A stretch of DNA of 64,000 nucleotides from Terriglobia bacterium (lineage in GTDB: Bacteria; Acidobacteriota; Terriglobia; Bryobacterales; Bryobacteraceae): the NCBI GenBank assembly GCA_020073305.1, contig JAIQFK010000009.1, forward strand, positions 1-64,000, written 5' to 3'. The notes beneath the pieces are model-generated. The model saw only the letters and a list, made by a program, of their open reading frames with translations, searched no databases and was not told the origin of the DNA. Within the stretch, counting starts at the first letter, position 1. Every line of letters starts with the position of its first letter. The position numbers were made by a program, and so were the translations under genes. Below, one piece after another: positions 1 to 64,000 of the stretch.

Positions 1-276
1 GTCCAGCCCGTCGATCTCGGTCATGAAATTCGGCACGGCGTTCAGTTTCGCCTCGACCTTGCGCCAGTCGTACTCTGTCGCCCAATATCGCGCGAGGGCC
101 TGAATCGTCGCGAGCTGTACTCCTTGCGACGCATCTGTAACCGTTTCTCGTTCAGGCCACTTGGTCGCCTTGATGCGCCTGCGCAATTCGGTAAGTTCCT
201 CTTCCGGAACACTTACATGAAACGGACCAACAGCGGACTTATCGCTGACCGCCCGTTGTGCTCCTGTCGGTGACAT
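1..276 (-). CDS. Epoxide hydrolase, N-terminal part (cut by window edge)
   Basis: The visible 92 codons start at ATG 276 and run off the window at base 1 without a stop. The translated start has the features of the epoxide hydrolase N-terminal (EHN) domain that precedes the alpha/beta-hydrolase fold: a short leader, then FHVSVPEEELTELRRRI and a TKWPE motif, then a YWATEYDWRKVEAKLN stretch around residues 60-80. Members open epoxides to diols with an aspartate nucleophile, but the catalytic domain lies outside the window and cannot be checked. An AAAGGAG ribosome-binding site sits just upstream of the ATG (283-290 on the complement), which fixes the start. The family call is confident; the substrate is unknown. 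Confidence 0.85.
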   Translation of the reverse strand, partial: MSPTGAQRAVSDKSAVGPFHVSVPEEELTELRRRIKATKWPERETVTDASQGVQLATIQALARYWATEYDWRKVEAKLNAVPNFMTEIDGLD

Positions 277-713
277 TTTCGCTCTCCTTTCCTAACTGAA
301 GCTGACTTAAGGACCTGGCCGGCAGCACAGCTGCAGAACACCAAGCCCGAGAATCACGCTTCGCTGCACACGCGCAATTGTCCTGCACTGCTGGCAGGTT
401 GATTGGTCAGGGTGCAAGAAAGAGTGTGCGGAACCTTACCAGCCGGCATTCTGGACGGAACCATATCAACGACACGGCGGCAACACGACCAGTTGCTTCT
501 AAGGCCGGTTTGCTTGTTAGAGGGAGTGAATCCGCGCTGGCTTATATGTGCTCTGTCCGGATCGATCCCGGATCACGCGCCAACCGGAACCCTGAGTGTT
601 CAGCGTCAACATGGCCGTATCACGCCTATTGCACTGAAGTGCCGTTCCGGCCAGTTTCGGTCGTGTCGTCCCCACCCGGAGACGGGCCCCCTACCAAGAA
701 GGCCACCCCTCCG
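277..713. other. 437-bp intergenic stretch, no gene seen
   Basis: This gap lies between two minus-strand genes. Open frames cross it on both strands, but they are low-complexity shadows without a convincing ribosome-binding site or family resemblance. It presumably contains the promoter of the epoxide hydrolase gene and the 3' end of the AAA ATPase transcript. I see no tRNA, clear terminator or repeat. Confidence 0.5.
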
Positions 714-1970
714 CTATTCCATCGTGAAATACAATTCCACGGCTCGCTTCAGGTCCAACAGGCTGGCGGTGGCTTCGCAGTTCTCGTAATTCGCAATGGA
801 GTTCAGAATATTGCAGACATCCACGGGATAGCAGGCGCGGAGCTCGCTTCTCCCGTCGGCCAGAACGAGGCGGCGCAACTCGGAAAAGCTTTCCGGAGTG
901 GTCTTGACCTTTCGGGCGCGCGCCACGCGCCGGAAGATCTCGTCGAACGCATCCGCGGAGACCGCGTCGACACGAATCTTGTTGTGGATGCGGCGGAGGA
1001 AGGCCTCATCCGCCAGCTCGCTGGGCTTCAGGTTGGTGGCGAAGACCACCAGCACCTGGAACGGAATCTCGAACTTCAGCCCGTATTTCAGCGACAGGTA
1101 ATCCACCCGGCGGTCGAGCGGCACGATCCAGCGGTTCAGCAGTTCCCGCGGCGACACCAGCTGCCGGCCGAAATCATCGATCACGAAAACACCATTGTTG
1201 GCTTTCATCTGAAGGGGCGCCGAGTAAACGCCGGAGGTGTCGTCGTATCGCAGGTCCAGCAGTCCCATGGTCAGCTCGCCGCCGGCAATGATGCACGGCC
1301 GCCGGCAGGGCACCCAGCGCGGATCGCGGTCGTCACTGTCCTCAGCCACCCGCTGGTGCATGGCCGGGTCATACAGGGAGATGATCTGCCCGTCCACTTC
1401 GACCGCATACGGAATGAACACGGAGTCCTGAAAGACGCGCAGCAGCCTCTCCGCCAGGCTGCTCTTGCCATTGCCCGGCGGCCCGTAGAGAAAGATGGAT
1501 GACTGCTCGATCAACGCCGGCCCCAGTTGATCCAGCAGGCTATCCGGGACCACCAGGTCGGAAAACGCCGCCTGCAGCGTGCTGCGGCTGACCTCCACCT
1601 CGGTAGCCTGCAACTTCACAGCCTCGGAGTAAGCTTTCAGCGAGACTGGGGCCGCACCGGAATACTGGCTCACCTGCATCCGCTCGGCCACCAGGGAGCG
1701 GCCCGCGCCCGACAGGGAGATGCGATAATCGTTACCCACCATTCCCTTGACTTCGACGAGCTGCTGCTGGCGCAAATTGGTGAAAACCGCATGCACGATC
1801 GGGACCGGAAGCTTCAGAAAATGGCTCAGCGACTGGATCGTACCAGTACTCTCGACCGACAGGCGCCGCAGTACTAGGTCCATTACCAGACCTGAAGATA
1901 GCCCCAGACTCTCCATATCGCGTGGAACTGGTGGGGTAAACAGCCACTGCTCTTCGCCCAATAGCGGCAT
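714..1970 (-). CDS. AAA ATPase with N-terminal winged-helix-like region
   Basis: A 418-residue cytoplasmic AAA-type ATPase. Walker A is GPPGNGKSS at residues 163-171, Walker B is VFVIDDFG at about 261-268, a sensor-1 ATN follows at 311-313, and FLRRIHNKI at about 324-332 is a likely arginine-finger region. Residues 25-100 look like a winged-helix/DprA-type DNA- or protein-binding module (alternating helices, then a strand-rich QLVEVKG...YRISLSGAG segment). No signal peptide or membrane segment is present. It is divergent from a secretin gene with about 76 bp between the starts, so a role in remodelling or assembling an envelope machine is possible but is only contextual inference. The ATPase fold is certain; the function is not known. 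Confidence 0.8.
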   Translation of the reverse strand: MPLLGEEQWLFTPPVPRDMESLGLSSGLVMDLVLRRLSVESTGTIQSLSHFLKLPVPIVHAVFTNLRQQQLVEVKGMVGNDYRISLSGAGRSLVAERMQVSQYSGAAPVSLKAYSEAVKLQATEVEVSRSTLQAAFSDLVVPDSLLDQLGPALIEQSSIFLYGPPGNGKSSLAERLLRVFQDSVFIPYAVEVDGQIISLYDPAMHQRVAEDSDDRDPRWVPCRRPCIIAGGELTMGLLDLRYDDTSGVYSAPLQMKANNGVFVIDDFGRQLVSPRELLNRWIVPLDRRVDYLSLKYGLKFEIPFQVLVVFATNLKPSELADEAFLRRIHNKIRVDAVSADAFDEIFRRVARARKVKTTPESFSELRRLVLADGRSELRACYPVDVCNILNSIANYENCEATASLLDLKRAVELYFTME

Positions 1971-2046
1971 AACTTCTCTCGAATCTATCGGCGTTGCGTG
2001 CGGTAAAGTTTATGCACGCGGGCAGGTTCTTACGCGTCATTCCTTT

Positions 2047-3648
2047 GTGCGGTCGCTTGCGCTGGTTGTGTCGCTGTTGGCAACAACGCTCTTCGTGCGC
2101 ACGCTCGCGGCCGCCGACGCCGCCAAGATCTTCGAGGAGGGCCGAAAGGCGGAGCACGCCGGCCAGATGGTCCAGGCGTACCTTCTTTATTCCCAGGCGG
2201 CTTCGCTCGATCCGCTGAATCCCTTCTATCGCCTGAAGAGCGAAGCCGTGAAGTCGCGAGCGGCGCTCGAATCTCCGCCGAAGCCCCCCGATGCCGATGC
2301 AAAGCCGGAAACTACGGCCGCCGACCCGGCTTCCACCTTCGACCCGTTGAATGCGAGCGATCGATCGGCCGAGCGCACACCCAAGCCGCCTCCGGAACTG
2401 AAGGGCGCACCGGAGCTGAAGGACTTCGATTTGCATGCGGATGCGAAATCGCTATGGCAACAGGTAGCGCGAGCATTCGGCCTGGAGGCTGTTTTCGACA
2501 CCGACTATGAATCCGGACCTCCGCTGACTTTCCGGCTGGATCAAACCGGCTATCGCCAAGCCCTGCGCGCGGCCGAAGCAGCCACTGGTTCTTTTGTCGT
2601 GCCCATCTCCCGCCGGCTGTTCCTGGTGGTGAAGGACACCGACCAGAAACGGAAGGAACGTGAGCCCACGGTGGCCGTGACCGTTGCGGTACCGCAAGCC
2701 ACTACCACCCAGGAGCTGACGGAGATCGGGCAGGCCGTGCGCCAGCTCTTTACCCTGGAGCACATGGGTTGGGACCAGGGACTCAACCTGGTGATCATGC
2801 GCGACCGCATCTCGCGAGTGGTCCCTGCCGTCCGGGTGTTTAACGAGCTGCTGCACCACCGGCCGCAGATCGACATCGAAATGGAACTGCTCGAAGTGGA
2901 CCGCACTTCCTCGCTCGCGTACGGCGTGGACCTGCCCATGACTTTTCCGATTACGTATCTGGGCACGTTCTGGCACAGCCCGGTTCCCTCGATCGTCGCC
3001 AAGATGGCCACGTTCGGCGGCGGGCAGAGTCTGTTTGGCATCGCTATCGCGGATGCTGCGCTTCTCGCCAACATGTCCCGCTCTTTCACGCGCACGCTGG
3101 TCCGGTCGGAGATTCGTGCCGTCGATGGCACGCCCGCCACCATGCACGTGGGCGAAAAGTTTCCCGTGCTTACCGCTGGCTATTATGGCCCGGCGTCCAG
3201 CTCGCAGGGCGGGACGGTTTATTTGCCGCCGCCATCGTTCACCTTCGAGGATCTCGGCATCAACCTGAAAGTGACGCCGCGCATCCATGGCATGGACGAA
3301 GTGACGCTCGATCTCGAAACCGAGTTTAAGGTGCTGACCGGGCAGACCAACAATGGCATTCCCATCATCACCAGCCGGCATCTGTCGTCCAAGATCCGGC
3401 TGCGGGAAGGCGAGTGGGGCGTTGTCGCCGGCCTGCTGACCTCCAGCGAGGCGCGCACCATTAGCGGCATTGCGGGCCTCTCGAGCATTCCCGTGCTGGG
3501 CCGCCTGTTTCAACAGAACAATAAGGACGAGAACACCAGCCAAGTGCTCTTGATCATTAAGCCCACGCTGCTCAACCTCCCGCCCGATGAGTTCGTTACA
3601 CCCACGATCTGGACCGGTTCGGAGCTGCGGCCCGTCATGCCGCTGTGA
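2047..3648 (+). CDS. Secretin-family outer membrane protein (type II/III secretion or type IV pilus secretin domain)
   Basis: A 533-residue exported protein. I place the start at GTG 2047 because it immediately precedes a signal peptide (RSLALVVSLLATTLFVRTLAAA); the frame is open further upstream only as an antisense shadow of the divergent ATPase gene. A helical, TPR-like segment follows the signal. Next come a proline-rich linker, a secretin N-type domain (about residues 150-310) and the C-terminal secretin domain. That domain shows the typical GEWGVVAGLL...SSIPVLGRLF signature and a final LLIIKPTLL strand. Secretins form multimeric gated channels in the outer membrane. No GspE, GspF, PilB or pseudopilin genes lie nearby, so it is an orphan in this window. 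The partner system cannot be named from the sequence alone. Confidence 0.88.
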   Translation: MRSLALVVSLLATTLFVRTLAAADAAKIFEEGRKAEHAGQMVQAYLLYSQAASLDPLNPFYRLKSEAVKSRAALESPPKPPDADAKPETTAADPASTFDPLNASDRSAERTPKPPPELKGAPELKDFDLHADAKSLWQQVARAFGLEAVFDTDYESGPPLTFRLDQTGYRQALRAAEAATGSFVVPISRRLFLVVKDTDQKRKEREPTVAVTVAVPQATTTQELTEIGQAVRQLFTLEHMGWDQGLNLVIMRDRISRVVPAVRVFNELLHHRPQIDIEMELLEVDRTSSLAYGVDLPMTFPITYLGTFWHSPVPSIVAKMATFGGGQSLFGIAIADAALLANMSRSFTRTLVRSEIRAVDGTPATMHVGEKFPVLTAGYYGPASSSQGGTVYLPPPSFTFEDLGINLKVTPRIHGMDEVTLDLETEFKVLTGQTNNGIPIITSRHLSSKIRLREGEWGVVAGLLTSSEARTISGIAGLSSIPVLGRLFQQNNKDENTSQVLLIIKPTLLNLPPDEFVTPTIWTGSELRPVMPL

Positions 3649-3735
3649 AGCCAGCGGACCAAGCTTCAATGGTTAGTCGTTTCAATCTTTGATTGATCTT
3701 AGTCTGGTAAATTGAGTGTGCCGGTTCGACGAAGC

Positions 3736-4383
3736 ATGAAACTCCTTCCCCCTGCACAATTACTGAAGACGGGCCCCATCGATCATGCGGACTGGAACTA
3801 CCGGCCGTTTCTGGGGGCTATCCAGCGCAGCCGATTCCGCTTGGCGCTCCGGCTCTTAGATAACAGGCGCGTTCACAGGTTGCTCGAGATCGGCTACGGC
3901 AGCGGCGTTTTTCTTCCGGAGCTGGCTTTGCATTGCGACGAGCTATATGGCATCGACGTTCACCAGATGGCTGAACCGGTGTCGAAAGTTTTGGCGGGTT
4001 CCAACGTTCACGCAAAGCTTTACACCGCGGGCGCCACCAAACTGCCGTTCCCCGACGGCTTCATGGATGGCATTGTTGCCGTCAGTAGCCTGGAGTTTGT
4101 CGAAGAACTCCAGCAGGCCTGCACAGAGATAGCGCGCGTGCTCGCGCGCGGTGGATGGCTGATTGTGATCACGCCGGGCCATTCGCCCGTCTTGGATCTC
4201 GGACTGCGGATTCTCACCGGAGAGCGCGCCAAGCCTTTTTATGGACTGAAGCGTGAACAATTGATCCCGGGCCTGCTGCAACACTTCAAAGTCGCGCGCG
4301 AACTGCGAATTCCATGGGCCCTAAGTTCTCTGGTGTGCCTGTATCGAGGACTGCGTCTGGTGCAGCCGGGCCAGGTGGCGTGA
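3736..4383 (+). CDS. Class I SAM-dependent methyltransferase
   Basis: A soluble methyltransferase of about 215 residues. The SAM-binding glycine motif is LLEIGYGSGVFLPELAL, an acidic post-motif II follows in YGIDVHQM, and LPFPDGFMDGIVAVSSLEFVEE plus ARVLARGGWLIVITPG are the usual methyltransferase 11/25-type motifs IV-VI. I choose ATG 3736 as start; in-frame TTG 3712 and GTG 3718 would add 6-8 residues and neither has a clearly better ribosome-binding site. It lies between the secretin and a polytopic glycosyltransferase-like gene on the same strand, with 46 bp to the latter. A role in modifying a lipid or sugar is plausible, but the substrate is unknown. Confidence 0.78.
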   Translation: MKLLPPAQLLKTGPIDHADWNYRPFLGAIQRSRFRLALRLLDNRRVHRLLEIGYGSGVFLPELALHCDELYGIDVHQMAEPVSKVLAGSNVHAKLYTAGATKLPFPDGFMDGIVAVSSLEFVEELQQACTEIARVLARGGWLIVITPGHSPVLDLGLRILTGERAKPFYGLKREQLIPGLLQHFKVARELRIPWALSSLVCLYRGLRLVQPGQVA

Positions 4384-4429
4384 CCCAGCCGCGCGGATCC
4401 AAGGCAGCCCGGCTGTTCGGTGCCCGTCC

Positions 4430-5902
4430 ATGACGCCAGTGCATCAGACACTCACGGCTAAGTATCTGGCTACTTGCTGGGTGTTCGCGTTCTTGTTCGG
4501 CCTACTATTGATGCCAGGTCACCTCTCGTTCGAGACGCCCGAGACCGAAACCGTGCAAAATTTCGTGCGCACGGGCCATTTCGGATCAGAAGCGCCGTTG
4601 ACTCTTTACCGTCGCGGGATCGACGGAAAATTCTACTCCGGCCATGAATTGGGCGCGAACATCATTCACTTGCCCATTGCCTATCTCAGCGTGGCGCTTT
4701 CGCGGCCGGCGGTTCCGTTCAAAAGGGTTTTCGGGTTGCTGAGCGGTACCGCCGGGGTTTCCGTTTTTGCGATCACATTCACTCTCTGCCTCTCGTTGGT
4801 TGCGCGGCTGGGAGTTCCCGTTGCGTTCGCCGGCTGGCGTTTGTTCGTACTCATGGTGTGCGGCCAGTACCTGATCTACGCGCTGCAGCTTCCCGATGTC
4901 TCTCTTTCTTGCCCGTTCTTTGCTGCCGCCGCGCTCATGTGGGTAAGGATCGAGTCCGGTGACGCGGGACGATATGCCTGGCTCGTGCTGGGCGTCTGCT
5001 TGGGCGTTCTCTGCTTCATCAAGGTGACGAACGGCATCTTTGTTATTGTCGCTGCGGTGTGGATCGCCGTTCGCCTGATCCGAAAGCCAAGGCCGGCTCG
5101 CATCGACGTCGTATTTTTTGGAATTGGATGGCTGCCAGGCGCTGGGGCCATCGCCTGGTGGAATTGGGTCCGCAGCGGATCGATATTTGGGACGCTGTAT
5201 GAGCCATGGGAAACCGCATCTTCGGCGAGTCTCCAGACGTTCGTGAACCACTTTTGCGCGACGTTTGTCAGCCCCGGCCTGGGTCTGCTTGCCTATTCAC
5301 CGTACCTGATTGCGCTGGCGCCATTTTTGCTCCGGCGGCAATCTGGCTTGCGCAACTCGCTTGCGCTACTGGTCATCGGCAGCCTGCTGTTGACCAGCAT
5401 TCGTCTATCGCTCAATCCTTTTTGGAATGGCCAGCACGGATGGGGCATCCGCTATTACGTGCCATGGTTGCCGCTCCTGGCCGTGCTGGGTGTGGCGATT
5501 TGGTGGGACCGAAAGTCGGCCTCGAGATGGAAGATGCTCTTGGGGGCGCTCCTCATTGCCGGGCTGGCCATCAATGCCTCGGTTGTGGTGGGGAACTGGC
5601 TCTATGATCTCTCGCATTGCGGGTTCGAGCCGTGGTCTTTCTCCACCCTCAACACTTGCGCCGTTGAGGCGGCGCCAAGGAATGTGCTCAGAACGCTGGG
5701 TGTCGCGATCCCGGAAGTTTCCGTGGAGGAAGGATCTGACACCAACCGGTTCGTCTCGAACCGCCTCAACGTCTGGTGGTTTGCGGCGCGAACGTTGGGC
5801 GTCCCGCCTGCTCTCAGTTGGTCAATCGGCTTCGCGCTATGTCTGCTGGTTATTGTGGCCGCACGACAGGTGCAACGGCAAGCAAAGAGGGATGAAGCCT
5901 AG
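4430..5902 (+). CDS. Polytopic membrane protein, glycosyltransferase-39/ArnT-like
   Basis: A 490-residue integral membrane protein with about ten hydrophobic segments. A first extracytoplasmic loop follows TM1 (ETPETETVQNF...GIDGKFYSGHELGANI), as in GT-C enzymes that use polyprenyl-phosphate sugars. It shares loop positions and the motif pattern WNWVRSGSIFG / LAYSPYLIALAPF / GWGIRYYVPWLPLLAVL with the proteins at 36993-38417 and 41492-43084. The three therefore appear to be divergent paralogs. The usual acidic DE pair of ArnT is not obvious in loop 1. It may transfer a sugar to a lipid-linked glycan or be a non-enzymatic membrane component; this is inference. Confidence 0.65.
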   Translation: MTPVHQTLTAKYLATCWVFAFLFGLLLMPGHLSFETPETETVQNFVRTGHFGSEAPLTLYRRGIDGKFYSGHELGANIIHLPIAYLSVALSRPAVPFKRVFGLLSGTAGVSVFAITFTLCLSLVARLGVPVAFAGWRLFVLMVCGQYLIYALQLPDVSLSCPFFAAAALMWVRIESGDAGRYAWLVLGVCLGVLCFIKVTNGIFVIVAAVWIAVRLIRKPRPARIDVVFFGIGWLPGAGAIAWWNWVRSGSIFGTLYEPWETASSASLQTFVNHFCATFVSPGLGLLAYSPYLIALAPFLLRRQSGLRNSLALLVIGSLLLTSIRLSLNPFWNGQHGWGIRYYVPWLPLLAVLGVAIWWDRKSASRWKMLLGALLIAGLAINASVVVGNWLYDLSHCGFEPWSFSTLNTCAVEAAPRNVLRTLGVAIPEVSVEEGSDTNRFVSNRLNVWWFAARTLGVPPALSWSIGFALCLLVIVAARQVQRQAKRDEA

Positions 5903-5926
5903 CGGCGAAGCCGCGGCCCTTCGCCG

Positions 5927-7681
5927 TTACCGAACAGGATCCGGCTCCGCTAGCCGGAAGCAGACCATACCGTCGCACTCATCGACGATGGGGAAACGGT
6001 TCCGAAGCTGCCTCTCAAAATCTGGCGAGGTCAATGCCTTTTCGGCCACGAAGTACTTGGCTCCTCGCCGGACAAAGGAGAGAACCTCATCGAGGGACTG
6101 CCGGTCTTTGGCGATGTTGAATCCCTTGCGATCCACCCAGTAAAAAACGAGCGGAGAATTAATCGCAATCGAACCGCCCTCGTCGGCGGACTCAATGCCT
6201 GGAGCCAGGATCAGCGTGTCGCGGGGCAGAATCCCCGCCAGGCGCTGTTCACACGCTGCCTCCTGTGGCATGACGTGGTTGCCCACATCGCGCAGAACCC
6301 CTCTGGAGTGGATGAACAACGTGGCAGTGATCGCCGCTACGGCCAGCCCTGCGACCCCCGCTTGAAGGCGCGGGTTCATCGAAGCTGGCGCCATGTTTGG
6401 GGGCGCCGCCGTGCCGCGCAAGGCGGGCCACATGAGCCAGAGGAGCATGGCGGTGCCTGCGCCGGCGATCAGGCTCATGGCCGCTGTGGAATGGAACCGC
6501 GGTACAACGGCCACGCCCGGAACCCACAAGAGCAAACCCAAAGTCACGCCGCTGATCGCCAGCGCCAGCCGGCGGCTCCGTTGAATCAGGCATGCGACCG
6601 TCTCAATCCCTGCTCCGAAGAAAATGGCCGCAACCAGTACCGAAGGCCCGTGATAATAACTGGCCCAGACGGCGCCTGCCGTTCGCGGAATGATCAGATA
6701 CATCAGCGCGACGCTCGCCCCCCACCAAAGCCCCACTCTGACGGCGATCGAGGATCGATTCCACAACACGGCCAGCACCGCAAGCAGGGGGCCGCCGAGA
6801 GTCCATATCTGGCGCAGTTCTATGTCCGCCAAGCCTCGCATCATCTGCAAATTGGCTGACACGTTGCGTGTGAAGTAGTGATTTTCGTTCGATACACCCA
6901 AGGACAGCCCGTACAGTTTCCAAAACCCATAGGCGTGCCAATACCACAAGACGGGCGGCACCAGGGCACAGATTCCAAATAACCAGATCCTGATATCCCG
7001 CAGCGCGGTGAGGCCACGGACCCGCGGCGCCGCGTCGTGGTCCGGCCCAGACGGGACGAATCCCAGCAAGACACCGGCGAACAGTCCGCCGACATGTGCT
7101 GCCGGGACCTTGGCCAGGATTGCCAGGGCCGTCATGCTGGCAGCGGCCACACTGTATGCCGGTCGGCCGGTATGACGCCATCTCAAGAATGTGTAGATGG
7201 CGATCACGTAGGCACAAAGCATCACTGCTTCCGGCTGCAAGGCGTGTCCTATCTCTATCAGCAGCGGACTGACGGCGGCGAATAGAGACGCGGCAACCGC
7301 GCCGGCGGGGGACAAAAGGTAGCGGGCGAGTTTTACAAACACCCACAGTGTAATCAAGGACAACGTGAACGAAATCGTTCGGCCCAAAAAGTCGTGGTAC
7401 CCGAACACCTTATATAGGATGGCTATGGACCACTGATAGAGGGGAAACTCCATTTCGGCAAAGCCCGGTGTGTCACCGCGCCAGTCCACACGCGGGTAGA
7501 ACAGATTCATCCCCTCTCGGTAGTAATTTCGGGCAATCGCGGCGCTATCGAACTCGTGCCATTGTGGCGGGTGCGGAGGCATCCACACGTCCATGATGCG
7601 AAGCAGAGCGCCTAGACAGAACACAACCACGAAAACGCGGCCTGTGAAGCGCGGCGGGTTCACAGGAGTTGACGATAACAT
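5927..7681 (-). CDS. GT39-family membrane glycosyltransferase (PMT_2 type)
   Basis: A 584-residue polytopic protein. After TM1 the first periplasmic loop carries HEFDSAAIARNYYREG and PRVDWRGDTPGFAEMEFPLYQW, the layout of dolichyl/undecaprenyl-phosphate mannose transferases of the ArnT/PMT superfamily, where an acidic residue in this loop is catalytic. About ten membrane spans follow, and a soluble periplasmic C-terminal domain starts near residue 460 (CEQRLAGILPRDTLILAPG). It is the last gene of the minus-strand sugar operon, 40 bp after the methyltransferase. It probably transfers a polyprenyl-linked sugar to a polysaccharide or lipid on the outer face of the inner membrane. Confidence 0.78.
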   Translation of the reverse strand: MLSSTPVNPPRFTGRVFVVVFCLGALLRIMDVWMPPHPPQWHEFDSAAIARNYYREGMNLFYPRVDWRGDTPGFAEMEFPLYQWSIAILYKVFGYHDFLGRTISFTLSLITLWVFVKLARYLLSPAGAVAASLFAAVSPLLIEIGHALQPEAVMLCAYVIAIYTFLRWRHTGRPAYSVAAASMTALAILAKVPAAHVGGLFAGVLLGFVPSGPDHDAAPRVRGLTALRDIRIWLFGICALVPPVLWYWHAYGFWKLYGLSLGVSNENHYFTRNVSANLQMMRGLADIELRQIWTLGGPLLAVLAVLWNRSSIAVRVGLWWGASVALMYLIIPRTAGAVWASYYHGPSVLVAAIFFGAGIETVACLIQRSRRLALAISGVTLGLLLWVPGVAVVPRFHSTAAMSLIAGAGTAMLLWLMWPALRGTAAPPNMAPASMNPRLQAGVAGLAVAAITATLFIHSRGVLRDVGNHVMPQEAACEQRLAGILPRDTLILAPGIESADEGGSIAINSPLVFYWVDRKGFNIAKDRQSLDEVLSFVRRGAKYFVAEKALTSPDFERQLRNRFPIVDECDGMVCFRLAEPDPVR

Positions 7682-7721
7682 ACCGATGCGAGAGACCAGT
7701 TCACGAGTCCTCCTTCTTCGC

Positions 7722-8597
7722 TTAGTCCGTCCGCGCGGCTGTTACCAGCATTTCTCCGATAGCCAGTTCGATGGGCATGCGGAGCAGCCGCTCGGGAACC
7801 ACCGTCGCGGCGGCATTCAGCACCGAGTAGATCAGCGGGTTGTAGTCTTGAAACTGGATCAGAGAATACCGATAGGTCAACGTCTTGTAGGCCCGCCCGC
7901 AGTGCTGGACCCGGAATCCGGCGCGCTCCAGCAGCCGCCGGATGGTGGACGCGTTGAAGTAGTGAAGGTGCTCCTCGGGGATGTAGAAGTACCAGCGCCG
8001 TCCCATCGCCTTTGAGATGAGGCCTCCCAAATTCGGGACACCGAGACAAACCACGCCCCCAGGCGCCAGCAGCCGCCGAACGGACTGGAGAAACCCATAC
8101 GGGTCGAGAACGTGCTCTAGAATGTCAAAGCCGGTCACGGTGTCGTACAGGTGTCCGGGCTGGAAATCCTCGATGGTCGAGCAGAAGACCGGCAGCGAAC
8201 GCTGTCGTGCGGCTTCCACCGCCGTAGCGGAAAGTTCGATCCCCTCGGCCTGAATCCCCGCGCGGCACGCGACATCGACAAACCAGCCGCTCGAACATCC
8301 CACGTCCAGCCACCGCCCCGGCCGGGCCAGGGGGAGAAGCCTTTTCAGACGCTGACTGGCGGTGAGGCGCTTGATTTCCTCGGCGTCCAGGAAGGCCTTG
8401 TACATGCCATCGCGGTAAGAGCCGTCGTAGTAGTCCCGGAGTTCGGCGAGCGTGGGAAGGGGAAACTGTTTCTCGAGCCCGCAGGCGGTGCAGCGCCAGA
8501 AGTCCCGGCCTTTTTTGGTGAACCGTTTCCGAAACCGGCGATTCTCGCAGGCAGGGCAGGGTGAAATTTCCGCTTCCATCGTTCCATTCTCAATCAT
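7722..8597 (-). CDS. SAM-dependent methyltransferase with N-terminal zinc ribbon
   Basis: About 291 residues from ATG 8597; an in-frame TTG at 8612 would add five residues and a later ATG at 8579 would remove six. The N-terminus holds four cysteines as CPAC and CTAC about 20 residues apart, a zinc-ribbon lead-in typical of C-methyltransferases and related enzymes of sugar or lipid modification. A methyltransferase-23-type domain follows with WLDVGCSSGWF as motif I and TGFDILEHV as motif II/IV. It lies between the FAD oxidoreductase (stop 8615) and the GT39 gene, in the same transcription unit. It likely methylates a saccharide or lipid intermediate. Confidence 0.82.
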   Translation of the reverse strand: MIENGTMEAEISPCPACENRRFRKRFTKKGRDFWRCTACGLEKQFPLPTLAELRDYYDGSYRDGMYKAFLDAEEIKRLTASQRLKRLLPLARPGRWLDVGCSSGWFVDVACRAGIQAEGIELSATAVEAARQRSLPVFCSTIEDFQPGHLYDTVTGFDILEHVLDPYGFLQSVRRLLAPGGVVCLGVPNLGGLISKAMGRRWYFYIPEEHLHYFNASTIRRLLERAGFRVQHCGRAYKTLTYRYSLIQFQDYNPLIYSVLNAAATVVPERLLRMPIELAIGEMLVTAARTD

Positions 8598-8614
8598 CGG
8601 GGAAGATCGCAAAA

Positions 8615-9964
8615 CTATGGATCACAGGGCACAGCCGGACTGGCGATCGCAGCCAGCAGTTGGGGCAGCGCTCGCTCCGCCAGTTGCACCGTTTCATTCA
8701 CGTTGAGCGTGCCGTTCACAATGTGCGCCGAGTTGACGATGTGCAATCCGGGAATCGACGTGGTCATGGGAGGCAGCCGTTCGGAATAACCCAGCGTCGG
8801 TAGAGCCACCACATACCGCACCCGCGAGATGCGGAACGCGAGCACGTCCCCGGCGCTAAGATGCGGGTACATTCGAAACAACGCGTCCAGAAATTTGCGC
8901 TGAATTTCTTCATCTGATATGGAGAAGGTAGGGTCGTCCGGCGTCAGATACTTGGGAAGGTAGACCAGCGAGTTCCCCCCAAAGTGCTGCCGGTCCACCA
9001 GCGCGGACATCTCGATCACCGCGGTGAACGGCACCCAGGAGTCGGTGATGTTGGTTACGTAATAGCCGGCCAGCGGCTTTTTGAGCAGCACCGAAGCGCA
9101 TAGCACTCCCTGGTACTGGATGCCCTTCAGCCGCGCCTTCTCCTCCGCGCTCAGCCCTGCGCAGAGCTCCGCTGCGATCGGGGCGGGCGTAGTCACCACC
9201 ACTTGATCGAATGTCTCTTCGCTGCCGTGAGCGGACGTCACGCGCAGCCCGCTCTTGCCCGCCGCCTCGATCCGTGCCGTGGGATGCCCCGTTTTCACGG
9301 TCACATGTTCGCGAACCAGGGCCTGGTGAAAGTGTTCCAGGATTCGGGCGTATCCACCTGGAACGTAGCCGAACATCTCTTTCTTCAGCCCCGTGCGGCG
9401 CGCGGCATACATGCGCGCGATGGTGGTCCAGATGAATGCCGCGGAAGTAATCTTGTAGTTTCCGCCCAGCTTGGCGCGCAGCAGCGGAAGCCAGATCTTT
9501 TCCACCGTCTTCTTCCCCGACCAGCGCTCCAGCCACTCCGCCACCGGAATCTGTTCCAGGTACTTCCAGTCGCGGATCCGCGAAGCGTAAACGATGGTCG
9601 CCGCCAGCCGCACCTTGCTCAGCAACCCCAGGGGAGGAAAGCGCAGAAACTCGATCGCGTTGGACATCGAGTACAGCTTCCCGTCCGTGTAAAAGCCGGT
9701 GCGGGTCTGGACCCACTGCATTTCCTGCTCCAGGTCCAGTTCCCGCAACAAGGAACGAAGAAGGGTGTCCGAGAGTAGCGTGACGTGGTAGTGGCGGTCC
9801 CAAACGACGTCGCCCAGGCTCCACGCGCTGGCCAGCCCGCCCACATGCGGCGCACCTTCGAGCAGCGTGACCTTCCTGCCTTGCTGGGCCAGGCGTAGCG
9901 CGAGGGTCATGCCCAGGACGCCCCCGCCCACAATACCCCAACTCTCAGAATGTGCCGGGCTCAT
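8615..9964 (-). CDS. NAD(P)/FAD-dependent amine-oxidase-like protein
   Basis: A 449-residue flavoprotein. The N-terminal dinucleotide-binding motif is GIVGGGVLGMTLALRLAQQG, with ARG/acid features in VTLLEGAPHVGGLASAW, the pattern of protoporphyrinogen-oxidase, phytoene-desaturase and UDP-galactopyranose-mutase-like enzymes. Several PF01593-type segments follow, and the C-terminus has PGLHIVNSAHIVNGTLNVNETV, the usual FAD-contacting end. Homologs are common in polysaccharide operons, where they may oxidise or isomerise sugars or polyprenyl groups. It is 13 bp after the acetyltransferase gene. Fold certain; substrate unknown. Confidence 0.82.
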   Translation of the reverse strand: MSPAHSESWGIVGGGVLGMTLALRLAQQGRKVTLLEGAPHVGGLASAWSLGDVVWDRHYHVTLLSDTLLRSLLRELDLEQEMQWVQTRTGFYTDGKLYSMSNAIEFLRFPPLGLLSKVRLAATIVYASRIRDWKYLEQIPVAEWLERWSGKKTVEKIWLPLLRAKLGGNYKITSAAFIWTTIARMYAARRTGLKKEMFGYVPGGYARILEHFHQALVREHVTVKTGHPTARIEAAGKSGLRVTSAHGSEETFDQVVVTTPAPIAAELCAGLSAEEKARLKGIQYQGVLCASVLLKKPLAGYYVTNITDSWVPFTAVIEMSALVDRQHFGGNSLVYLPKYLTPDDPTFSISDEEIQRKFLDALFRMYPHLSAGDVLAFRISRVRYVVALPTLGYSERLPPMTTSIPGLHIVNSAHIVNGTLNVNETVQLAERALPQLLAAIASPAVPCDP

Positions 9965-9977
9965 GAAGGCGTTGCCT

Positions 9978-10604
9978 CTAGCGGGGAGGGGCCAGTTCCG
10001 TCACGATTCCGTTCCGGATCTCGTAAGGCAGTCCGCAAACCCGGCAGGCGACCGGGCCGGCATTCCGGTCCTCGTCTTTGGAGAAGCGCACCAGCGGTTG
10101 TCCGCACCGGCACACGCAGCCCACCGAGACCGCCGGTTGTCCGATCGACAAGTGGAAATCCGGCACCGATTTGGTCACCAGCGCCCCCATGCCGATCATG
10201 GCAAAGCGGCCGATCACCAGGTCGTTGCCGATCGTGCAACCCGCCCCAATGGTGGCCCCTTCGCGGACCAGCGTAGGAAGCGTGTGCTCATCGGGATCCG
10301 ACGGCCGCAGTTTCTTCAGATCGGCGGTCGTGGCGCGTGGAAACCGGTCGTTGGTGAAGATGGTGCCGGCGCTGATCATGACTCCGTCCTCAATGGTCAC
10401 CGCGGCGCAGATGTAGACCATGGCGTTGATCTTGACGCGATTGCCAATGCGGACCTCGTACGCGATATAGGTCTTCTCGCCGATGATGCACTGCTCACCG
10501 ATGCGCGCGTCGCGGCGAATGTGGACATTGTCCCAGACGGAGGTCCCGTTGCCAACCTCTACGCCTTGTTCCAGGATTGCAGTCGGGTGAATGGTCGCCG
10601 TCAT
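9978..10604 (-). CDS. Left-handed beta-helix N-acetyltransferase (WlbB/WbpD-like) with C-terminal zinc-ribbon-like tail
   Basis: A 208-residue protein starting at ATG 10604, which overlaps the upstream dehydrogenase stop as ATGA; the longer open frame is out of context. Hexapeptide repeats (IHPTAILEQGVEVGNGTSVWDN, IRRDARIGEQCIIG, VRIGNRVKINAMVYI) build a left-handed beta-helix as in UDP-2-acetamido-3-amino-2,3-dideoxyglucuronate N-acetyltransferases. The last 45 residues contain C-x-C and C-x-x-C pairs (CRCG...CRVCG), a possible zinc ribbon found in some sugar acyltransferases. Gene order aminotransferase-dehydrogenase-acetyltransferase matches WbpE/WbpB/WbpD of diacetamido-sugar synthesis. 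The exact sugar is inference. Confidence 0.85.
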   Translation of the reverse strand: MTATIHPTAILEQGVEVGNGTSVWDNVHIRRDARIGEQCIIGEKTYIAYEVRIGNRVKINAMVYICAAVTIEDGVMISAGTIFTNDRFPRATTADLKKLRPSDPDEHTLPTLVREGATIGAGCTIGNDLVIGRFAMIGMGALVTKSVPDFHLSIGQPAVSVGCVCRCGQPLVRFSKDEDRNAGPVACRVCGLPYEIRNGIVTELAPPR

Positions 10605-11635
10605 GCCAGCACGGCAGTGAGGTCTTTGGCGGGCGCGTTGACGTTGAGAGATCCCAGGCGGGTCCACTGGCTCTGCTGCAGGGCGCGATAGCCGGCTTCC
10701 ATGGCTTCCACCGATGCCAGCACGTCCTCGGAGTCGATCAGCAGGGGTTCCTCTCCGCGAATCCCACGCAGAAAGTTATTCACCTGGCTCTGGAATGCCT
10801 CCAGCTTGTTGTAGCCCTGCCCGAAGACCACCCAGTCGCGGCTCCCTGCCTGCCGGTATTTCGATTGCTTCCAGCCCACCGACACCGTGCCGTGCGAGCC
10901 GTAGATGTTGATGTAATTATCCAGATCCTTCTGAATGGTCCAGGAAAGATCGATGCTGCCCATGACCCCTTGCGTGCTGCGAACAAAAATGTGTACCGTT
11001 TCTTCCACCGCCAATCCCTGGCTCCGCTTTCCTTCAATCACCTGGATTTCCGTGAGGGGTCCCACCAGGTAACGGAACATGTCCAGCGAATGCGTGCCGT
11101 TGTCGATCAATACGCCGCCGCCGCTGACGGCCGGGTCCGAGTTCCAGCGGCCCGACATATCCACATGGGCCGTGAACGAACTCTCGTACAGCACCAGGTC
11201 TCCAAGAATTCCCGAGAGCAGGATGCTGCGCGCGCGGATCACGTCGTCCACGTAGCGGAATTTCGAGGCCATGGTTAGCTTGACGCCGTTTCGATCCGCC
11301 GCCGCCAGCATCTCGCGGGCGCTGGCGGAATCGATGGCCAGCGGCTTTTCGCACAACACGTGAACGCCGCGTTCCAGAAAGAACAAACACAATTCAGGGT
11401 GAGTCACCGGCGGCGTGCAGATCACCGTTGCCTCGGGCTGGACAGCCGCCGCCATGGCTTCGTGAGATTCGAAACTTTCGCAGTTCAGCGTTTCCGCCAT
11501 GGCGCGCGCAGCGTCTCGCCGCGCGTCCGCCACGCCCACCACTTTGGCGATGTCGGACGCCGCGAATACCTGCGCATACGTCTGCGCAATGCGCCCGGCG
11601 CCCACGATACCCACTTTCATCTTCCGCTCGCTCAT
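10601..11635 (-). CDS. Gfo/Idh/MocA-family sugar dehydrogenase (WbpB-like)
   Basis: A 344-residue NAD(P)-dependent oxidoreductase. ATG 11635 overlaps the aminotransferase stop as ATGA, which decides the start; a longer in-frame start would add 11 residues. The Rossmann motif is VGIVGAGRIAQTYA, and the conserved EKP lysine motif is HVLCEKPLAI. The C-terminal domain has GGGVLIDNGTHSLD with the typical histidine. In the WbpB/WlbA pathway this enzyme oxidises the 3-OH of UDP-GlcNAcA, giving the 3-keto sugar used by the linked aminotransferase. The UDP-GlcNAc 6-dehydrogenase that would supply that substrate is not in this window. Confidence 0.87.
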   Translation of the reverse strand: MSERKMKVGIVGAGRIAQTYAQVFAASDIAKVVGVADARRDAARAMAETLNCESFESHEAMAAAVQPEATVICTPPVTHPELCLFFLERGVHVLCEKPLAIDSASAREMLAAADRNGVKLTMASKFRYVDDVIRARSILLSGILGDLVLYESSFTAHVDMSGRWNSDPAVSGGGVLIDNGTHSLDMFRYLVGPLTEIQVIEGKRSQGLAVEETVHIFVRSTQGVMGSIDLSWTIQKDLDNYINIYGSHGTVSVGWKQSKYRQAGSRDWVVFGQGYNKLEAFQSQVNNFLRGIRGEEPLLIDSEDVLASVEAMEAGYRALQQSQWTRLGSLNVNAPAKDLTAVLA

Positions 11636-12867
11636 GCTTCTCCCCTCAAGCGCGCTAGCGCTTCGCAAGTGGAAGTGCCCAGGTAATTCACATGCTCTTC
11701 GGTATAGCGCTCGTTCCAGGGCAGCACCAGCACCCGGTCAAGGGCTTCGAAGGTTCCCGGGAACAAGCTCGGATCGTAATTCAAGGCCTCCGGACGCGCC
11801 AGCGTGAATGGAAACTCGCTGCGGCCGAAAGTGCGGCGCTTCTGAAAAATCTCGCACTGGAACGCCGGCTTTTGAATGTAGCGCGGCATGGAAGCGATTC
11901 CTTTTTCCTTGAGCAGTTTTCCCAGAGCCGGCGAGCCGCCAGGCACCAGGTTCGGGTCTACGCGCAGGCAATACTTCCAGTAGGTGTGAGTCGCCTTGGA
12001 ATAAATGGTCGGCGTCTCAATCCCCGGCAAGTCACGGAGCTGCCGGGTAAGCTGGTCCGCGGCTTCGATGCGAGCCCGCACCACCCCCTCCAGCTTGGGC
12101 AGTTGGGCCACCATCACGGCTCCCTGCAACTCGCTCATCCGGTAATTCAGGGCCAGAAAATAATGGTCGGGCTTGGTATCGCCATAACCCCAGGCTTTGT
12201 TGATGAACAGGAACATGCGCCGCGCCAGGGCGCGGTTGTTGGTTGCTACCAGGCCACCCTCGCCGCAGGTGATATGCTTCCCCTGCTGCAGACTGAAACA
12301 CCCGATGTCGCCAATGGTGCCTACGTAGCGGCCATCGTACTCCGTCAGGAAGGACTGCGCGCAATCTTCGATCACAGGAATCCCGCGGCTGCGCGCCAAT
12401 GCCATGATCTCGTCCATCTCGCACGGGTTGCCGAAAAGATGCGTCACAATAATGGCCTTCGTGCGGGGGCTCAGGCAACGCTCGATGGCTTTCGCCGTGA
12501 TGTTGTAAGTCTTCGGATCCACATCGGCAAACACCGGAATGGCGCCCTGGTACAGGATCGGCGTCAGCGCGCCCATGTCGGTGATTCCCGAGGTGACGAT
12601 CTCGTCTCCCGGCTCCGGGTCGATCGCGGCGATGGCGGTGTGGAGCGCCGCCGTGCCCGAAGAACAGGCGTGGACGCTCGATACGCCGAGTTGTTGCGCA
12701 AACCGTTCCTCGAGCGTCTTCACGAACTGCCCTTTGGTACTGGTCAGCGTGCCCGTTCGGATGGCCTGTGCAAGCAGTTCGATTTCTTCTTCGCCTAGCG
12801 TGCGTCCGGAGGAGTCTTGGTCGGAGGGTAAAGGAATCGTCGGCGCCGACAACACAACAGGATTCAT
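11632..12867 (-). CDS. DegT/DnrJ/EryC1/StrS sugar aminotransferase (WbpE-like)
   Basis: A 411-residue PLP-dependent aminotransferase of nucleotide-sugar pathways. Motifs: SSGTAALHTAI (phosphate-binding), VIEDCAQS with D168, and FSLQQGKHITCGEGG in which K197 is the Schiff-base lysine. ATG 12867 overlaps the stop of the deacetylase-glycosyltransferase gene as ATGA; an AAGGA lies six to seven bases upstream. It likely makes a 3-amino (or similar) NDP-sugar from the keto product of the next gene. Length and motif order are normal for the family. The regiochemistry cannot be told from sequence. Confidence 0.9.
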   Translation of the reverse strand: MNPVVLSAPTIPLPSDQDSSGRTLGEEEIELLAQAIRTGTLTSTKGQFVKTLEERFAQQLGVSSVHACSSGTAALHTAIAAIDPEPGDEIVTSGITDMGALTPILYQGAIPVFADVDPKTYNITAKAIERCLSPRTKAIIVTHLFGNPCEMDEIMALARSRGIPVIEDCAQSFLTEYDGRYVGTIGDIGCFSLQQGKHITCGEGGLVATNNRALARRMFLFINKAWGYGDTKPDHYFLALNYRMSELQGAVMVAQLPKLEGVVRARIEAADQLTRQLRDLPGIETPTIYSKATHTYWKYCLRVDPNLVPGGSPALGKLLKEKGIASMPRYIQKPAFQCEIFQKRRTFGRSEFPFTLARPEALNYDPSLFPGTFEALDRVLVLPWNERYTEEHVNYLGTSTCEALARLRGEA

Positions 12868-14723
12868 GATAAGTCCTTATAATGTGAGATGAACATCAGA
12901 GAAACAGCTGAGCCAATCCGCACCAGAGTGCTGGCATCGACGTGCCGGCTTCGAAACAGCCGCAAGAGCAACAGCCGGGCCATTAGCGCGAGATGTCCGG
13001 CGGCGGCTTTGACCACTTTCATCTTCGAACGGCCGATCAACCGCACCTCCAGCGTCGCCGGATGCTCCACAATCTGGGCCCGCCGCAGGTCCAGCATTCC
13101 GAGCATCTCTGCCACCCCGATGAAGTGCCCGTTGCGAAGCTCCACGTCGCGCATGGCCGCTTTCCGATACACGCGAAAACAACTCGTGTACGTGTAGAGT
13201 TTCTGCCGCAGCACGCGTCGATAGAGGAAAGAAGAGACTTTGGACAGCCCCAACCGCCAGCCCGGCACATTTCTCACTTGCCCCAGCGGATGATAGGGTG
13301 AGGCCGTGACCATGTCGACCCCGGCCGCCAGCTTTGGAATCATCTCCTTCAATGCGTGAGGATCGTAGGTGCAGTCACAGTCGATGGAGCACACAATCTC
13401 GGTGTCGGCACTGCGGATCCCGGTCATGATGGCTGCGGCCACCCCGAGATTCCTCGGGTGCCTGACAATTTTGCAGTTCTCCCAGGAAGCAAAGAGGCTG
13501 TGTAACAGTTCCTGCGTCTGGTCGCTGCTGCCGTCATCCACAAACAGATAATTCAGTTTGTACTCGTCCAGGCTTTCTCTGACACTCCGCAGCGTGTTCG
13601 CCAGATAGGGGAGGATCCGCTCTTCGTTGTAGCACGGCACCACGACGGTCACCGCGGTCCGGGTCTCGGGCGAAGATTGCACGACGTAAGGAGTTGTAGC
13701 CTGCGCTTCTTTCGGTAGGGCTGCGGGAACCTGATCACCGGTAAGATCCAGGCCCATGTACTCCGCAATGCTCACGAAATGGTACGTACGAAAATACTCC
13801 TCCCAAACCCGCGCCATTTGGTCCAGGTTGCGATAGTGGCGGATCCGGGATAGCGCCGGTGCACCGTCGATGCGCACTTGCTCCGGATCCAGCTCCCAGA
13901 CGTGGAAGTACATCACCAAGGGTGAGGAGGTGTTCTGTGTCAACCGGTTGGCGAGCCGGCGCACCATTTTCGTTGGGAACTGGCGGATGTAATTGCCACC
14001 GGAGATCGGCAGGTTGCAGCCAAGAAAACGGTACGTGGTGATCGGAAACTCCCAGAGAATCTTGTCACCGTATTTATGTTGATGCACAAACCGGCGCCAG
14101 GGCTCGGAACGGAACGACCAGAAACTCGGAACCATGCTTGAGTCGTAAAGGTAGTTCTCTTCGGCAATCACGTCGAGAGCCCAGAGATCCTCCGGACCGA
14201 AACGCGTTTGAGGAATGCGGCAACCCACGACTTTTCGCCCCGTCGCCGTCTCCAGTGCGTCGCGGGAACGCGTGAGGTTGTCACGCAATTCCTCGGGCGA
14301 TGAGCCGCGAAAGCTGGTCGGGTAATAACCCTTGTTCGCCACCTCGTGGCCCCGCTTGGTCACTTCCCGAACAATGTCCGGCCGGCGATCCGCGATCCAC
14401 CCCAGCACGAAGAATGTGGCCCGGATGCCAAACCGGTCGAGCAGATCCAGAACCCGCAGAGTATTCCGTTCCAACCGCGTGTCAAAACGGGTCCACTGCT
14501 CACGGGGAATTAATTTTCGGAATGTCAGAACCTGGAAGTAATCTTCGAGCGAGATCGTCAAGACATGCCGGGTTTGCGCCGGGCTGACTAACTCTCTTGG
14601 CAAAGGCGCGCTGCTCAGCGAATCCATGAGTTTCAGATTGGTTTCAGTTGCCCGGCGAGCCTCGAACGGAGGAGGCAAGGCGGACTCTGCTTGGATGCTG
14701 GGCGGTGAAGAAAAATCCGTCAT
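12864..14723 (-). CDS. Exosortase-type polysaccharide deacetylase domain fused to GT2 glycosyltransferase; deacetylase metal site altered
   Basis: A 619-residue two-domain protein. Residues about 50-330 match the XrtA/PEP-CTERM-associated polysaccharide deacetylase layout: LTISLEDYFQV (E60/D61), TFFVLGWIADRRPDIV, and MYFHVWELDPEQ at 271-282. Where that family has a metal-binding HxxxH in its GHEVASHGYSH segment, this protein reads GHEVANKGYYP (125-135), so both histidines are replaced by K131 and P135. Residues 356 to the end form a GT2 domain: VVPCYNEER, VDDGSSD, IDCDCTYDP (DxD-like), plus a hydrophobic C-terminus. It heads the seven-gene minus-strand operon and is divergent from the YdcF-like gene. 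The GT2 half looks active; the deacetylase half may be inactive or use another site. Confidence 0.85.
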   Translation of the reverse strand: MTDFSSPPSIQAESALPPPFEARRATETNLKLMDSLSSAPLPRELVSPAQTRHVLTISLEDYFQVLTFRKLIPREQWTRFDTRLERNTLRVLDLLDRFGIRATFFVLGWIADRRPDIVREVTKRGHEVANKGYYPTSFRGSSPEELRDNLTRSRDALETATGRKVVGCRIPQTRFGPEDLWALDVIAEENYLYDSSMVPSFWSFRSEPWRRFVHQHKYGDKILWEFPITTYRFLGCNLPISGGNYIRQFPTKMVRRLANRLTQNTSSPLVMYFHVWELDPEQVRIDGAPALSRIRHYRNLDQMARVWEEYFRTYHFVSIAEYMGLDLTGDQVPAALPKEAQATTPYVVQSSPETRTAVTVVVPCYNEERILPYLANTLRSVRESLDEYKLNYLFVDDGSSDQTQELLHSLFASWENCKIVRHPRNLGVAAAIMTGIRSADTEIVCSIDCDCTYDPHALKEMIPKLAAGVDMVTASPYHPLGQVRNVPGWRLGLSKVSSFLYRRVLRQKLYTYTSCFRVYRKAAMRDVELRNGHFIGVAEMLGMLDLRRAQIVEHPATLEVRLIGRSKMKVVKAAAGHLALMARLLLLRLFRSRHVDASTLVRIGSAVSLMFISHYKDLS

Positions 14724-14980
14724 CAGTTGTTCGGTCCGGACACTCGGCCCCTCGGTATCGGTTCAGACAACCACCCCCACCTTTTGACGAGTAGGGCACA
14801 GATCTCACTCGCAACTTTTGGGTCGCCGATCTAAATCACGCTATCCAATCATACAATCCGAGCATGGCGGTGTCGACTCCTGTTGTACTAGGGTATCCTC
14901 ACTAAGGGGTGTCGGGTACTAGTAGTACCAAAGTAACGTGTAGCAGCGTTATAGAATGAAAATAAATAGGTTAACTGCAG
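14724..14980. promoter_or_regulatory. Divergent promoter region with GTACTAG palindromes
   Basis: This 257-bp region separates the minus-strand sugar operon from the plus-strand YdcF-like gene. It contains an inverted repeat GGTACTAGTAGTACC at 14915-14929 and a degenerate relative GTACTAGGGTATCC at 14885-14898. A TATAGA-like -10 candidate lies at about 14950 for the plus-strand gene. The same GTACTRGTAC core recurs at 15669 and 18266. The palindromes are directly visible; operator function is inference. Confidence 0.5.
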
Positions 14981-15646
14981 GTGGTAGAATTGGCAGTCAG
15001 GTCAAAACGCTTCAAATCTCTCGCCTTTACAGGTGCCCTGCTGCTCGTGGCTCTTGGGGTCTTTCTGTGCGAAAGGCTGGTTTTTCCGCGGATTGGATAT
15101 TCCCTCATCTGCAGCGAAGCTCCCCGACCGGCCGATCTGATCCTCGTGTTGGGAGGCGACTTCTGGGGACCCCGAGTCCTGAAGGGTGCCGAATTGGGAA
15201 AACTCGGGTACGCCCCTCTGGTCATGATCAGTGGGCCCCCGTACAAGGGTCGCCCCGAAGGGGAATGGGCCATCGACTTCCTGGAGCGGCTCGGGTACCC
15301 CCGAAGCCTGTTCTGCGCGTTTGGGCATACCGCTACCTCCACCGTGGATGAGGCGCTGGCTATCGCGCGAGAACTCCATCGTCGGAAGGTTAAGCGCGTC
15401 CTGGTTGTCACCAGCGCGTATCACTCGCGCAGGGCCGATCTGGTTTTACGCCTGTTCTCGGATAGTATCCAGTTTACTTCTGTGCCGGCGCCGGATCCGG
15501 TGTATACTCCGGGGCGCTGGTGGGACGACCCAGACTCTCGAAGAGTCTTCTTTTCCGAGTGGCGTAAGATCCTGGGCTCCGTGTTGGTGGCCTATCCTGC
15601 GTACGAAATCAAACAGCTGCTGCCCGAAGCCAGGGAAGAGCCGTGA
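14981..15646 (+). CDS. YdcF/SanA/ElyC-like (DUF218) membrane-anchored protein
   Basis: A 221-residue protein with one N-terminal membrane anchor (FKSLAFTGALLLVALGVFLCERLVF) and a DUF218 domain: PADLILVLGGDFWGPRVLKGAELGKLG, ATSTVDEALAIARELHRR, KRVLVVTSAYHSRRADLVLRL. DUF218 proteins (SanA, YdcF, ElyC) sit in the inner membrane and influence envelope or undecaprenyl-carrier biology, but their chemistry is poorly known. The GTG at 14981 is the longest start; an in-frame TTG at 14990 is equally plausible. Homologs are common beside exosortase-type polysaccharide genes, so a role in this locus is likely. Confidence 0.82.
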   Translation: MVELAVRSKRFKSLAFTGALLLVALGVFLCERLVFPRIGYSLICSEAPRPADLILVLGGDFWGPRVLKGAELGKLGYAPLVMISGPPYKGRPEGEWAIDFLERLGYPRSLFCAFGHTATSTVDEALAIARELHRRKVKRVLVVTSAYHSRRADLVLRLFSDSIQFTSVPAPDPVYTPGRWWDDPDSRRVFFSEWRKILGSVLVAYPAYEIKQLLPEAREEP

Positions 15647-15668
15647 AGGCTTGGGGCGCGTTCCACCT

Positions 15669-15678
15669 GTACTAGTAC
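15669..15678. promoter_or_regulatory. Perfect palindrome GTACTAGTAC upstream of the priming transferase gene
   Basis: A perfect 10-bp palindrome in the 199-bp gap between the YdcF-like gene and the WecA/MraY-like gene. It is followed by an ACCG...CGGT inverted repeat at 15677-15691. The same core appears at 14915-14929 and 18266-18275. A shared operator for the polysaccharide locus is the simplest reading, but no binding evidence exists. Confidence 0.45.
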
Positions 15679-15845
15679 CGTTTTGCACGGTTCTAGCCCC
15701 ATTGTTACTGCAATTTCATTAACTCGGCGGGCGAAATGGGGTAACCTAACCGCGTGGCAGCAAAAAGATCGAATTCGTGCCAGATGACCCAAGCCTCACT
15801 CGGTTGTGAAGAGGCCAGGAAGCGCGAAATTCAAGGAGCGGTGTT

Positions 15846-17333
15846 TTGTATTTAGTTCTTATCCTCGGTTGCACCTCATTTTTGCTCTCGCTTGTTCTCA
15901 CGCCGCTTGTTCGTGACTGCCTGGGACACCTCGGTTTTCTGGATCACCCGGATGGGATTCGAAAGAAGCATTCAGGACCGGTGCCTCGTGTGGGTGGCGT
16001 AGCCATCGCATTGTCGTACGCAACTACTTTCGCGATTGCCTTGGCCTTGCCTCTCAGGGACACCCGCATTCTGCACGAAGCACTGCCCGGCGTTGTAAAG
16101 CTCACTTTAGTTGCGTCGGTGGTCTTACTCACGGGCCTGGTCGACGATCTGGTCGGACTGACGGCATGGAAGAAACTGGCTGGAACCGGGGCAGCGGCGG
16201 TCCTCGCCTATTTCGCCGGAATACGGGTGGATTTGCACTTGTTCCCGGCTATCTCGGCGTACCCGTGGTTGGGATTTGCAGTAACGATCGCTTGGCTTGT
16301 GGGTTGCACGAATGCCTTCAATCTCATTGATGGCATGGATGGCCTGGCTTCGGGAGTGGGTCTGTTTGCCAGCATGACCGTGCTGGTGGCCGCACTCACG
16401 CAGCCCAACTTTCCGCTGGCCCTTGCGACCATACCCTTGGCGGGCTGCCTTCTCGGGTTCCTGCGGTACAACTTTAGCCCGGCGTCCGTTTTTCTGGGTG
16501 ATGGCGGCAGTCTGCTGATCGGGTTTCTTCTGGCATGCTACGGCACGGTCTGGAGTCAGAAATCGGTGACCTTGGTGGCCATGATGGCGCCTCTGTTGGC
16601 GGTCTCGATTCCCCTGGTCGACGTGACGCTCTCGATCCTGCGCCGGTATCTATGCAGACGGCCGATTTTCGAGGGTGACCGGGGACACATTCACCACAAG
16701 TTGTTGGACCGGGGTTTCAGCCCGAAGGGCGCGGTACTGGCGATGTATGGAGTGTGCTGCCTCGCAGCCATCGCCTCGTTACTGTTGAATGCCTACCATA
16801 ACGAATTTGGTGGCCTGATCATCGTCTTGCTCTGCGTACCTGCCTGGCTTGGCATCCAATACCTCGGATACACCGAGTTCGCAAACGCCGGTCGAATCCT
16901 CTTCAAAGGAGAGTTCCGGCGCATCATCGATGCAGAAACCCGGCTGCAACACTTCGAAGCTGCCTTGGCAAAGGCGGACAACGTAGGTGAATGTTGGACG
17001 CGAATTCTGGAGGGAAGCCGGGACTTCGGTTTTCAAGGCGTGCGCATGAGTGTTGCGGGGGCGGTTTTCGAGGAATCCAATGGCTGGACCAACCGGCCGG
17101 TGTGGCAGTTGCGGATTCCACTCGCCGAATCGCAGTACATCAATTTCGTCCGTGACTTTGAGGCACAACTGGATCCCTTTATCCTGAGTGCGTTCGTGAA
17201 CTGCGTAGAACGAGGCGTGAAGAAGTGCATCGCCGGTTACGAACCCGAGCTGGAGCGGATTGAAACCGCCCCGGCGCGTCTTGTCTACGCGGCTCGTGCG
17301 GTGAGCGATGCGGCTGCCAACGGCAGCATGTAA
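15846..17333 (+). CDS. WecA/MraY-type polyprenyl-phosphate sugar-1-phosphate transferase with soluble C-terminal extension
   Basis: A 495-residue protein. The first about 340 residues are a polytopic GT4 (MraY/WecA superfamily) module. It has GLVDDLVGL (the paired aspartates), NAFNLIDGMDGLASG, a hydrophobic GDGGSLLIGF segment and the HIHHKLL histidine motif. These enzymes prime polysaccharide synthesis by moving a HexNAc-1-phosphate from UDP-sugar to undecaprenyl phosphate. The remaining 150 residues are hydrophilic (FKGEFRRIIDAETRLQHFEAAL onward) and are not part of the core family. The start TTG 15846 has an AAGGAG about seven bases upstream, which supports it despite the rare codon. Likely the initiating enzyme of the pathway. 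Confidence 0.88.
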   Translation: MYLVLILGCTSFLLSLVLTPLVRDCLGHLGFLDHPDGIRKKHSGPVPRVGGVAIALSYATTFAIALALPLRDTRILHEALPGVVKLTLVASVVLLTGLVDDLVGLTAWKKLAGTGAAAVLAYFAGIRVDLHLFPAISAYPWLGFAVTIAWLVGCTNAFNLIDGMDGLASGVGLFASMTVLVAALTQPNFPLALATIPLAGCLLGFLRYNFSPASVFLGDGGSLLIGFLLACYGTVWSQKSVTLVAMMAPLLAVSIPLVDVTLSILRRYLCRRPIFEGDRGHIHHKLLDRGFSPKGAVLAMYGVCCLAAIASLLLNAYHNEFGGLIIVLLCVPAWLGIQYLGYTEFANAGRILFKGEFRRIIDAETRLQHFEAALAKADNVGECWTRILEGSRDFGFQGVRMSVAGAVFEESNGWTNRPVWQLRIPLAESQYINFVRDFEAQLDPFILSAFVNCVERGVKKCIAGYEPELERIETAPARLVYAARAVSDAAANGSM

Positions 17334-17335
17334 CG

Positions 17336-18229
17336 CTAGGGCTCCTTCTGCGCTCCGCGCTGCCGAAGGGCCGCCGACACCGCGGCCATTTCCGGGCCTG
17401 TCAGCAGCGATGGATCGCAGGTTGGAAGCCCTCGTTTGCACGCTTCCAGGTTGCGGCTCCGAAAGGCAGAACGGGCGGCGTTCCAATCCGTTTGGCTGAA
17501 AGCAATCGGGTCACAGTTGGCGAGTCCATTGCGGCAATTGGAGACGTTTCGCCTCTGATATTGTTCGCGGACTTCCTTCAGCTCGGATGACGTAAGCAGC
17601 CACGGATCGCAAGTGGACGAGCCGTCCAGGCAATAACTTCGATTCCGGCGCAGCTTCGCAACCCGAACCGACGCCGCCTCACTCGCAGACAACCGTGTTG
17701 GATCACACATGGGGGAGCCGCTGAGGCATCTATCCAAGTTCCGCCGGGCCGCTGCTTTCTCGACCACGCCGGCTTCCCCGGATGTGAGCCGGGTTGGGTC
17801 ACAGTTTGGAGCACCCGTCAGGCATCGATCATAGTTCCGACGTTGAGAGCCAGCCTGCACTTGGACCGCGTCTTCTTTCCTGAGCAGAGACGGGACGCAC
17901 AGTGCGGCGCCGAGGAGGCATTGATCCAGGTTCCGGCGGTATCGCGCAGCGTCCATGGCTGCCAGCTCAGCCGGGGCAAGGCGCGTGGGATCGCAGAAGG
18001 TGGAGCCGTTCAAGCAGTAATCCAGATTGCGTTTCTTGGCCGCCGCGGACACCTGGTTTAACTCCTCAAGATTCAGGGCAGAGACGTCACAACCCGGCAG
18101 TCCCCTCAGGCAGGTAATGGCATTGGACCGTTCCGGGGTAACCGTCTTTTGTGGCGGGAAGGGGGAAGCTGGGGCCGCCAGCCCCAGGAGACAGAAGAGT
18201 GCCAAGAGATGCCGAATGACAGTTCTCAT
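17336..18229 (-). CDS. Secreted protein of eight exact 32-residue Cys repeats
   Basis: I do not recognise a family. From ATG 18229 (with AAGGA about ten bases upstream; a TTG at 18247 would add six residues) it encodes 297 residues. A signal peptide (RTVIRHLLALFCLLGLAAPASPF) is followed by a short linker and eight consecutive repeats of exactly 32 residues, at 35-290, then a seven-residue tail. The consensus is RN-x3-C-x2-G-x3-C-D-P-x2-L-x3-E-x3-V-x-x-A-x2-R, so each repeat has one C-x6-C pair, 16 cysteines in all. Helical parts should alternate with disulfide-closed turns, giving a solenoid. It is convergent with the priming transferase (2-bp gap) and divergent from the first GT4 gene. Likely a periplasmic or surface protein of the polysaccharide system; inference. 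Confidence 0.75.
   Translation of the reverse strand: MRTVIRHLLALFCLLGLAAPASPFPPQKTVTPERSNAITCLRGLPGCDVSALNLEELNQVSAAAKKRNLDYCLNGSTFCDPTRLAPAELAAMDAARYRRNLDQCLLGAALCVPSLLRKEDAVQVQAGSQRRNYDRCLTGAPNCDPTRLTSGEAGVVEKAAARRNLDRCLSGSPMCDPTRLSASEAASVRVAKLRRNRSYCLDGSSTCDPWLLTSSELKEVREQYQRRNVSNCRNGLANCDPIAFSQTDWNAARSAFRSRNLEACKRGLPTCDPSLLTGPEMAAVSAALRQRGAQKEP
17360..18127 (-). repeat. Eight tandem 96-bp coding repeats
   Basis: The region encodes eight in-register 32-residue units (768 bp). DNA identity between units is moderate while the C-x6-C, G, DP and RN positions are nearly constant; only the first unit lacks the RN start (SN) and the DP (DV), and the third has VP in place of DP. This indicates old duplications under protein-level selection, not recent slippage. 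Confidence 0.8.
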
Positions 18230-18247
18230 GTGGTTATTTTCCTTCAA

Positions 18248-18376
18248 GATCCACGTTCTTTTTCAGTACTGGTACCGCACAATCCCGGCTCGACCTGGAA
18301 TTCGATTGACAATTGTCATGAGCCCAGATGACAATTGTCAGTAACTGCTCGGCATTCATCTGCTGGGAGCTGAGAA
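18248..18376. promoter_or_regulatory. Divergent regulatory region with two TGACAATTGTCA palindromes and one GTACTGGTAC site
   Basis: The region between the Cys-repeat gene (minus) and the first GT4 gene (plus). Two identical perfect 12-bp palindromes, TGACAATTGTCA, lie at 18307-18318 and 18329-18340, centre to centre 22 bp, that is two helical turns. A GTACTGGTACC near-palindrome is at 18266-18276. A TTGACA hexamer (18306-18311) is embedded in the first palindrome, but I see no matching -10. The arrangement is typical of a cooperatively bound repressor or activator dimer pair; the regulator is not identified. Confidence 0.65.
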
Positions 18377-19711
18377 GTGCTTTCCCGCTCCCAGTTAGGA
18401 ACACGAGAATGGGACCGAAAGGGCGGTAGCTTGCCGAAGGGTCTAAATTACAATCCACATACACTACCTGAGGGGTCAAGGGCAGCGCATAGGACCTCTC
18501 ACGAGGCACCCTCTCCCTGGGTACTGGTAGCGGCCGGGTTCCATCGCAAAGGCGGGATGGAGAAGGCGAATCTTGCGCTGGCTGAATATCTGCTGGAGCG
18601 GGATATCCCCGTACACGTCATAGCTCATGGAGTAGAGCCACACCTGGAGAAGCACCCTCTGGTGAAAGTGTACCTGATTCCACGTCCGCTGGGATCGTCC
18701 CTGCTAGGAGAATTTCCGCTGGCTTACCAGGGCCGAACGATTGTCCAAAAGGTGCTCAAGACTTGGCCGCGTGCGCAAGTGGTGGTAAACGGCGGTAACC
18801 TTGTGTGGCCCGGAATCAACTGGGCTCACTATGTGCATCACGCCTGGCCTGCCCCTCGAAACGGAGCTCCCTGGTTTTATCGGATCAAATCCGCCTTGGC
18901 GGATAGCCGGGCGAGAAGGACCGAAAGCGCCGCCTTCAAACGGGCACAACTCGTCATCGCGAACTCCGACCGAACCCGCCGCGAAATCATAGAATACTTC
19001 GGGATCGACGAACACCGCGTTCATACCGTTTACTTAGGCGCGGATTCGGAGTGGGGGCTGGTAACACTCGCCGAACGCGCTGCGAGCCGGCAGTCGTTGC
19101 AGGTCGGTCCATCCCGGACCGTGGCGGCCTTTGTGGGCGGCCTGGGATTTGACCATCGCAAGGGTTTCGATGTGCTTTTTCGAGCCTGGGAGCGACTCTG
19201 CGCCATGCCGGAATGGGACGCAGATCTTCTGGTCGCCGGCGGCGGACCGGCGCTGCCGATGTGGCGGACTGCCGTTCTGAAGTCCGGGTTGAATGAACGC
19301 ATTCGCCTGCTCGGATTCTCTGATCAGGTGAAGAGTGTCCTGGCGGGGATCGATCTGCTGGTGAGCCCCGTTCGCTATGAACCGTACGGACTGAATGTGC
19401 AAGAAGCGATCTGCCGCGGGATCCCGGCCCTGGTGTCGGCCTCGGCGGGGGTGGCCGAGCGTTATGAGCCTGACTTCGCCCCTATGCTGATTCGCGATCC
19501 AGAGGACGTCAGCGAGCTGGTTCAGCGGCTGCTCGCATGGAGATCAAAGAAAGAAGAATGGAAAGCGCGCTTCCAGCCGTTCGGCGACCGTCTGCGGAGT
19601 CGCAGCTGGCGCGATACCGCCGCCGACATGGTGTCGATTGTTCAACAGCAAGAACAGTGCCTGCAAGAGCAAGCCTACGTCCCCGTGCTTGCCACAAGCC
19701 ATCACTCATGA
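18377..19711 (+). CDS. GT4-family glycosyltransferase
   Basis: A 444-residue GT-B glycosyltransferase. The N-terminal domain starts with WVLVAAGFHRKGGMEKANLALAEYL (the glycine-rich donor/acceptor loop). The C-terminal half has AAFVGGLGFDHRKGFDVLFRAWE, then RLLGFSDQVKSVLAGIDLLVSPVRYEPYGLNVQEAICRGIPALVS, with the E-x7-E motif of GT4 enzymes. GTG 18377 has GGGAG about eight bases upstream; TTG 18431 is the only other usable start before the conserved domain. It is the first gene of the long plus-strand polysaccharide operon. Adds a sugar to the lipid-linked repeat unit; donor unknown. Confidence 0.88.
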   Translation: MLSRSQLGTREWDRKGGSLPKGLNYNPHTLPEGSRAAHRTSHEAPSPWVLVAAGFHRKGGMEKANLALAEYLLERDIPVHVIAHGVEPHLEKHPLVKVYLIPRPLGSSLLGEFPLAYQGRTIVQKVLKTWPRAQVVVNGGNLVWPGINWAHYVHHAWPAPRNGAPWFYRIKSALADSRARRTESAAFKRAQLVIANSDRTRREIIEYFGIDEHRVHTVYLGADSEWGLVTLAERAASRQSLQVGPSRTVAAFVGGLGFDHRKGFDVLFRAWERLCAMPEWDADLLVAGGGPALPMWRTAVLKSGLNERIRLLGFSDQVKSVLAGIDLLVSPVRYEPYGLNVQEAICRGIPALVSASAGVAERYEPDFAPMLIRDPEDVSELVQRLLAWRSKKEEWKARFQPFGDRLRSRSWRDTAADMVSIVQQQEQCLQEQAYVPVLATSHHS

Positions 19712-19835
19712 TCGCTCCACTGCTCGTGGTCAGCCTGAACGAAACCGAGGTGCAGGAAGCTCCTGCGGAAGGGAAGCGTAGTGTGACGACTTCTGCTAAA
19801 CGAACCTTTATGAGCGATCCAGTAGGAGAAACCCC

Positions 19836-20183
19836 ATGGCCGTACTGAAGCCTAGGGAGCGCTTAGTATACTTCCGAATCTCGGAAGATGAATTCCATCA
19901 GTTTCTCGGCGTGTGTGAGCAAGAAGGCGCCCGAAGCGTGTCGGACCTGGCCCGCAGTGCGGTGCAGCGTCTGATTACGGACGGCAATCGCGAGAAGGAA
20001 GAGCGCGAACTGGCGCCCAAGGTTCAGATGTTGGAAAAACTCATCGGAGAGTTGACGGCCCAAGTGCAATTATTAGCCACACTGCTGCAAAGGCAGAATG
20101 ACGGCGCGGGTTCCAACGCCAGCGGATTCGGGCACTCTTCCACGATGAATTCGGCTGAACAGTGTCTGTGTGAGGAAGAGTGA
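19836..20183 (+). CDS. Small ribbon-helix-helix-like protein with coiled coil
   Basis: A 115-residue protein. Residues 7-50 (RERLVYFRIS, then EDEFHQFLGVCEQEG, then SVSDLARSAVQRLIT) follow the strand-helix-helix plan of MetJ/Arc-type DNA-binding domains. Residues 52-90 are a predicted coiled coil (APKVQMLEKLIGELTAQVQLLATLLQRQN), and the tail is Ser/Asn rich. GGAG lies ten bases before the ATG. It sits between the first GT4 and the BY-kinase, with only 3 bp to the latter. It may be an autoregulator of the locus that binds the nearby palindromes, or a coiled-coil partner of the kinase; neither is shown. Confidence 0.7.
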   Translation: MAVLKPRERLVYFRISEDEFHQFLGVCEQEGARSVSDLARSAVQRLITDGNREKEERELAPKVQMLEKLIGELTAQVQLLATLLQRQNDGAGSNASGFGHSSTMNSAEQCLCEEE

Positions 20184-20186
20184 CCC

Positions 20187-22472
20187 ATGGAAATCCGCTT
20201 GGTGAACGACGTTGACGACTCCAGTTCGCGGGACGCCGCGCGCGCGCCGCATTGGATTGCGGAGGGGGCTAACCAGGAGACTGGCACGTCCCTAGACATC
20301 GAGAATCTGGTTCGCAAATACTGGCTGCTGCTGGTGCTGCTGGTTTGCGTGGGGGCATTGGGCGGTGTGGCATCGGTGGTGCTCAGTTCACCGATGTATA
20401 AAGCTCGGTTGCTGCTGGAAGTGCAGAGTGTGAATGAAGCCTGGTTAAAGAACTCCATCGGTGGCATGAGCTTTGAAGCGAATGACGTGAACATTCAAAC
20501 GCAGATAAACATCCTCCAAGGCGGGTCCTTTGTAAAACGTGGGTCGGACCGGTTACAGCCCGACATCGTGCCGATGGCCCCCACCGGACGGGATCTTTTC
20601 TCCCGGTTGCGACAGCGGATCCGACCCGCAACCCAGGACCCCTTAGAGAGCAGCAGACGCAGCCTCAATATTGCGATGGCTACTTTTGATGCGCGGCCCG
20701 TGAACAAGACCCGGCTCATTGAACTGACCTGTGAATCGACGAGTCCCGACATTGCCGCGCAGTTCCTTAACGCCATGGCGGCCGAATTCGTGGAGGACAA
20801 CTCGCAATCCCGCATGCAAAGCTCGCAAAAAACGAGCGAATGGCTTTCCGCTCAAATTGAGGAGACGAAGTCGAAACTGCATGATCTCGAGGAGCGGCTG
20901 AGGGAGTTCGTGCAAGCTTCCGGGAACCTCTTTGTAGGGCCGGAATCTCCGACGTTGGCGGATACGGAGATGAGTCAGGCAAAGAGCAAACTGGCCGAGG
21001 TGCAGTCACTGCGCATTGCGGCGCAGACCCGGTACGAACTTTCGCTGAAAAACCCTCCGGAATCACTGGCTGAAGTGCAGAACGACGGAACATTGCATAG
21101 CTTTCAACAGCAGATCACGCACCTGAGGCAGGAGAGAGCGGCACTCACCACCACGTACACTCCCAAGCATGAGAAAGTGCAAAAGGTCGACGCCCAGATT
21201 GCACAGTTAGAGCAGGCCTATCAGCAACAGCGAGACGCGATCGTGAAAAAGATCCGGGACGATTACGAGGCCCTCTTGAAGTCCGAAAGGCGTCAAGCGG
21301 AGTACTATCACGAGAAATCGCAGTTGGTGAGCGCTGAGGCGGGCAAGGCCGCGCAATATAGCGCCCTGAAGCGCGAGGTTGAAACGCTGCGCGGGAGTTA
21401 TCAATCGCTGCTGATGCAGGCCAATCAAGCCGGGCTGGGCAGTTCTGTGCCGCTCAATCCAATCCGCATTGTAGAGCCGAGCAGCCCGCCAGCTGCGCCG
21501 TATAAGCCGCAGCCGCTGTTAAACATTTTGTTGGGAACGGTCCTAGGGTTGGCGGGGACTGCCGGCTTTGTGTTTCTGAAGGAGCGGATGGACCGCAGCG
21601 TCGGCGCGCCTGGAAGCCTGCGCAGCTTCCTGCAAACTCCGGAACTGGGGGTCATCCCGAACCTGAACCTGGTGGCCAATTCCGGCGCCAAGTTGCTGCC
21701 CGGCGCCCCGCTCGTTCCGGATAACGGCCATACCCTCTCCATCGCTGCGAAAGCGGGCGATGACGTGAGCCAAGCCTCTCTGGCCCTTTGGTCCAACGGT
21801 TCGTCTTTCATCGCGGAATCTTTCCGGGGAACTCTGGCCTCGATTTTGAGAGCTCAGGGGCAGGCAAAAACCCAAAGGGCCATTCTGATCACCAGTCCAG
21901 GGCCCGGCGAGGGGAAGACGACGGTCGTCCAGAATTTGGGAATCGCGCTGGCCGAAACCGGCCGCAAGATCCTCCTGGTGGACGCGGATTTTCGCCGCCC
22001 CCACCTGCACAAGAGGTTTCATCTCCCGAATGATCACAGCTTGATCGACCTCATTCGTGAGGAGAAGCCGCTCGCCGACTGCCCCGCGGAGTATTGGGGT
22101 CTGAGCACGGGGATGGCCGGCTTATCCGTGCTTCCGAATCGCCCGACGGATAACAATGTGGCGCGGGCCCTTTATTCCCCGAGATTGCGCGCCATCTTCC
22201 AAAGACTGCGGGAGATGTATGACATGGTGCTGGTGGATGCGCCTCCGGTCTTACACCTGGCGGATGCACGGATCGTGGCTCCCCTAACCGATGCTGCCAT
22301 TTTAGTTCTGCGCTCTGGAGTCACCGAGCGCAAGAGCGCGATGGAGGCTTTCCGGCGAATGCAGGAAGACGGTCTGTTCCTGCTCGGCACAGTTCTGACG
22401 GGGTGGGATGTATCGAATTCGTATCTCAAGCGGCACTACTACTATGACTACGCCGAGGGCGATCGGGAGTAG
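20187..22472 (+). CDS. Wzc-like polysaccharide co-polymerase / BY-kinase
   Basis: A 761-residue protein. A first membrane span (YWLLLVLLVCVGALGGVASVVL, about 47-68) is followed by a periplasmic Wzz domain, a long coiled-coil region (about 200-430) and a second span (LLNILLGTVLGLAGTAGFVFL). The cytoplasmic kinase domain has Walker A GPGEGKTT (572-579), Walker A' LLVDADFRRP around 596-605 and Walker B MVLVDAPPV. The C-terminus is a tyrosine cluster (Y746, Y751-753, Y755), the autophosphorylated tail of bacterial tyrosine kinases. It controls chain length and export of the polysaccharide. Length and domain order are those of fused Wzc/ExoP proteins. Confidence 0.92.
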   Translation: MEIRLVNDVDDSSSRDAARAPHWIAEGANQETGTSLDIENLVRKYWLLLVLLVCVGALGGVASVVLSSPMYKARLLLEVQSVNEAWLKNSIGGMSFEANDVNIQTQINILQGGSFVKRGSDRLQPDIVPMAPTGRDLFSRLRQRIRPATQDPLESSRRSLNIAMATFDARPVNKTRLIELTCESTSPDIAAQFLNAMAAEFVEDNSQSRMQSSQKTSEWLSAQIEETKSKLHDLEERLREFVQASGNLFVGPESPTLADTEMSQAKSKLAEVQSLRIAAQTRYELSLKNPPESLAEVQNDGTLHSFQQQITHLRQERAALTTTYTPKHEKVQKVDAQIAQLEQAYQQQRDAIVKKIRDDYEALLKSERRQAEYYHEKSQLVSAEAGKAAQYSALKREVETLRGSYQSLLMQANQAGLGSSVPLNPIRIVEPSSPPAAPYKPQPLLNILLGTVLGLAGTAGFVFLKERMDRSVGAPGSLRSFLQTPELGVIPNLNLVANSGAKLLPGAPLVPDNGHTLSIAAKAGDDVSQASLALWSNGSSFIAESFRGTLASILRAQGQAKTQRAILITSPGPGEGKTTVVQNLGIALAETGRKILLVDADFRRPHLHKRFHLPNDHSLIDLIREEKPLADCPAEYWGLSTGMAGLSVLPNRPTDNNVARALYSPRLRAIFQRLREMYDMVLVDAPPVLHLADARIVAPLTDAAILVLRSGVTERKSAMEAFRRMQEDGLFLLGTVLTGWDVSNSYLKRHYYYDYAEGDRE

Positions 22473-22499
22473 GAGCGAGCGGCGAGGCTAGAGGATTCG

Positions 22500-23336
22500 G
22501 TGTCCAAAACAGTTCAGGCCGTGGCCGTTGCTGTATTGCTTACGGCTGCCTTCTGGGCGATTCTGTCGAGCCTGTACGGGAGTTGGTTTGATGCATTCTC
22601 GTACATGGAGCACGGGATCCTGGTTTTCCCCGCGGCTGCCTACATGGTTTGGACGAAACGCGCCAAGCTGGTGCAAATTTCGCCGAAGCCCTCGATGTGG
22701 AGCCTTCCTTTGCTGGTGTGGGGCGCGGGGCAGGCAAGCCTCGGCACGGCGGCGCATTGGGTGTGGATCAGCAGGACGGCCTTGCTGGTTTCGCTGGTCG
22801 GATGCATCGCCGCGCTGTATGGGTGGGAAATGGTCCGCGAGCTGGCGTATCCGCTGGGAACCTTGATTCTGATGATCGCGCCTCCCACGTTTCTGTACGA
22901 ACGCCTGACCTTGGACCTGCAGTTGCTGGCGAGCCGAATCGGCGAGGGCTGTCTGGAAGCCCTGGGATACTCGGTCATGCGGGAAGGGAATATTCTGGAA
23001 CTGGTGGGAACGAAGTTATCCGTTGCGGAGGCTTGTAGCGGCATCCGTTCTTTGTTCTCCATCATGTTCATGTGTGTGCTGTACGACTTTTTTTTCGTAC
23101 GCGGCGCTGTCATGAGAACCCTGATCCTGGTAATGGCAGTCCCCATCGCCATCCTCGGCAATGTCGGCAGAATCGTCGCCACCGGCGTGGCCAGCCAATA
23201 CAACCAACAGTTGATTCATGGCATGGCCCATGAAGCGTTTGGGTACGTCAGCGTGGTTCTGGCGGGTATCGGCTGCATCACGCTGCACCTGGTGATGGTT
23301 TCCATCCGGAAGGCGTGGCACTCGCGCCATGCCTAG
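22500..23336 (+). CDS. Exosortase
   Basis: A 278-residue membrane protein with about eight spans. The catalytic triad of exosortases is visible: Cys179 in EACSGIRSLFS, Arg224 in ILGNVGRIVATG and His244 in GMAHEAFGYVSV. The family is a cysteine transpeptidase-like enzyme that processes C-terminal PEP-CTERM-type sorting signals and is nearly always linked to exopolysaccharide genes. The start is GTG 22500 with GAGG six bases upstream. Its stop overlaps the start of the EpsI gene by 8 bp. No protein in this window ends with a recognisable PEP-CTERM signal, so the substrates are elsewhere. The exact subtype (XrtA or another) cannot be fixed from motifs alone. Confidence 0.93.
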   Translation: MSKTVQAVAVAVLLTAAFWAILSSLYGSWFDAFSYMEHGILVFPAAAYMVWTKRAKLVQISPKPSMWSLPLLVWGAGQASLGTAAHWVWISRTALLVSLVGCIAALYGWEMVRELAYPLGTLILMIAPPTFLYERLTLDLQLLASRIGEGCLEALGYSVMREGNILELVGTKLSVAEACSGIRSLFSIMFMCVLYDFFFVRGAVMRTLILVMAVPIAILGNVGRIVATGVASQYNQQLIHGMAHEAFGYVSVVLAGIGCITLHLVMVSIRKAWHSRHA

Positions 23337-24006
23337 TACGATACAACCGCAAGGCTCCGGCCCCGGAGCCTTGTTCCTATTCGTGTGCTTGATCCTGATC
23401 CTTCAGGTGGCCGCGTCCCGCGCACTCTCCTTGCCTGAGCGCAACCTTCCCCTTCCCGAACTGCACAGCTTGCCGCTGGAAGTTGGCAGGTGGAAGGCGT
23501 TAGAGGAGCAGGCTCTGGAAGTTCAGGTAACGGAGTACTTGAGACCGGATGAATATATTCTCCGCAACTATGTGAATGCCGAGGCGGGCGGCTCCATCAA
23601 TCTGTTCGTGGCTTACTTCAAGTCGCTGCAGAACAGCTATGGCCCTCACTCGCCTCGTGTGTGCCTGCCCGGTGCAGGGTGGCTGACGCAATCATCGCGG
23701 ATCCGGGTGGTTGCCGTGCCGGGGCGAGCAGATGGCATCCCGACGAATGAATATGTGCTGGAGAAGTCTGGAACCAGCATTCTGGTGGTGTATTGGTACC
23801 AAAACGATCGGAATGTTTGGGCGGAAGAATTCCATGCCAAGTTAACCCTCTTGCCGGACCTGCTACGATACCGGCGATCCGATGTTTCTCTCGTCCGGTT
23901 GGTAACGCCGCTGGGTGGACGAGTGAACGACGCTTCGGCGAACTCGACCGAGTTCGTCAAGTCGGTTTTTCCATTGCTGGTTGAACGTTTCGAGGCTACC
24001 AGGTAG
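23329..24006 (+). CDS. epsI: EpsI family exosortase-associated protein
   Basis: A 225-residue protein with an N-terminal membrane anchor (GALFLFVCLILILQVAAS) and the EpsI/DUF3485 domain. The domain shows WKALEEQALEVQVTEYL, NLFVAYFKSLQNSYGPHSPRVCLPGAGW (hallmark HSP...CLPG) and VVYWYQNDRNVWAEEF. EpsI is encoded next to, or fused to, exosortases in polysaccharide loci and is thought to act with them in the periplasm. Here it is a separate gene overlapping the exosortase by 8 bp. The match is strong; the biochemical role in the family is not settled. Confidence 0.92.
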   Translation: MPSTIQPQGSGPGALFLFVCLILILQVAASRALSLPERNLPLPELHSLPLEVGRWKALEEQALEVQVTEYLRPDEYILRNYVNAEAGGSINLFVAYFKSLQNSYGPHSPRVCLPGAGWLTQSSRIRVVAVPGRADGIPTNEYVLEKSGTSILVVYWYQNDRNVWAEEFHAKLTLLPDLLRYRRSDVSLVRLVTPLGGRVNDASANSTEFVKSVFPLLVERFEATR

Positions 24007-24081
24007 AGGGGCCCCGGGTTCTTAGAATCGCGGCGCGTTCCAACCTGAAGATTCTCGTCACCAGAAGCCACCTGACAAACC

Positions 24082-25314
24082 GTGCGAATTCTCTATCTGA
24101 ATCCCTGCGGGAAGATGGGAGGCGCTGAGACCAGCCTCCGGGAACTGCTGGCCAGTGTGCGAGCCGCAGAGCCGGACTGGGAGCTTTGGCTGGTGTTGGG
24201 TGAAGAGGGTCCGCTATCCGGCATTGCCCGCGAATTGGGAGTGCGAGTGATCGTGGCTCCGTTCCCACCCGCCCTGGCACGGCTTGGCGATGCCAGACGG
24301 CATCCCCTCCTGGTGTTCTGGTCCCTGCTCACCGCTGCCATCGCAACCGCTCGATATGCGTGGCGTTTGACCGCCATCCACCGCACGGTCCAGCCGGATG
24401 TGATTCATACCAATGGATTCAAGATGCACTTGCTGGGCATCTGGACCCGCCCCCGCCGAGCGGCGGTGGTCTGGCATATTCACGACTACGTCAGCCCAAG
24501 GCCCCTGATGGGCCGTCTGCTCAGCCGATGGGCGCACAAGTGCACCGCGGCCATTGCGAATTCTAAAAGTGTGGCGGCCGACTTGAGGACACTCATGCCG
24601 GACCTCAAGGTAGTAACCATCTACAATGCGGTTGACCTGGCGCGTTTCGCACCGGTGGGCGCCACCGTCGATCTGGACGCTCTGGCGGGGCTGGCGCCGG
24701 CCGCGCCCGGCACGGTACGTGTGGGCTTGGTCGCTACCTTCGCGCGGTGGAAAGGGCATCTGGTTTTTTTGCGGGCGCTTTCCAGCTTGTCCGCGGATTC
24801 GCCCGTGCGCGGTTACGTGATCGGGGGACCCATTTACCAGACTGCCGACAGCCAATTCACCATGTTGGAACTCCAGCAAGAGCAGAAGCGGTGCGGTTTG
24901 GCTGGGAGGGTGGGCTTCACGGGATTTCTCAACGACACGGCGGAGGCGATGCGTTCGCTGGACGTCGTGGTACACGCGAGCACGGAGCCGGAGCCGTTCG
25001 GGATGGTGATCATTGAGGCCATGGCTTGCGCGAAACCAGTGATCGTGAGCCAGGCGGGCGGGGCCGCAGAGTTGTTTCAGGATGAGCAGACGGCGCTGGG
25101 ATTCGCGGCGGGCGATGTCACCTCGCTGGCTCGCCAAATGGCTCGACTGGCTGCGGATGGGTCTCTGCGGGTCCGGCTCGGCCAGGCGGCGCGGGCCGCC
25201 GCCGAGCAGTCTTTTCACGGCCAGCGCATGGCACATGAAGTGGTCCGCCTGTACCACCAGTGCCGCGAGGACGGGCGAAAGGCGGCAGCGTTTTTGCCTT
25301 CCTTGAATCGATGA
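24082..25314 (+). CDS. GT4-family glycosyltransferase
   Basis: A 410-residue GT-B enzyme beginning at GTG 24082. MRILYLNPCGKMGGAETSLRELL is the N-terminal donor-side loop, WHIHDYVSPRPLMGR is the acceptor domain, and VRVGLVATFARWKGH leads the C-terminal domain. The E-x7-E region is EPFGMVIIEAMACAKPVIV. It overlaps the next GT4 gene as ATGA (4 bp). It adds a sugar in the lipid-linked repeat unit; donor and linkage unknown. Confidence 0.88.
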   Translation: MRILYLNPCGKMGGAETSLRELLASVRAAEPDWELWLVLGEEGPLSGIARELGVRVIVAPFPPALARLGDARRHPLLVFWSLLTAAIATARYAWRLTAIHRTVQPDVIHTNGFKMHLLGIWTRPRRAAVVWHIHDYVSPRPLMGRLLSRWAHKCTAAIANSKSVAADLRTLMPDLKVVTIYNAVDLARFAPVGATVDLDALAGLAPAAPGTVRVGLVATFARWKGHLVFLRALSSLSADSPVRGYVIGGPIYQTADSQFTMLELQQEQKRCGLAGRVGFTGFLNDTAEAMRSLDVVVHASTEPEPFGMVIIEAMACAKPVIVSQAGGAAELFQDEQTALGFAAGDVTSLARQMARLAADGSLRVRLGQAARAAAEQSFHGQRMAHEVVRLYHQCREDGRKAAAFLPSLNR

Positions 25315-26441
25315 GAGTTCTCCACATCAACGCCGGAAATGTGTACGGCGGCGTCGAAACGTTTCTCGTCACGCTGGCGAGAAATGCGCATCTTTGTCCC
25401 GGCATGAAGTCTTCCTTTGCTATTTGTTTTCCGGGCCGCTTCCGCGAAGAGTTGGTGGCCGCGGGCGCTCCCGTGCACTCGCTAGGCGCCGTGCGGACGA
25501 GGCGTTTCTGGAGCGTCTGGCAAGCACGCCGGCGGCTGCGTAAGCTCCTCGGCGATTTTGACGTGATCCTGTGCCACATGCCTTGGAATCATGCGGTCTT
25601 CGGGACAGCAGTCAAGCGAGCTGGGAAACCGTTGGTCTTTTGGCTGCATAATCCGGCCATTGGCTCGGGGTGGCTTGAATGGTGGGCGCGGCGGACAACT
25701 CCCGACCTGGTGATTGCGAACAGCCGGTTCACGGCTGCCTCCTTACCTCTCCTGTTCGCCCAAGTCCCGCACCGGATCATCCACTATCCGGTCGCGTCTC
25801 GAGAAGTCGTAGCAGCGGACGCGCTGGCGGTCCGGCAGGAGTTCGGCGCCTCCAGAGATACGGTCGTCATTGTCCAAGTCAGCCGGATGGAAGCCTGGAA
25901 GGGACACAGGCTGCACCTGCAGGCGCTCGCGGAATTGAAAGACCTACCGGGCTGGATGTGCTGGATGGTTGGGGGCGCACAGATGGATGGAGAGCCGGAG
26001 TATCTGAATGGCCTGAAGCAACAGGCGGTCCAGTTCGGCATTGCGGATCGTGTTCGTTTCCTTGGGCAGCGCGCCGACGTACCCCAGATTCTGGCGGCGT
26101 CTGATATCTTCTGCCAGCCCAATGCATCTCCTGAACCCTTCGGCATCGTTTTCATCGAAGCGCTCCAGACTGGACTTCCCGTGGTGGCCACCAGGAGCGG
26201 CGGCGCCGTTGAAATCCTCCAGGACGAAAGGTGTCTGGTCGAGCCGGGAGACCACCGCGCGCTGGCGGAACGCCTTCGGCATCTGGTGAAGTCTCCCGAG
26301 GAACGGCGGATCATGGGCCGCCGCGGGCCGGAGCGGGCCAGAAGCCTGTGCGATCCGGGCACACAAATGGACGAATTGCATCGAACCCTGAGTGATCTCG
26401 CGCGGGGTGCTGTCTCCATGCCAACGCTGAGTAACCACTAA
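25311..26441 (+). CDS. GT4-family glycosyltransferase
   Basis: A 376-residue GT-B enzyme. I start at ATG 25311, overlapping the previous stop, because the conserved VLHINAGNVYGGVETFLVTLA begins there; longer frames upstream are shadow. The C-terminal domain has IVQVSRMEAWKGH and SPEPFGIVFIEALQTGLPVVAT. The next gene begins within its stop codon (TAATG). Co-transcribed with the neighbours; sugar specificity unknown. Confidence 0.88.
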   Translation: MRVLHINAGNVYGGVETFLVTLARNAHLCPGMKSSFAICFPGRFREELVAAGAPVHSLGAVRTRRFWSVWQARRRLRKLLGDFDVILCHMPWNHAVFGTAVKRAGKPLVFWLHNPAIGSGWLEWWARRTTPDLVIANSRFTAASLPLLFAQVPHRIIHYPVASREVVAADALAVRQEFGASRDTVVIVQVSRMEAWKGHRLHLQALAELKDLPGWMCWMVGGAQMDGEPEYLNGLKQQAVQFGIADRVRFLGQRADVPQILAASDIFCQPNASPEPFGIVFIEALQTGLPVVATRSGGAVEILQDERCLVEPGDHRALAERLRHLVKSPEERRIMGRRGPERARSLCDPGTQMDELHRTLSDLARGAVSMPTLSNH

Positions 26442-27790
26442 TGGCCGCGATCCTGCTTTGTGTAGTTGCCTTGGCCGTTACTCTCTGGGCGACCAAGCGC
26501 TCGCTGGGCGCCGGAGTGCTGGCCGTGGCGGCCGTCGGCTACGCTTACGGAATCCTCCGCGCGAACCTGCAGCAGACTGCCTCCCACTTCATTTTTGATG
26601 CAAGTTTGACGGGGCTCTACCTGGCATACGGTTCGCGATTTTTCAAGCATGAGGATCGCGGCCGGAACTCGGCACTGCGCATCTGGACCGTGCTGCTCCT
26701 GGTGTGGCCCTGTCTGGTTTGTGTGCTACCTTTTCAACCTCTGATGGTTTCGATAGTGGGGTTGCGCGGCAACATCTTCTTCTTGCCCATTCTCGTGATC
26801 GGCAGCCGGCTGAAGGACAGAGATCTGCGGACCTTCACTTTCGGCATCGCGCTGCTGAATCTGGCGGCGCTTGGTTTTGGCATTGCCGAGTATTTTCGCG
26901 GGATCGAACCTTTCTTCCCCAGGAGCGCGGTGACCTCCATCATATATAACAGCGTGGATGTCGCGGGAGGCCACCATCGCATTCCAGCCCTGTTCACGGC
27001 CGCCCACGCCTATGCGGGCACCATGGTGTGCACCATGCCGTTCTTGTTCGGCGCTTGGGTGCAACGCGACTGGCGGAAACTCCCGCGAGTCATCCTCCTG
27101 CTGGGGATGGTGGCGGCGTTGTGCGGAGTCCTGATGGCGTCAACCAGACTGTATTTCGCGGTCGCGCTATACATTGTCGTCATCGCTACTCTGAGCAGCC
27201 GCATCAGCATGCAAAAGCGCATCCTGTGGATACTGGCGGTGATCGTACTCGGGGCTTTAGCTCTGAGCAACGAACGCTTTCAGCGCTTCAAAAGCCTGGG
27301 GGATTCGGAGATGGTGATGGACCGGATCGCGGGAAGCGTCAACCGGAGCTTTCTGGAGGTCCTGTTGGAATATCCGATGGGAAACGGGTTGGGCGGCGGC
27401 GGAACGAGCATGCCTTATTTCCTGCAGGGCGCGATTCGGAATCCGGTGGGAATCGAGAACGATTACGCCAGAATACTTGCCGAGCAAGGCATTATCGGGC
27501 TTTCTTTGTGGATCGGATTTGTGTTCTGGTGTGCCAGTCGCCGCACGGCTTTCTTGAAGCACCCTTGGTTAGCCGGCCGCCGCCTGATCTGGTATTGGTA
27601 TGTTCTCATGTTCATCTCCGCCGCTATCGGGCTAGGCATGTTGACGGCCATCCCCGGCACCTTTTTCTTTCTCCTTGCCATCGGTTGGACGACCACGGAG
27701 CCGGCAGCCGAAGCACCGGCACGATCGAAGGATCTCCGGAGATCGGGCAAAGCCCCTGCGCGGCCTGCAGCGCCGGTCTATGCCGGCTGA
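26441..27790 (+). CDS. O-antigen polymerase/ligase-like (Wzy/WaaL) membrane protein
   Basis: A 449-residue polytopic protein with about ten spans. A large periplasmic loop is rich in polar residues (EPFFPRSAVTSIIYNSVDVAGGHHRIPALFTAAHAYAG), and a second loop (YPMGNGLGGGGTSMPYF...IENDYARILAEQGIIGL) matches the Wzy_C layout of O-antigen ligases and polymerases. In this operon it is the most likely repeat-unit polymerase. Sequence conservation in the family is low, so polymerase versus ligase cannot be decided. The hydrophilic tail after about residue 415 has no recognisable motif. Confidence 0.8.
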   Translation: MAAILLCVVALAVTLWATKRSLGAGVLAVAAVGYAYGILRANLQQTASHFIFDASLTGLYLAYGSRFFKHEDRGRNSALRIWTVLLLVWPCLVCVLPFQPLMVSIVGLRGNIFFLPILVIGSRLKDRDLRTFTFGIALLNLAALGFGIAEYFRGIEPFFPRSAVTSIIYNSVDVAGGHHRIPALFTAAHAYAGTMVCTMPFLFGAWVQRDWRKLPRVILLLGMVAALCGVLMASTRLYFAVALYIVVIATLSSRISMQKRILWILAVIVLGALALSNERFQRFKSLGDSEMVMDRIAGSVNRSFLEVLLEYPMGNGLGGGGTSMPYFLQGAIRNPVGIENDYARILAEQGIIGLSLWIGFVFWCASRRTAFLKHPWLAGRRLIWYWYVLMFISAAIGLGMLTAIPGTFFFLLAIGWTTTEPAAEAPARSKDLRRSGKAPARPAAPVYAG

Positions 27791-28862
27791 GAAGCGAATC
27801 CTTCACATCGTGCCGGCCCTGTTTGGGGAGAAAGGCATAGTGGGAGGGGCGGAACGCTACGCGCTCGAGCTGGCCCAGCACATGGCCCAAGAGGCTCCGA
27901 CTACGCTGGCGGCTTTTGGCGACAGCAGTGAAGAGCGACAGGTCAACCGTCTCCGCTTGCGAGTGCTCGGTCCGCCGTGGTACGTGAGAGGGCAACGAGC
28001 GAATCCGGTTACCGCATCTTTGTTCTCGGAAATCCGCCGCGCCGACGTGGTTCACTGCCACCAGGAGCACATCCTGGCCAGCAGTCTGGCATCGCTGGTT
28101 TGCCGTCTGACAGGCCGAAAAGTCTATGTGAGTGACTTGGGTGGAGGCGGTTGGGACATTTCCGCATACATCTCGACCGAGCGTTGGTATAACGGCCATT
28201 TGCACATCAGCGAGTACAGCCGCGTCATCTCCGGCCACGTCAGCAGGCCCTGGGCTCATGTGATCTATGGCGGCGTGGACACCGGCAAATTCTCTCCGGA
28301 CGAGTCCGTGGAAAGAGACGGGACGGTTCTGTTTGTAGGCCGGATCCTGCCTCACAAAGGGATTGACGATCTCATCCGCGCCATCCCCCCAGACATGCAT
28401 CTCGAGATCATCGGGTATCCTTACGATCGTCGATACCAGAGCGATTTGCAGGCGCTGGCGGACGGCAAGAGGGTCACCTTTCGGCCGCACTGCGATGATA
28501 CTGCCCTGGTCCACGCATACCGCCGGGCCCTCTGCCTGGTGCTGCCCAGTGTGTACCGGACGATGTATGGCGAGGAAAGCAAGGTTCCGGAGTTGCTGGG
28601 CCAAACGCTGCTCGAAGGGATGGCCTGCGCAACACCGGCCATTTGCACGGATGTGGCCAGCATGCCGGAAGTGGTCGATGACGCGGTAACCGGGTTCGTC
28701 GTGCCGCCCAATGATCCCGAGAGCTTGAGAGCGAAGATCCTGTGGCTGCGCGATCACCCCGTCGAAGCCCGATCCATGGGAGAGGCCGGAAGGCTCCGCA
28801 TCTTGAAAAAATTTACGTGGCCCGCGGTCGTGCGCCGTTGTCTGGAAATCTACCAGAGCTAA
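27780..28862 (+). CDS. GT4-family glycosyltransferase
   Basis: A 360-residue GT-B enzyme. ATG 27780 (MPAEKRILHIVPALF) overlaps the polymerase stop by 11 bp and begins the conserved N-terminal loop FGEKGIVGGAERYALELA. The C-terminal domain has VLFVGRILPHKGIDDLIRAIP. The family E-x7-E equivalent lies at ESKVPELLGQTLLEGMACATPAICT. It belongs to the polysaccharide operon; donor unknown. Confidence 0.88.
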   Translation: MPAEKRILHIVPALFGEKGIVGGAERYALELAQHMAQEAPTTLAAFGDSSEERQVNRLRLRVLGPPWYVRGQRANPVTASLFSEIRRADVVHCHQEHILASSLASLVCRLTGRKVYVSDLGGGGWDISAYISTERWYNGHLHISEYSRVISGHVSRPWAHVIYGGVDTGKFSPDESVERDGTVLFVGRILPHKGIDDLIRAIPPDMHLEIIGYPYDRRYQSDLQALADGKRVTFRPHCDDTALVHAYRRALCLVLPSVYRTMYGEESKVPELLGQTLLEGMACATPAICTDVASMPEVVDDAVTGFVVPPNDPESLRAKILWLRDHPVEARSMGEAGRLRILKKFTWPAVVRRCLEIYQS

Positions 28863-28891
28863 GTGGACACGGCGTCATTTCAAACGGTCTT

Positions 28892-29902
28892 ATGACAAAG
28901 AAAGCCTGCATTACTGGAATTACAGGTCAAGATGGAAGCTACCTTGCTGAATATTTGCTCGGTCTAGGTTACGAAGTGCATGGGCTCGTCCGGCGTGTCG
29001 CCCTGGAGCAGCCGGAGCAGCGGCTGAGCCGCTTGCGTCCGGTTCTGAAGCGCATACACCTCCATGCCGCCAACCTGGACAGCTATGCGAGCGTGTTCCA
29101 TGTTTGCAGCAGAAATGCATTCGATGAATGCTACCATCTGGCGGCGCAGAGCTTCGTAGCCGAGAGCTTCGCCGACGGATTCTCCACCATGGCGACCAAC
29201 ATCAACGGGACCCACTACATCCTGTCAGCCCTGCGCGAGTTGCAGCCGAACTGCAAATTCTACTTCGCCGGTTCGAGCGAAATGTTCGGCAAGGTGAAAG
29301 AGACGCCGCAGCGCGAAACCACTCCGTTCCATCCCCGCAGCCCGTACGGCATCAGTAAGGTCGCCGGTTTTCACCTGTCCATGAACTACCGCGAAGCGTA
29401 CGGCATGTACTGCTGCAACGGGATTTTGTTCAACCACGAGAGCCCACGCCGTGGCTACGAATTTGTAACCCGCAAGATATCCGACGGCGTAGCGCGCATC
29501 CAGGCCGGCTTGGCTTCGGAGCTGCGTCTGGGGAACCTGGAAGCGCGGCGGGATTGGGGGCATGCCCGAGATTATGTGCGCGCCATGCACCTCATGCTGC
29601 AACAGCCATCGCCGGACGATTACGTCATCGCTACCGGCGAGACACACAGCGTGCGGGAATTCTGTGAGCTGGCTTTCGCCGAGGCAGGTCTCGATTACCG
29701 TGAGTACGTCAAACAAGACGCCAGCGTCTATCGCCCGGCCGAGGTGGATCTGTTGTGGGGCGATAGTTCGAAGGCTCGTGCCGTATTGCAGTGGCAGCCC
29801 ACCGGCAGCTTCACGGACTTAGTCACGGAGATGGTGCAGGCGGACCTGCAACTGCATCTGCCTGCCCGGAACGCGGATTTGGCGGCTGTTCAACCGGATT
29901 GA
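28892..29902 (+). CDS. GDP-mannose 4,6-dehydratase-like SDR
   Basis: A 336-residue extended SDR. It opens with the coenzyme motif GITGQDGSYLAEYLL, has VHGLVRR (the NADP-binding arginines) and SSEMFGKVKETPQRETTPFHPRSPYGISKVAG with the YxxxK catalytic pair. The ILFNHESPRRGYEFVTRKI segment is typical of Gmd. The loop after RR reads VALEQPEQRL where E. coli-type Gmd proteins carry SSSFNT, so this is a variant branch. It would convert GDP-mannose to GDP-4-keto-6-deoxymannose, a precursor of fucose, rhamnose and related sugars. The start ATG 28892 is clear; the start codon of the next gene overlaps its stop as TGATG. Confidence 0.85.
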   Translation: MTKKACITGITGQDGSYLAEYLLGLGYEVHGLVRRVALEQPEQRLSRLRPVLKRIHLHAANLDSYASVFHVCSRNAFDECYHLAAQSFVAESFADGFSTMATNINGTHYILSALRELQPNCKFYFAGSSEMFGKVKETPQRETTPFHPRSPYGISKVAGFHLSMNYREAYGMYCCNGILFNHESPRRGYEFVTRKISDGVARIQAGLASELRLGNLEARRDWGHARDYVRAMHLMLQQPSPDDYVIATGETHSVREFCELAFAEAGLDYREYVKQDASVYRPAEVDLLWGDSSKARAVLQWQPTGSFTDLVTEMVQADLQLHLPARNADLAAVQPD

Positions 29903-31494
29903 TGAAAACGATCGACGACGAAAAGCAAAACGCCGGGGCGCAAGCGCCGAAGCCCAGCCGCACCAGCCGTTTCTTGCACGGCGTTTGGCTCGGATATGCC
30001 AATCAGGCGCTGATGTTGCTTGGGGGGCTGTGGCTGACGCCCTTTCTGCTGCATCGCATCGGTCAGCACGATTACGGCCTGTGGCTGGTTGGAACGCAGG
30101 TGCTGATGTATCTCGGCCTGCTGGACATCGGCGTGGTGGGTCTGGTTCCCCGCGAAATCGCATACGCTACCGGCCGCTCCGGCGGCGTCGAGTCCGCGAC
30201 GGACTTGCCCCTGATGCTGGGACAGGCGGCGCGGGTGGTCTTGTACCAGACCCCCGTGGTGATCCTGGCTGTCAGCGTGGCTTGGTTTCTTCTTCCGGCA
30301 AGCTGGCAGGGATTTCGGGGCGCCATTGGCCTGACCATGGCTGCCTTCGTCGTCACCTTCCCGCTGCGAATTTTTCACGCCATCCTGCAAGGGTTGCAGG
30401 ACTTCCGTTTTGTGGGGCAAGCCCAGATCCTCATTTGGATCGTCTCCACCACTTCCATTGTCATTCTGGTGCTGAAAGGTTTCGGATTCTATGCACTGGC
30501 GATCGGATGGGTTGTCACCGAGTTGCTCTCGGCAGCCAGCGCGATCTATCGCGTGCGGAGCCGTTTCCCGACCGTGTGGCCGCACCGCCTGCCCCCGCTG
30601 CCTCTGAGCGGCCTGTTTCGTTATCTGGGCCGAGGTTTCTGGATCAGCCTCTCGCAAATTGCCGCTCCCTTGATGGGTGGCACCGATCTCCTGATCATCG
30701 GCAGACTGTACGGACCGAGCGCCGTGGTGCCGTATTCCTGCACACGGAAACTCATTCAGGTGCTACAAAATCAGCCCAACCTCGTCATGCAGGTGGCCTC
30801 ACCGGGCCTGAGCGAATTGAAGACCGGCGCCCCTCGCGAGCGCATATCAGGAGCCATCACCGCGCTCACGCAGGCTATGTTGATGTTCAGCGGCCTGGTG
30901 GCCTGCGTCGCGCTTGCCGTCAACCGGAGTTTTGTGACGTGGTGGGTGGGGCCGTCTCTATACGGCGGCGCGACCCTGACCGTCCTGATCGTTATAGAGA
31001 TGCTCGTGCGCCATTGGCGGACCACTGTGGTATACAGCGCCTTCTGCTTCGGCTACGAGCGCCGTATCTCCATTAGCAGTCTTCTCGACGGCGTCGTGAC
31101 GGTTAGCAGCGCACTGCTCTTCGTATGGTGGTGGGGACCCGTGGGCGCGCCACTTGGCTCGATCCTGGGAGCCTGCGCGACCACCCTGCCCGCGAACCTG
31201 TACGCCCTGAAGCGCGAAATCGGAGCGTCGCTGGCGACGCTCATCAAACCACTCTGGCCCTGGTTCTGGCGACTCAGCATCGTCTTGACGGGCGCCTTGG
31301 CGGTGAACCTCCGCTTGCGGTGGCCGAATTTCCTGGGAGTTGCCATCCTGGCCAGCGCCGCCGGGCTGGTCTATGTTGCCGTGATGTTCCAGACAGGACG
31401 AGACTCCGCCCTGGGCACGTACCTGCGTCCCCGGCTCATGGCGATCTGGAAGAGATTCTTTGTCTCGGCTCCGCTGCTTGACGATGTTCAATAA
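29902..31494 (+). CDS. Wzx-like oligosaccharide flippase (MOP superfamily)
   Basis: A 530-residue polytopic protein starting at ATG 29902 (one base shared with the previous stop). About 12-14 hydrophobic spans begin after a polar N-terminus (MKTIDDEKQNAGAQAPKPSR). The PST/MATE pattern is seen in FLLHRIGQHDYGLWLVGTQVLMYLGLLDIGV and in the repeated paired spans. Wzx proteins flip undecaprenyl-linked repeat units to the periplasm. Context (Wzy- and Wzc-like genes nearby) fits. No catalytic residues are defined for the family. Confidence 0.85.
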   Translation: MKTIDDEKQNAGAQAPKPSRTSRFLHGVWLGYANQALMLLGGLWLTPFLLHRIGQHDYGLWLVGTQVLMYLGLLDIGVVGLVPREIAYATGRSGGVESATDLPLMLGQAARVVLYQTPVVILAVSVAWFLLPASWQGFRGAIGLTMAAFVVTFPLRIFHAILQGLQDFRFVGQAQILIWIVSTTSIVILVLKGFGFYALAIGWVVTELLSAASAIYRVRSRFPTVWPHRLPPLPLSGLFRYLGRGFWISLSQIAAPLMGGTDLLIIGRLYGPSAVVPYSCTRKLIQVLQNQPNLVMQVASPGLSELKTGAPRERISGAITALTQAMLMFSGLVACVALAVNRSFVTWWVGPSLYGGATLTVLIVIEMLVRHWRTTVVYSAFCFGYERRISISSLLDGVVTVSSALLFVWWWGPVGAPLGSILGACATTLPANLYALKREIGASLATLIKPLWPWFWRLSIVLTGALAVNLRLRWPNFLGVAILASAAGLVYVAVMFQTGRDSALGTYLRPRLMAIWKRFFVSAPLLDDVQ

Positions 31495-31542
31495 CCATCC
31501 GGTATCGAACCGCGGACGCAAGAGAACCGCGCGCAGGCCCGT

Positions 31543-32646
31543 ATGAAGGTCCTTTGGATTCCCCAACTGCCGGTCGGTTCAAACGGCTGGGAGGGCAGCC
31601 GGCACTACCACCTGCTTCGGCATCTAGGCCGCACGCACCAGGTGCACGTGATCAGTTGGAGGCATGTCAAGAGATTGACGGAGCTGATGAAACTCGGCAC
31701 CTGCGTCCGTAACGGCCAAGCCCCGCTGTTCCAACACTCGATTTATCTCGCGCCGGGCCTGTACCGGATTTTCTCGAAATCCTATCCCAAACGCTATCAT
31801 GTGGCGTTCAATCAGCACTTGTTCCGGCACTCCGTTACAGCCATAGCCGATGCCGTCGACCCGGATGTCTGTGTTTACAGTTCATCGCATCACGCTACCG
31901 GTTTTCCGCCGGTCCTGCCGACACCGACCGTGTTTGACTATCTGGACTACAGCCCCCCGTGGGTGGAAGACTTTTACATGAGCCACGCCACGGCCGTTGC
32001 CGCAGTATCTCTCCCGCTGGCTGCCGTCGGCCGCCGGTTCCATAAGCCCGCATATTGGATTCCGAACGGAGTGGACCTCGAGAAATACCGGAGTGTCAAC
32101 CGTCAAGAGGCCAAGCAAAAACTGGGGCTGGCCGGCCATTCGGTCGTCAGTCTGATCGGCCTGACTTGCAGCCCGCGGCTTTATTTCCTGGATGCCATCG
32201 CCGAAGTCCAGAAGGAGAGGCCGGATGTGATGTTTCTGACGGCCGGGAGCGGGCCGTCGCTCGATCCCATCGTCAAGCGGGCCCGGGAACTCGGGCTGCG
32301 CAACTTTCGCGACGTGGGCTGGGTACCGAATACCGATGTGCACTGGTATTTCGCGGCGACGGACGTCGGTCTGTATCCAGGGGATGACGTGGCGTATTAC
32401 CGGCTTGCCTCGCCGCTGAAAATTATCGAGTACGCCGCCGCCGGAGCGCAGGTGGTCACCAGCCCTGTGGATCTGTTTGCGACCGGCTGGCCCCCCGTGC
32501 GCACGGCATGCGCGGATGCTCCATCGTTCAAGAGAGCGATTCTGGAAAGCCTGGATGAACCCCGGCCCGCGCCTGATCTCACCTCCTATGACTGGAGCGC
32601 GTTGGCCACCCGATTTGGCGAGATCTTCGACTCCATAGTGCCATAG
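31543..32646 (+). CDS. GT4-like glycosyltransferase
   Basis: A 367-residue GT-B enzyme. MKVLWIPQLPVGSNGWEGSRHYHLLRHL replaces the usual GG loop, and the C-terminal domain has VVSLIGLTCSPRLYFLDAIAEVQ and YPGDDVAYYRLASPLKIIEYAAAGAQVVTS. It belongs to the group that resembles Glyco_trans_1_4 proteins. The start ATG 31543 lies 48 bp after the flippase. A TAG stop ends it 7 bp before the next gene. Specificity unknown. Confidence 0.85.
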   Translation: MKVLWIPQLPVGSNGWEGSRHYHLLRHLGRTHQVHVISWRHVKRLTELMKLGTCVRNGQAPLFQHSIYLAPGLYRIFSKSYPKRYHVAFNQHLFRHSVTAIADAVDPDVCVYSSSHHATGFPPVLPTPTVFDYLDYSPPWVEDFYMSHATAVAAVSLPLAAVGRRFHKPAYWIPNGVDLEKYRSVNRQEAKQKLGLAGHSVVSLIGLTCSPRLYFLDAIAEVQKERPDVMFLTAGSGPSLDPIVKRARELGLRNFRDVGWVPNTDVHWYFAATDVGLYPGDDVAYYRLASPLKIIEYAAAGAQVVTSPVDLFATGWPPVRTACADAPSFKRAILESLDEPRPAPDLTSYDWSALATRFGEIFDSIVP

Positions 32647-32653
32647 GCGACCC

Positions 32654-33886
32654 TTGCGAATTCTGATCGTAAACTGGCACCGCAACGTCATCGGTGGCGT
32701 TGAGGCCTACCTTCGGATCCTGCTTCCCGCGTTGTTACAGCGGGGCCATGAATTGGCCCTGGTGCATGGCTACCCATCGGCAGCCGGGCCAGAGGCCATT
32801 GATCCGCCTGCAGAACGTTTGCCGCGCTGGTGTTATCAGGAACTCGGGACCCAGGACTTACTCCGGCGCGTGGAGCAATGGCGGCCCGATCTCGTCTACG
32901 TACATGTGTGGGAATCAAACTCACTGGAATCTGCCCTGCTGAACCGTTACCCCTCCGTATTCTTCGCCCACGGATATCAGGGAATGTGCGAAACAGGGAG
33001 AAAATGTCAGTCCTGGCCGCGTCCTACTCCCTGTACCCGGCGGTTCGGTCCCATGTGCCTGATCCTGCACTATCCGGCGCGTTGCGGCGGGCTCCATCCG
33101 CTTACCATGTTGCGGAACTACCGGTTCCAGTCGCAGCAAAACGTCATGCTTGGGCTCTTTGCCGCGGTCGTGGCAGCCAGCCGCTACATTTGCAATGAGG
33201 TGGAGAGAAACGGTGTCGACCGGGAACGCGTTCATCTGGTACCGCTGCCGGTAACCGCGATTACACCGCGAACGGAGCCTCCAGCCGCGCGGCTGCCGGA
33301 GGGAAGACTCCTCATGATGGGCCGATTGATTCCTCTCAAGGGCGCCGATTACCTGATCCGAGCGATTCCGGCTGCCGCGCGGAAGCTGAATCGCCCCCTC
33401 CGTCTCGTCATTGCCGGCACCGGAGCCGAAGAGACCATACTGCGGCACTTGGCGAGCAGACTGGGCGTCGAGGTCGAATTCGCCGGGTGGGTGAGCGGCG
33501 ACCGTCGGGAGGAAGTGATCACCCAGTCCGACCTCCTGGCGGTGCCTAGTTTGTGGCCGGAACCATTCGGATTGGTCGGCCTCGAGGCCGCGTGCCTCGG
33601 CGTTCCCGCTGTGGGATACGCGGTGGGGGGAATTCCGGAATGGCTGATCCCCGGGGTCTCCGGCGAACTAGCGCCGGGGAATCCACCTACCGTTGAGGGC
33701 CTCTCGGCTGCGATCGTACGGGCTCTCGAAGACCACGAACATTACCACCGCCTCTCGCTGGGGGCTTGGAAGACATCTCAACAGTTCAGTTTGTCGTCGC
33801 ATTTGGACAAACTGGAAAGCGTGTTCAACGCGGTCGCCGGACATCGTTCGGCCGCGCTCGCGCACGATCAGGTCTCGAATCTATGA
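32654..33886 (+). CDS. GT4-family glycosyltransferase
   Basis: A 410-residue GT-B enzyme using TTG 32654 as the only upstream start for the conserved RILIVNWHRNVIGGVEAYLRILLP loop. The central segment has several cysteines (CETGRKCQSW, CTRRFGPMC, ARCGGLH), an uncommon feature for the family and a candidate metal-binding or disulfide cluster. The C-terminal domain shows RLLMMGRLIPLKGADYLIRAI and WPEPFGLVGLEAACLGVPAVGY. It overlaps the FkbM gene as ATGA. Confidence 0.85.
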   Translation: MRILIVNWHRNVIGGVEAYLRILLPALLQRGHELALVHGYPSAAGPEAIDPPAERLPRWCYQELGTQDLLRRVEQWRPDLVYVHVWESNSLESALLNRYPSVFFAHGYQGMCETGRKCQSWPRPTPCTRRFGPMCLILHYPARCGGLHPLTMLRNYRFQSQQNVMLGLFAAVVAASRYICNEVERNGVDRERVHLVPLPVTAITPRTEPPAARLPEGRLLMMGRLIPLKGADYLIRAIPAAARKLNRPLRLVIAGTGAEETILRHLASRLGVEVEFAGWVSGDRREEVITQSDLLAVPSLWPEPFGLVGLEAACLGVPAVGYAVGGIPEWLIPGVSGELAPGNPPTVEGLSAAIVRALEDHEHYHRLSLGAWKTSQQFSLSSHLDKLESVFNAVAGHRSAALAHDQVSNL

Positions 33887-34698
33887 ACGACTTCAAGCAG
33901 ACAATTAAGGCAGTTATGCCGGAGATAGCTTGGGCGGCGCTCAAGCGGGCGCGGGTTCGCTGGACAAATTCCCGATTTCAAAGCTATCAAGTCAACCATA
34001 CTTACTACGGGTTCCCACTCGACGTCACTATCACCAACCCTCTCAGCCAGAGTTGGTATGATCACGACTGGCCGCGGATGCCGGAACTCGATCAACTGAG
34101 CGCGCACAAGCTGCGGCCCGGGGCCCGCGTGTTCGACCTGGGCGCTCACCAGTGCGTGGTTGCGCTCATGCTGTCGCGAATCGTAGGCCCGACGGGACAT
34201 GTTTTGGCTGTAGAAGCTTGTCGCGAGGACGCAGAAGCCGGCCGCCGCAACCAGGAACTAAACGGCGCGGACAATCTGGAGATTCTACACGCCGCTGTCG
34301 CCGCCCAAACCGGCCCGATCACGTTTACCCTGGACGCGCACGTCGATACTCCAAGCCAGAAGAGCGCCAAGGTCACCGTGGACGGATATTCGATCGATGA
34401 TCTGGCATCGCGTTACGGCGCCCCGGATGTCCTGTTCATTGACGTGGAGGGATACGAGTGCCAGGCTCTGAAGGGCGCCGAACGGACCCTGCGCCAGAAG
34501 CCCGACTGCTTTGTCGAAGTTCACGTCGGCGTGGGACTGGAGAACTTCGGCGCCTCGGTGGAAGATGTCTTGGGCTTTTTCCCTCGAGAGGAATTCGATT
34601 GGTACGGCTGCCTGCCGGACGGTCTGCAGTTTGCTCCTCTTACCTCTGAAAGCACATGCCTGCGACAGCACTTCTATCTGATCGCCATCGCACGGTGA
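33883..34698 (+). CDS. FkbM-family methyltransferase
   Basis: A 271-residue SAM-dependent methyltransferase starting at ATG 33883. Motifs: VFDLGAHQCVVALMLSRIVG (motif I), VLAVEACREDAEAGRRN (motif II), then VDGYSIDDLASRYGAPDVLFIDVEGYECQALKGAERTL, the FkbM signature. FkbM enzymes O-methylate sugars or polyketides; here they most likely cap or decorate the glycan. The stop overlaps the next start as GTGA. Confidence 0.88.
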   Translation: MNDFKQTIKAVMPEIAWAALKRARVRWTNSRFQSYQVNHTYYGFPLDVTITNPLSQSWYDHDWPRMPELDQLSAHKLRPGARVFDLGAHQCVVALMLSRIVGPTGHVLAVEACREDAEAGRRNQELNGADNLEILHAAVAAQTGPITFTLDAHVDTPSQKSAKVTVDGYSIDDLASRYGAPDVLFIDVEGYECQALKGAERTLRQKPDCFVEVHVGVGLENFGASVEDVLGFFPREEFDWYGCLPDGLQFAPLTSESTCLRQHFYLIAIAR

Positions 34699-35891
34699 AC
34701 GGCGAATCTGGAGGTAATGCATCACGCCCGCACCGGCTGGCGTTGATCTGTGACCTCGCGGAAGAAGGATGGCCGAGCATGGATCTGGTTGGTGGCATGC
34801 TGTATCAGAATCTCCGTGCGTTTCACTCGGCTGAATTTGCGGCCACGCAGGTGCAACCGCCCATGCGCCGGCGCTGGTCCAAACTGCCTTTGGTGGGCCG
34901 GACACGGCTGGCGTTAAACACGGACCGGCTGCTGAATCGGATGGGCGACTACCCGCGCTACCTGCGCAGGACGATGAATCAGTTTGACGTGTTCCATGTC
35001 GTGGACCACAGTTATGCGCAACTGGCGCTGGTGTTGGGTCCCGAGAAGACCGTAGTCACCTGCCATGACTTGAATACGTTTCGCTGCCTGCTGGAACCGG
35101 AAGAAGAGCCTCGGCCGCGCTGGTTTCGAGCCATGACTCGGCGTATTCTGAATGGCATGACCCGTTGCGCGCACGTAGTTTGTGTTTCTGAAGCCGTGCG
35201 CCAGCAGATCCTGCGACACAGCTTGGTGCCCGCGGCGCGTTTGTCGGTAGTGCATAACGGAGCTCATCCGAGTTGCCTTCCGCTGCCAGACCCGGCCGCA
35301 GATGCGGGGGCAGCCCGCTTGCTGGCGAGCGATCCCGCGCACCAGGCGAGTTACCTGCTGCATGTGGGGAGCACCGCGGAGCGCAAACGCATCGACCTGC
35401 TGCTCGAAATCTTTGCAGCCGTCCGGAAACAGGCGCCAGGCGCGCGCTTGATCCGCGTAGGCGGCCCGTTCACCGCCGCGCAATCCCTCTTGGCTGAGAA
35501 ACTAGGGGTCGCGGGCGCCATCCACGTGCTGCCTTTCCTGGACCGTAGTGTCCTGGCAGCGGTTTACCGCCGCGCATCTATTCTGCTCCAGCCTTCCGAA
35601 GCGGAAGGTTTTGGGCTTCCCGTCGTGGAGGCACTCGCGTGCGGCTGCCCTGTCATCGCCAGTGATCTGCCGGTGCTCCGCGAGGTGGGCGGCTCGGCGG
35701 CCGTGTATTGCCCGGTGGGGGATGTACCCGCCTGGACTCGTGCCGCCGTCGAACTTCTTCGGGAACAGGCGTCGGGCGCGGAAATCTTCGCACAGCGTCG
35801 CGCGCGGGCTTGCGAGCAGGCGTCATTGTTCAGTTGGGCCGAAGCGGCTCGAAAGCTGGCGGACATTTATCACCACGTTCTCAGTCAATGA
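34695..35891 (+). CDS. GT4-family glycosyltransferase
   Basis: A 398-residue GT-B enzyme. I prefer GTG 34695 (GTGA overlap with the FkbM stop), in line with the overlaps of the operon; a start at 34656 would overlap by 43 bp. Motifs: HVVDHSYAQLAL and TVVTCHDLNTFRC in the N-domain, YLLHVGSTAERKRIDLLLEIFA and SEAEGFGLPVVEALACGCPVIASDLPVLREVGG in the C-domain. The C-domain resembles mannosyl/rhamnosyl transferases of O-antigen clusters. Donor unknown. Confidence 0.86.
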   Translation: MNGESGGNASRPHRLALICDLAEEGWPSMDLVGGMLYQNLRAFHSAEFAATQVQPPMRRRWSKLPLVGRTRLALNTDRLLNRMGDYPRYLRRTMNQFDVFHVVDHSYAQLALVLGPEKTVVTCHDLNTFRCLLEPEEEPRPRWFRAMTRRILNGMTRCAHVVCVSEAVRQQILRHSLVPAARLSVVHNGAHPSCLPLPDPAADAGAARLLASDPAHQASYLLHVGSTAERKRIDLLLEIFAAVRKQAPGARLIRVGGPFTAAQSLLAEKLGVAGAIHVLPFLDRSVLAAVYRRASILLQPSEAEGFGLPVVEALACGCPVIASDLPVLREVGGSAAVYCPVGDVPAWTRAAVELLREQASGAEIFAQRRARACEQASLFSWAEAARKLADIYHHVLSQ

Positions 35892-35913
35892 AACAAGGAG
35901 CGCAACCGAATTT

Positions 35914-36969
35914 ATGAAGGTCATCATTACGGGCGGTGCGGGCTTTATCGGATCGAATGCCGCGAGCCGTTACTTGCGGCGCGGCCATGACGTTGTCGTG
36001 GTCGACAACCTGTCGCGCGAGGGTGCTCGGAAGAACCTGGCCTGGCTCCAAGGCCAGGGCGCTCTGGATTTCGTTCGCGTCGACTTGCGCGACGCCGCGG
36101 CTGTGGCCGATGTCTTCCGCCGCCACCGCGACGCCGACTGCGTGTTGCACCTCGGAGCCCAGGTCGCAGTCACAACCTCGGTGAGCAATCCTCGCGAGGA
36201 TTTCGAGATCAACGCGCTGGGCACTCTCAATGTGCTGGAAGCCATGCGCCTCTCCAGCATGTCCGCAACCGTGATCTATTCGTCCACCAACAAGGTCTAC
36301 GGCGAGATGTGCGACATCGCCATTGTGGAGAGCCAGGAGCGCTACGCCTACAAAGACTTTCCTCACGGGATCTCAGAGGAGCGGCCTCTCGACTTCCACT
36401 CCCCGTATGGCTGTTCGAAAGGGTCAGCCGACCAGTACTTTGTCGACTACCATCGCATTTACGGCTTGCGGACCGTCGTTTTCCGCCAATCCTGCATTTA
36501 TGGTTATCGCCAGTTCGGCGCCGAGGATCAGGGCTGGCTGGCCTGGTTCATGATTGCCAGCCAGTTGGGCCGGCCCATGACTGTGTTTGGCGACGGCAAG
36601 CAGATCCGCGATGTTCTTTTCATCGATGACCTGCTGGACGCTTATGATGCCGCCTACGGCGCCGGAGACCGCGTCGTCGGGCGCGCCTACAACATCGGCG
36701 GAGGGCCCGGCAACGTTCTGTCTCTGCTCGACCTGCTGGCGTACATCGAGCGCCGGCAAAACCGCAAGCTCGCTTATCGGATGGCCGACTGGCGCCCCGG
36801 TGACCAGAAGGCCTTTGTCAGCGATATCCGCCGCGCGCACGCCGACCTCGGCTGGTCCCCAAAGACCACCTGCGAGAACGGCATGGGCCTTCTGTATGAC
36901 TGGGTGGCGGGCAATCTGAAACTTTTTGAAGAACAACCCTCGGCTCCGGAAGAGATCGGCGTTCCCTAG
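35914..36969 (+). CDS. CDP-paratose/tyvelose 2-epimerase-like SDR
   Basis: A 351-residue extended SDR starting at ATG 35914. The nucleotide motif is IITGGAGFIGSNAASRYLRRG, the catalytic pair is in SPYGCSKGSADQYFVDY (YxxxK) and STNKVYGEMC precedes it. The stretch LDFHSPYGCSKG with FRQSCIYGYRQFGAEDQGW is characteristic of CDP-tyvelose epimerase (RfbE). That enzyme inverts C2 of CDP-paratose. No CDP-sugar pathway genes (RfbF, RfbG) lie in the window, so the substrate could be another NDP-sugar. A long-spaced AAGGAG is 14 bases upstream. It is the last gene of the plus-strand operon. Confidence 0.78.
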   Translation: MKVIITGGAGFIGSNAASRYLRRGHDVVVVDNLSREGARKNLAWLQGQGALDFVRVDLRDAAAVADVFRRHRDADCVLHLGAQVAVTTSVSNPREDFEINALGTLNVLEAMRLSSMSATVIYSSTNKVYGEMCDIAIVESQERYAYKDFPHGISEERPLDFHSPYGCSKGSADQYFVDYHRIYGLRTVVFRQSCIYGYRQFGAEDQGWLAWFMIASQLGRPMTVFGDGKQIRDVLFIDDLLDAYDAAYGAGDRVVGRAYNIGGGPGNVLSLLDLLAYIERRQNRKLAYRMADWRPGDQKAFVSDIRRAHADLGWSPKTTCENGMGLLYDWVAGNLKLFEEQPSAPEEIGVP

Positions 36970-36992
36970 CCGCGGAGCGATCGTCTCCTGCC

Positions 36993-38417
36993 CTACTCGC
37001 GCTGCGTTTTTGCCCCGAGTCGCGCCCAGACGAAATCCCAGTGAGCCGCCTCGGACCACGCGCGTGGCGGCAGGGTGTCATACAACGGAGTTCCATTCTT
37101 TTCGACGAGTTCGGGAGGGCCGAGTCGAGGGGGAATGTGGAGCAAATGACGCAGAAGAATCCAGTTTCCCGCGATTTGGCTGTAGCGGGGATCGAATCGG
37201 ATGTCCTCGAAATCGACGTGGTTTCGGCCGGAGACGAATACCGCTTGCCGCTGAGGCTGTTGCGCCCTCACCAGCATTAGATAATCCAGACCGCCGGCCA
37301 GAACCGCCAAGAGCTGTACGCAAACGCCGGCAGCGGCAACTCCGGCCACAAGCCGCCGGCGTTCGAAAACCTCGACGGCGGGGATGCACATTAGCAGAAC
37401 GGCGGGGATCATGAAGCGGACTCCCCACGCGTCGTCAGCAGACCAGTCCCACCATTTGGAGTACACCAGCAGCTCGGTAGCGAAGATCGCCAGAAACAGC
37501 AGCGCGTCCGTGCGCGTGGTGAGCCGGTCGCGAAAGCGCTTCCATCCGAGGAAGCCGAGAATCAGTGGGGGCGAGAACAGGAAGATACTCTTGCCTGAGG
37601 AGAACAGGATGCCGTCCAGGCCGAAAAGCAGAGGTGTGGTGAAACGCTCCCCCGCGTAACCGCGATCGAACACCGAATGATAGCGCACGTAATTGGCGCC
37701 AGCAACGATCATGAGCGACGGCAGCATCGCCAGACCGAGTTTCAGGGCGGCGCCCAAAGTGCGGTGCTCGAACAGCCACCACCAGGCGAGCAACAGGATG
37801 AGCATCACCGAGTCCGTGCGGATCGTGATGGTGCAAGCCGCGAGCAGCATCCCCAGCGCCGGGCAGCCGAAACGCATAACGACGAAGCCGGCGAACACGG
37901 TCGTGGCGACCAGGGGCTCGGAAAAATCCATCTTGGTGTAAGGCCACCAGGTCGTGGCGAGCCCAATCAGGGACACCGTCCACCAGACGCGGCTCGGCAA
38001 GTAGAACTGAAACAGATAATAGGCGATCAACGCGAGCATGAGCGCGCCATTGGCCACGAAGATCAGCGTGTAGAGCGCGGCTTCGCATCGAATTCCGGTG
38101 TGTTTCTGGATGAAAGAGGACGCAGCCACCGGAAGCATCGCTATGAGCGAATGCCCAATTCCATACTTCGAGTACACGCCATTGGGGCCCGGACTCACTC
38201 CCGCCGAGGCGCCGAAGAGCAGGACCTTCGCCCAGGCAATCTTTTGCGCCCCGTCGCCGCTCGTGTAGTGGCCGCCCCAAGTGGCCAGGTACACCGCGAA
38301 AAAGCAGAAGAAAACCCTAAGCGAATGCCGCAACGCACCCCGGACGCCGTCGCCTCCGGCGGGCGTGAGACGGTTCTGCGTTTCCGCCCAAGCTCCCGTT
38401 GTGGTTGAGTTGTCCAT
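36993..38417 (-). CDS. Polytopic membrane protein, paralog of the 4430 and 41492 genes
   Basis: A 474-residue integral membrane protein with about ten spans, running against its neighbours. VYSKYGIGHSLIAMLPVAAS in loop 1, ANYVRYHSVFDRGYAGE, GKSIFLFSPPLILGFLGWKRF and DAWGVRFMIPAVLLMCIPA mirror equivalent segments in the proteins at 4430-5902 and 41492-43084. A GT-C-like sugar transferase or lipid-handling role is possible. No DxD or DE pair clearly matches a known catalytic site. Confidence 0.62.
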   Translation of the reverse strand: MDNSTTTGAWAETQNRLTPAGGDGVRGALRHSLRVFFCFFAVYLATWGGHYTSGDGAQKIAWAKVLLFGASAGVSPGPNGVYSKYGIGHSLIAMLPVAASSFIQKHTGIRCEAALYTLIFVANGALMLALIAYYLFQFYLPSRVWWTVSLIGLATTWWPYTKMDFSEPLVATTVFAGFVVMRFGCPALGMLLAACTITIRTDSVMLILLLAWWWLFEHRTLGAALKLGLAMLPSLMIVAGANYVRYHSVFDRGYAGERFTTPLLFGLDGILFSSGKSIFLFSPPLILGFLGWKRFRDRLTTRTDALLFLAIFATELLVYSKWWDWSADDAWGVRFMIPAVLLMCIPAVEVFERRRLVAGVAAAGVCVQLLAVLAGGLDYLMLVRAQQPQRQAVFVSGRNHVDFEDIRFDPRYSQIAGNWILLRHLLHIPPRLGPPELVEKNGTPLYDTLPPRAWSEAAHWDFVWARLGAKTQRE

Positions 38418-38833
38418 TAGCTGCCCGGCTTGACCGCCTTATGAAGGATCGGGATGGGCACCTGTCATTGAACCACCGCCACGAATGTCGCTTCTTCGTT
38501 AGGGGCCGGGATGCCGACGGCAAGGCGTTCCGCGACAGTCATTGTTCGCCAGTCTACGGCTTTCCGTCAGGCAAGACAAGCACTTTTGCTCCCCGCGCTT
38601 CTCGGCCGACTGATGCTAAGCTTAGTTAGGATCCTCAGTCAGCGGGGTCTTCGCTGGTGAGCCTCATCAGCGGCACGGGGATAGGCCGTCGCCTCCTCGC
38701 AGTAGCCCATGAACAGCAAGTCCGCGTCGAGTTGCAGGTGGTGGCGGGAAAGAAGGATGGATGCGGCAACTCGGCTGGCGTAAAGAGTTGTGGCAGAGGG
38801 TCTGCGGCCAGGCTTCAAAGCCCACTGAGTAGA
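38418..38833. other. 416-bp intergenic stretch
   Basis: It separates the minus-strand membrane protein gene from a plus-strand GT4 gene. The GT4 frame is open from 38657, but residues before 38834 are not glycosyltransferase-like and I treat them as noncoding. I see no RNA gene or repeat. Two promoters are presumably here, but I cannot pick hexamers with confidence. Confidence 0.4.
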
Positions 38834-40042
38834 ATGCTCGGAGACGGCATACATAATCAGGCGTTATCACGCGTCCCGCTGGAGTCCCCCACGGGGTCAG
38901 CGTCGGCCGCTGCCTCGCGCCGGCTCAGGGTGGTTCACGTGGGCAAGTTCTACCCGCCACATATGGGAGGTATTGAAACTCACCTCCAGGCGCTTTGCGG
39001 CGAATTGCAGAAATCGGTGGATTTGCACGTGATCGTCGCCAGCGACGACCGCCAGCGATCCGAAGAGATCCTGGACGGCGTTGCGGTTTCCCGGATACCG
39101 ACCCGGCTCATGCTCGCTTCCACGCCCTTATGCCCGGGCATGGTCGCGAAAATCCGCGGTTCCAATGCCGACATCGTTCACATCCATTTGCCGAACCCCA
39201 CCGCGGTGCTCGCTTACCTTGCCAGCCACCATCGCGGGCGCCTGGTGATCACCTACCACAGCGATACCGTGCGTCAGAAGTTTCTGGGCGCGATGTTTCA
39301 GCCGTGGCTGCATCGAGCCTTGCAACGCAGTTCCGCGATTATCGCCACGTCGCCCGAGTACCGGCTCACTTCTCCGGTTCTTGCCCGCTTCGGCGATCGC
39401 TGCCATGTCATCCCCTACGGCATCGCGGTCAAGCAGTTTGAGCACGCTGACCCGGCCAGCGTCAGTCCGCTGCTCGAACAATATGGCGATCGGCTGGTGC
39501 TCAGTGTCGGGAGGCTCGTCTATTACAAAGGGTTTGAATATCTGATCCGCGCCATGACCAAGGTCCGCGGCAAGCTGCTCATCATCGGAGATGGTCCGCT
39601 TCGCGGAAGACTCCAGCAACTGGCAGCCAGCTTGAATCTGGGCGATAAGGTCATTCTAGCCGGCGAGATTCAGAACGAGCAGGTCATCCCTTACTATCAT
39701 GCCGCCAAGGTGTTCGCGCTGGCCTCGGTGGCTCGCAGCGAGGCCTTCGGTATCGTACAAATCGAGGCCATGGCGGCCGGTATCCCTGTGGTGAATACCC
39801 GGCTCGACTCCGGTGTCCCGTTCGTGTCGCTGCATGAGAAGACCGGTTTGACGGTGGCGCCTGGCGACCCGGAGTTGCTGGCTGCCGCTATCAACCGTCT
39901 GCTCGACGATGAAGACTTGCGCCGATCCCTCGGCAACGCAGCCCGCCTGCGAGCGCAACAGGAGTTCAGTCTTGCTGCAATGGCGTCCAGGACCATGGCG
40001 CTGTACGAGAGTGTTATGGACAAGCCAGAGCCTCTGGCTTGA
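38834..40042 (+). CDS. GT4-family glycosyltransferase
   Basis: A 402-residue GT-B enzyme. ATG 38834 gives a 30-residue leader and then RLRVVHVGKFYPPHMGGIETHLQALC, the conserved N-terminal GG loop. The acceptor domain has TYHSDTVRQKFLGAMF, the C-terminal domain RLVLSVGRLVYYKGFEYLIRAM and SEAFGIVQIEAMAAGIPVVNT. It resembles PimA/mannosyltransferase-like GT4 members. A WecB-like gene follows 37 bp later on the same strand. Confidence 0.88.
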   Translation: MLGDGIHNQALSRVPLESPTGSASAAASRRLRVVHVGKFYPPHMGGIETHLQALCGELQKSVDLHVIVASDDRQRSEEILDGVAVSRIPTRLMLASTPLCPGMVAKIRGSNADIVHIHLPNPTAVLAYLASHHRGRLVITYHSDTVRQKFLGAMFQPWLHRALQRSSAIIATSPEYRLTSPVLARFGDRCHVIPYGIAVKQFEHADPASVSPLLEQYGDRLVLSVGRLVYYKGFEYLIRAMTKVRGKLLIIGDGPLRGRLQQLAASLNLGDKVILAGEIQNEQVIPYYHAAKVFALASVARSEAFGIVQIEAMAAGIPVVNTRLDSGVPFVSLHEKTGLTVAPGDPELLAAAINRLLDDEDLRRSLGNAARLRAQQEFSLAAMASRTMALYESVMDKPEPLA

Positions 40043-40079
40043 CCCGCTTGCCGCAAACTTCCATGCCTTCCAACACGAG

Positions 40080-41225
40080 ATGAGAAAAAAGGTCCTCTTT
40101 CTGTTTGGCACTCGCCCTGAGGCCATCAAACTCTGCCCCGTGCTGCTGCACATGCGCACGCGGCCTTGCGATTTTGACGTGCGCGTCGGCGTGACCGCGC
40201 AGCATCGTGAGATGCTCGATCAGATTCTGGCCACCTTCGAGGTCACGCCGGACTATGATCTCAACCTCATGCTACCGGGCCAAAGCCTGTTCCAGTCCAC
40301 CACGCGCATCCTGGCGGCGCTGGAACCGGTTCTCGCTGCCGAAACGCCGGACCTCGTGCTGGTCCAGGGCGATACGACTACGACGCTGTGCGGTGCGCTG
40401 GCCGCTTTCTACAAGAAGGTGCCCGTGGGCCATGTCGAGGCCGGCCTGCGCACCGGTGATCTCCTGCAGCCGTTTCCCGAAGAGATGAACCGCGTCGTTA
40501 CCACAAGGCTGGCGGCGCTCCACTTCGCGGCCACCGAAGGAGCGGCGCAGAATCTGCGGGCCGAGGGCGTAGACTCCGGTCGTATCTTCGTCACCGGTAA
40601 TTCAGGCATTGACGCCGTGCTGTCCGTGCGGGACGGTTTGCAGCAGGGCCGCTGGTCCAACTACCGCCGCGGCCCGTTCTGGTCCCGGATCGACGATTCC
40701 AAAAAGCTGATTGTGGTCACCGCCCACCGCCGCGAAAGCTTCGGTGAGGGATTCGAGAGAATCTGTGCCGCGCTGGCCCAACTGGCTGAGCGTGACGACG
40801 TACAAGTCGTCTACCCGGTTCATCCCAACCCCAACGTGCAAGATCCCGTCAATCGTCATCTGGCTGCGAAACGAAACATCCTGCTGATCGAGCCGCAGGA
40901 GTATGTGCCGTTCGTCGACCTGCTTCGCTCCGCCTACCTGCTGATCACCGATTCCGGCGGCGTTCAGGAAGAAGCCCCGTCCCTGGGCAAGCCCGTTTTG
41001 GTGCTACGGGAAAAGACCGAGCGCCCCGAGGCGGTAGACGCCGGTACCGTCCGGCTGGTAGGCACCAATGTGCCGCGCATCGTGGAGGAGGCGAATCGGC
41101 TTCTGGATTGCCCCGAGGCGTACCAGGAAATGGCGCGCATTCACAACCCGTACGGGGATGGACACGCCAGCCAGCGCATTTCCGAATCCATTCTCTCTTT
41201 CTTTGCGGAACGTTCACGTGGTTGA
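40080..41225 (+). CDS. wecB: UDP-N-acetylglucosamine 2-epimerase (non-hydrolysing)
   Basis: A 381-residue enzyme starting at ATG 40080. Motifs: VLFLFGTRPEAIKLCPVL, LVQGDTTTTLCGALAAFYKKVPVGHVEAGLRTGD, PFPEEMNRVVTTRLA and VVYPVHPNPNVQDPVNR, all standard for WecB/MnaA. It interconverts UDP-GlcNAc and UDP-ManNAc. Given the minus-strand WbpB/D/E-like set in the same locus, a WbpI-type role (UDP-diacetamido-glucuronate 2-epimerase) is also possible; sequence alone does not separate them. Confidence 0.88.
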   Translation: MRKKVLFLFGTRPEAIKLCPVLLHMRTRPCDFDVRVGVTAQHREMLDQILATFEVTPDYDLNLMLPGQSLFQSTTRILAALEPVLAAETPDLVLVQGDTTTTLCGALAAFYKKVPVGHVEAGLRTGDLLQPFPEEMNRVVTTRLAALHFAATEGAAQNLRAEGVDSGRIFVTGNSGIDAVLSVRDGLQQGRWSNYRRGPFWSRIDDSKKLIVVTAHRRESFGEGFERICAALAQLAERDDVQVVYPVHPNPNVQDPVNRHLAAKRNILLIEPQEYVPFVDLLRSAYLLITDSGGVQEEAPSLGKPVLVLREKTERPEAVDAGTVRLVGTNVPRIVEEANRLLDCPEAYQEMARIHNPYGDGHASQRISESILSFFAERSRG

Positions 41226-41491
41226 TGGCCCGCACGGTCTACTGATCCAGACCTTCTGAGTCCGGACACTCACCATGGAAATGAACTCGAACTGTCGCTC
41301 GGAACGGCGGTTGGTTCCGCGGGCCGGCCGCTGGGCGCGGCAAATGAGGTTGGCGGCCCGCGAACCCGCTTTCGTCGCCTGGATGGCCCGTTTGGTTTTC
41401 ATGTCATTGCGCGGCTTCCCTGACCAGCGCCGCAGTCCCTCTGGCTTCGCTATACTACCCGGAGGCTTGTTTTGCGGCCCTTTGGTAAGGG

Positions 41492-43084
41492 ATGATCATG
41501 TCGCCTGTTTTGACGAAGCAACCGGCTCCCGTTGTTCGGCGGACGGCCCGCCTGTCCGGCCGCGCGTGGGCCACCTTCTATCTCGCCATCGCCACGTCAT
41601 ATCTCTTGACCTCGTCCGGCCGTTTGGGGGTCTCGGATGCTCTGTCCATGTTTAACGTCACGCAGTCGCTGGCTTCAGACCTGAGTTTCAGCGCGGATCC
41701 TTGCGAACCTGCGCCGCGAAGCAACCATTGCGTGCCTGGGATGGATGGTAGGAATTACGCTGGGTTCGGGCTGATCCCCTCCATCGTCGCTGTGCCTGCA
41801 TACATGGCGGGACATATAGTGTCATCGGTTTTGCATCGGGATACTCGCATCCTCACCCCCCTTTGCGTCGTGCTGTTCCATGCGTTGTTCACCGCAATCG
41901 TTCCCCTGATTCTGGCCCTTTGGCTCTGTAGCATCGGGCTGTCGTCCCGAACCGCGTTCTTGGCCGCGTTGGTCTGCGCCTTCGCGTCTCCCACATGGGA
42001 ATTTAGTAAGGGCTTTTATTCAGAGCCCTACTTCGTGTTGGGTCTAATCGCTTGCTGCTTTTTCTTGTCGCGGGATGATCGCGCAATCTCTCTGGTTGCC
42101 GCGGGCGCTTGCTTCGGTTTCGCGGTCGGCTCACGAATCTATGGGGCCATACTGCTGCCGGTCATTGCGCTATACGGTGTCGTGTTGTGGAACTCGAAGC
42201 AACGGCGTGTACCACAAATGCTCAGGAATCTCCTGGTGCTGGCTGGTCCCATTGCCATTGCGTTCGGTCTGATTGCGTGGTCAAACTACTTCCGTTTTGG
42301 CAGCGTCCTGAAGACGGGATATCAACTGGCTTTCCCGACGATTTCAGCGTTACTGTCTACACCCCTGTTGCGGGGTATGGCAGGTCTACTCATTAACCGT
42401 GAGGTGGGGATTTTGATTTTCGTGCCCTGGGTTGCCATCGTACCGCTGTTCTGGAGGCGCTTCTGGGTTCGCTACCGGTCTGAAGCCGTCCTCGTGCTCG
42501 GCATGATTGTCATGAACTACCTGTTCTTTGCCAAGTACGTCGGCTGGCATGGTGGTTGGGCTGTCGGCCCGCGAATGCTCTATCCTCTAGTCCCGTTTCT
42601 GGTCCTTCCCGTGGCCGTACTCTTTGATGAGGGCGCCCCGGCCTTGCGTACCTTGGTTGGGCGTATCAGCATGACACTGATCGGCCTGGCGTTCCTGATC
42701 CAAGGCCTTCTGATTCTCTACCCGGGAAGCCGTTACTATTATCTGGAAGGTTACCATCAGCGGCATGGCGTCCATGTCTGGTGGAGTGGCCAGCCCCTGG
42801 TTGAAGCCTTCACGGCTCTCCCTGACCTTCTCTTGGGGATCGGCAATCAGAGCGGTGATCCGGCACACGGATTCCTCTTGACATTTCCGAACGGCAGCGT
42901 CAATCTGATGCGCGCTGACGTTTGGCTGCTGAAGGCTCCGCTGTTTGGCGTTCCCCACGTCATTTCGTGGTTCGTGATGGCACTGCTTCTGCTTCTGTCC
43001 GCCGTCGCAGGGTGGGTTGTACTCACGCAGCTCCACCGTGGGGCGGAGCGTGTCGGACGAGAAACCCCTTTAGGAGTTTCTTGA
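41492..43084 (+). CDS. Polytopic membrane protein, paralog of the 4430 and 36993 genes
   Basis: A 530-residue protein with about eleven spans. Loop 1 has GMDGRNYAGFGLIPSIVAVPAYM, later segments read SNYFRFGSVLKTGYQL, EVGILIFVPWVAIVPLFWRRFW and GGWAVGPRMLYPLVPFLVLPVAVLF, in the same order as in the two paralogs. TWEFSKGFYSEPYFVLGL is an extra conserved-looking loop. Presumed to act on a lipid-linked sugar in the membrane; unproven. A hairpin-rich REPIN-like element follows its stop by 10 bp. Confidence 0.65.
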   Translation: MIMSPVLTKQPAPVVRRTARLSGRAWATFYLAIATSYLLTSSGRLGVSDALSMFNVTQSLASDLSFSADPCEPAPRSNHCVPGMDGRNYAGFGLIPSIVAVPAYMAGHIVSSVLHRDTRILTPLCVVLFHALFTAIVPLILALWLCSIGLSSRTAFLAALVCAFASPTWEFSKGFYSEPYFVLGLIACCFFLSRDDRAISLVAAGACFGFAVGSRIYGAILLPVIALYGVVLWNSKQRRVPQMLRNLLVLAGPIAIAFGLIAWSNYFRFGSVLKTGYQLAFPTISALLSTPLLRGMAGLLINREVGILIFVPWVAIVPLFWRRFWVRYRSEAVLVLGMIVMNYLFFAKYVGWHGGWAVGPRMLYPLVPFLVLPVAVLFDEGAPALRTLVGRISMTLIGLAFLIQGLLILYPGSRYYYLEGYHQRHGVHVWWSGQPLVEAFTALPDLLLGIGNQSGDPAHGFLLTFPNGSVNLMRADVWLLKAPLFGVPHVISWFVMALLLLLSAVAGWVVLTQLHRGAERVGRETPLGVS

Positions 43085-43094
43085 AAAAATCCTT

Positions 43095-43167
43095 CGCAGA
43101 CTGAAGTCTGCGCCACCTGGGTTCGGAAATCATGAACCATTGCGTGGCGCAGGCGGTTTCGCCCGCG
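43095..43167. repeat. REPIN-like element: two hairpins in inverted orientation
   Basis: Hairpin 1 is CGCAGACTGAAGTCTGCG at 43095-43112 (8-bp stems, 2-base loop). Hairpin 2 is CGCAGGCGGTTTCGCCCGCG at 43148-43167 (one mismatch). Each is flanked by the same outer word in opposite orientation: TGCGCCAC at 43109-43116 and GTGGCGCA at 43144-43151. Two palindromic units in inverted arrangement are the plan of REP doublets (REPINs) mobilised by REP-associated transposases. No such transposase is in the window. It could also act in mRNA 3'-end protection. Confidence 0.6.
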
Positions 43168-43328
43168 TAGGGCTGTCATGGGCTCTCTCAACAAACCCTG
43201 GACTGCTCCAACATGAAATCATCCCGGCCATGTTGGAGACCAACCGTGCACGCCAAGACGCCATCAGCATCCATCTCAATAGAGCCTGACTAAAAAACTT
43301 ACTGCCGCATAATAGGGAGCAACCTCAC

Positions 43329-44300
43329 ATGCCTCCGCCTATGATCACAGTCTCCGTGGTAATCGTCACTTACAATCGGTCGTCGATTTGCCAGGAGACT
43401 GTCTCTCAGTTCTTACCTTTGCTCGGCGACGAAGTCGAACTCGTTGTCGTGGACCAGGGGCCTGGAGAACAATTGCAGGATTATTGCAGAAACGAAGCAT
43501 CGCATAGCCCGCAGTTGCGGCATATTCGCTTGACCAAACCTGGCACGACCAGGGCGCGCAACGCTGGCATTCAATCAGCGAGAGGCTCCATCATTCTGTT
43601 TGTCGATGATGATGTAATCCCGTATCCCGACTTGATCCATGCTCACCTGGATGCTTATCGGGATCCGACTGTTGGTGCGGTGGCCGGGCGCATCATAGAA
43701 GGAGACGACGACCGCATTCACCCGGTTGACCCGCGGGCCCTGGATCCTCGCTATGGGTGGCTATTCACTCGATTTTGCTACGATCGTCCCGTAGATTTGA
43801 TGACTGCTCGAGGGTGTAATATGTCGGTGCGTCGCCAGATTCTGGTCAGCATTGGTGGCTTCGACACGCAGTTTAGCCCTCCCATGTTCTTTCGCGAAGA
43901 ATCGGACGTGAGTCTTCGTGTCATCCGCGCTGGATATCGCCTGCGTTACATTCCTACGGCTACTCTAATTCACCTCTCGCATTCAACCGGAGGAACCCGG
44001 AGTGTCACTCCTACTCGCGGCACGATTAAGGCGGAGTTGGCGATGTACCGCCGTTTGTTTCTTCATCTGAGAGATGATCTGTATTTTCAGGCGAAACATT
44101 TTCGGCTCAGCGAGCAAGCCTACACCGTGGCCAAGACTTACCGGGATTATGTCGGTTTGTCCCGCTGGCCTTGGCGCCTGCTGGCAAAGAATCTCTGCTT
44201 TGTATTCGCTTTCTGTCAGGCGCAGTTGCGCGCCGCGCGCTCGCGTCCGCCATATTTTGACGATGCGCTCGTTTCACGCTCGGAGGTGGGAACACAGTAA
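43329..44300 (+). CDS. GT2-family glycosyltransferase
   Basis: A 323-residue GT-A enzyme. VSVVIVTYNRSSICQETVS opens the domain, VVVDQGPGEQLQDY is the first acidic loop, SIILFVDDDVIPYPDLI carries the DxD motif, and FFREESDVSLRVIRAGYRL has the ED catalytic base region of GT2 (Glyco_tranf_2_3-type). GGGAG lies 11 bases upstream of the ATG. A rho-independent terminator follows. Acceptor and donor are unknown. Confidence 0.88.
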   Translation: MPPPMITVSVVIVTYNRSSICQETVSQFLPLLGDEVELVVVDQGPGEQLQDYCRNEASHSPQLRHIRLTKPGTTRARNAGIQSARGSIILFVDDDVIPYPDLIHAHLDAYRDPTVGAVAGRIIEGDDDRIHPVDPRALDPRYGWLFTRFCYDRPVDLMTARGCNMSVRRQILVSIGGFDTQFSPPMFFREESDVSLRVIRAGYRLRYIPTATLIHLSHSTGGTRSVTPTRGTIKAELAMYRRLFLHLRDDLYFQAKHFRLSEQAYTVAKTYRDYVGLSRWPWRLLAKNLCFVFAFCQAQLRAARSRPPYFDDALVSRSEVGTQ

Positions 44301-44326
44301 ACCCGCAGTCAGAATCCCAAAGCTAA

Positions 44327-44353
44327 GCCGGAGCTGTGAGGCTTCGGCGTTTT
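44327..44353 (+). terminator. Rho-independent terminator
   Basis: Hairpin GCCGGAGC-TGTGAG-GCTTCGGC (44327-44348, one G-T pair) followed by GTTTT at 44349-44353. It lies 27 bp after the GT2 stop, between convergent genes, and fits termination of the plus-strand unit. Confidence 0.65.
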
Positions 44354-44393
44354 CCTCCTCACACTGGTCGTTCCGTCCCCCTAGCTCTCCTGG

Positions 44394-46628
44394 CTACCAG
44401 GTACAATTCACCTCGTATGTTCCCGGATTACAGACCGCATTCTTCATGGCGTCCCACTTGGTGTAGTTGGGCCACATTTTCTTAGCCCACGCAATGATCT
44501 GGTCGGTCAGTGTTGAACTGACGCCAAGATGGATGAATCGGGGAATCATGAAGGCAGTGGTGTTCGCAAATCCTGCCGTGCCGTTTCCCCGGATGTCGGG
44601 GTTGGTTGGGTCGGGAATCTGCGTCGCCGTCGCCCAGTTGCCGGTATAGAACTGCTGGGGCGTGAAGGAACTGACCTTGTTAAACCAGAGTTGCAGGTAG
44701 GCTTGCATCACATTGGTGCGGTCTGTGGGGGACATTTTGCTGGACCATTTTGTTACCGCCTGTTCCACCAGTCTGTGTGGGTCATTGTAATTTGGTGACC
44801 AGCCGAAATTGCCCTTCTCCGGACCCGCGCCGAATTCCGAACCTTGCAAGGCCTTGATGAGCCACTCTGCCTCCAATAGGCTTTGGGGCGAATTGGGTTT
44901 GATGAACCAGGTGAACCCATCGATATGGTCGTACACATAAGGAAAATCTGCTGTGCTCCCCGTAGGAATCCCCGTGCCCCGGTTGTTGCCGGCGTTGAGA
45001 ATCAACTGCACTTGATACCAGATCTGCGCCATGTAATTAAGGGCGGCATCCGATCCATTGCCGATCACGCCCGGGGGGACACCCTCCATACCCGGTGATA
45101 CAAAAAAGGGCAGCGGAGAGTACCAGGCGCGGCTGTCAGCCTGAGAGCCAAAAGCAGTTTGGGCCATCCCTTCTAATCCGAACTCCTGATTGATCTCCCA
45201 ATTCTTGACCATTGCCCACATGCCGAGGGATATGATCGAGTTAAGGTATTGAGGAGTCTTCCAGGCTGGATCGGTTTGCACCTTCAACACGCTGTTGTGG
45301 AAGTTTACGTAGTAGAGTTGCCATGTCCATATATTGAGTTTCTGTCGCGAATAAGACGTTGGATCATTGGCGACTAGCCCGGCACGGATGGTTTCGTAGT
45401 TGGTGTACACGATGTTGCTGAGAAAAGAATTTCCCCACGCATCCACGGGATGTACCGAGGGTAGCCACATGTTCCAGTCCGGCATTTGCATCGTAATGGG
45501 CACTTCACGAGCACTCAGACTGGTGGTGGCCGCCCAGTTCGCCGTGCTGCCGGCAGGCATCAAGTATGGCAGCATGTCGGCATCGTCCTGTAGTACTGCG
45601 CTTAGTCCCGCCCCCGCGGACCAGTCAGTTACCGGCAGTGAATCCAGGCTTGGTCCGGGTTGGTAGGGTGGGTTCCATGGCCGGCCGGGATTCGGTACAT
45701 TCAGGCTCCGGACATAACTGGCAATCTGATCTCCCTGCTGCGCCGTCAACCCATGGAACATCGAGCGCGTATGAATCGAGTTGTTGGAGTAGTTGAAGTA
45801 TTTCAGGTCGCGGCCGTCCTGGGCATGGCAGTCGGAGCAGTGAGCGAGAATCGACTGCGTGCCCGAAGACGTGGGTATCGTCAGTGGCGCCGTGCTCCAG
45901 AGCGTCTTGCCGGCAGCAATGTCGGCGGCTTGCGTGGATGGCGGTCTCCACGTATTGGGATCCTCCCACGTGAAAGCGGAAGAGGAAACCAACGCGTTGC
46001 CGTTCGCGTCCTCGACATTGAATCCCAGGATCCGGAAACCACTCACCCTTCCGTCGGTCCCATTGAACTTGAAGTTGATGGTGTTCGTTCCGGCTGTGAC
46101 CGCGCCGGACGGCAGATTCATCGTGAGCTGAAAAGTATGAAAACCCCCTCCAATGCCCCCGTAAGCATTGGCCAGCCCTAACAACGTCACCGTGGTATTG
46201 TTGATGGGCATCCAGGCCGAACTATTCACCTGCACACTAGCTTGGGTTTGATAATGCAGTCCATGGATTTGCAGCGCGAGTCGCAGGGTCCCGCTCAGGT
46301 TTGATCCCGACGGGATGTTGAAGGAAACGGTCTTGGTGGTTCCATCCAGCCCGATGACTTCGACAGGCAACTGAATCGTGCTGGCCGTCGACGGACCTGT
46401 GGCATTGCAGGTCCCTCCCAGCGCCGCGGTAATCACGCGCTGTACATCGGCAATGTCGCACTTGCCACTGCCGTCCAGGTCGCTCGAACAGGTCAACACT
46501 CCGAGGGCCTCGTTGACCATCATTTGCACGTCCGCAATATTGACGGCTCCATCTTTGTTGACGTCGCAGGGCGAAGTCTGGGCGTTAAGGCCTTGTATGA
46601 TGAAAACCAGGACTCCCAATTTCTTCAT
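44394..46628 (-). CDS. Secreted dockerin-like, Ig-like and single-heme cytochrome c protein
   Basis: A 744-residue exported protein. After a signal peptide (MKKLGVLVFIIQGLNAQ) come two dockerin-type calcium loops, DVNKDGAVNIADV (22-34) and DLDGSGKCDIADV (50-62). Residues 82-235 look like a beta-sandwich (jelly-roll) domain. One c-type heme site, CSDCH at 264-268, follows, with M293 as a possible axial ligand in the cytochrome-like MFHGLTAQQGDQIASYVRSL. The remaining 440 residues are Trp- and Tyr-rich (IWTWQLYYVNFHN, FTWFIKPN) with no family I recognise. The combination suggests a periplasmic or surface electron-transfer protein bound through dockerin-like modules. The 5' leader has several hairpins. 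The convergent partner ends 94 bp away. Confidence 0.75.
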   Translation of the reverse strand: MKKLGVLVFIIQGLNAQTSPCDVNKDGAVNIADVQMMVNEALGVLTCSSDLDGSGKCDIADVQRVITAALGGTCNATGPSTASTIQLPVEVIGLDGTTKTVSFNIPSGSNLSGTLRLALQIHGLHYQTQASVQVNSSAWMPINNTTVTLLGLANAYGGIGGGFHTFQLTMNLPSGAVTAGTNTINFKFNGTDGRVSGFRILGFNVEDANGNALVSSSAFTWEDPNTWRPPSTQAADIAAGKTLWSTAPLTIPTSSGTQSILAHCSDCHAQDGRDLKYFNYSNNSIHTRSMFHGLTAQQGDQIASYVRSLNVPNPGRPWNPPYQPGPSLDSLPVTDWSAGAGLSAVLQDDADMLPYLMPAGSTANWAATTSLSAREVPITMQMPDWNMWLPSVHPVDAWGNSFLSNIVYTNYETIRAGLVANDPTSYSRQKLNIWTWQLYYVNFHNSVLKVQTDPAWKTPQYLNSIISLGMWAMVKNWEINQEFGLEGMAQTAFGSQADSRAWYSPLPFFVSPGMEGVPPGVIGNGSDAALNYMAQIWYQVQLILNAGNNRGTGIPTGSTADFPYVYDHIDGFTWFIKPNSPQSLLEAEWLIKALQGSEFGAGPEKGNFGWSPNYNDPHRLVEQAVTKWSSKMSPTDRTNVMQAYLQLWFNKVSSFTPQQFYTGNWATATQIPDPTNPDIRGNGTAGFANTTAFMIPRFIHLGVSSTLTDQIIAWAKKMWPNYTKWDAMKNAVCNPGTYEVNCTW

Positions 46629-47248
46629 TCGTCTGATTTCTCCTCAGCACACCACAACAAAAAGAATTCGAATCAGTCGATCTAAAGCCGAGCCTGCGGA
46701 TCGGCAAAAATTGCGGTTTTTCCAGGTAATGATTCTAGCTACCTGAACTCCGCAGTTCTAGATTGTCCATGGAGAGGAAAATTCTGCTCACCTGGACTGC
46801 TAACTCTGCTTTTTACTTTTGTTAGTAGCGCGAGGTGGAGGTTGGCTGGGCGCCATGCGCGAAACCTCCAGAGAGGCTGGGCACTCTGGAGCGGTCACAA
46901 GACCATTCGCGCCAGAGGCGTCAGCGATCTAACAAAGCATACCAGAAAGTGTCGTTCCAGGGGGCGTTTTTTCAACTTTATTTGGGTGCCCCCCTTGGTG
47001 CTCCGCAAGCGATTTGTCCTGAGTGAGTTCCGCTCGCCCGACGATTCTGGACGGAGGAGTTCGGTCGGAACGCTGTCCAACGTAAGCGCTATCGGCTCGG
47101 TGACAAGGCTCCGCGAAATTTGTTTGCCTGAGCCATATAGGGTTAGCGGGTGGGACGATGCGTTGACGCTATTCCCTGGCATGTAGATTCGGAGGCGAAG
47201 GTTGGCGCGCGTTTTCAACCACATCCGTGAAAAAAAGTGGGGGCTCTA
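46629..47248. other. 620-bp intergenic region with several predicted RNA hairpins
   Basis: No supported protein gene lies here; open frames at 46835-47186 lack any family signal. On the minus strand the leader of the cytochrome gene holds four hairpins in 46686-46758: GAACT/AGTTC, CAGGTA/TACCTG, AAAAA/TTTTT and GCCGATCC/GGCTCGGC. At 46837-46912 a second structured block contains two mutually exclusive pairings: GGAGGTT (46837-46843) with AACCTCC (46863-46869), or GCGCGAA (46857-46863) with TTCGCGC (46906-46912) around CTCCAGAG/CTCTGGAG. The word GGCTGGGC occurs twice (46844-46851, 46875-46882). Function unknown; an attenuator or riboswitch-like leader is possible. Confidence 0.5.
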
Positions 47249-48262
47249 ATGACTCGAAAGAGATTGGGGAGAATATTCTGCCTTACCGGCAGCTTGGTCT
47301 GGGCCGTTCGACCGCTGACACCGCAGGTCAATTCTGGTGGCGTTGTCGCGGCGCCCTCGGCGGTCGTCGACTTCACCAACGCTGGTCAAACGATTCCGGC
47401 ACGAAAGCAGGCCTCGGATCCTGGAACCTGCACCTTGGGAGAGAACTATTTCAATACGACTACAGGCGTCCTGAAGGTCTGCACGGCGACGAACACGTGG
47501 ACCAACTACGCTCCTCCCGCCGGCGCCAGTGGCGGCATTCCGTACTATTCGTCCGCAAACAGCACAGCCTCGTCCAGCACCCTCAGCGCCAACAGCGTAG
47601 TCATCGGCGGAGGCGCTGGCGCGGCGCCCAAAACAACGGGTGTGACCATCGATGCGTCAAATAACATTTCCACTTCAGGCACCCTAACCACCGGTTTGGC
47701 CGGCAGCGCTCACGGCAAACTCGCGTTGGGGGAATTGCCATCCAACGGCGCCACGACGGCGGGCTGGGAAGCTCCCGACCTGGTAACAAGCTCACTCTCG
47801 CTGGTTTTTCCGAACGCAAATCCGGTTGCCAACAGCTTCATGCTCTTCCCGGCTCCCACCGGCGGGCAGTCGCAGTGGTCCTGGGGCACTTTCGGAAACG
47901 GCCTGAGCGTATCGGGGGGAACGGTTTCGGCTGATTCGACGGTCGTGCTGAGCCAGGCTGCCGCGCAGGTGGGGTCGCCTTGGAAATGCACTGACGCAGG
48001 CAGCAGCGGAACCACCTACTCGTGCACCATGACTCCCTCACTCCTGGCCTACACGGACAAGCAACCGATCATTTTTACGCCCAATACATCGTGCACCGGG
48101 GGAACGACCACGCTTAACATTAATAATCTGGGAAGCAAGAACATCTATAAAAGCGACGGTACGACCTCCCCGGCGGCCAACGATTGCCGCGCGGCGCTGC
48201 CGATGTGGCTCTTCTTCGTTGGGTCTATGAACTCCGGCAGCGGCGGGTTCTTAATGCGATAG
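47249..48262 (+). CDS. Secreted phage-tail-fibre-like surface protein
   Basis: A 337-residue exported protein. I prefer ATG 47249; a GTG 12 bp upstream would add four residues. A basic, hydrophobic N-terminus (MTRKRLGRIFCLTGSLVWAV) acts as a signal peptide. The body is low in charged residues and rich in Gly, Ser, Thr and Asn. The C-terminal 90 residues (SPWKCTDAGSSGTTYSCTM...FTPNTSCTGGTTTLNINNLGSKNIYKSDG) are closely matched by the next gene and resemble repeats of bacteriophage tail proteins. It is the first of a three-gene unit (gap of 17 bp to the second). Likely a surface adhesin-type fibre; inference. Confidence 0.65.
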   Translation: MTRKRLGRIFCLTGSLVWAVRPLTPQVNSGGVVAAPSAVVDFTNAGQTIPARKQASDPGTCTLGENYFNTTTGVLKVCTATNTWTNYAPPAGASGGIPYYSSANSTASSSTLSANSVVIGGGAGAAPKTTGVTIDASNNISTSGTLTTGLAGSAHGKLALGELPSNGATTAGWEAPDLVTSSLSLVFPNANPVANSFMLFPAPTGGQSQWSWGTFGNGLSVSGGTVSADSTVVLSQAAAQVGSPWKCTDAGSSGTTYSCTMTPSLLAYTDKQPIIFTPNTSCTGGTTTLNINNLGSKNIYKSDGTTSPAANDCRAALPMWLFFVGSMNSGSGGFLMR

Positions 48263-48279
48263 TGACTGGAGAATATTGA

Positions 48280-49107
48280 ATGAGAAAAGTTCTGGTGAGT
48301 CTGGCGGTATCGAGCGCTCTCGGGCTTCCGGTACTCGGCCAACTCGTGGACCCGGGTAGTAACGGCATTGTCAAACGGACCGCACTCAATGCCACTGCCG
48401 TAGCGGTCGCAGGTACCGATTACCAGCTACCTATTGCGGCCGGTACAGGAATTGTGCTTGCCGGTGGTGTTACGGTTTCGTATGACACCGCGGTGATGCT
48501 GACCCAGGCGATGGCCCAAGCAGGGACGCCCTTCAAATGCACAGATGCCGGAGGGAGTGGCACCACCTATAGCTGCGTCATGTGGCCAGCGCTTGTCTCC
48601 TATACGGATAAGCAAATGGTCATCTTCACGCCTAATACGGCGTGTGCGGGAGGCTTGACTACACTGAATATCAACGGCCTCGGCGCCAAGCAGATTTATA
48701 AGACCGACGGAGCCACGAACCCTTCCGCGAATGACTGCCGCGCTGGCCTGCCCGCGCTGCTCCTGTACAACGCGTCTCTGAATGGCGGGAATGGAGGTTT
48801 TCAGATCGCTTCTGCCCTCACGAACTCCCTGAGTCCGCTGAGTGTGGGAAACGCCATCGCCTCCGCCGCCACCATAGCTCCCACGGCCCCACTGACACAC
48901 ATCACAGGTACAACGCAAATCACAACCATCACCGTTCCGACGCAGTTCGCACAGAGCGGCTTCGGCGGTTGCCTTCGGTTGATCCCAGACGGCGCGTGGG
49001 CGACGGGCACGACTGGCAATATCGCTCTGGCTTCTACAGCGGCGGTCTCAAAGGTCCTTGAGATGTGCTACGACAATGCGACCGCCAAGTGGTACCCGAG
49101 CTATTAA
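48280..49107 (+). CDS. Secreted phage-tail-like protein, paralog of the upstream gene
   Basis: A 275-residue exported protein with signal peptide MRKVLVSLAVSSALGLPVLG and GGAG nine bases before the ATG. Its central part (TPFKCTDAGGSGTTYSCVMWPAL...FTPNTACAGGLTTLNINGLGAKQIYKTDGATNPSANDCRAGLP) parallels the upstream protein, including four cysteines. The C-terminal 80 residues differ and end with CLRLIPDGAWATGTTGNIALA, again tail-fibre-like. It precedes the beta-helix gene by 3 bp, so co-translation is likely. Confidence 0.68.
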   Translation: MRKVLVSLAVSSALGLPVLGQLVDPGSNGIVKRTALNATAVAVAGTDYQLPIAAGTGIVLAGGVTVSYDTAVMLTQAMAQAGTPFKCTDAGGSGTTYSCVMWPALVSYTDKQMVIFTPNTACAGGLTTLNINGLGAKQIYKTDGATNPSANDCRAGLPALLLYNASLNGGNGGFQIASALTNSLSPLSVGNAIASAATIAPTAPLTHITGTTQITTITVPTQFAQSGFGGCLRLIPDGAWATGTTGNIALASTAAVSKVLEMCYDNATAKWYPSY

Positions 49108-49110
49108 CCA

Positions 49111-52100
49111 ATGACGAAAGTCGTCCTCATGGCCGTGCTTTGTGTTGCGCCCGTTTTTGGAGCCTGCACGATCTCGACATCGTCCCTGCCCGGCGCGAAT
49201 ATCACGTGGCAGCCAGCTACGAATATCTCCCAGACGATCGCCACTAGCGGATGTGCGGCTCCCAGTTTCTCGATCAGTGCTGGATCTCTGCCTCCTGGCC
49301 TTAGCCTAGCCAGCGGCACGGGAATCATCAGCGGTGTTGGCACAAACGCCGGGGCTTACCCCTTCACCGTCTCAGTCGCTGACGCGAACGGGAATCCCTC
49401 TCAGGCTTACTCTTGGACCATCACCGCAGTCTATCCTGTATTCACCTTCAGTTCCGACCACACCCAGGTCTGCGTGAACTATGGCAACGGAACGACGCAC
49501 TGCGCGTACCGACAGAACTTTCCGCCTGAGCTCCCCTCCTCTACCGGCACGATTCGCTGGGTCGATGCGAACTCGGGTTCGGACTCGAACCCCTGCTCCC
49601 AAGCAAGTCCCTGCGCGACCATCGGCCATGCCTACGGTTTGAGCGCCGCCGGAGATCTGGTGTACGTCAACCCTGGAACCTATCAGGAGCAACTGACGTT
49701 CAACGCCGCGGGAAGTGCAGGGCATCCGATCGTGGTCACCGCCTCTCCCGGCAATATGTGGCGTGCGCTCGTCAAGCGCTCCGATGCACAGATCCAAGCC
49801 AATGCAGATGTTCCGGTCATCACCATTGGGTCTTCCGGAAACTACAACACGATCAATGGTCTGCTGATCCAAGGCTCGAAGGGTTCGCAATATGGCTCGG
49901 ACATAAGTTTTCACGAGGTAGGCATCCTTGCCACCCAAGGCATGTCCGGTCTGGTCATTACCAACAACGTAACCTACAACGGCTATCATTGCGGGCTTAA
50001 GTTCGATCCCGGTGTGGCTTCCGCTCCGGCTGTGCTCGATGGAAACATATCCGTCAACAACGGCTTGACCGGAAACATCGATGACCACGGCATTTATATC
50101 TCAGTCGGGAATGCCGGCGAGCAGGGAATCACGCTCACACGGAACGTGGTGATGGACAATTCCGGAGCAGGAATTCAACTGTACGCGGGCAGCGCCGGGC
50201 CGCCCAATGCGATCGTCACCTCGAATTTTGCTTACAACAACGGGTCGTGGGGGATCATCACGAATGGCAGCAATGGCCTCTACCAGTACAACGAACTGGT
50301 GAACACCGCGCGTGGCTTGGTCTGTTTCCGAGTCGGGTGCACGGGGAACACGTTCATCGACAACCTCATGGCATTCAACGCAACCAGCAGCTATACGGAG
50401 GACACCCAAGGTGGGGTATCGCCACCTGGGCCGAACACCAACGATTACAATACCTACTACACTCAGGCTCCGTCGGGGAGCACGAACTTCGTCAGCGGCG
50501 CGCATAACCAGACCACGAATCCGAATGTACAAGCCAGCGGATCGGCAGACTACCGGCTCACGTTGACAACGCCCGTAGTGCGCAGTTTGACGAGCTTCCT
50601 GCAGCCGCTGGTTGGCGGAACGATCACGGTCACGAGCCCCACGGCTGCGAGCACACAGTCAGGCACCATCACCTTTACGTCAACGCTGCTGAATCTTCCC
50701 GCTGCTGCCGCTGTTCAGTACGTGCTGAACGATTTCGTAACGCTGGGCACGGTCCAAGGCGGCCCGATCTTCAGCTTCTCCTGGAACGCCGGCTGGGCTC
50801 TCGACGGCCCCGCGCAAGTGAAAGCCATCGCCTACGACGCGACCGGAGCGGCGATCGCGACGAGCGCGAACGTGGCTTTCCCCATCAACAATCGTGGCAA
50901 TACGGTCACCGTAAGCAGCCCGAGCGGATTCCCGAATCCCGGCACGGTGAGCGGGACTATCACCCTCACTGATAGCGGGAGCGCTGCGGGCGGGACTGTC
51001 TCCGCGACGGAGTGCACGGTTAACGGAATGGAAATCTACGGCGGCGGCGGTTACGTGAGCGGCCTCACGTTCGACACAACTGCGATCCCTAATGGCCCTG
51101 CTTATTTCGATTGCCATCATTCTCTGCCGGGCTCTGGAGATCCGGGTCACGACGTGCTGCCTCGTATCCAATTCCAATTCGCCGCCACCACGTCGAACGG
51201 CCACACGCTGATGGCGGTGCGGCCCGACATCACGGACATTGTCATGGTGGTCGGGGGACCGGCGTGCACCATCGGCTCGGTGACGGGGAGCGGTTGCGGA
51301 TCGTATCAGCTCGCGCCAGTCCTCGCGTACACGGATGGCACAACCGGATCAGGCTCATTTACCTATTCCGCGCTTCAACCCTGTGTGCCTCCCGATCCCG
51401 CCGCGCCTGCCTGGTGGAAGTTCCCTTGTACCTCCGGCTTGGCGAACCCGTTCACCAACGCCCAGGGGAACGCGGCAGCGACGGTTTCGGGCACCGGACT
51501 CATCACCGCGGTCCAGCAGGGCGAGACGTTTGCCATCATAAGTTCTGGCGGCAAAACGGCATACGTGCCTATCGCTGTGCGGCAGTACGGCACGGTTCCC
51601 CACTTCGGCAAAGACGGCACCATCCTCCATGCGTACGACCCTGCGAAATCCATTTTCCGCTCCTCCGTTTTCAATACTGGGGTGGCGGCGCTGGCCGAAA
51701 CAGCGCGAGGAGTCAACTATGGAACGGAGTATGCAAAAGCATTCACTTCTATGGAAGATGCTTTTTTCGCGAGCAGCTCGGCTCAGTGCCCGCACGCCTA
51801 CGCCAGCTTCGCGACCTGGTTGGCAGACTGGACGAATAATTTTCTGAACCCGATTACGGCAAACCTGGCATTCGCGCCAGGGGTTGGATTCATCGGCCAG
51901 ATGGACGCCTGCGGTAATCCCCAGGATCTGAACGACCTGGCTCAAGGCCCGAGCGCTTCCTGGTCGCCTTCCCCTCCCCTCACTTATGCGCTGAATCAGT
52001 TAAAAGCCCTGCCCGGGGGCTATCACGGCACCGAGATCCTGGACGAGGCCGATGCCAACAAGGCTGCCTCCAATCCGATCGCGGATTACAAGATGTCCAA

Positions 52101-54216
52101 TGGCTCGATCGCGAAGATCGTCTCAAACGGATCGACCTGCACTATTTACGGCGGGCCAAACTCCATCAATGGAGGAGGGACTGTCTTTGGGTTCAATGTC
52201 GTTGTTCAAGGCGCCACGACGGCCGGGCTGAACGGCACGCGGGCCGTTACACACAAGTACTGCCCGCAGTACCAGGTCTGGATGAACGGAGCCTGCCCAA
52301 GCGGCAACACGCCTCCTGCCTACGACACCACGGACATCGCGTGCACGGCGGCGTCTGGCACTTATACCAACGCCACCGATCCGAATCTTGAAGTTCTGAC
52401 AATGGGCGATACGACGAACGCCTTCTATGGCGTCTACGCGGGCGAGAATCCTCGTACCAACCATATGTACGCGGATATCGTCGCCCAGTTCACGGCTGCC
52501 GGAGTCCCCTACGCCTGGCCGACTTTTGCGAACTCAGGCTGGGACGAGCAAATTGGCTGGATAGGCTCGGGCATGGCGACTTATTCGAGCATCTACTGGG
52601 CTCCGCAGGTTCACGACGCCTTCTCGAACCAGGGCTTCGGGTTTGGCTTGAGCTGGATGCAATACCGGAACGCCACATACAACCGCACCTGGGGATGCCC
52701 GGCCGGACCGATGATTTGCTCTCGCTTTGCCGGAGGCTACTGGCAGAACGGGTCGACGGGTTACGTCCACGAACAACAGGACGTGCCGCATAGCATCATC
52801 ACCAAGATCCTCGGCCCGTTCTACTATCGCGGTGGACGCGCCAAGACGATCTCTGGATTCTCCGGTTCGGTCATGACGACCACGACCCCCCATGGAATCG
52901 GGTACCCACAGAACAATGTCATTCCGTGGGTGAAGTGCCAGATCTCCGGAAATACCGACGCGGCGGTAAACGGAAACCTCTACTGCGGGCTTCCTACCGG
53001 ACCCAACACGATCGAGGTTTACAACGGCTACGGCAGTTCCGGCTGCGCCCAAGGCTCCGGCAGCGCGACTGCGGTCATTCGCGGGGTGTCGTACACCATT
53101 GCCTCCGCGAGCTCTTCTCCCTTTCTTTCCCCTGTGCCTCCACTGGACCTCGTTCCTGGCGAGCACGTTGCAATCAGCGGCAATGGCGTCTCGTGCTACA
53201 ACAAAACCTGGGTTGTCGCGTCGGTCATCGATCCGGCGCGCGGATGGATCGGGCTCGGGAATCCTGTCAACTCGGCTGGGACGGGCGGAACAGTAAAGAT
53301 CGTCGACGACCACGACTACCCGGACCCGACGTACGAGTACATCACGTCGAACGACCGCCACGGCGCCGCGCAAGTGAGTTCCATCGCGGCGATGATCGCG
53401 GGCTACGCGGCGCACAGATTATACCTGTCATGGTCCCGGAATGTTTTCCAGAATGGAGCCGGAGGCAGCTTCCCCAACGACGACCAGGAGAACCAGACTC
53501 CCGCCATGCCGTTCCCGGATACGAATATCGAGATTCAGCGGCAGTGGTGGGCGTGGGCGCAGGCAGGTATTTTAGAAAAGCGAATTGCGCCGTTCGATTT
53601 GCAAATGTTCCTGCCCTCTCCGAATCTGGGAGATCCCTGGATCGAGTGCGGGGCGCGGACCTCCAGCCTGGGCAAGATGGTCCTCTGCGTGAACTTCTCG
53701 GAGGCGCCGGTTACCACGTCAATCAACCTGGCGAATTACCAGACCGGGACGAATCCGATCTCGGTGTACCGGATGTCTTATCCCAATCAGAATCCTCCCA
53801 CAGACCTGCTCACGGGCGCTCAGGGCACGGTGGCTTACACTTTTGCCGGCGGAGAAACCATAGCATGGCTGGCGCACTCCGGGGCGGTGAGCTATGTCCA
53901 GCCGGCAGTGCTGACGTTCAATCCGCCGGCCGGCGCAACCAAGATGGCGGTCAAATTCGGCTACGTCTATGCGCAGCCTCTGGCGGAGTCGACCGCCGCC
54001 GTGGTATGCAATTCGAGTCCATGCACCGTGAACATCGATCCCGGCTTGAACAACGCCTATATGCAGCGGACGTATCTGGATGCCGCCAACAACGTCATCA
54101 GCGTCGGGGATGTCGAGATCATTCGACCCGGCCCGGTAAGTTCAGCAAGCGGAGTTTCGCCGAGTCCACGGATCAGCGGGGCAGGCAAAACGTCCGGAAC
54201 CGCAAATATCAACTGA
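49111..54216 (+). CDS. 1701-residue secreted Ig-like / parallel beta-helix protein
   Basis: Signal peptide MTKVVLMAVLCVAPVFGA, then a putative-Ig (He_PIG-type) domain at about 20-105 (SAGSLPPGLSLASGTGIISGVG). A right-handed parallel beta-helix occupies about 147-480. It opens with WVDANSGSDSNPCSQASPCATI and continues through repeats such as GLVITNNVTYNGYHCG and GAGIQLYAGSAGPPN. Ig-like beta domains follow at about 500-720. The second half (about 830-1500) contains blocks such as YHGTEILDEADANKAA and YAGENPRTNHMYADIV that I cannot assign; a glycan-active domain is possible. The end is another beta domain. There is no visible LPXTG, PEP-CTERM or autotransporter tail. Confidence 0.75.
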   Translation: MTKVVLMAVLCVAPVFGACTISTSSLPGANITWQPATNISQTIATSGCAAPSFSISAGSLPPGLSLASGTGIISGVGTNAGAYPFTVSVADANGNPSQAYSWTITAVYPVFTFSSDHTQVCVNYGNGTTHCAYRQNFPPELPSSTGTIRWVDANSGSDSNPCSQASPCATIGHAYGLSAAGDLVYVNPGTYQEQLTFNAAGSAGHPIVVTASPGNMWRALVKRSDAQIQANADVPVITIGSSGNYNTINGLLIQGSKGSQYGSDISFHEVGILATQGMSGLVITNNVTYNGYHCGLKFDPGVASAPAVLDGNISVNNGLTGNIDDHGIYISVGNAGEQGITLTRNVVMDNSGAGIQLYAGSAGPPNAIVTSNFAYNNGSWGIITNGSNGLYQYNELVNTARGLVCFRVGCTGNTFIDNLMAFNATSSYTEDTQGGVSPPGPNTNDYNTYYTQAPSGSTNFVSGAHNQTTNPNVQASGSADYRLTLTTPVVRSLTSFLQPLVGGTITVTSPTAASTQSGTITFTSTLLNLPAAAAVQYVLNDFVTLGTVQGGPIFSFSWNAGWALDGPAQVKAIAYDATGAAIATSANVAFPINNRGNTVTVSSPSGFPNPGTVSGTITLTDSGSAAGGTVSATECTVNGMEIYGGGGYVSGLTFDTTAIPNGPAYFDCHHSLPGSGDPGHDVLPRIQFQFAATTSNGHTLMAVRPDITDIVMVVGGPACTIGSVTGSGCGSYQLAPVLAYTDGTTGSGSFTYSALQPCVPPDPAAPAWWKFPCTSGLANPFTNAQGNAAATVSGTGLITAVQQGETFAIISSGGKTAYVPIAVRQYGTVPHFGKDGTILHAYDPAKSIFRSSVFNTGVAALAETARGVNYGTEYAKAFTSMEDAFFASSSAQCPHAYASFATWLADWTNNFLNPITANLAFAPGVGFIGQMDACGNPQDLNDLAQGPSASWSPSPPLTYALNQLKALPGGYHGTEILDEADANKAASNPIADYKMSNGSIAKIVSNGSTCTIYGGPNSINGGGTVFGFNVVVQGATTAGLNGTRAVTHKYCPQYQVWMNGACPSGNTPPAYDTTDIACTAASGTYTNATDPNLEVLTMGDTTNAFYGVYAGENPRTNHMYADIVAQFTAAGVPYAWPTFANSGWDEQIGWIGSGMATYSSIYWAPQVHDAFSNQGFGFGLSWMQYRNATYNRTWGCPAGPMICSRFAGGYWQNGSTGYVHEQQDVPHSIITKILGPFYYRGGRAKTISGFSGSVMTTTTPHGIGYPQNNVIPWVKCQISGNTDAAVNGNLYCGLPTGPNTIEVYNGYGSSGCAQGSGSATAVIRGVSYTIASASSSPFLSPVPPLDLVPGEHVAISGNGVSCYNKTWVVASVIDPARGWIGLGNPVNSAGTGGTVKIVDDHDYPDPTYEYITSNDRHGAAQVSSIAAMIAGYAAHRLYLSWSRNVFQNGAGGSFPNDDQENQTPAMPFPDTNIEIQRQWWAWAQAGILEKRIAPFDLQMFLPSPNLGDPWIECGARTSSLGKMVLCVNFSEAPVTTSINLANYQTGTNPISVYRMSYPNQNPPTDLLTGAQGTVAYTFAGGETIAWLAHSGAVSYVQPAVLTFNPPAGATKMAVKFGYVYAQPLAESTAAVVCNSSPCTVNIDPGLNNAYMQRTYLDAANNVISVGDVEIIRPGPVSSASGVSPSPRISGAGKTSGTANIN

Positions 54217-54322
54217 CTGCTGCTGTTATCCCACCAAACAAGTAACCCACCGTTTGCACCGCCGCTTCTTTGCACGATTCTGATTTGACCCCGTCGGCAG
54301 TAAACTAAAAGAGGGGAGTCTC

Positions 54323-55270
54323 GTGCATTCGCACTCTCATGGCGGCGGGACGGGCCGCGTCCTATGGTGGTCGCTGCTCGCCACCACTGTATTCGCGGTT
54401 GTTGAGATCATCGCAGGGATTCGGGCCCACAGCCTGGCGCTTCTCTCGGATGCGGGCCACAACTTCACCGATGCGCTCGCCTTGTTTTTGGCCTGGTTTG
54501 GGCTTTACCTGCAAGCGAAACCGGCCAACGAGACCAAGACGTTCGGGTACCATCGTGCCGGGGTTTTGACTGCTTTCATCAACGCGTTGACGCTGGTAGC
54601 GATCGCAGGATGGATCTTCTATGAAAGCTATGCGCGCCTGGTAAGTCCGCAGCCGGTGCATGAGACCGTGATGATGGCTGTGGCGGCGGCGGGCCTGGTG
54701 CTGAACGGCGGCATCATGTGGGGTCTGCGATTTGCGCGCCGGCACGATATCAATATTCGCAGCGCCTTTGTGCACATGCTGGGCGATTTGCTGGGCTCGA
54801 TGGGCATCCTCATTGGAGCTGCCGCGATTCGCTATACCGGCTGGGCGCAGATCGACCCCATCCTTTCGATGCTGATCGGCGTTCTCATCATCTGGACAGC
54901 CTGGGACATTATCAAAGAATCCTTGAATATTCTGCTCGAAGGGCTGCCCAGCGGGTTGGAGTTGCAGGCGGTCATCTCGGCCATGCGCGAAGTGGAGGGT
55001 GTCATGGACGTGCATGATCTGCACATCTGGTGCCTGGGATCGAACACGCGCGCGTTGAGCTGCCACGTGCTGATCGACGACCTGCCGCCCTCCACGAGCG
55101 AACGTACTCTTCACCGTCTCAACGACCTGTTGTCGGAACGCTTCCACATCCGCCACACCACCGTACAGTTCGAGCACGTCAACTGCGCGGTGTCCGAGAA
55201 CGGTTGCGTGATTCCGGTGGACATGGAAGAGAGCCACGGGCATGGTCACCCTCACCATCACCAGCACTGA
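54323..55270 (+). CDS. Cation diffusion facilitator metal exporter (CzcD/ZitB-like)
   Basis: A 315-residue CDF protein with six membrane spans. The metal site is HxxxD twice: H46 and D50 in SDAGHNFTD, H151 and D155 in FVHMLGD. The cytoplasmic C-terminal domain has VEGVMDVHDLHIWCLGS and a His-rich tail (HGHGHPHHHQH). Another His cluster is at the N-terminus (MHSHSHGG). It exports Zn2+, Co2+ or Cd2+ in exchange for protons. GGGGAG precedes the GTG start at 54323. No metal-sensor gene is next to it. Confidence 0.92.
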   Translation: MHSHSHGGGTGRVLWWSLLATTVFAVVEIIAGIRAHSLALLSDAGHNFTDALALFLAWFGLYLQAKPANETKTFGYHRAGVLTAFINALTLVAIAGWIFYESYARLVSPQPVHETVMMAVAAAGLVLNGGIMWGLRFARRHDINIRSAFVHMLGDLLGSMGILIGAAAIRYTGWAQIDPILSMLIGVLIIWTAWDIIKESLNILLEGLPSGLELQAVISAMREVEGVMDVHDLHIWCLGSNTRALSCHVLIDDLPPSTSERTLHRLNDLLSERFHIRHTTVQFEHVNCAVSENGCVIPVDMEESHGHGHPHHHQH

Positions 55271-55280
55271 ACCAGCGCTA

Positions 55281-57884
55281 TTAGCGGGCGCTGGCCTGAA
55301 CCAGTTTTTCGAGCTTCTCCATAGCGGGCTCGAGCCGTTGTAGATTCTTCAACACGGGTTCGAATAGATCGCCGACACGCGAGAAGCGGTCCATGGCGTT
55401 GCGAATGTGGAAGTGGGAGGGCAACAAGCCCGCGGTGACTTCGCGCCAGGCCAGCGGCGTCGCCACCGGCGCGCCCGGATAGGCCCTCACCACATAGGGC
55501 GCGGCGATCGTCTTCGACTCCCCGATTTGCAGATAGTCGAAATACACTTTGCCTTGCTCGCGGCGCGCGACGGGGCGCGGCGTGGTGAACAGGTCCGGAC
55601 GCTCGGCGGCGGCCACGCGCGCGATGATTTCCGCAAACGATCGCACCTGCTCGTAGGAGTAGGCCGGCTCCAGCGGCACATAGATGTGCATGCCGTCACC
55701 GCCGGTGGTTTTCGGATACCCTTCCAAACCAACCAGGTCCAGCTTTTTGCGCACAAACAGCGCGGCTTCGATGATGCGGTCGAATTCACATCCTTGCGGA
55801 TCGAGATCGATCAGCATGAAGTCTGGGCACTCAAGCGAGCCCGCGCGGCTCATCCACGGATTCTGATCGATACAACCGAGGTTGGTGAGGTAGAGTAGCG
55901 CGGCGCGGTCGCCGGCCAGCACCCAGCGCGTCGGCGCCTTCTTGTGGCCGGAGTAAATCGGCTCCACGCGCACCCAAGGCGGAAACCGGTCATGCGTGTC
56001 CTTCTGGAAAAAGAACTCCGCGGCAATGCCGTCGGGATATCGCTTCAGAGAGAGCGGCCGGTCCTTCAGATAGGGAAGCAGCAGGTCCGCCACGGCGTCA
56101 TAGAAATTCAGCAGATCGCGCTTGGTGTAGCCTTCGGCAGGATAGAAGACTTTGTTCAAGTGCGTGAACTTGAGCGGCCGCCCGTCGATGGTTAGCGCCG
56201 CTCCCTCCGCCTTACCTTCGAGCAGGGGAGGCCGCGCGGCGGCAGCCACTTTATCCTCAACGAGCGCGGCTGTTTCGCGCACACACTCCTTCGGATCGAC
56301 GTCCGTGCGCAGTCCCAGGAACACCGGGGCTCGCAAGCGTCCCTCTTCGGTCCAACTGGCGAACTTCACCGCACAGACCACCTCCGGCCGCACCCAGGTG
56401 ATCTCGCGGCCAATCTGCGGCATGTCCGCGAACGGCGATTGTGTTGTGGCGAGCGGCTCGATGCGCTGGTAAATCTGCTCCATCATGCGCTGGTCAAAGC
56501 CAGTGCCGACGTTGCCCACGTAAACGAGTTTGCCTGTGTCATAGAGGCCGAGCACCAGCGACCCGAAATAGTCGCGCTCGCCGGCCGTATATCCGCAGAT
56601 GATGAATTCCTGTTGTGCGACGATCTTGACCTTGATCCAGTCACGGCTCCGCGTGGATTGGTAGGCGCTCGAGGCGCGCTTGGCGATGATGCCCTCGAGA
56701 CCGGTCGATTTCGCGGCCTGCAACATCTCGTCGCCGTTGTTGACGAAATGCTCGGAGTACCGCATCACGGCCGACGGCTGCAGGATCGAGTGCAGGGCGC
56801 GCTTGCGCTCGACGAGCGGCACGCCGCGCAGATCGTATCCGTCCAGGTACAGCAGATCGAACACGAACAAAGTGACCGGCGTCCGGCGGGCGAGATGCGC
56901 CACGCTGTTGGGGTCGGCCACGGCAATCCTGGGCTGGATCAGCCCGAAGCTGGACACTCCGTTCTTGTCCAGCACCGCGATTTCACCGTCGAGTATGGCC
57001 TGCTTCGCAGAGATCTGATGGCCGATCACGCTCAGCTCCGGATATTGCCGCTCGCATGAACTCCCCGTGCGCGACGTGATCCGCACCTGCTTGCCGTCAA
57101 TGAAGCAGATGGCGCGCACGCCGTCCCACTTGATCTCGAAGAGCCACTCGTCACCCTTGGGCGGCTTCTCGGACAACGTGGACTTCATAGGCAGAATGGC
57201 GGTGGGCATGGGAGCGCGAACCGCGCCGGGAAGCGACGCCGGGTCGACGGAAGGGTCAACGCCCGCCGGACGCGCCGCCGCGGCTTTTTTTTTAGCCGGC
57301 GTTTCCACCGTTTTGCGGGGCGGCAGCTCCTTGGCGATCTCTTCCTGGCTGCGGCCGGTGAGGACGCTGTGGGAGTACTGCTCGACGTCCCAGCCGGGCC
57401 GCGCTTCAACATCTTTTTTCTTGAGTAACAGCCATTCGTTGCCCTTACCGCGGCCCTTCATGAGGACGATGGCGAATTCGCCTTTCAGCTTCTCGCCGTG
57501 TAACCGGAATTTGAGGTCTCCGCGGGCCAACTGATCGCGAGCGGATTTGTCACCCAGCAGTTCGTAGGCGCCGCGGTCCCAGAGCATTACGCTGCCCGCG
57601 CCGTAATTGCCTGCGGGAATGTTTCCCTCGAAACCGCCGTATTCCAGCGGGTGGTCTTCGACCATGGCGGCGAGGCGTTTCGGGGTGGGATCGAGAGTCG
57701 GGCCTTTTGGTACGGCCCAGGACTTAAGCGTGCCGTCGATCTCCAGCCGGAAGTCGTAGTGCAGGCGCGTGGCATCGTGACGCTGCACACAGAAGGAGTT
57801 GCCGCCAGCGGGGGTGCCCTCTTCGGGCCTTGGTTCGGGGGTTTCCTGAAACGACCTTTTACGGACGTATTCGTTCAATGACAT
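55281..57884 (-). CDS. ligD: Multidomain ATP-dependent DNA ligase D
   Basis: An 867-residue LigD with domain order phosphoesterase, ligase, polymerase. The phosphoesterase opens at RHDATRLHYDFRLEIDG (35-51). The ligase nucleotidyl lysine is K252 in FEIKWDGVR. The polymerase/primase domain begins at about residue 575 (FTHLNKVFYPAEGYTKRDLLNFYD) with MLIDLDPQG as its metal site. It repairs double-strand breaks by non-homologous end joining with Ku, whose gene starts 85 bp away in the opposite direction. Length and order are as in proteobacterial and acidobacterial LigD. Confidence 0.95.
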   Translation of the reverse strand: MSLNEYVRKRSFQETPEPRPEEGTPAGGNSFCVQRHDATRLHYDFRLEIDGTLKSWAVPKGPTLDPTPKRLAAMVEDHPLEYGGFEGNIPAGNYGAGSVMLWDRGAYELLGDKSARDQLARGDLKFRLHGEKLKGEFAIVLMKGRGKGNEWLLLKKKDVEARPGWDVEQYSHSVLTGRSQEEIAKELPPRKTVETPAKKKAAAARPAGVDPSVDPASLPGAVRAPMPTAILPMKSTLSEKPPKGDEWLFEIKWDGVRAICFIDGKQVRITSRTGSSCERQYPELSVIGHQISAKQAILDGEIAVLDKNGVSSFGLIQPRIAVADPNSVAHLARRTPVTLFVFDLLYLDGYDLRGVPLVERKRALHSILQPSAVMRYSEHFVNNGDEMLQAAKSTGLEGIIAKRASSAYQSTRSRDWIKVKIVAQQEFIICGYTAGERDYFGSLVLGLYDTGKLVYVGNVGTGFDQRMMEQIYQRIEPLATTQSPFADMPQIGREITWVRPEVVCAVKFASWTEEGRLRAPVFLGLRTDVDPKECVRETAALVEDKVAAAARPPLLEGKAEGAALTIDGRPLKFTHLNKVFYPAEGYTKRDLLNFYDAVADLLLPYLKDRPLSLKRYPDGIAAEFFFQKDTHDRFPPWVRVEPIYSGHKKAPTRWVLAGDRAALLYLTNLGCIDQNPWMSRAGSLECPDFMLIDLDPQGCEFDRIIEAALFVRKKLDLVGLEGYPKTTGGDGMHIYVPLEPAYSYEQVRSFAEIIARVAAAERPDLFTTPRPVARREQGKVYFDYLQIGESKTIAAPYVVRAYPGAPVATPLAWREVTAGLLPSHFHIRNAMDRFSRVGDLFEPVLKNLQRLEPAMEKLEKLVQASAR

Positions 57885-57969
57885 CTAAAAAGGTTGAAAA
57901 CCTCCCCCTCTCATGATATCGGTGTTAGAAGGCATTTAGACGGTTTGCTGCGCAAGTGAGGTTGCATAC

Positions 57970-58836
57970 ATGGCAAGCAGCGTTTGGAAGGGACATCTTA
58001 CTTTCGGCCTCGTTTCTTTTCCGGTGCGGCTATTCAGCGCTGCCCGCGGCGAGACCATCAGTTTCAATCTGCTTCACAAGGCGGATCACTCCCGCATCAA
58101 ACAAGTGATCTATTGCCAGGCGGAAGAGAAACCCGTGCCGCGCAGCGAATTAGTCAAGGGCTACGAGTACGAAAAAGACCACTACGTGGAAGTGGACGAC
58201 GAAGAGATCAAGAAAGTAGCACCCAAGACCGCGAAGGTCATGGAACTGCTTGAGTTCGTCAAGGCCGAGCAGGTGGATCCCATCTATCTGGAAAGCTCCT
58301 ACTACATGGCTCCGGACGAGGGCGGCGAGAAACCTTACGCGCTGCTGTTTGAAGCTCTGCGCGAGACAAAATATTTCGGGATCGCGAAAGTGGCCATGCA
58401 CAATCGCGAGCACATCGTTATTCTCCGTCCCAACGGGAAGGGCATGGTGCTGCACACCATGTTCTACGCGGACGAAATCCGGCAGGTGGACGAGTTCCGC
58501 ACCGACACCAGCCAGGTAAAGGAAAAAGAGTTGGGCCTGGCCAAGATGCTCATCGAGTCCTTGACTGCCGAATTCGAGCCCGAGAAGTATCAGGACACAT
58601 ATCGCGCCAACCTGCAAAAAATGATTCAGGCCAAGCTGGAAGGCCAGCAAGTAGTCGCAACGCCGATGCCGCACATCGCGCCCGTGATCGACATCATGGA
58701 GGCTCTCAAGAAGAGCCTGGCAGAGCAGAAAAAACCAGTGGCTTCCGCCACCGCCGCGGTGGCTGAAGGCGATACGGCAGAAGTTGCGGAACAATCCGAA
58801 ACCAAGAAACGCAGGCGGTCACAGGCGGGCCGCTAA
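57970..58836 (+). CDS. ku: Ku homodimer protein of non-homologous end joining
   Basis: A 288-residue bacterial Ku. It opens with SSVWKGHLTFGLVSFPVRLFSA and continues with SFNLLHKADHSRIKQ and FRTDTSQVKEKELGLAKMLIE, all standard. The C-terminal tail is basic (TKKRRRSQAGR), which in this family helps DNA binding and LigD recruitment. GAGG lies nine bases before the ATG. It is divergent from ligD and its 3' end overlaps the convergent DUF72 gene by 18 bp. Confidence 0.95.
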   Translation: MASSVWKGHLTFGLVSFPVRLFSAARGETISFNLLHKADHSRIKQVIYCQAEEKPVPRSELVKGYEYEKDHYVEVDDEEIKKVAPKTAKVMELLEFVKAEQVDPIYLESSYYMAPDEGGEKPYALLFEALRETKYFGIAKVAMHNREHIVILRPNGKGMVLHTMFYADEIRQVDEFRTDTSQVKEKELGLAKMLIESLTAEFEPEKYQDTYRANLQKMIQAKLEGQQVVATPMPHIAPVIDIMEALKKSLAEQKKPVASATAAVAEGDTAEVAEQSETKKRRRSQAGR

Positions 58837-59526
58837 CTCCTCGGCGTAGAGCGCTCCCTCGGGCGTCTCTTCGTGTTTGAAGAACAGGTACAGATCCTTG
58901 CCCTGCGAAAGCAGCTCGCGGGCGCGTTCTGCAATCGACTTCCGTTCGTCCTCCGAATATTCGGATTTCCTCAGCCGGTAATAGACAAAATCCGCGGTAA
59001 TGACCTCCGGAACCTCGAGCTTTTCAGATTCCGCCACGCACAGCGAAATGTTCTGCTTCTTGAGTGCGTCGTAGACTGCGTCCGCCAGCCAGGAAGGGTG
59101 CCGAAACTCGATGGTGAATCTTAAGTCGGAAGGCAGAAGCTTCAGAAAATCAGCCAACAGGGCCATATCGTATTTCAGATTGGGCGGCAGTTGAAACAGC
59201 ACTGGACCAAGCCGCCGCGCCGAACGCAGCGGATCGATCGAGCGCAGGAATAACTCGACGCTGCTCGCAACGTCCTTCAGACGCTGGATATGCGTAATTC
59301 TTTGATTGGCCTTGCAGGCGAAACGGAAGGTGGCGGGTGTGGACTTGACCCAGTTCTCGAGCGTGGCTGCCGCCGGAAGCCGGCGGAACGTGTAGTTGAT
59401 CTCGACCGAGCGAAGCCGGCTGGCGTAATGCTCGAGGAATTTCTTTTCCGGCACGTCGGATGGATAAAAGCGGGGCTTCCAGTTTGGGTACGCGAATCCG
59501 GAAGTGCCTGTATAGAGTTGCGGCAT
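58819..59526 (-). CDS. DUF72 family protein (YecE-like)
   Basis: A 235-residue TIM-barrel-like protein. TGTSGFAYPNWKPRFYP, YASRLRSVEINYTFRRLP, FACKANQRITHIQRL and FTIEFRHPSWLADAVYDAL are the conserved DUF72 blocks. The biochemical function of the family is unknown. It overlaps Ku by 18 bp at the 3' end and is divergent from the small membrane protein gene by 35 bp. A link to DNA repair is only suggested by position. Confidence 0.9.
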   Translation of the reverse strand: MPQLYTGTSGFAYPNWKPRFYPSDVPEKKFLEHYASRLRSVEINYTFRRLPAAATLENWVKSTPATFRFACKANQRITHIQRLKDVASSVELFLRSIDPLRSARRLGPVLFQLPPNLKYDMALLADFLKLLPSDLRFTIEFRHPSWLADAVYDALKKQNISLCVAESEKLEVPEVITADFVYYRLRKSEYSEDERKSIAERARELLSQGKDLYLFFKHEETPEGALYAEELAARL

Positions 59527-59561
59527 AGGGTTTCGTTTGAGGCCTGCTACAATCGGAAACC

Positions 59562-59897
59562 ATGCGGCACCTGCTCGTCAACTGGCTGCTCAGTGCGCTG
59601 AGCCTGGTGATCGTAGCGGCGATTGTACCGGGTATTGAAATCGAGGGGTTCGGCACGGCCATGATCGCCGCCGCTGTCATCGGCCTGGTCAATGTGACGC
59701 TCGGGTTGGTGTTGAAGATCGTGACATTTCCGTTGACGATTGTCACCTTCGGCCTTTTTCTCATCGTGATCAATGCACTGATGTTGAAGGTTGCGGCCGC
59801 GATGATGCCGGGCTTCCGGGTTCGGGGTTTCCTGCCGGCGTTGGTGGGCGCGGTTTTGCTGAGCCTGGTAAATACGCTGTTGCGTTGGTTGATTTGA
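59562..59897 (+). CDS. Phage-holin-like four-helix membrane protein (YvlD/DUF360)
   Basis: A 111-residue protein of four hydrophobic helices (LLVNWLLSALSLVIVAAIVPGI, GLVNVTLGLVLKIVTFPLTI, VTFGLFLIVINALMLKVAAAMMPGF, LVGAVLLSLVNTLLRWLI). The LVNxxLGxxLKxxTxPLxxxTxGLF pattern is that of the phage_holin_4_2/YvlD family, which is widespread on chromosomes and not tied to prophage. The function is unclear. Confidence 0.85.
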   Translation: MRHLLVNWLLSALSLVIVAAIVPGIEIEGFGTAMIAAAVIGLVNVTLGLVLKIVTFPLTIVTFGLFLIVINALMLKVAAAMMPGFRVRGFLPALVGAVLLSLVNTLLRWLI

Positions 59898-59947
59898 ACG
59901 GTCAGCGGTTTACCGAGGGCAGGTCTGGGGCCTATCGATAGTAAATA

Positions 59948-61273
59948 TTGACCCGTCCGGGCGGAGATCCGCATAATCCAACTGTGCCGCTCCCGGCTGC
60001 CGAGACTCTTCGTGTGCCTGCACATTCGCGCCTTACGCGGAACGCAGGCTGGATGCTGTTCGTGGCCGGCTTGTTCATCGGCTGCTATCAGAGCTTTCTC
60101 CCAGGGTTTGGTTTCGGCCGCGGCAATGAAATGGCGTCGATTGCGCGAAACCTGGTGGCCACGGGTACTTTTGGCAACCCTTTTCCGCCCGCGTTAACTG
60201 GACCCACGGCCGTGGTTCCCCCGCTCTATCCGCTGTATCTCGCCGCTCTGATGAAGCTCTTCGGGCTATCGCCTCTCTTTGTGCTGGTGGCGGATCTGGC
60301 GAATGTGCTGGTTAATGCGCTGACCGCGGCGCTCATGCCCCGGCTCTCGCGAGTCTTCTACCAAGATGCGGCGCCGGGCATATTCGCGGGAGTCCTGTGG
60401 CTTTTGTCGATGCGCCTCCTGCCGCAGTGGGATGTCAGTTATACGGTGCTCGCACTGGTGCTCTTTCTTCTACTGTCGGCGGCTACCATCGAGCGCGCCA
60501 GCCGCGCGCCGCTATGGGCTTCGCTCGCCGGGTTGATGGCCGGACTTCTGGTACTGGCCAATCCCGCCACGGGCCTGGTTTCGATGCCGTGGGTCCTCTT
60601 TTTGGTCTGGCGTCGGCGAGTTCCATTGCAACATGCGCTCCGCTACGGTTCGGTGCTGGTCTTAGTCATAGGGTTGTGCAATCTGCCGTGGGTGATTCGC
60701 AACTACGGCATCTGGCACGAACCGGTTCTGCGAACGAATTTTGGCATGACGATTTACTCGTCGAACAGCGATTGCGCCCAGTCGAGTCTTGCGCGAAACA
60801 TGGCGAACGGCTGTTACCAGTCCACGCATCCGGTGCTCAGCGAGAAAGAGTCACAACTTTTGAAGGACCTGGGAGAAGTGGTGTATGACCGCAAGCGAAC
60901 GGCCGATACCATGGCCTGGATCCGCTCCCACCCGAACCGGTTCCGGCAGCTAACGGTAGCCCGAGTGGTGGAGTTCTGGTTTCCGGACGGACTCACCGAA
61001 ACTCTCTACGGCTTCTGGTTGAGCACGATCCTTTTTGTGCCCGGCCTCTTCGTGATGGCCAGACGACGCGAGCCAGTCACGGGATTTGTGCTCTTCGTCT
61101 CGCTGGTTTACCCGCTGATGTACTACATCGTGGTGTCGTGCGATCGCTATCGATATCCAATCCTGTGGGCGTCACAGCTCCCCGCGGGATACGGCGCAGC
61201 GGCCCTGATCGAGTGGATGCGCCGCCTTCATGTCGTTCGGCCTGGAGTAGCGGCTGAACTCAGCGCGGAGTGA
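59948..61273 (+). CDS. GT39-like membrane glycosyltransferase
   Basis: A 441-residue polytopic protein. Loop 1 (GFGRGNEMASIARNLVATGTFGNPF...VPPLYPLYLAALMKLFGL) fits the ArnT/PMT_2 superfamily. C-terminal segments (RQLTVARVVEFWFPDG, then two spans and CDRYRYPILWASQLP) are usual for this type. TTG 59948 is the first start; GTG 59984 in frame is as likely, since neither has a clear ribosome-binding site. The stop overlaps the convergent FAD oxidoreductase gene by 14 bp. Confidence 0.72.
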   Translation: MTRPGGDPHNPTVPLPAAETLRVPAHSRLTRNAGWMLFVAGLFIGCYQSFLPGFGFGRGNEMASIARNLVATGTFGNPFPPALTGPTAVVPPLYPLYLAALMKLFGLSPLFVLVADLANVLVNALTAALMPRLSRVFYQDAAPGIFAGVLWLLSMRLLPQWDVSYTVLALVLFLLLSAATIERASRAPLWASLAGLMAGLLVLANPATGLVSMPWVLFLVWRRRVPLQHALRYGSVLVLVIGLCNLPWVIRNYGIWHEPVLRTNFGMTIYSSNSDCAQSSLARNMANGCYQSTHPVLSEKESQLLKDLGEVVYDRKRTADTMAWIRSHPNRFRQLTVARVVEFWFPDGLTETLYGFWLSTILFVPGLFVMARRREPVTGFVLFVSLVYPLMYYIVVSCDRYRYPILWASQLPAGYGAAALIEWMRRLHVVRPGVAAELSAE

Positions 61274-62936
61274 GCCGCGGCCAAGCGATCTCCACGCCTT
61301 GATCCTGGATCCACTCTTGAAATTCCGCGCGCAGTTTCTCTTGACTCCGAATCCGGCGAGGCTCGGTCTTGAGTTGAATGGCTCGCGCGGCCAGCAGGCC
61401 CGCGGACTCTCCGGTGTTCCACTCGACCGGATGCAGCCGGTAACAACCATTCGTGATGTGGGTAACCCCCAGGTTCTTTGCGGCGGCGAGCAGATTTTCA
61501 ACCCGTCGAGGAATGAGCGCGCCCATGGGGATTTGGAAGGGGAGACTGCTGATGTCGATATAGTTCTCGCCCCCTGACGACGGGTGAAGATCGATGCGGT
61601 AACTGCCTATGCCGACGGAGTCTTCGAAGTGCGCGGCGGTGAGTTCGCCCGTCAGCTTGCCGGTGAGCTTACCTCTCGCCGTGGCGCCCACGTGCTGCTC
61701 CAGAACGGTGAACTCCGCGCGAATGCGGCGTGACTCGCGAATGTAAGGGTGCATGGCGAGCCCGTCTTCGGTCCCTGTGATGTCGCGGCGGAGCCGCAAT
61801 CCAGGCCACCCTAAGCCTCGGTCGCCGCGCGGAGCCTCGGTCTGCATCCAGAAGAGCAGCGACAGGCTGAGCTGCCTGGCGCGCGCACGATGGCGCGCGG
61901 CCTCCGCCTCGCCGACATCCAAAATGTTTCCGAGGCAGTAATCGTTCTGTGGCCAGTTCACCAGGCAGATGTCGCTCGCGTATGCGCCTGGCGAGAAATT
62001 GCGGCGGTCGGCAATGCGGCGGTAGAGCCACAATCCGCCGTCGGCGTGGTTGAGATCGTACATGGGGTCGAACGGATGAGTGCGCGGCGCGAGTGTGATG
62101 GGATCGCTCACCGTCCAGCTCAGCAGTTTCCCCGGCCAGGCGGGCCGCAAATCCGGAACGTAGCTTCGCCAGAACTCGTAGTCGGCAGGTTTCTCAATCC
62201 GTTGATCTTCCCCCGGCACATGGTCCATGGCGAAGCAGTACGTGAAGGCCTGGATGGCGGCCGGATGCGCCTCGGCAGGTGCGTGCGGCTCGCCAGTCTC
62301 TTTTGAGGACTCCGCGCCGGTCACATACTCCACGCCGGCCAGAGGCAGCAGGTCGCCCTGCTCGGTAGCGTCGAGAAAGTAAGGCGCGGAAATTGTGTGG
62401 TCACGTCCCGTTTCCAGATCGCGCAGCGTGACCGAGCGAATGCGATCCGCGGCGGTGTCCGCGGCAACGGGCTTGTGGCGCAGCAACACGACGATCTGCC
62501 CTCCGCTGACAAAGGGCGCCAGCATTTCTTCGAGCACGGCGAGGGAAACACGCGGCTCGTGCGTCAGCCGCGATACGCGGCTGTTGCCCGGATTGAGCTC
62601 GCGGACACGGCGCGCCTGTTCGGTGAGCGGATAATTCCGGCGGTAGTAGTCGCGTACGCGTTCGCGATAGTCGCGGTAGGTGCGCGTCGATCCAAACGAC
62701 TCGATCCAGGCGTGCTCATCGGGCGGCACGGCTTGTGACGTGAGCTGTCCTCCGATCCAGCCGGTTTCTTCGGTGAGAACCACGCGCACGCCGTTACGTG
62801 CCGCCGCCAAGGCCGCGGCACACCCGCCGGTTCCACCGCCGATGACGGCCACATCGCAGGCCAGCTCGCGGCCGAGACTCAGTCCGGGCGCCAGCAACAA
62901 GCCGCCTGCTGTTTCGAGAAACTGCCGCCGGTGCAT
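61260..62936 (-). CDS. Secreted FAD-dependent oxidoreductase (FAD_oxidored type)
   Basis: A 558-residue flavoprotein. The N-terminus MHRRQFLETAGGLLLAPG resembles a Tat-type signal. Next come the FAD motif DVAVIGGGTGGCAAALAAARNG and VVLTEETGWIGGQLTSQAVP, both characteristic of the PF12831 family. The C-terminal domain holds ALIPRRVENLLAAAKNLGVTHITNGCYRLHPVEWNTGESAG. The short triplet repeat KLTGKLTGELT sits near residue 430. Acidobacteria have many paralogs, usually beside sugar-utilisation genes; substrates are unknown. Confidence 0.85.
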   Translation of the reverse strand: MHRRQFLETAGGLLLAPGLSLGRELACDVAVIGGGTGGCAAALAAARNGVRVVLTEETGWIGGQLTSQAVPPDEHAWIESFGSTRTYRDYRERVRDYYRRNYPLTEQARRVRELNPGNSRVSRLTHEPRVSLAVLEEMLAPFVSGGQIVVLLRHKPVAADTAADRIRSVTLRDLETGRDHTISAPYFLDATEQGDLLPLAGVEYVTGAESSKETGEPHAPAEAHPAAIQAFTYCFAMDHVPGEDQRIEKPADYEFWRSYVPDLRPAWPGKLLSWTVSDPITLAPRTHPFDPMYDLNHADGGLWLYRRIADRRNFSPGAYASDICLVNWPQNDYCLGNILDVGEAEAARHRARARQLSLSLLFWMQTEAPRGDRGLGWPGLRLRRDITGTEDGLAMHPYIRESRRIRAEFTVLEQHVGATARGKLTGKLTGELTAAHFEDSVGIGSYRIDLHPSSGGENYIDISSLPFQIPMGALIPRRVENLLAAAKNLGVTHITNGCYRLHPVEWNTGESAGLLAARAIQLKTEPRRIRSQEKLRAEFQEWIQDQGVEIAWPRLTPR

Positions 62937-63005
62937 GCGAAGTGCCTCCCTGTCGACGCGTGATAGACTGAAACCAGTTATCTTAATTCAGAGAACTTCC
63001 CTCAT

Positions 63006-63917
63006 ATGAAATTGCACGTTCCCTTGTTTGTGAGTTTCGTTGCCATGGGTGCAGCCCAGACTCCTTCTGTCGAGGCGCCAAAGCCGTTGCCTAATACGGT
63101 GATTGCCACGCTGGACGGCAAGAAAGTGACCTACGGCGAGATCGAAAAATACATGCGCGGCTTGACTCCGCAGATGCAGCAAAACGCGATGCGCAATCGC
63201 AAGGAATTCATCCGGGAATACGGCCTGATGCTGCGGCTGAATGAGATGGCGGAGAAAGCCAAACTCGATCAAAAGAGCCCCTATAAGGAATCGCTCGAGA
63301 ACGCCCGCAGGCAGATCCTGACACAGGCGCAGATCAGCGAGATGTACGACAACTTTCCCGTCACCGTGGAACAGGAGCAGAAGTACTACGACGAGAACAA
63401 GAACCGCTTCGAACAAGTGAAGCTGAAAGTCATTTACATTCCCTTCAACCCACGTTCAGCGACCGCTGCCCAGGATGATAAGAAATACCTGACGGCGGAC
63501 GAAGCCAAAGCCAAGGCCGAGCGGCTGGTGAAAGAGATCAAAGCCGGCGCTGACTTCGTGAAGCTGGTGCGCGAGAACTCCGAAGACGAGCCTTCGAAAG
63601 CGAAGGACGGTGACTTCGGCACCTTCTCCCGTGCCGACCGCCTACCCGACGCGGTCCGCCCGGTGGTATTTGCACTGAAGGCCGGTGAGGTGAGCGAGCC
63701 GGTGCGGCAGCCCAACGGTTTTTATGTTTTCCGCGCGGAATCCATCTCCGAGAAACCGTTCTCTGAAGTGGTGGGCCAGATCGTGACCGATCTGAGAAAC
63801 GCCCGTCTGCGGGAGTGGCTGGAGTCTACTACCAAGAGCCTGGACATCAAATACGAAGACGAGAAGTTCTTCTCGGATCCCGCCGCCCCCGCAGCCGCGC
63901 AAGTACCCGGCAAGTAG
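63006..63917 (+). CDS. Periplasmic parvulin-type peptidyl-prolyl isomerase (SurA/PrsA-like)
   Basis: A 303-residue exported protein. The signal peptide MKLHVPLFVSFVAMGAAQ is followed by a helical chaperone part (about 30-120) and a parvulin domain (about 135-250: KLKVIYIPFNPRS...AKAERLVKEIKAGADFVKLVRENSED...GDFGTFSRADRLPDAVRPVVFALKAGEVSEPVRQPNGFYVFR). It helps fold outer-membrane proteins. The tail is Ala/Pro rich. It is divergent from the FAD oxidoreductase with 69 bp between starts. Confidence 0.9.
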   Translation: MKLHVPLFVSFVAMGAAQTPSVEAPKPLPNTVIATLDGKKVTYGEIEKYMRGLTPQMQQNAMRNRKEFIREYGLMLRLNEMAEKAKLDQKSPYKESLENARRQILTQAQISEMYDNFPVTVEQEQKYYDENKNRFEQVKLKVIYIPFNPRSATAAQDDKKYLTADEAKAKAERLVKEIKAGADFVKLVRENSEDEPSKAKDGDFGTFSRADRLPDAVRPVVFALKAGEVSEPVRQPNGFYVFRAESISEKPFSEVVGQIVTDLRNARLREWLESTTKSLDIKYEDEKFFSDPAAPAAAQVPGK

Positions 63918-63988
63918 CTTCAAGAATCGTCAAACCCTGGTTCGGCAGTCTTGCGATATAGTAGAGCGCAAAGAAAGGAATGCCTTCC

Positions 63989-64000
63989 ATGGAACAGGAT
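63989..64000 (+). CDS. Start of an unidentified gene (cut by window edge)
   Basis: An ATG at 63989 is preceded by AAAGGA about nine bases upstream; an in-frame ATG at 63980 lies too close to that site. Only four codons (MEQD) are visible, so no product can be named. Confidence 0.35.

Follow-up and report, generated by a model that had tools for sequence, protein, structure and literature searches.

The cited part of the 2006 description of PEP-CTERM/EpsH systems (PMC1569441) deals with PEP-CTERM proteins, EpsH, EpsI, and PrsK/R/T, and no repeat protein of the kind described below is among them. PrsT (TIGR02917) is presented there as an extracytoplasmic helical repeat protein of PEP-CTERM/EpsH genomes, and this TPR protein is suggested as an adaptor in such systems (PMC1569441, part cited). 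A second described system that bears comparison is that of the Hcp proteins, in which consecutive repeats are tied end to start by a disulfide (PMC3851747, part cited). Here, we analyzed a stretch of 64,000 nucleotides from a Terriglobia bacterium (the window), in which the gene of a probably exported repeat protein lies beside an exosortase locus. The association of the repeat gene with this locus is well supported and apparently new.

Table 1. Features of the repeat gene, the adjoining intergenic segment, and the polysaccharide locus (positions in the window)
Feature	Position	Strand	Evidence or remark
Polysaccharide deacetylase fused to GT2	12864..14723	(-)	TIGR03006 262 bits, cut-off 276.2
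WecA-like sugar-phosphate transferase, convergent neighbor of repeat gene	15846..17333	(+)	PF00953
Repeat-protein CDS	17336..18229	(-)	297 aa; ATG start at 18229; AAGGA at 18240-18244, 10 nt upstream
Repeat array of residues 35-290: eight 32-residue units, each with C6-x6-C13	17360..18127	(-)	
Probable signal peptide, about residues 1-23	18161..18229	(-)	Read from sequence
CAGTACTGGTAC element	18264..18275		Four related loci of genus g41 conserve AGTACT at about -41/-42
Palindrome TGACAATTGTCA, copy 1	18307..18318		
Palindrome TGACAATTGTCA, copy 2	18329..18340		22 bp from copy 1
GT4-type glycosyltransferase at the head of the divergent operon	18377..19711	(+)	True start probably downstream of ops-like element
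JUMPstart/ops-like element GGGACCGAAAGGGCGGTAGCTTG, leader of polysaccharide operon	18411..18433	(+)	RF01707 20.6 bits, gathering score 35
Chain-length determinant/tyrosine autokinase type	20187..22472	(+)	GNVR, AAA_31; Wzz 21.2 bits, below cut-off
Exosortase	22500..23336	(+)	PF09721; TIGR02602 160 bits, cut-off 105.55
EpsI-type exosortase-associated protein	23329..24006	(+)	TIGR02914, PF11984
Wzy-like polymerase/ligase	26441..27790	(+)	PF04932, 29.1 bits, cut-off 31.7, just missed
Wzx-like flippase	29791..31494	(+)	PF13440

The N terminus of the repeat protein is hydrophobic and by eye resembles a Sec signal peptide. The units that follow are contiguous and in register, with no insertion or deletion across residues 35 to 290. 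N2, C6, G9, and C13 are present in all eight units and R1, D14, P15, and L18 in seven, while position 22 is E in six units and D in the remaining two. Sixteen cysteines make up the unit pairs, and one more lies in the N terminus. The protein thus carries the N2-x3-C6-x2-G9-x3-C13 pattern at period 32 by which we recognize the family. Autocorrelation at period 32 gives 91 matches (39 being the maximum reached in 10,000 shuffles over periods 20 to 44), and a DNA pattern for two adjacent units found 7 of 7 such pairs and had no match in 100 shuffled versions of the window. Mean pairwise identity between units is low (39% in protein, 47% in DNA). Taken together, these values indicate that the repeat is real, old, and diverged; Tandem Repeats Finder detected no array at the gene. 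The translation and the period-32 signal bear out the eight in-register 32-residue units with C-x6-C of the initial annotation, and its signal peptide is probable. Its word "exact" holds for length and register and fails for sequence. The protein ends in LRQRGAQKEP without the hydrophobic C-terminal stretch of a PEP-CTERM substrate, and our tail scan for PEP-CTERM-like ends did not pick it. It has no membrane anchor and no recognized catalytic signature.

Searches of Pfam, NCBIfam, PHROGs, and PDB sequences returned no credible match to the repeat protein or to its unit. With the Pfam threshold raised to E 10, a setting at which HMMER filters still drop most matches above E about 0.1, only PRY (E 0.075) was reported, with no Sel1 (PF08238) or TPR match, and NCBIfam gave no TPR match. 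The unit is outside the Sel1 length range (36 to 38 residues), and it has neither the 34 residues nor the profile match of a TPR. Two kinds of candidate were rejected: (i) two PHROGs families of unknown function had summed E values of 6e-4 and 4e-3, yet no single stretch passed E 1, and (ii) the profile of the repeat had a summed E value of 1.3e-5 over the TAL-effector chain 3ugm, yet no single stretch passes E 10. The unit belongs to no curated family searched, and the family is uncurated, so that the statement that no named family has this unit stands for the Pfam, NCBIfam, and PDB-sequence libraries. Within the open-access literature, we found no description of a 32-residue C-x6-C unit, alone or beside exosortases.

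A four-unit AlphaFold2 model (mean pLDDT 89.7, pTM 0.71, from an alignment of four rows taken from the window and contig L117 only) has inner helices of 20 to 21 residues and joining loops of 11 to 12 residues, with C6 close to the end of the helix, G9 immediately behind, and C13 in the loop. The full-length mature protein gives the same pattern with nine helices (pLDDT 87.1, pTM 0.53); because of this low pTM and an alignment of two rows, its overall curvature is tentative. The helices and C-x6-C loops expected by the initial annotation are thus what structure prediction returned, with one helix per unit in both models. Matches to structural libraries are weak throughout. Foldseek found nothing at an E value of ≤0.001 in the PDB (best E 1.7 for the four-unit model and 0.27 for the full-length model) or, with the four-unit model, in a viral library (best E 0.85). 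The best VIA match, to the Rickettsia Sca2 repeat domain (4j7o), has a Z score of 4.7 and an rmsd of 7.3 over 121 residues (Z 4.4 to the same entry in a second run), and a Z score around 4.7 is a common level for helical repeats in VIA. Such matches may be read neither as proof nor as exclusion of a new fold. A C6-C13 disulfide in each unit is likely, because the cysteine pairing is perfect in a probably exported protein.

A single-sequence search found only the protein itself, both in its own genome and among 41 genomes including its own; relatives come up only with two-unit profiles, first A1 and later A3, which has 20 rows. With the two-unit profile, relatives occur in 20 of 237 genomes of the window's bacterial family and, with the second profile, in 7 of 386 genomes of a phylum-wide sample, the window's genome being counted in both. 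In a first phylum sample, two of nine first-profile matches (G121 and G138) were dismissed on reading, which leaves 7 of 396. Presence is patchy, and two genomes of the same genus lack the protein. In 26 family proteins, the unit spacing is exactly 32 in 173 of 177 cases (three are 31 and one is 33) with no skipped unit, and in 25 of the 26 every unit, beginning with the first, contributes exactly two cysteines. The exception is G465, where a stray match in the signal peptide was miscounted as a ninth unit beside the eight true ones. The pattern behind these counts already demands both cysteines; independent evidence comes from the lack of skipped units and of leftover cysteines. Among 14 eight-unit proteins, units at the same position are more alike (0.44 identical) than units at different positions (0.36), and units 1 and 8 are the most distinct, which fits a cap role at the ends. 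In the repeat-protein tree, six of the seven rows from outside the window's bacterial family, together with G470 from within it, are set apart from the rest (100/99); the remaining outside row, G276, stands by itself on a very long branch and groups with none of the other outside rows.

Beyond the phylum, our coverage consisted of plasmid records (PLSDB), phage records, and viral contigs. A tblastn search (E 0.01) matched 2 of 72,556 plasmid records, one from Janthinobacterium and one from Cupriavidus. The Janthinobacterium plasmid (NZ_CP132340.1, positions 224481-225512; L120:11917-12948) encodes a 344-aa, seven-unit member with an extra C-terminal stretch, at a position for which the incomplete gene table of PLSDB lists no gene. 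This stretch (ENGSCYGDIS...RPKTTHVSGYTRRDGTYVRGHYRSK) is similar to the C terminus of the G276 protein, a region in which both proteins lack Pfam and NCBIfam matches. The Cupriavidus plasmid (NZ_CP038639.1; L121:7917-8849) encodes a hypothetical protein with a related, longer C-x7-C unit (GKYPSLC...LLT), possibly a sister repeat family. None of 50,697 phage records matched the repeat family. One of four pattern matches in viral contigs encodes a member, at the edge of an IMG/VR contig (L117:13512-14297, minus strand), where it is possibly a host gene beside an integrated phage.

Domain matches confirm that the repeat gene lies next to an exosortase-type polysaccharide locus and is divergent from its first glycosyltransferase, as had been annotated. 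With a PF09721/TIGR02602 exosortase followed by EpsI, the locus is of the EpsH kind; the exosortase scores 143.9 bits against TIGR03109 (cut-off 208) and is not of the XrtA subtype. It is the sole PF09721 match at an E value of ≤1e-10 in its genome. This genome (G000) has three PEP-CTERM matches, and a genome of the same genus (G001) has 22 and no repeat protein. Elsewhere in the window (44394-46628, minus strand), a 744-aa, probably secreted protein has by eye two N-terminal dockerin-like calcium-loop stretches and a CSDCH heme-type motif; it matches no Pfam family at an E value of ≤1e-5 and no NCBIfam family at an E value of ≤0.001.

Our analysis shows that the linkage extends through the window's bacterial family, as the initial annotation had expected of exosortase loci in related bacteria. 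An exosortase lies 22 to 10,281 bp from the repeat gene in 14 of the 20 carriers and 9 of the 11 genera (for G465, this is an incomplete frame where a contig ends, identified solely through its BLAST cluster), with gene order changing among the linked loci across the nine genera. From genome size and copy number, 0.17 linked cases would be expected (P about 1e-25 for random placement, kinship ignored); the carriers are related and the 14 cases are not independent. Because exosortases occur in 216 of the 237 family genomes, co-occurrence alone is meaningless, and gene order is the evidence. By the same count, with the repeat protein in only 20 of these genomes, exosortase systems do not need it. 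Carriers have a mean of 2.3 exosortases versus 1.49 in the 194 noncarriers with at least one, a hand-transcribed comparison that leaves out exosortase-free noncarriers and is not relied on.

Six carriers have no exosortase nearby (G458, G463, G470, G521, G532, and G597). In all of these except G597, the repeat gene is 243 to 4,608 bp from a contig end on at least one side, and the exosortases of G458 were placed only among the matches listed. The assembly of G597 has the repeat gene and no exosortase match. Of the same six, G597 has a UDP-GlcNAc 2-epimerase gene near the repeat gene, G521 a polysaccharide-export gene just downstream of it, and G458 and G532 a TPR gene in the locus; the G470 protein is of the outside type in the repeat-protein tree.

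Neighbors were clustered over up to 20 kb around 25 relatives and over window positions 7000 to 44500 (26 loci), where genes in fetched loci were called as the longest nonoverlapping reading frames, without a gene finder. Apart from the repeat family, EpsI-like proteins recur most often (12 loci), followed by exosortases (11), TPR proteins (8), glycosyltransferases (7), and Wzz/kinase proteins (7). Four TPR neighbors were scanned, and each scored best with PrsT (TIGR02917), below the cut-off. These large proteins near the repeat gene (L083:10421-12727 and those of L076, L080, and L084) have 226 to 289 bits for a cut-off of 312 and may, judging by these scores, form a divergent PrsT group. PEP-CTERM-like tails occur near the repeat gene in G481, G584, G585, G591, G638, and G639 and less clearly in G463. 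In L070, L076, and L078, several PEP-CTERM-like proteins with very similar tails (PEPGFYGALALGLSGL...RRR) surround the repeat gene and the exosortase. UpxY-type antiterminators are encoded beside the repeat gene in G584 and G639, and their BLAST cluster is present in five loci. In the cited part of PMC7593976, UpxY proteins activate their resident capsule operons in Bacteroides.

The linkage could mean that the repeat protein is a partner of the exosortase/EpsI enzyme, that is, an adaptor presenting or escorting sorted proteins. In its favor, the repeat gene directly adjoins the exosortase (22 to 119 bp) in G584, G585, G591, G639, and, counting the partial frame, G465. Likewise, the top 11 matches to a profile of linked exosortases are all in carriers, although ten of them are rows of the profile or nearly identical to one, and only the G595 exosortase, absent from the profile and recovered by it 10.3 kb from the repeat gene, is independent. 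The exosortase tree places ten linked exosortases in a single group (80/91), separate from 26 others, which were drawn from the best 30 PF09721 matches rather than at random (a motif filter dropped L094, L104, L112, and L115; the placement of L070, cut from an overlong frame, is meaningless; and L082 was omitted as partial). However, the next-ranked profile matches are in genomes without a repeat-protein match (G480 and G624), the exosortases of G591 and G639 rank among ordinary ones in the profile search, G597 keeps the repeat protein with no exosortase match, and the window's genome offers a single exosortase only three PEP-CTERM matches. We consider an adaptor of this kind unlikely.

The segment between the repeat gene and the polysaccharide operon is itself conserved. 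JUMPstart elements carry the ops site for RfaH-type antiterminators. The candidate element here is below the gathering score, as is everything else in the window in Rfam. It is overlapped by GGGACCGAAAGGGCGGTAGC, which occurs once in the genome even with two mismatches allowed, and the 12-mer TGACAATTGTCA has only its two copies in the whole 7-Mb assembly. The TGACANNTGTCA boxes and the ops-like element are also found between repeat gene and operon in G052, G621, G622, and G623; hence, in five genomes of two genera, the repeat gene is divergent from a polysaccharide operon across a conserved segment (for G621 and G622, the intergenic position assumes a later ATG, as the longest frame runs across the elements). 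Ten TGACANNTGTCA sites were found in the 463,945 bases examined, nine in the shared segment and the tenth just past the G639 repeat gene, and the full element pair is absent from the other 15 family carriers. In G521, GGCGGTAGC lies between the repeat gene and the polysaccharide-export gene. The bare 10-mer GACAATTGTC has one copy in each of the fetched loci of G126 and G521, lying about 1.2 kb and about 50 bp, respectively, beyond the repeat gene, and neither was accepted as a full TGACANNTGTCA box. From the shared segment, we infer coregulation of the repeat gene with the polysaccharide operon.

Members outside the window's bacterial family have another setting. No exosortase/EpsI cluster member is present in the fetched flanks of G126, G400, G300, G324, G276, and G443 (for G400, 1.4 kb on one side). 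Thus, the linkage that had been annotated holds within the window's family and fails, as regards the exosortase, for these six, though two of them are near sugar genes: in G300, a glycosyltransferase lies about 1 kb from the repeat gene with a GH130 phosphorylase adjoining it, and in G276, GDP-mannose dehydratase and epimerase genes lie about 4 to 6 kb away. Outside members may have a looser tie to surface sugars. Given these outside settings, the unit seems to be a general building block, and the tie to the exosortase seems to be a property of the window's subfamily. It might even be argued that the protein is a general secreted repeat, e.g., a binding protein or an inhibitor, and only happens to lie in a polysaccharide island in a single bacterial family. 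Of the twenty outside neighbors scanned, most have no relation to polysaccharides (chaperonin, trimethylamine methyltransferase, fatty-acid desaturase, thiolase, TPR regulator, RNase II, HTH, and HEAT proteins), and these mixed contexts, like the patchiness within the window's genus, are what such a protein would show. Linkage over nine genera despite shifting gene order, a nearly genome-unique intergenic segment shared with the polysaccharide operon, and the sugar genes of G300 and G276 speak against it and make it distinctly unlikely. That C-x6-C serves a metal-binding or thiol-redox protein, with copper or another soft metal as ligand, is very unlikely: the full member on the Janthinobacterium plasmid does lie amid copper-resistance genes (copper oxidase, CopC, CopD, and CueR), but this is a single case, no copper or metal-resistance gene is among the scanned neighbors of other members (a manganese catalase gene is near the G521 copy), the unit has no conserved His or Met (M is second to L at position 7 and H second to R at position 31), and C-x6-C is not, to our knowledge, a usual copper motif.

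The reading we prefer is that the repeat protein is an extracytoplasmic scaffold of an exosortase-type polysaccharide module, located in the periplasm or the matrix; the rigid-rod anatomy and the parallels with the Hcp disulfide and the PrsT adaptor led us to it, and for both role and location we would call the case evenly balanced. It draws on the repeat anatomy, the family, the linkage, and the shared intergenic segment as observed, and on the helix-loop fold as predicted. The gene product would be an exported, soluble alpha-helical repeat rod, each unit of which would form a helix of about 20 to 21 residues and then an 11- to 12-residue loop closed by the C6-C13 disulfide. G9 would sit at the turn, and D14-P15...L18-T/S19 would lead into the next helix, so that eight units might build a rigid rod with the first and last as specialized caps. 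In the window's bacterial family, such a protein would be accessory to one exopolysaccharide module of the exosortase/EpsI, Wzx/Wzy type, and there are two plausible ways in which it might act. (i) It may serve in the periplasm as a platform for assembly or export, a role also proposed for AlgK and PrsT-like TPR proteins. (ii) It may act in the matrix as a cross-linked rod and hold the secreted polymer there. The fuller proposal, that an undescribed, disulfide-locked architecture with one helix per unit provides the dedicated, coregulated rigid scaffold of a distinct exosortase-type exopolysaccharide system, is put forward tentatively.

The protein is probably an overlooked structural part of a system that makes a sugar coat. 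As a candidate accessory of exosortase/exopolysaccharide systems, it would add to their nonenzymatic parts, which are poorly known, and the linkage, the common intergenic segment, and the patchy pairing across genera make its role directly testable by deletion. It also brings to light an extracytoplasmic repeat family that is uncurated and whose simple, strictly spaced, and apparently disulfide-locked unit would suit structure work and design.

Compared with known systems, the window locus resembles the PEP-CTERM/exosortase (EpsH/EpsI) loci in that it encodes an exosortase and EpsI among Wzx/Wzy-type genes. TAL-effector repeats have 34 residues and two helices and bind DNA; a likeness of the helix start (C-x4-LTPxQ-like, noted by eye) is taken as convergence of this motif. 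With PrsT, the protein would share extracytoplasmic helical repeats, and TPR proteins are also present in 8 of the 26 repeat-gene loci, whereas TPR units have 34 residues without cysteine pairs and the window protein has no TPR match. The protein has a likeness in style to the Sel1-like Hcp proteins of Helicobacter, which are secreted helical solenoids of short repeats. However, Sel1 repeats have 36 to 38 residues and two helices each, whereas the unit described here has 32 residues and, in the models, one long helix. The HcpB structure 1KLX, named in the cited part of PMC3851747, is absent from the eight PDB profile matches up to E 10 in the copy searched, which may or may not include it. The repeat protein is in the style of the disulfide-tethered Sel1 (Hcp) solenoids and is not a member of that group.
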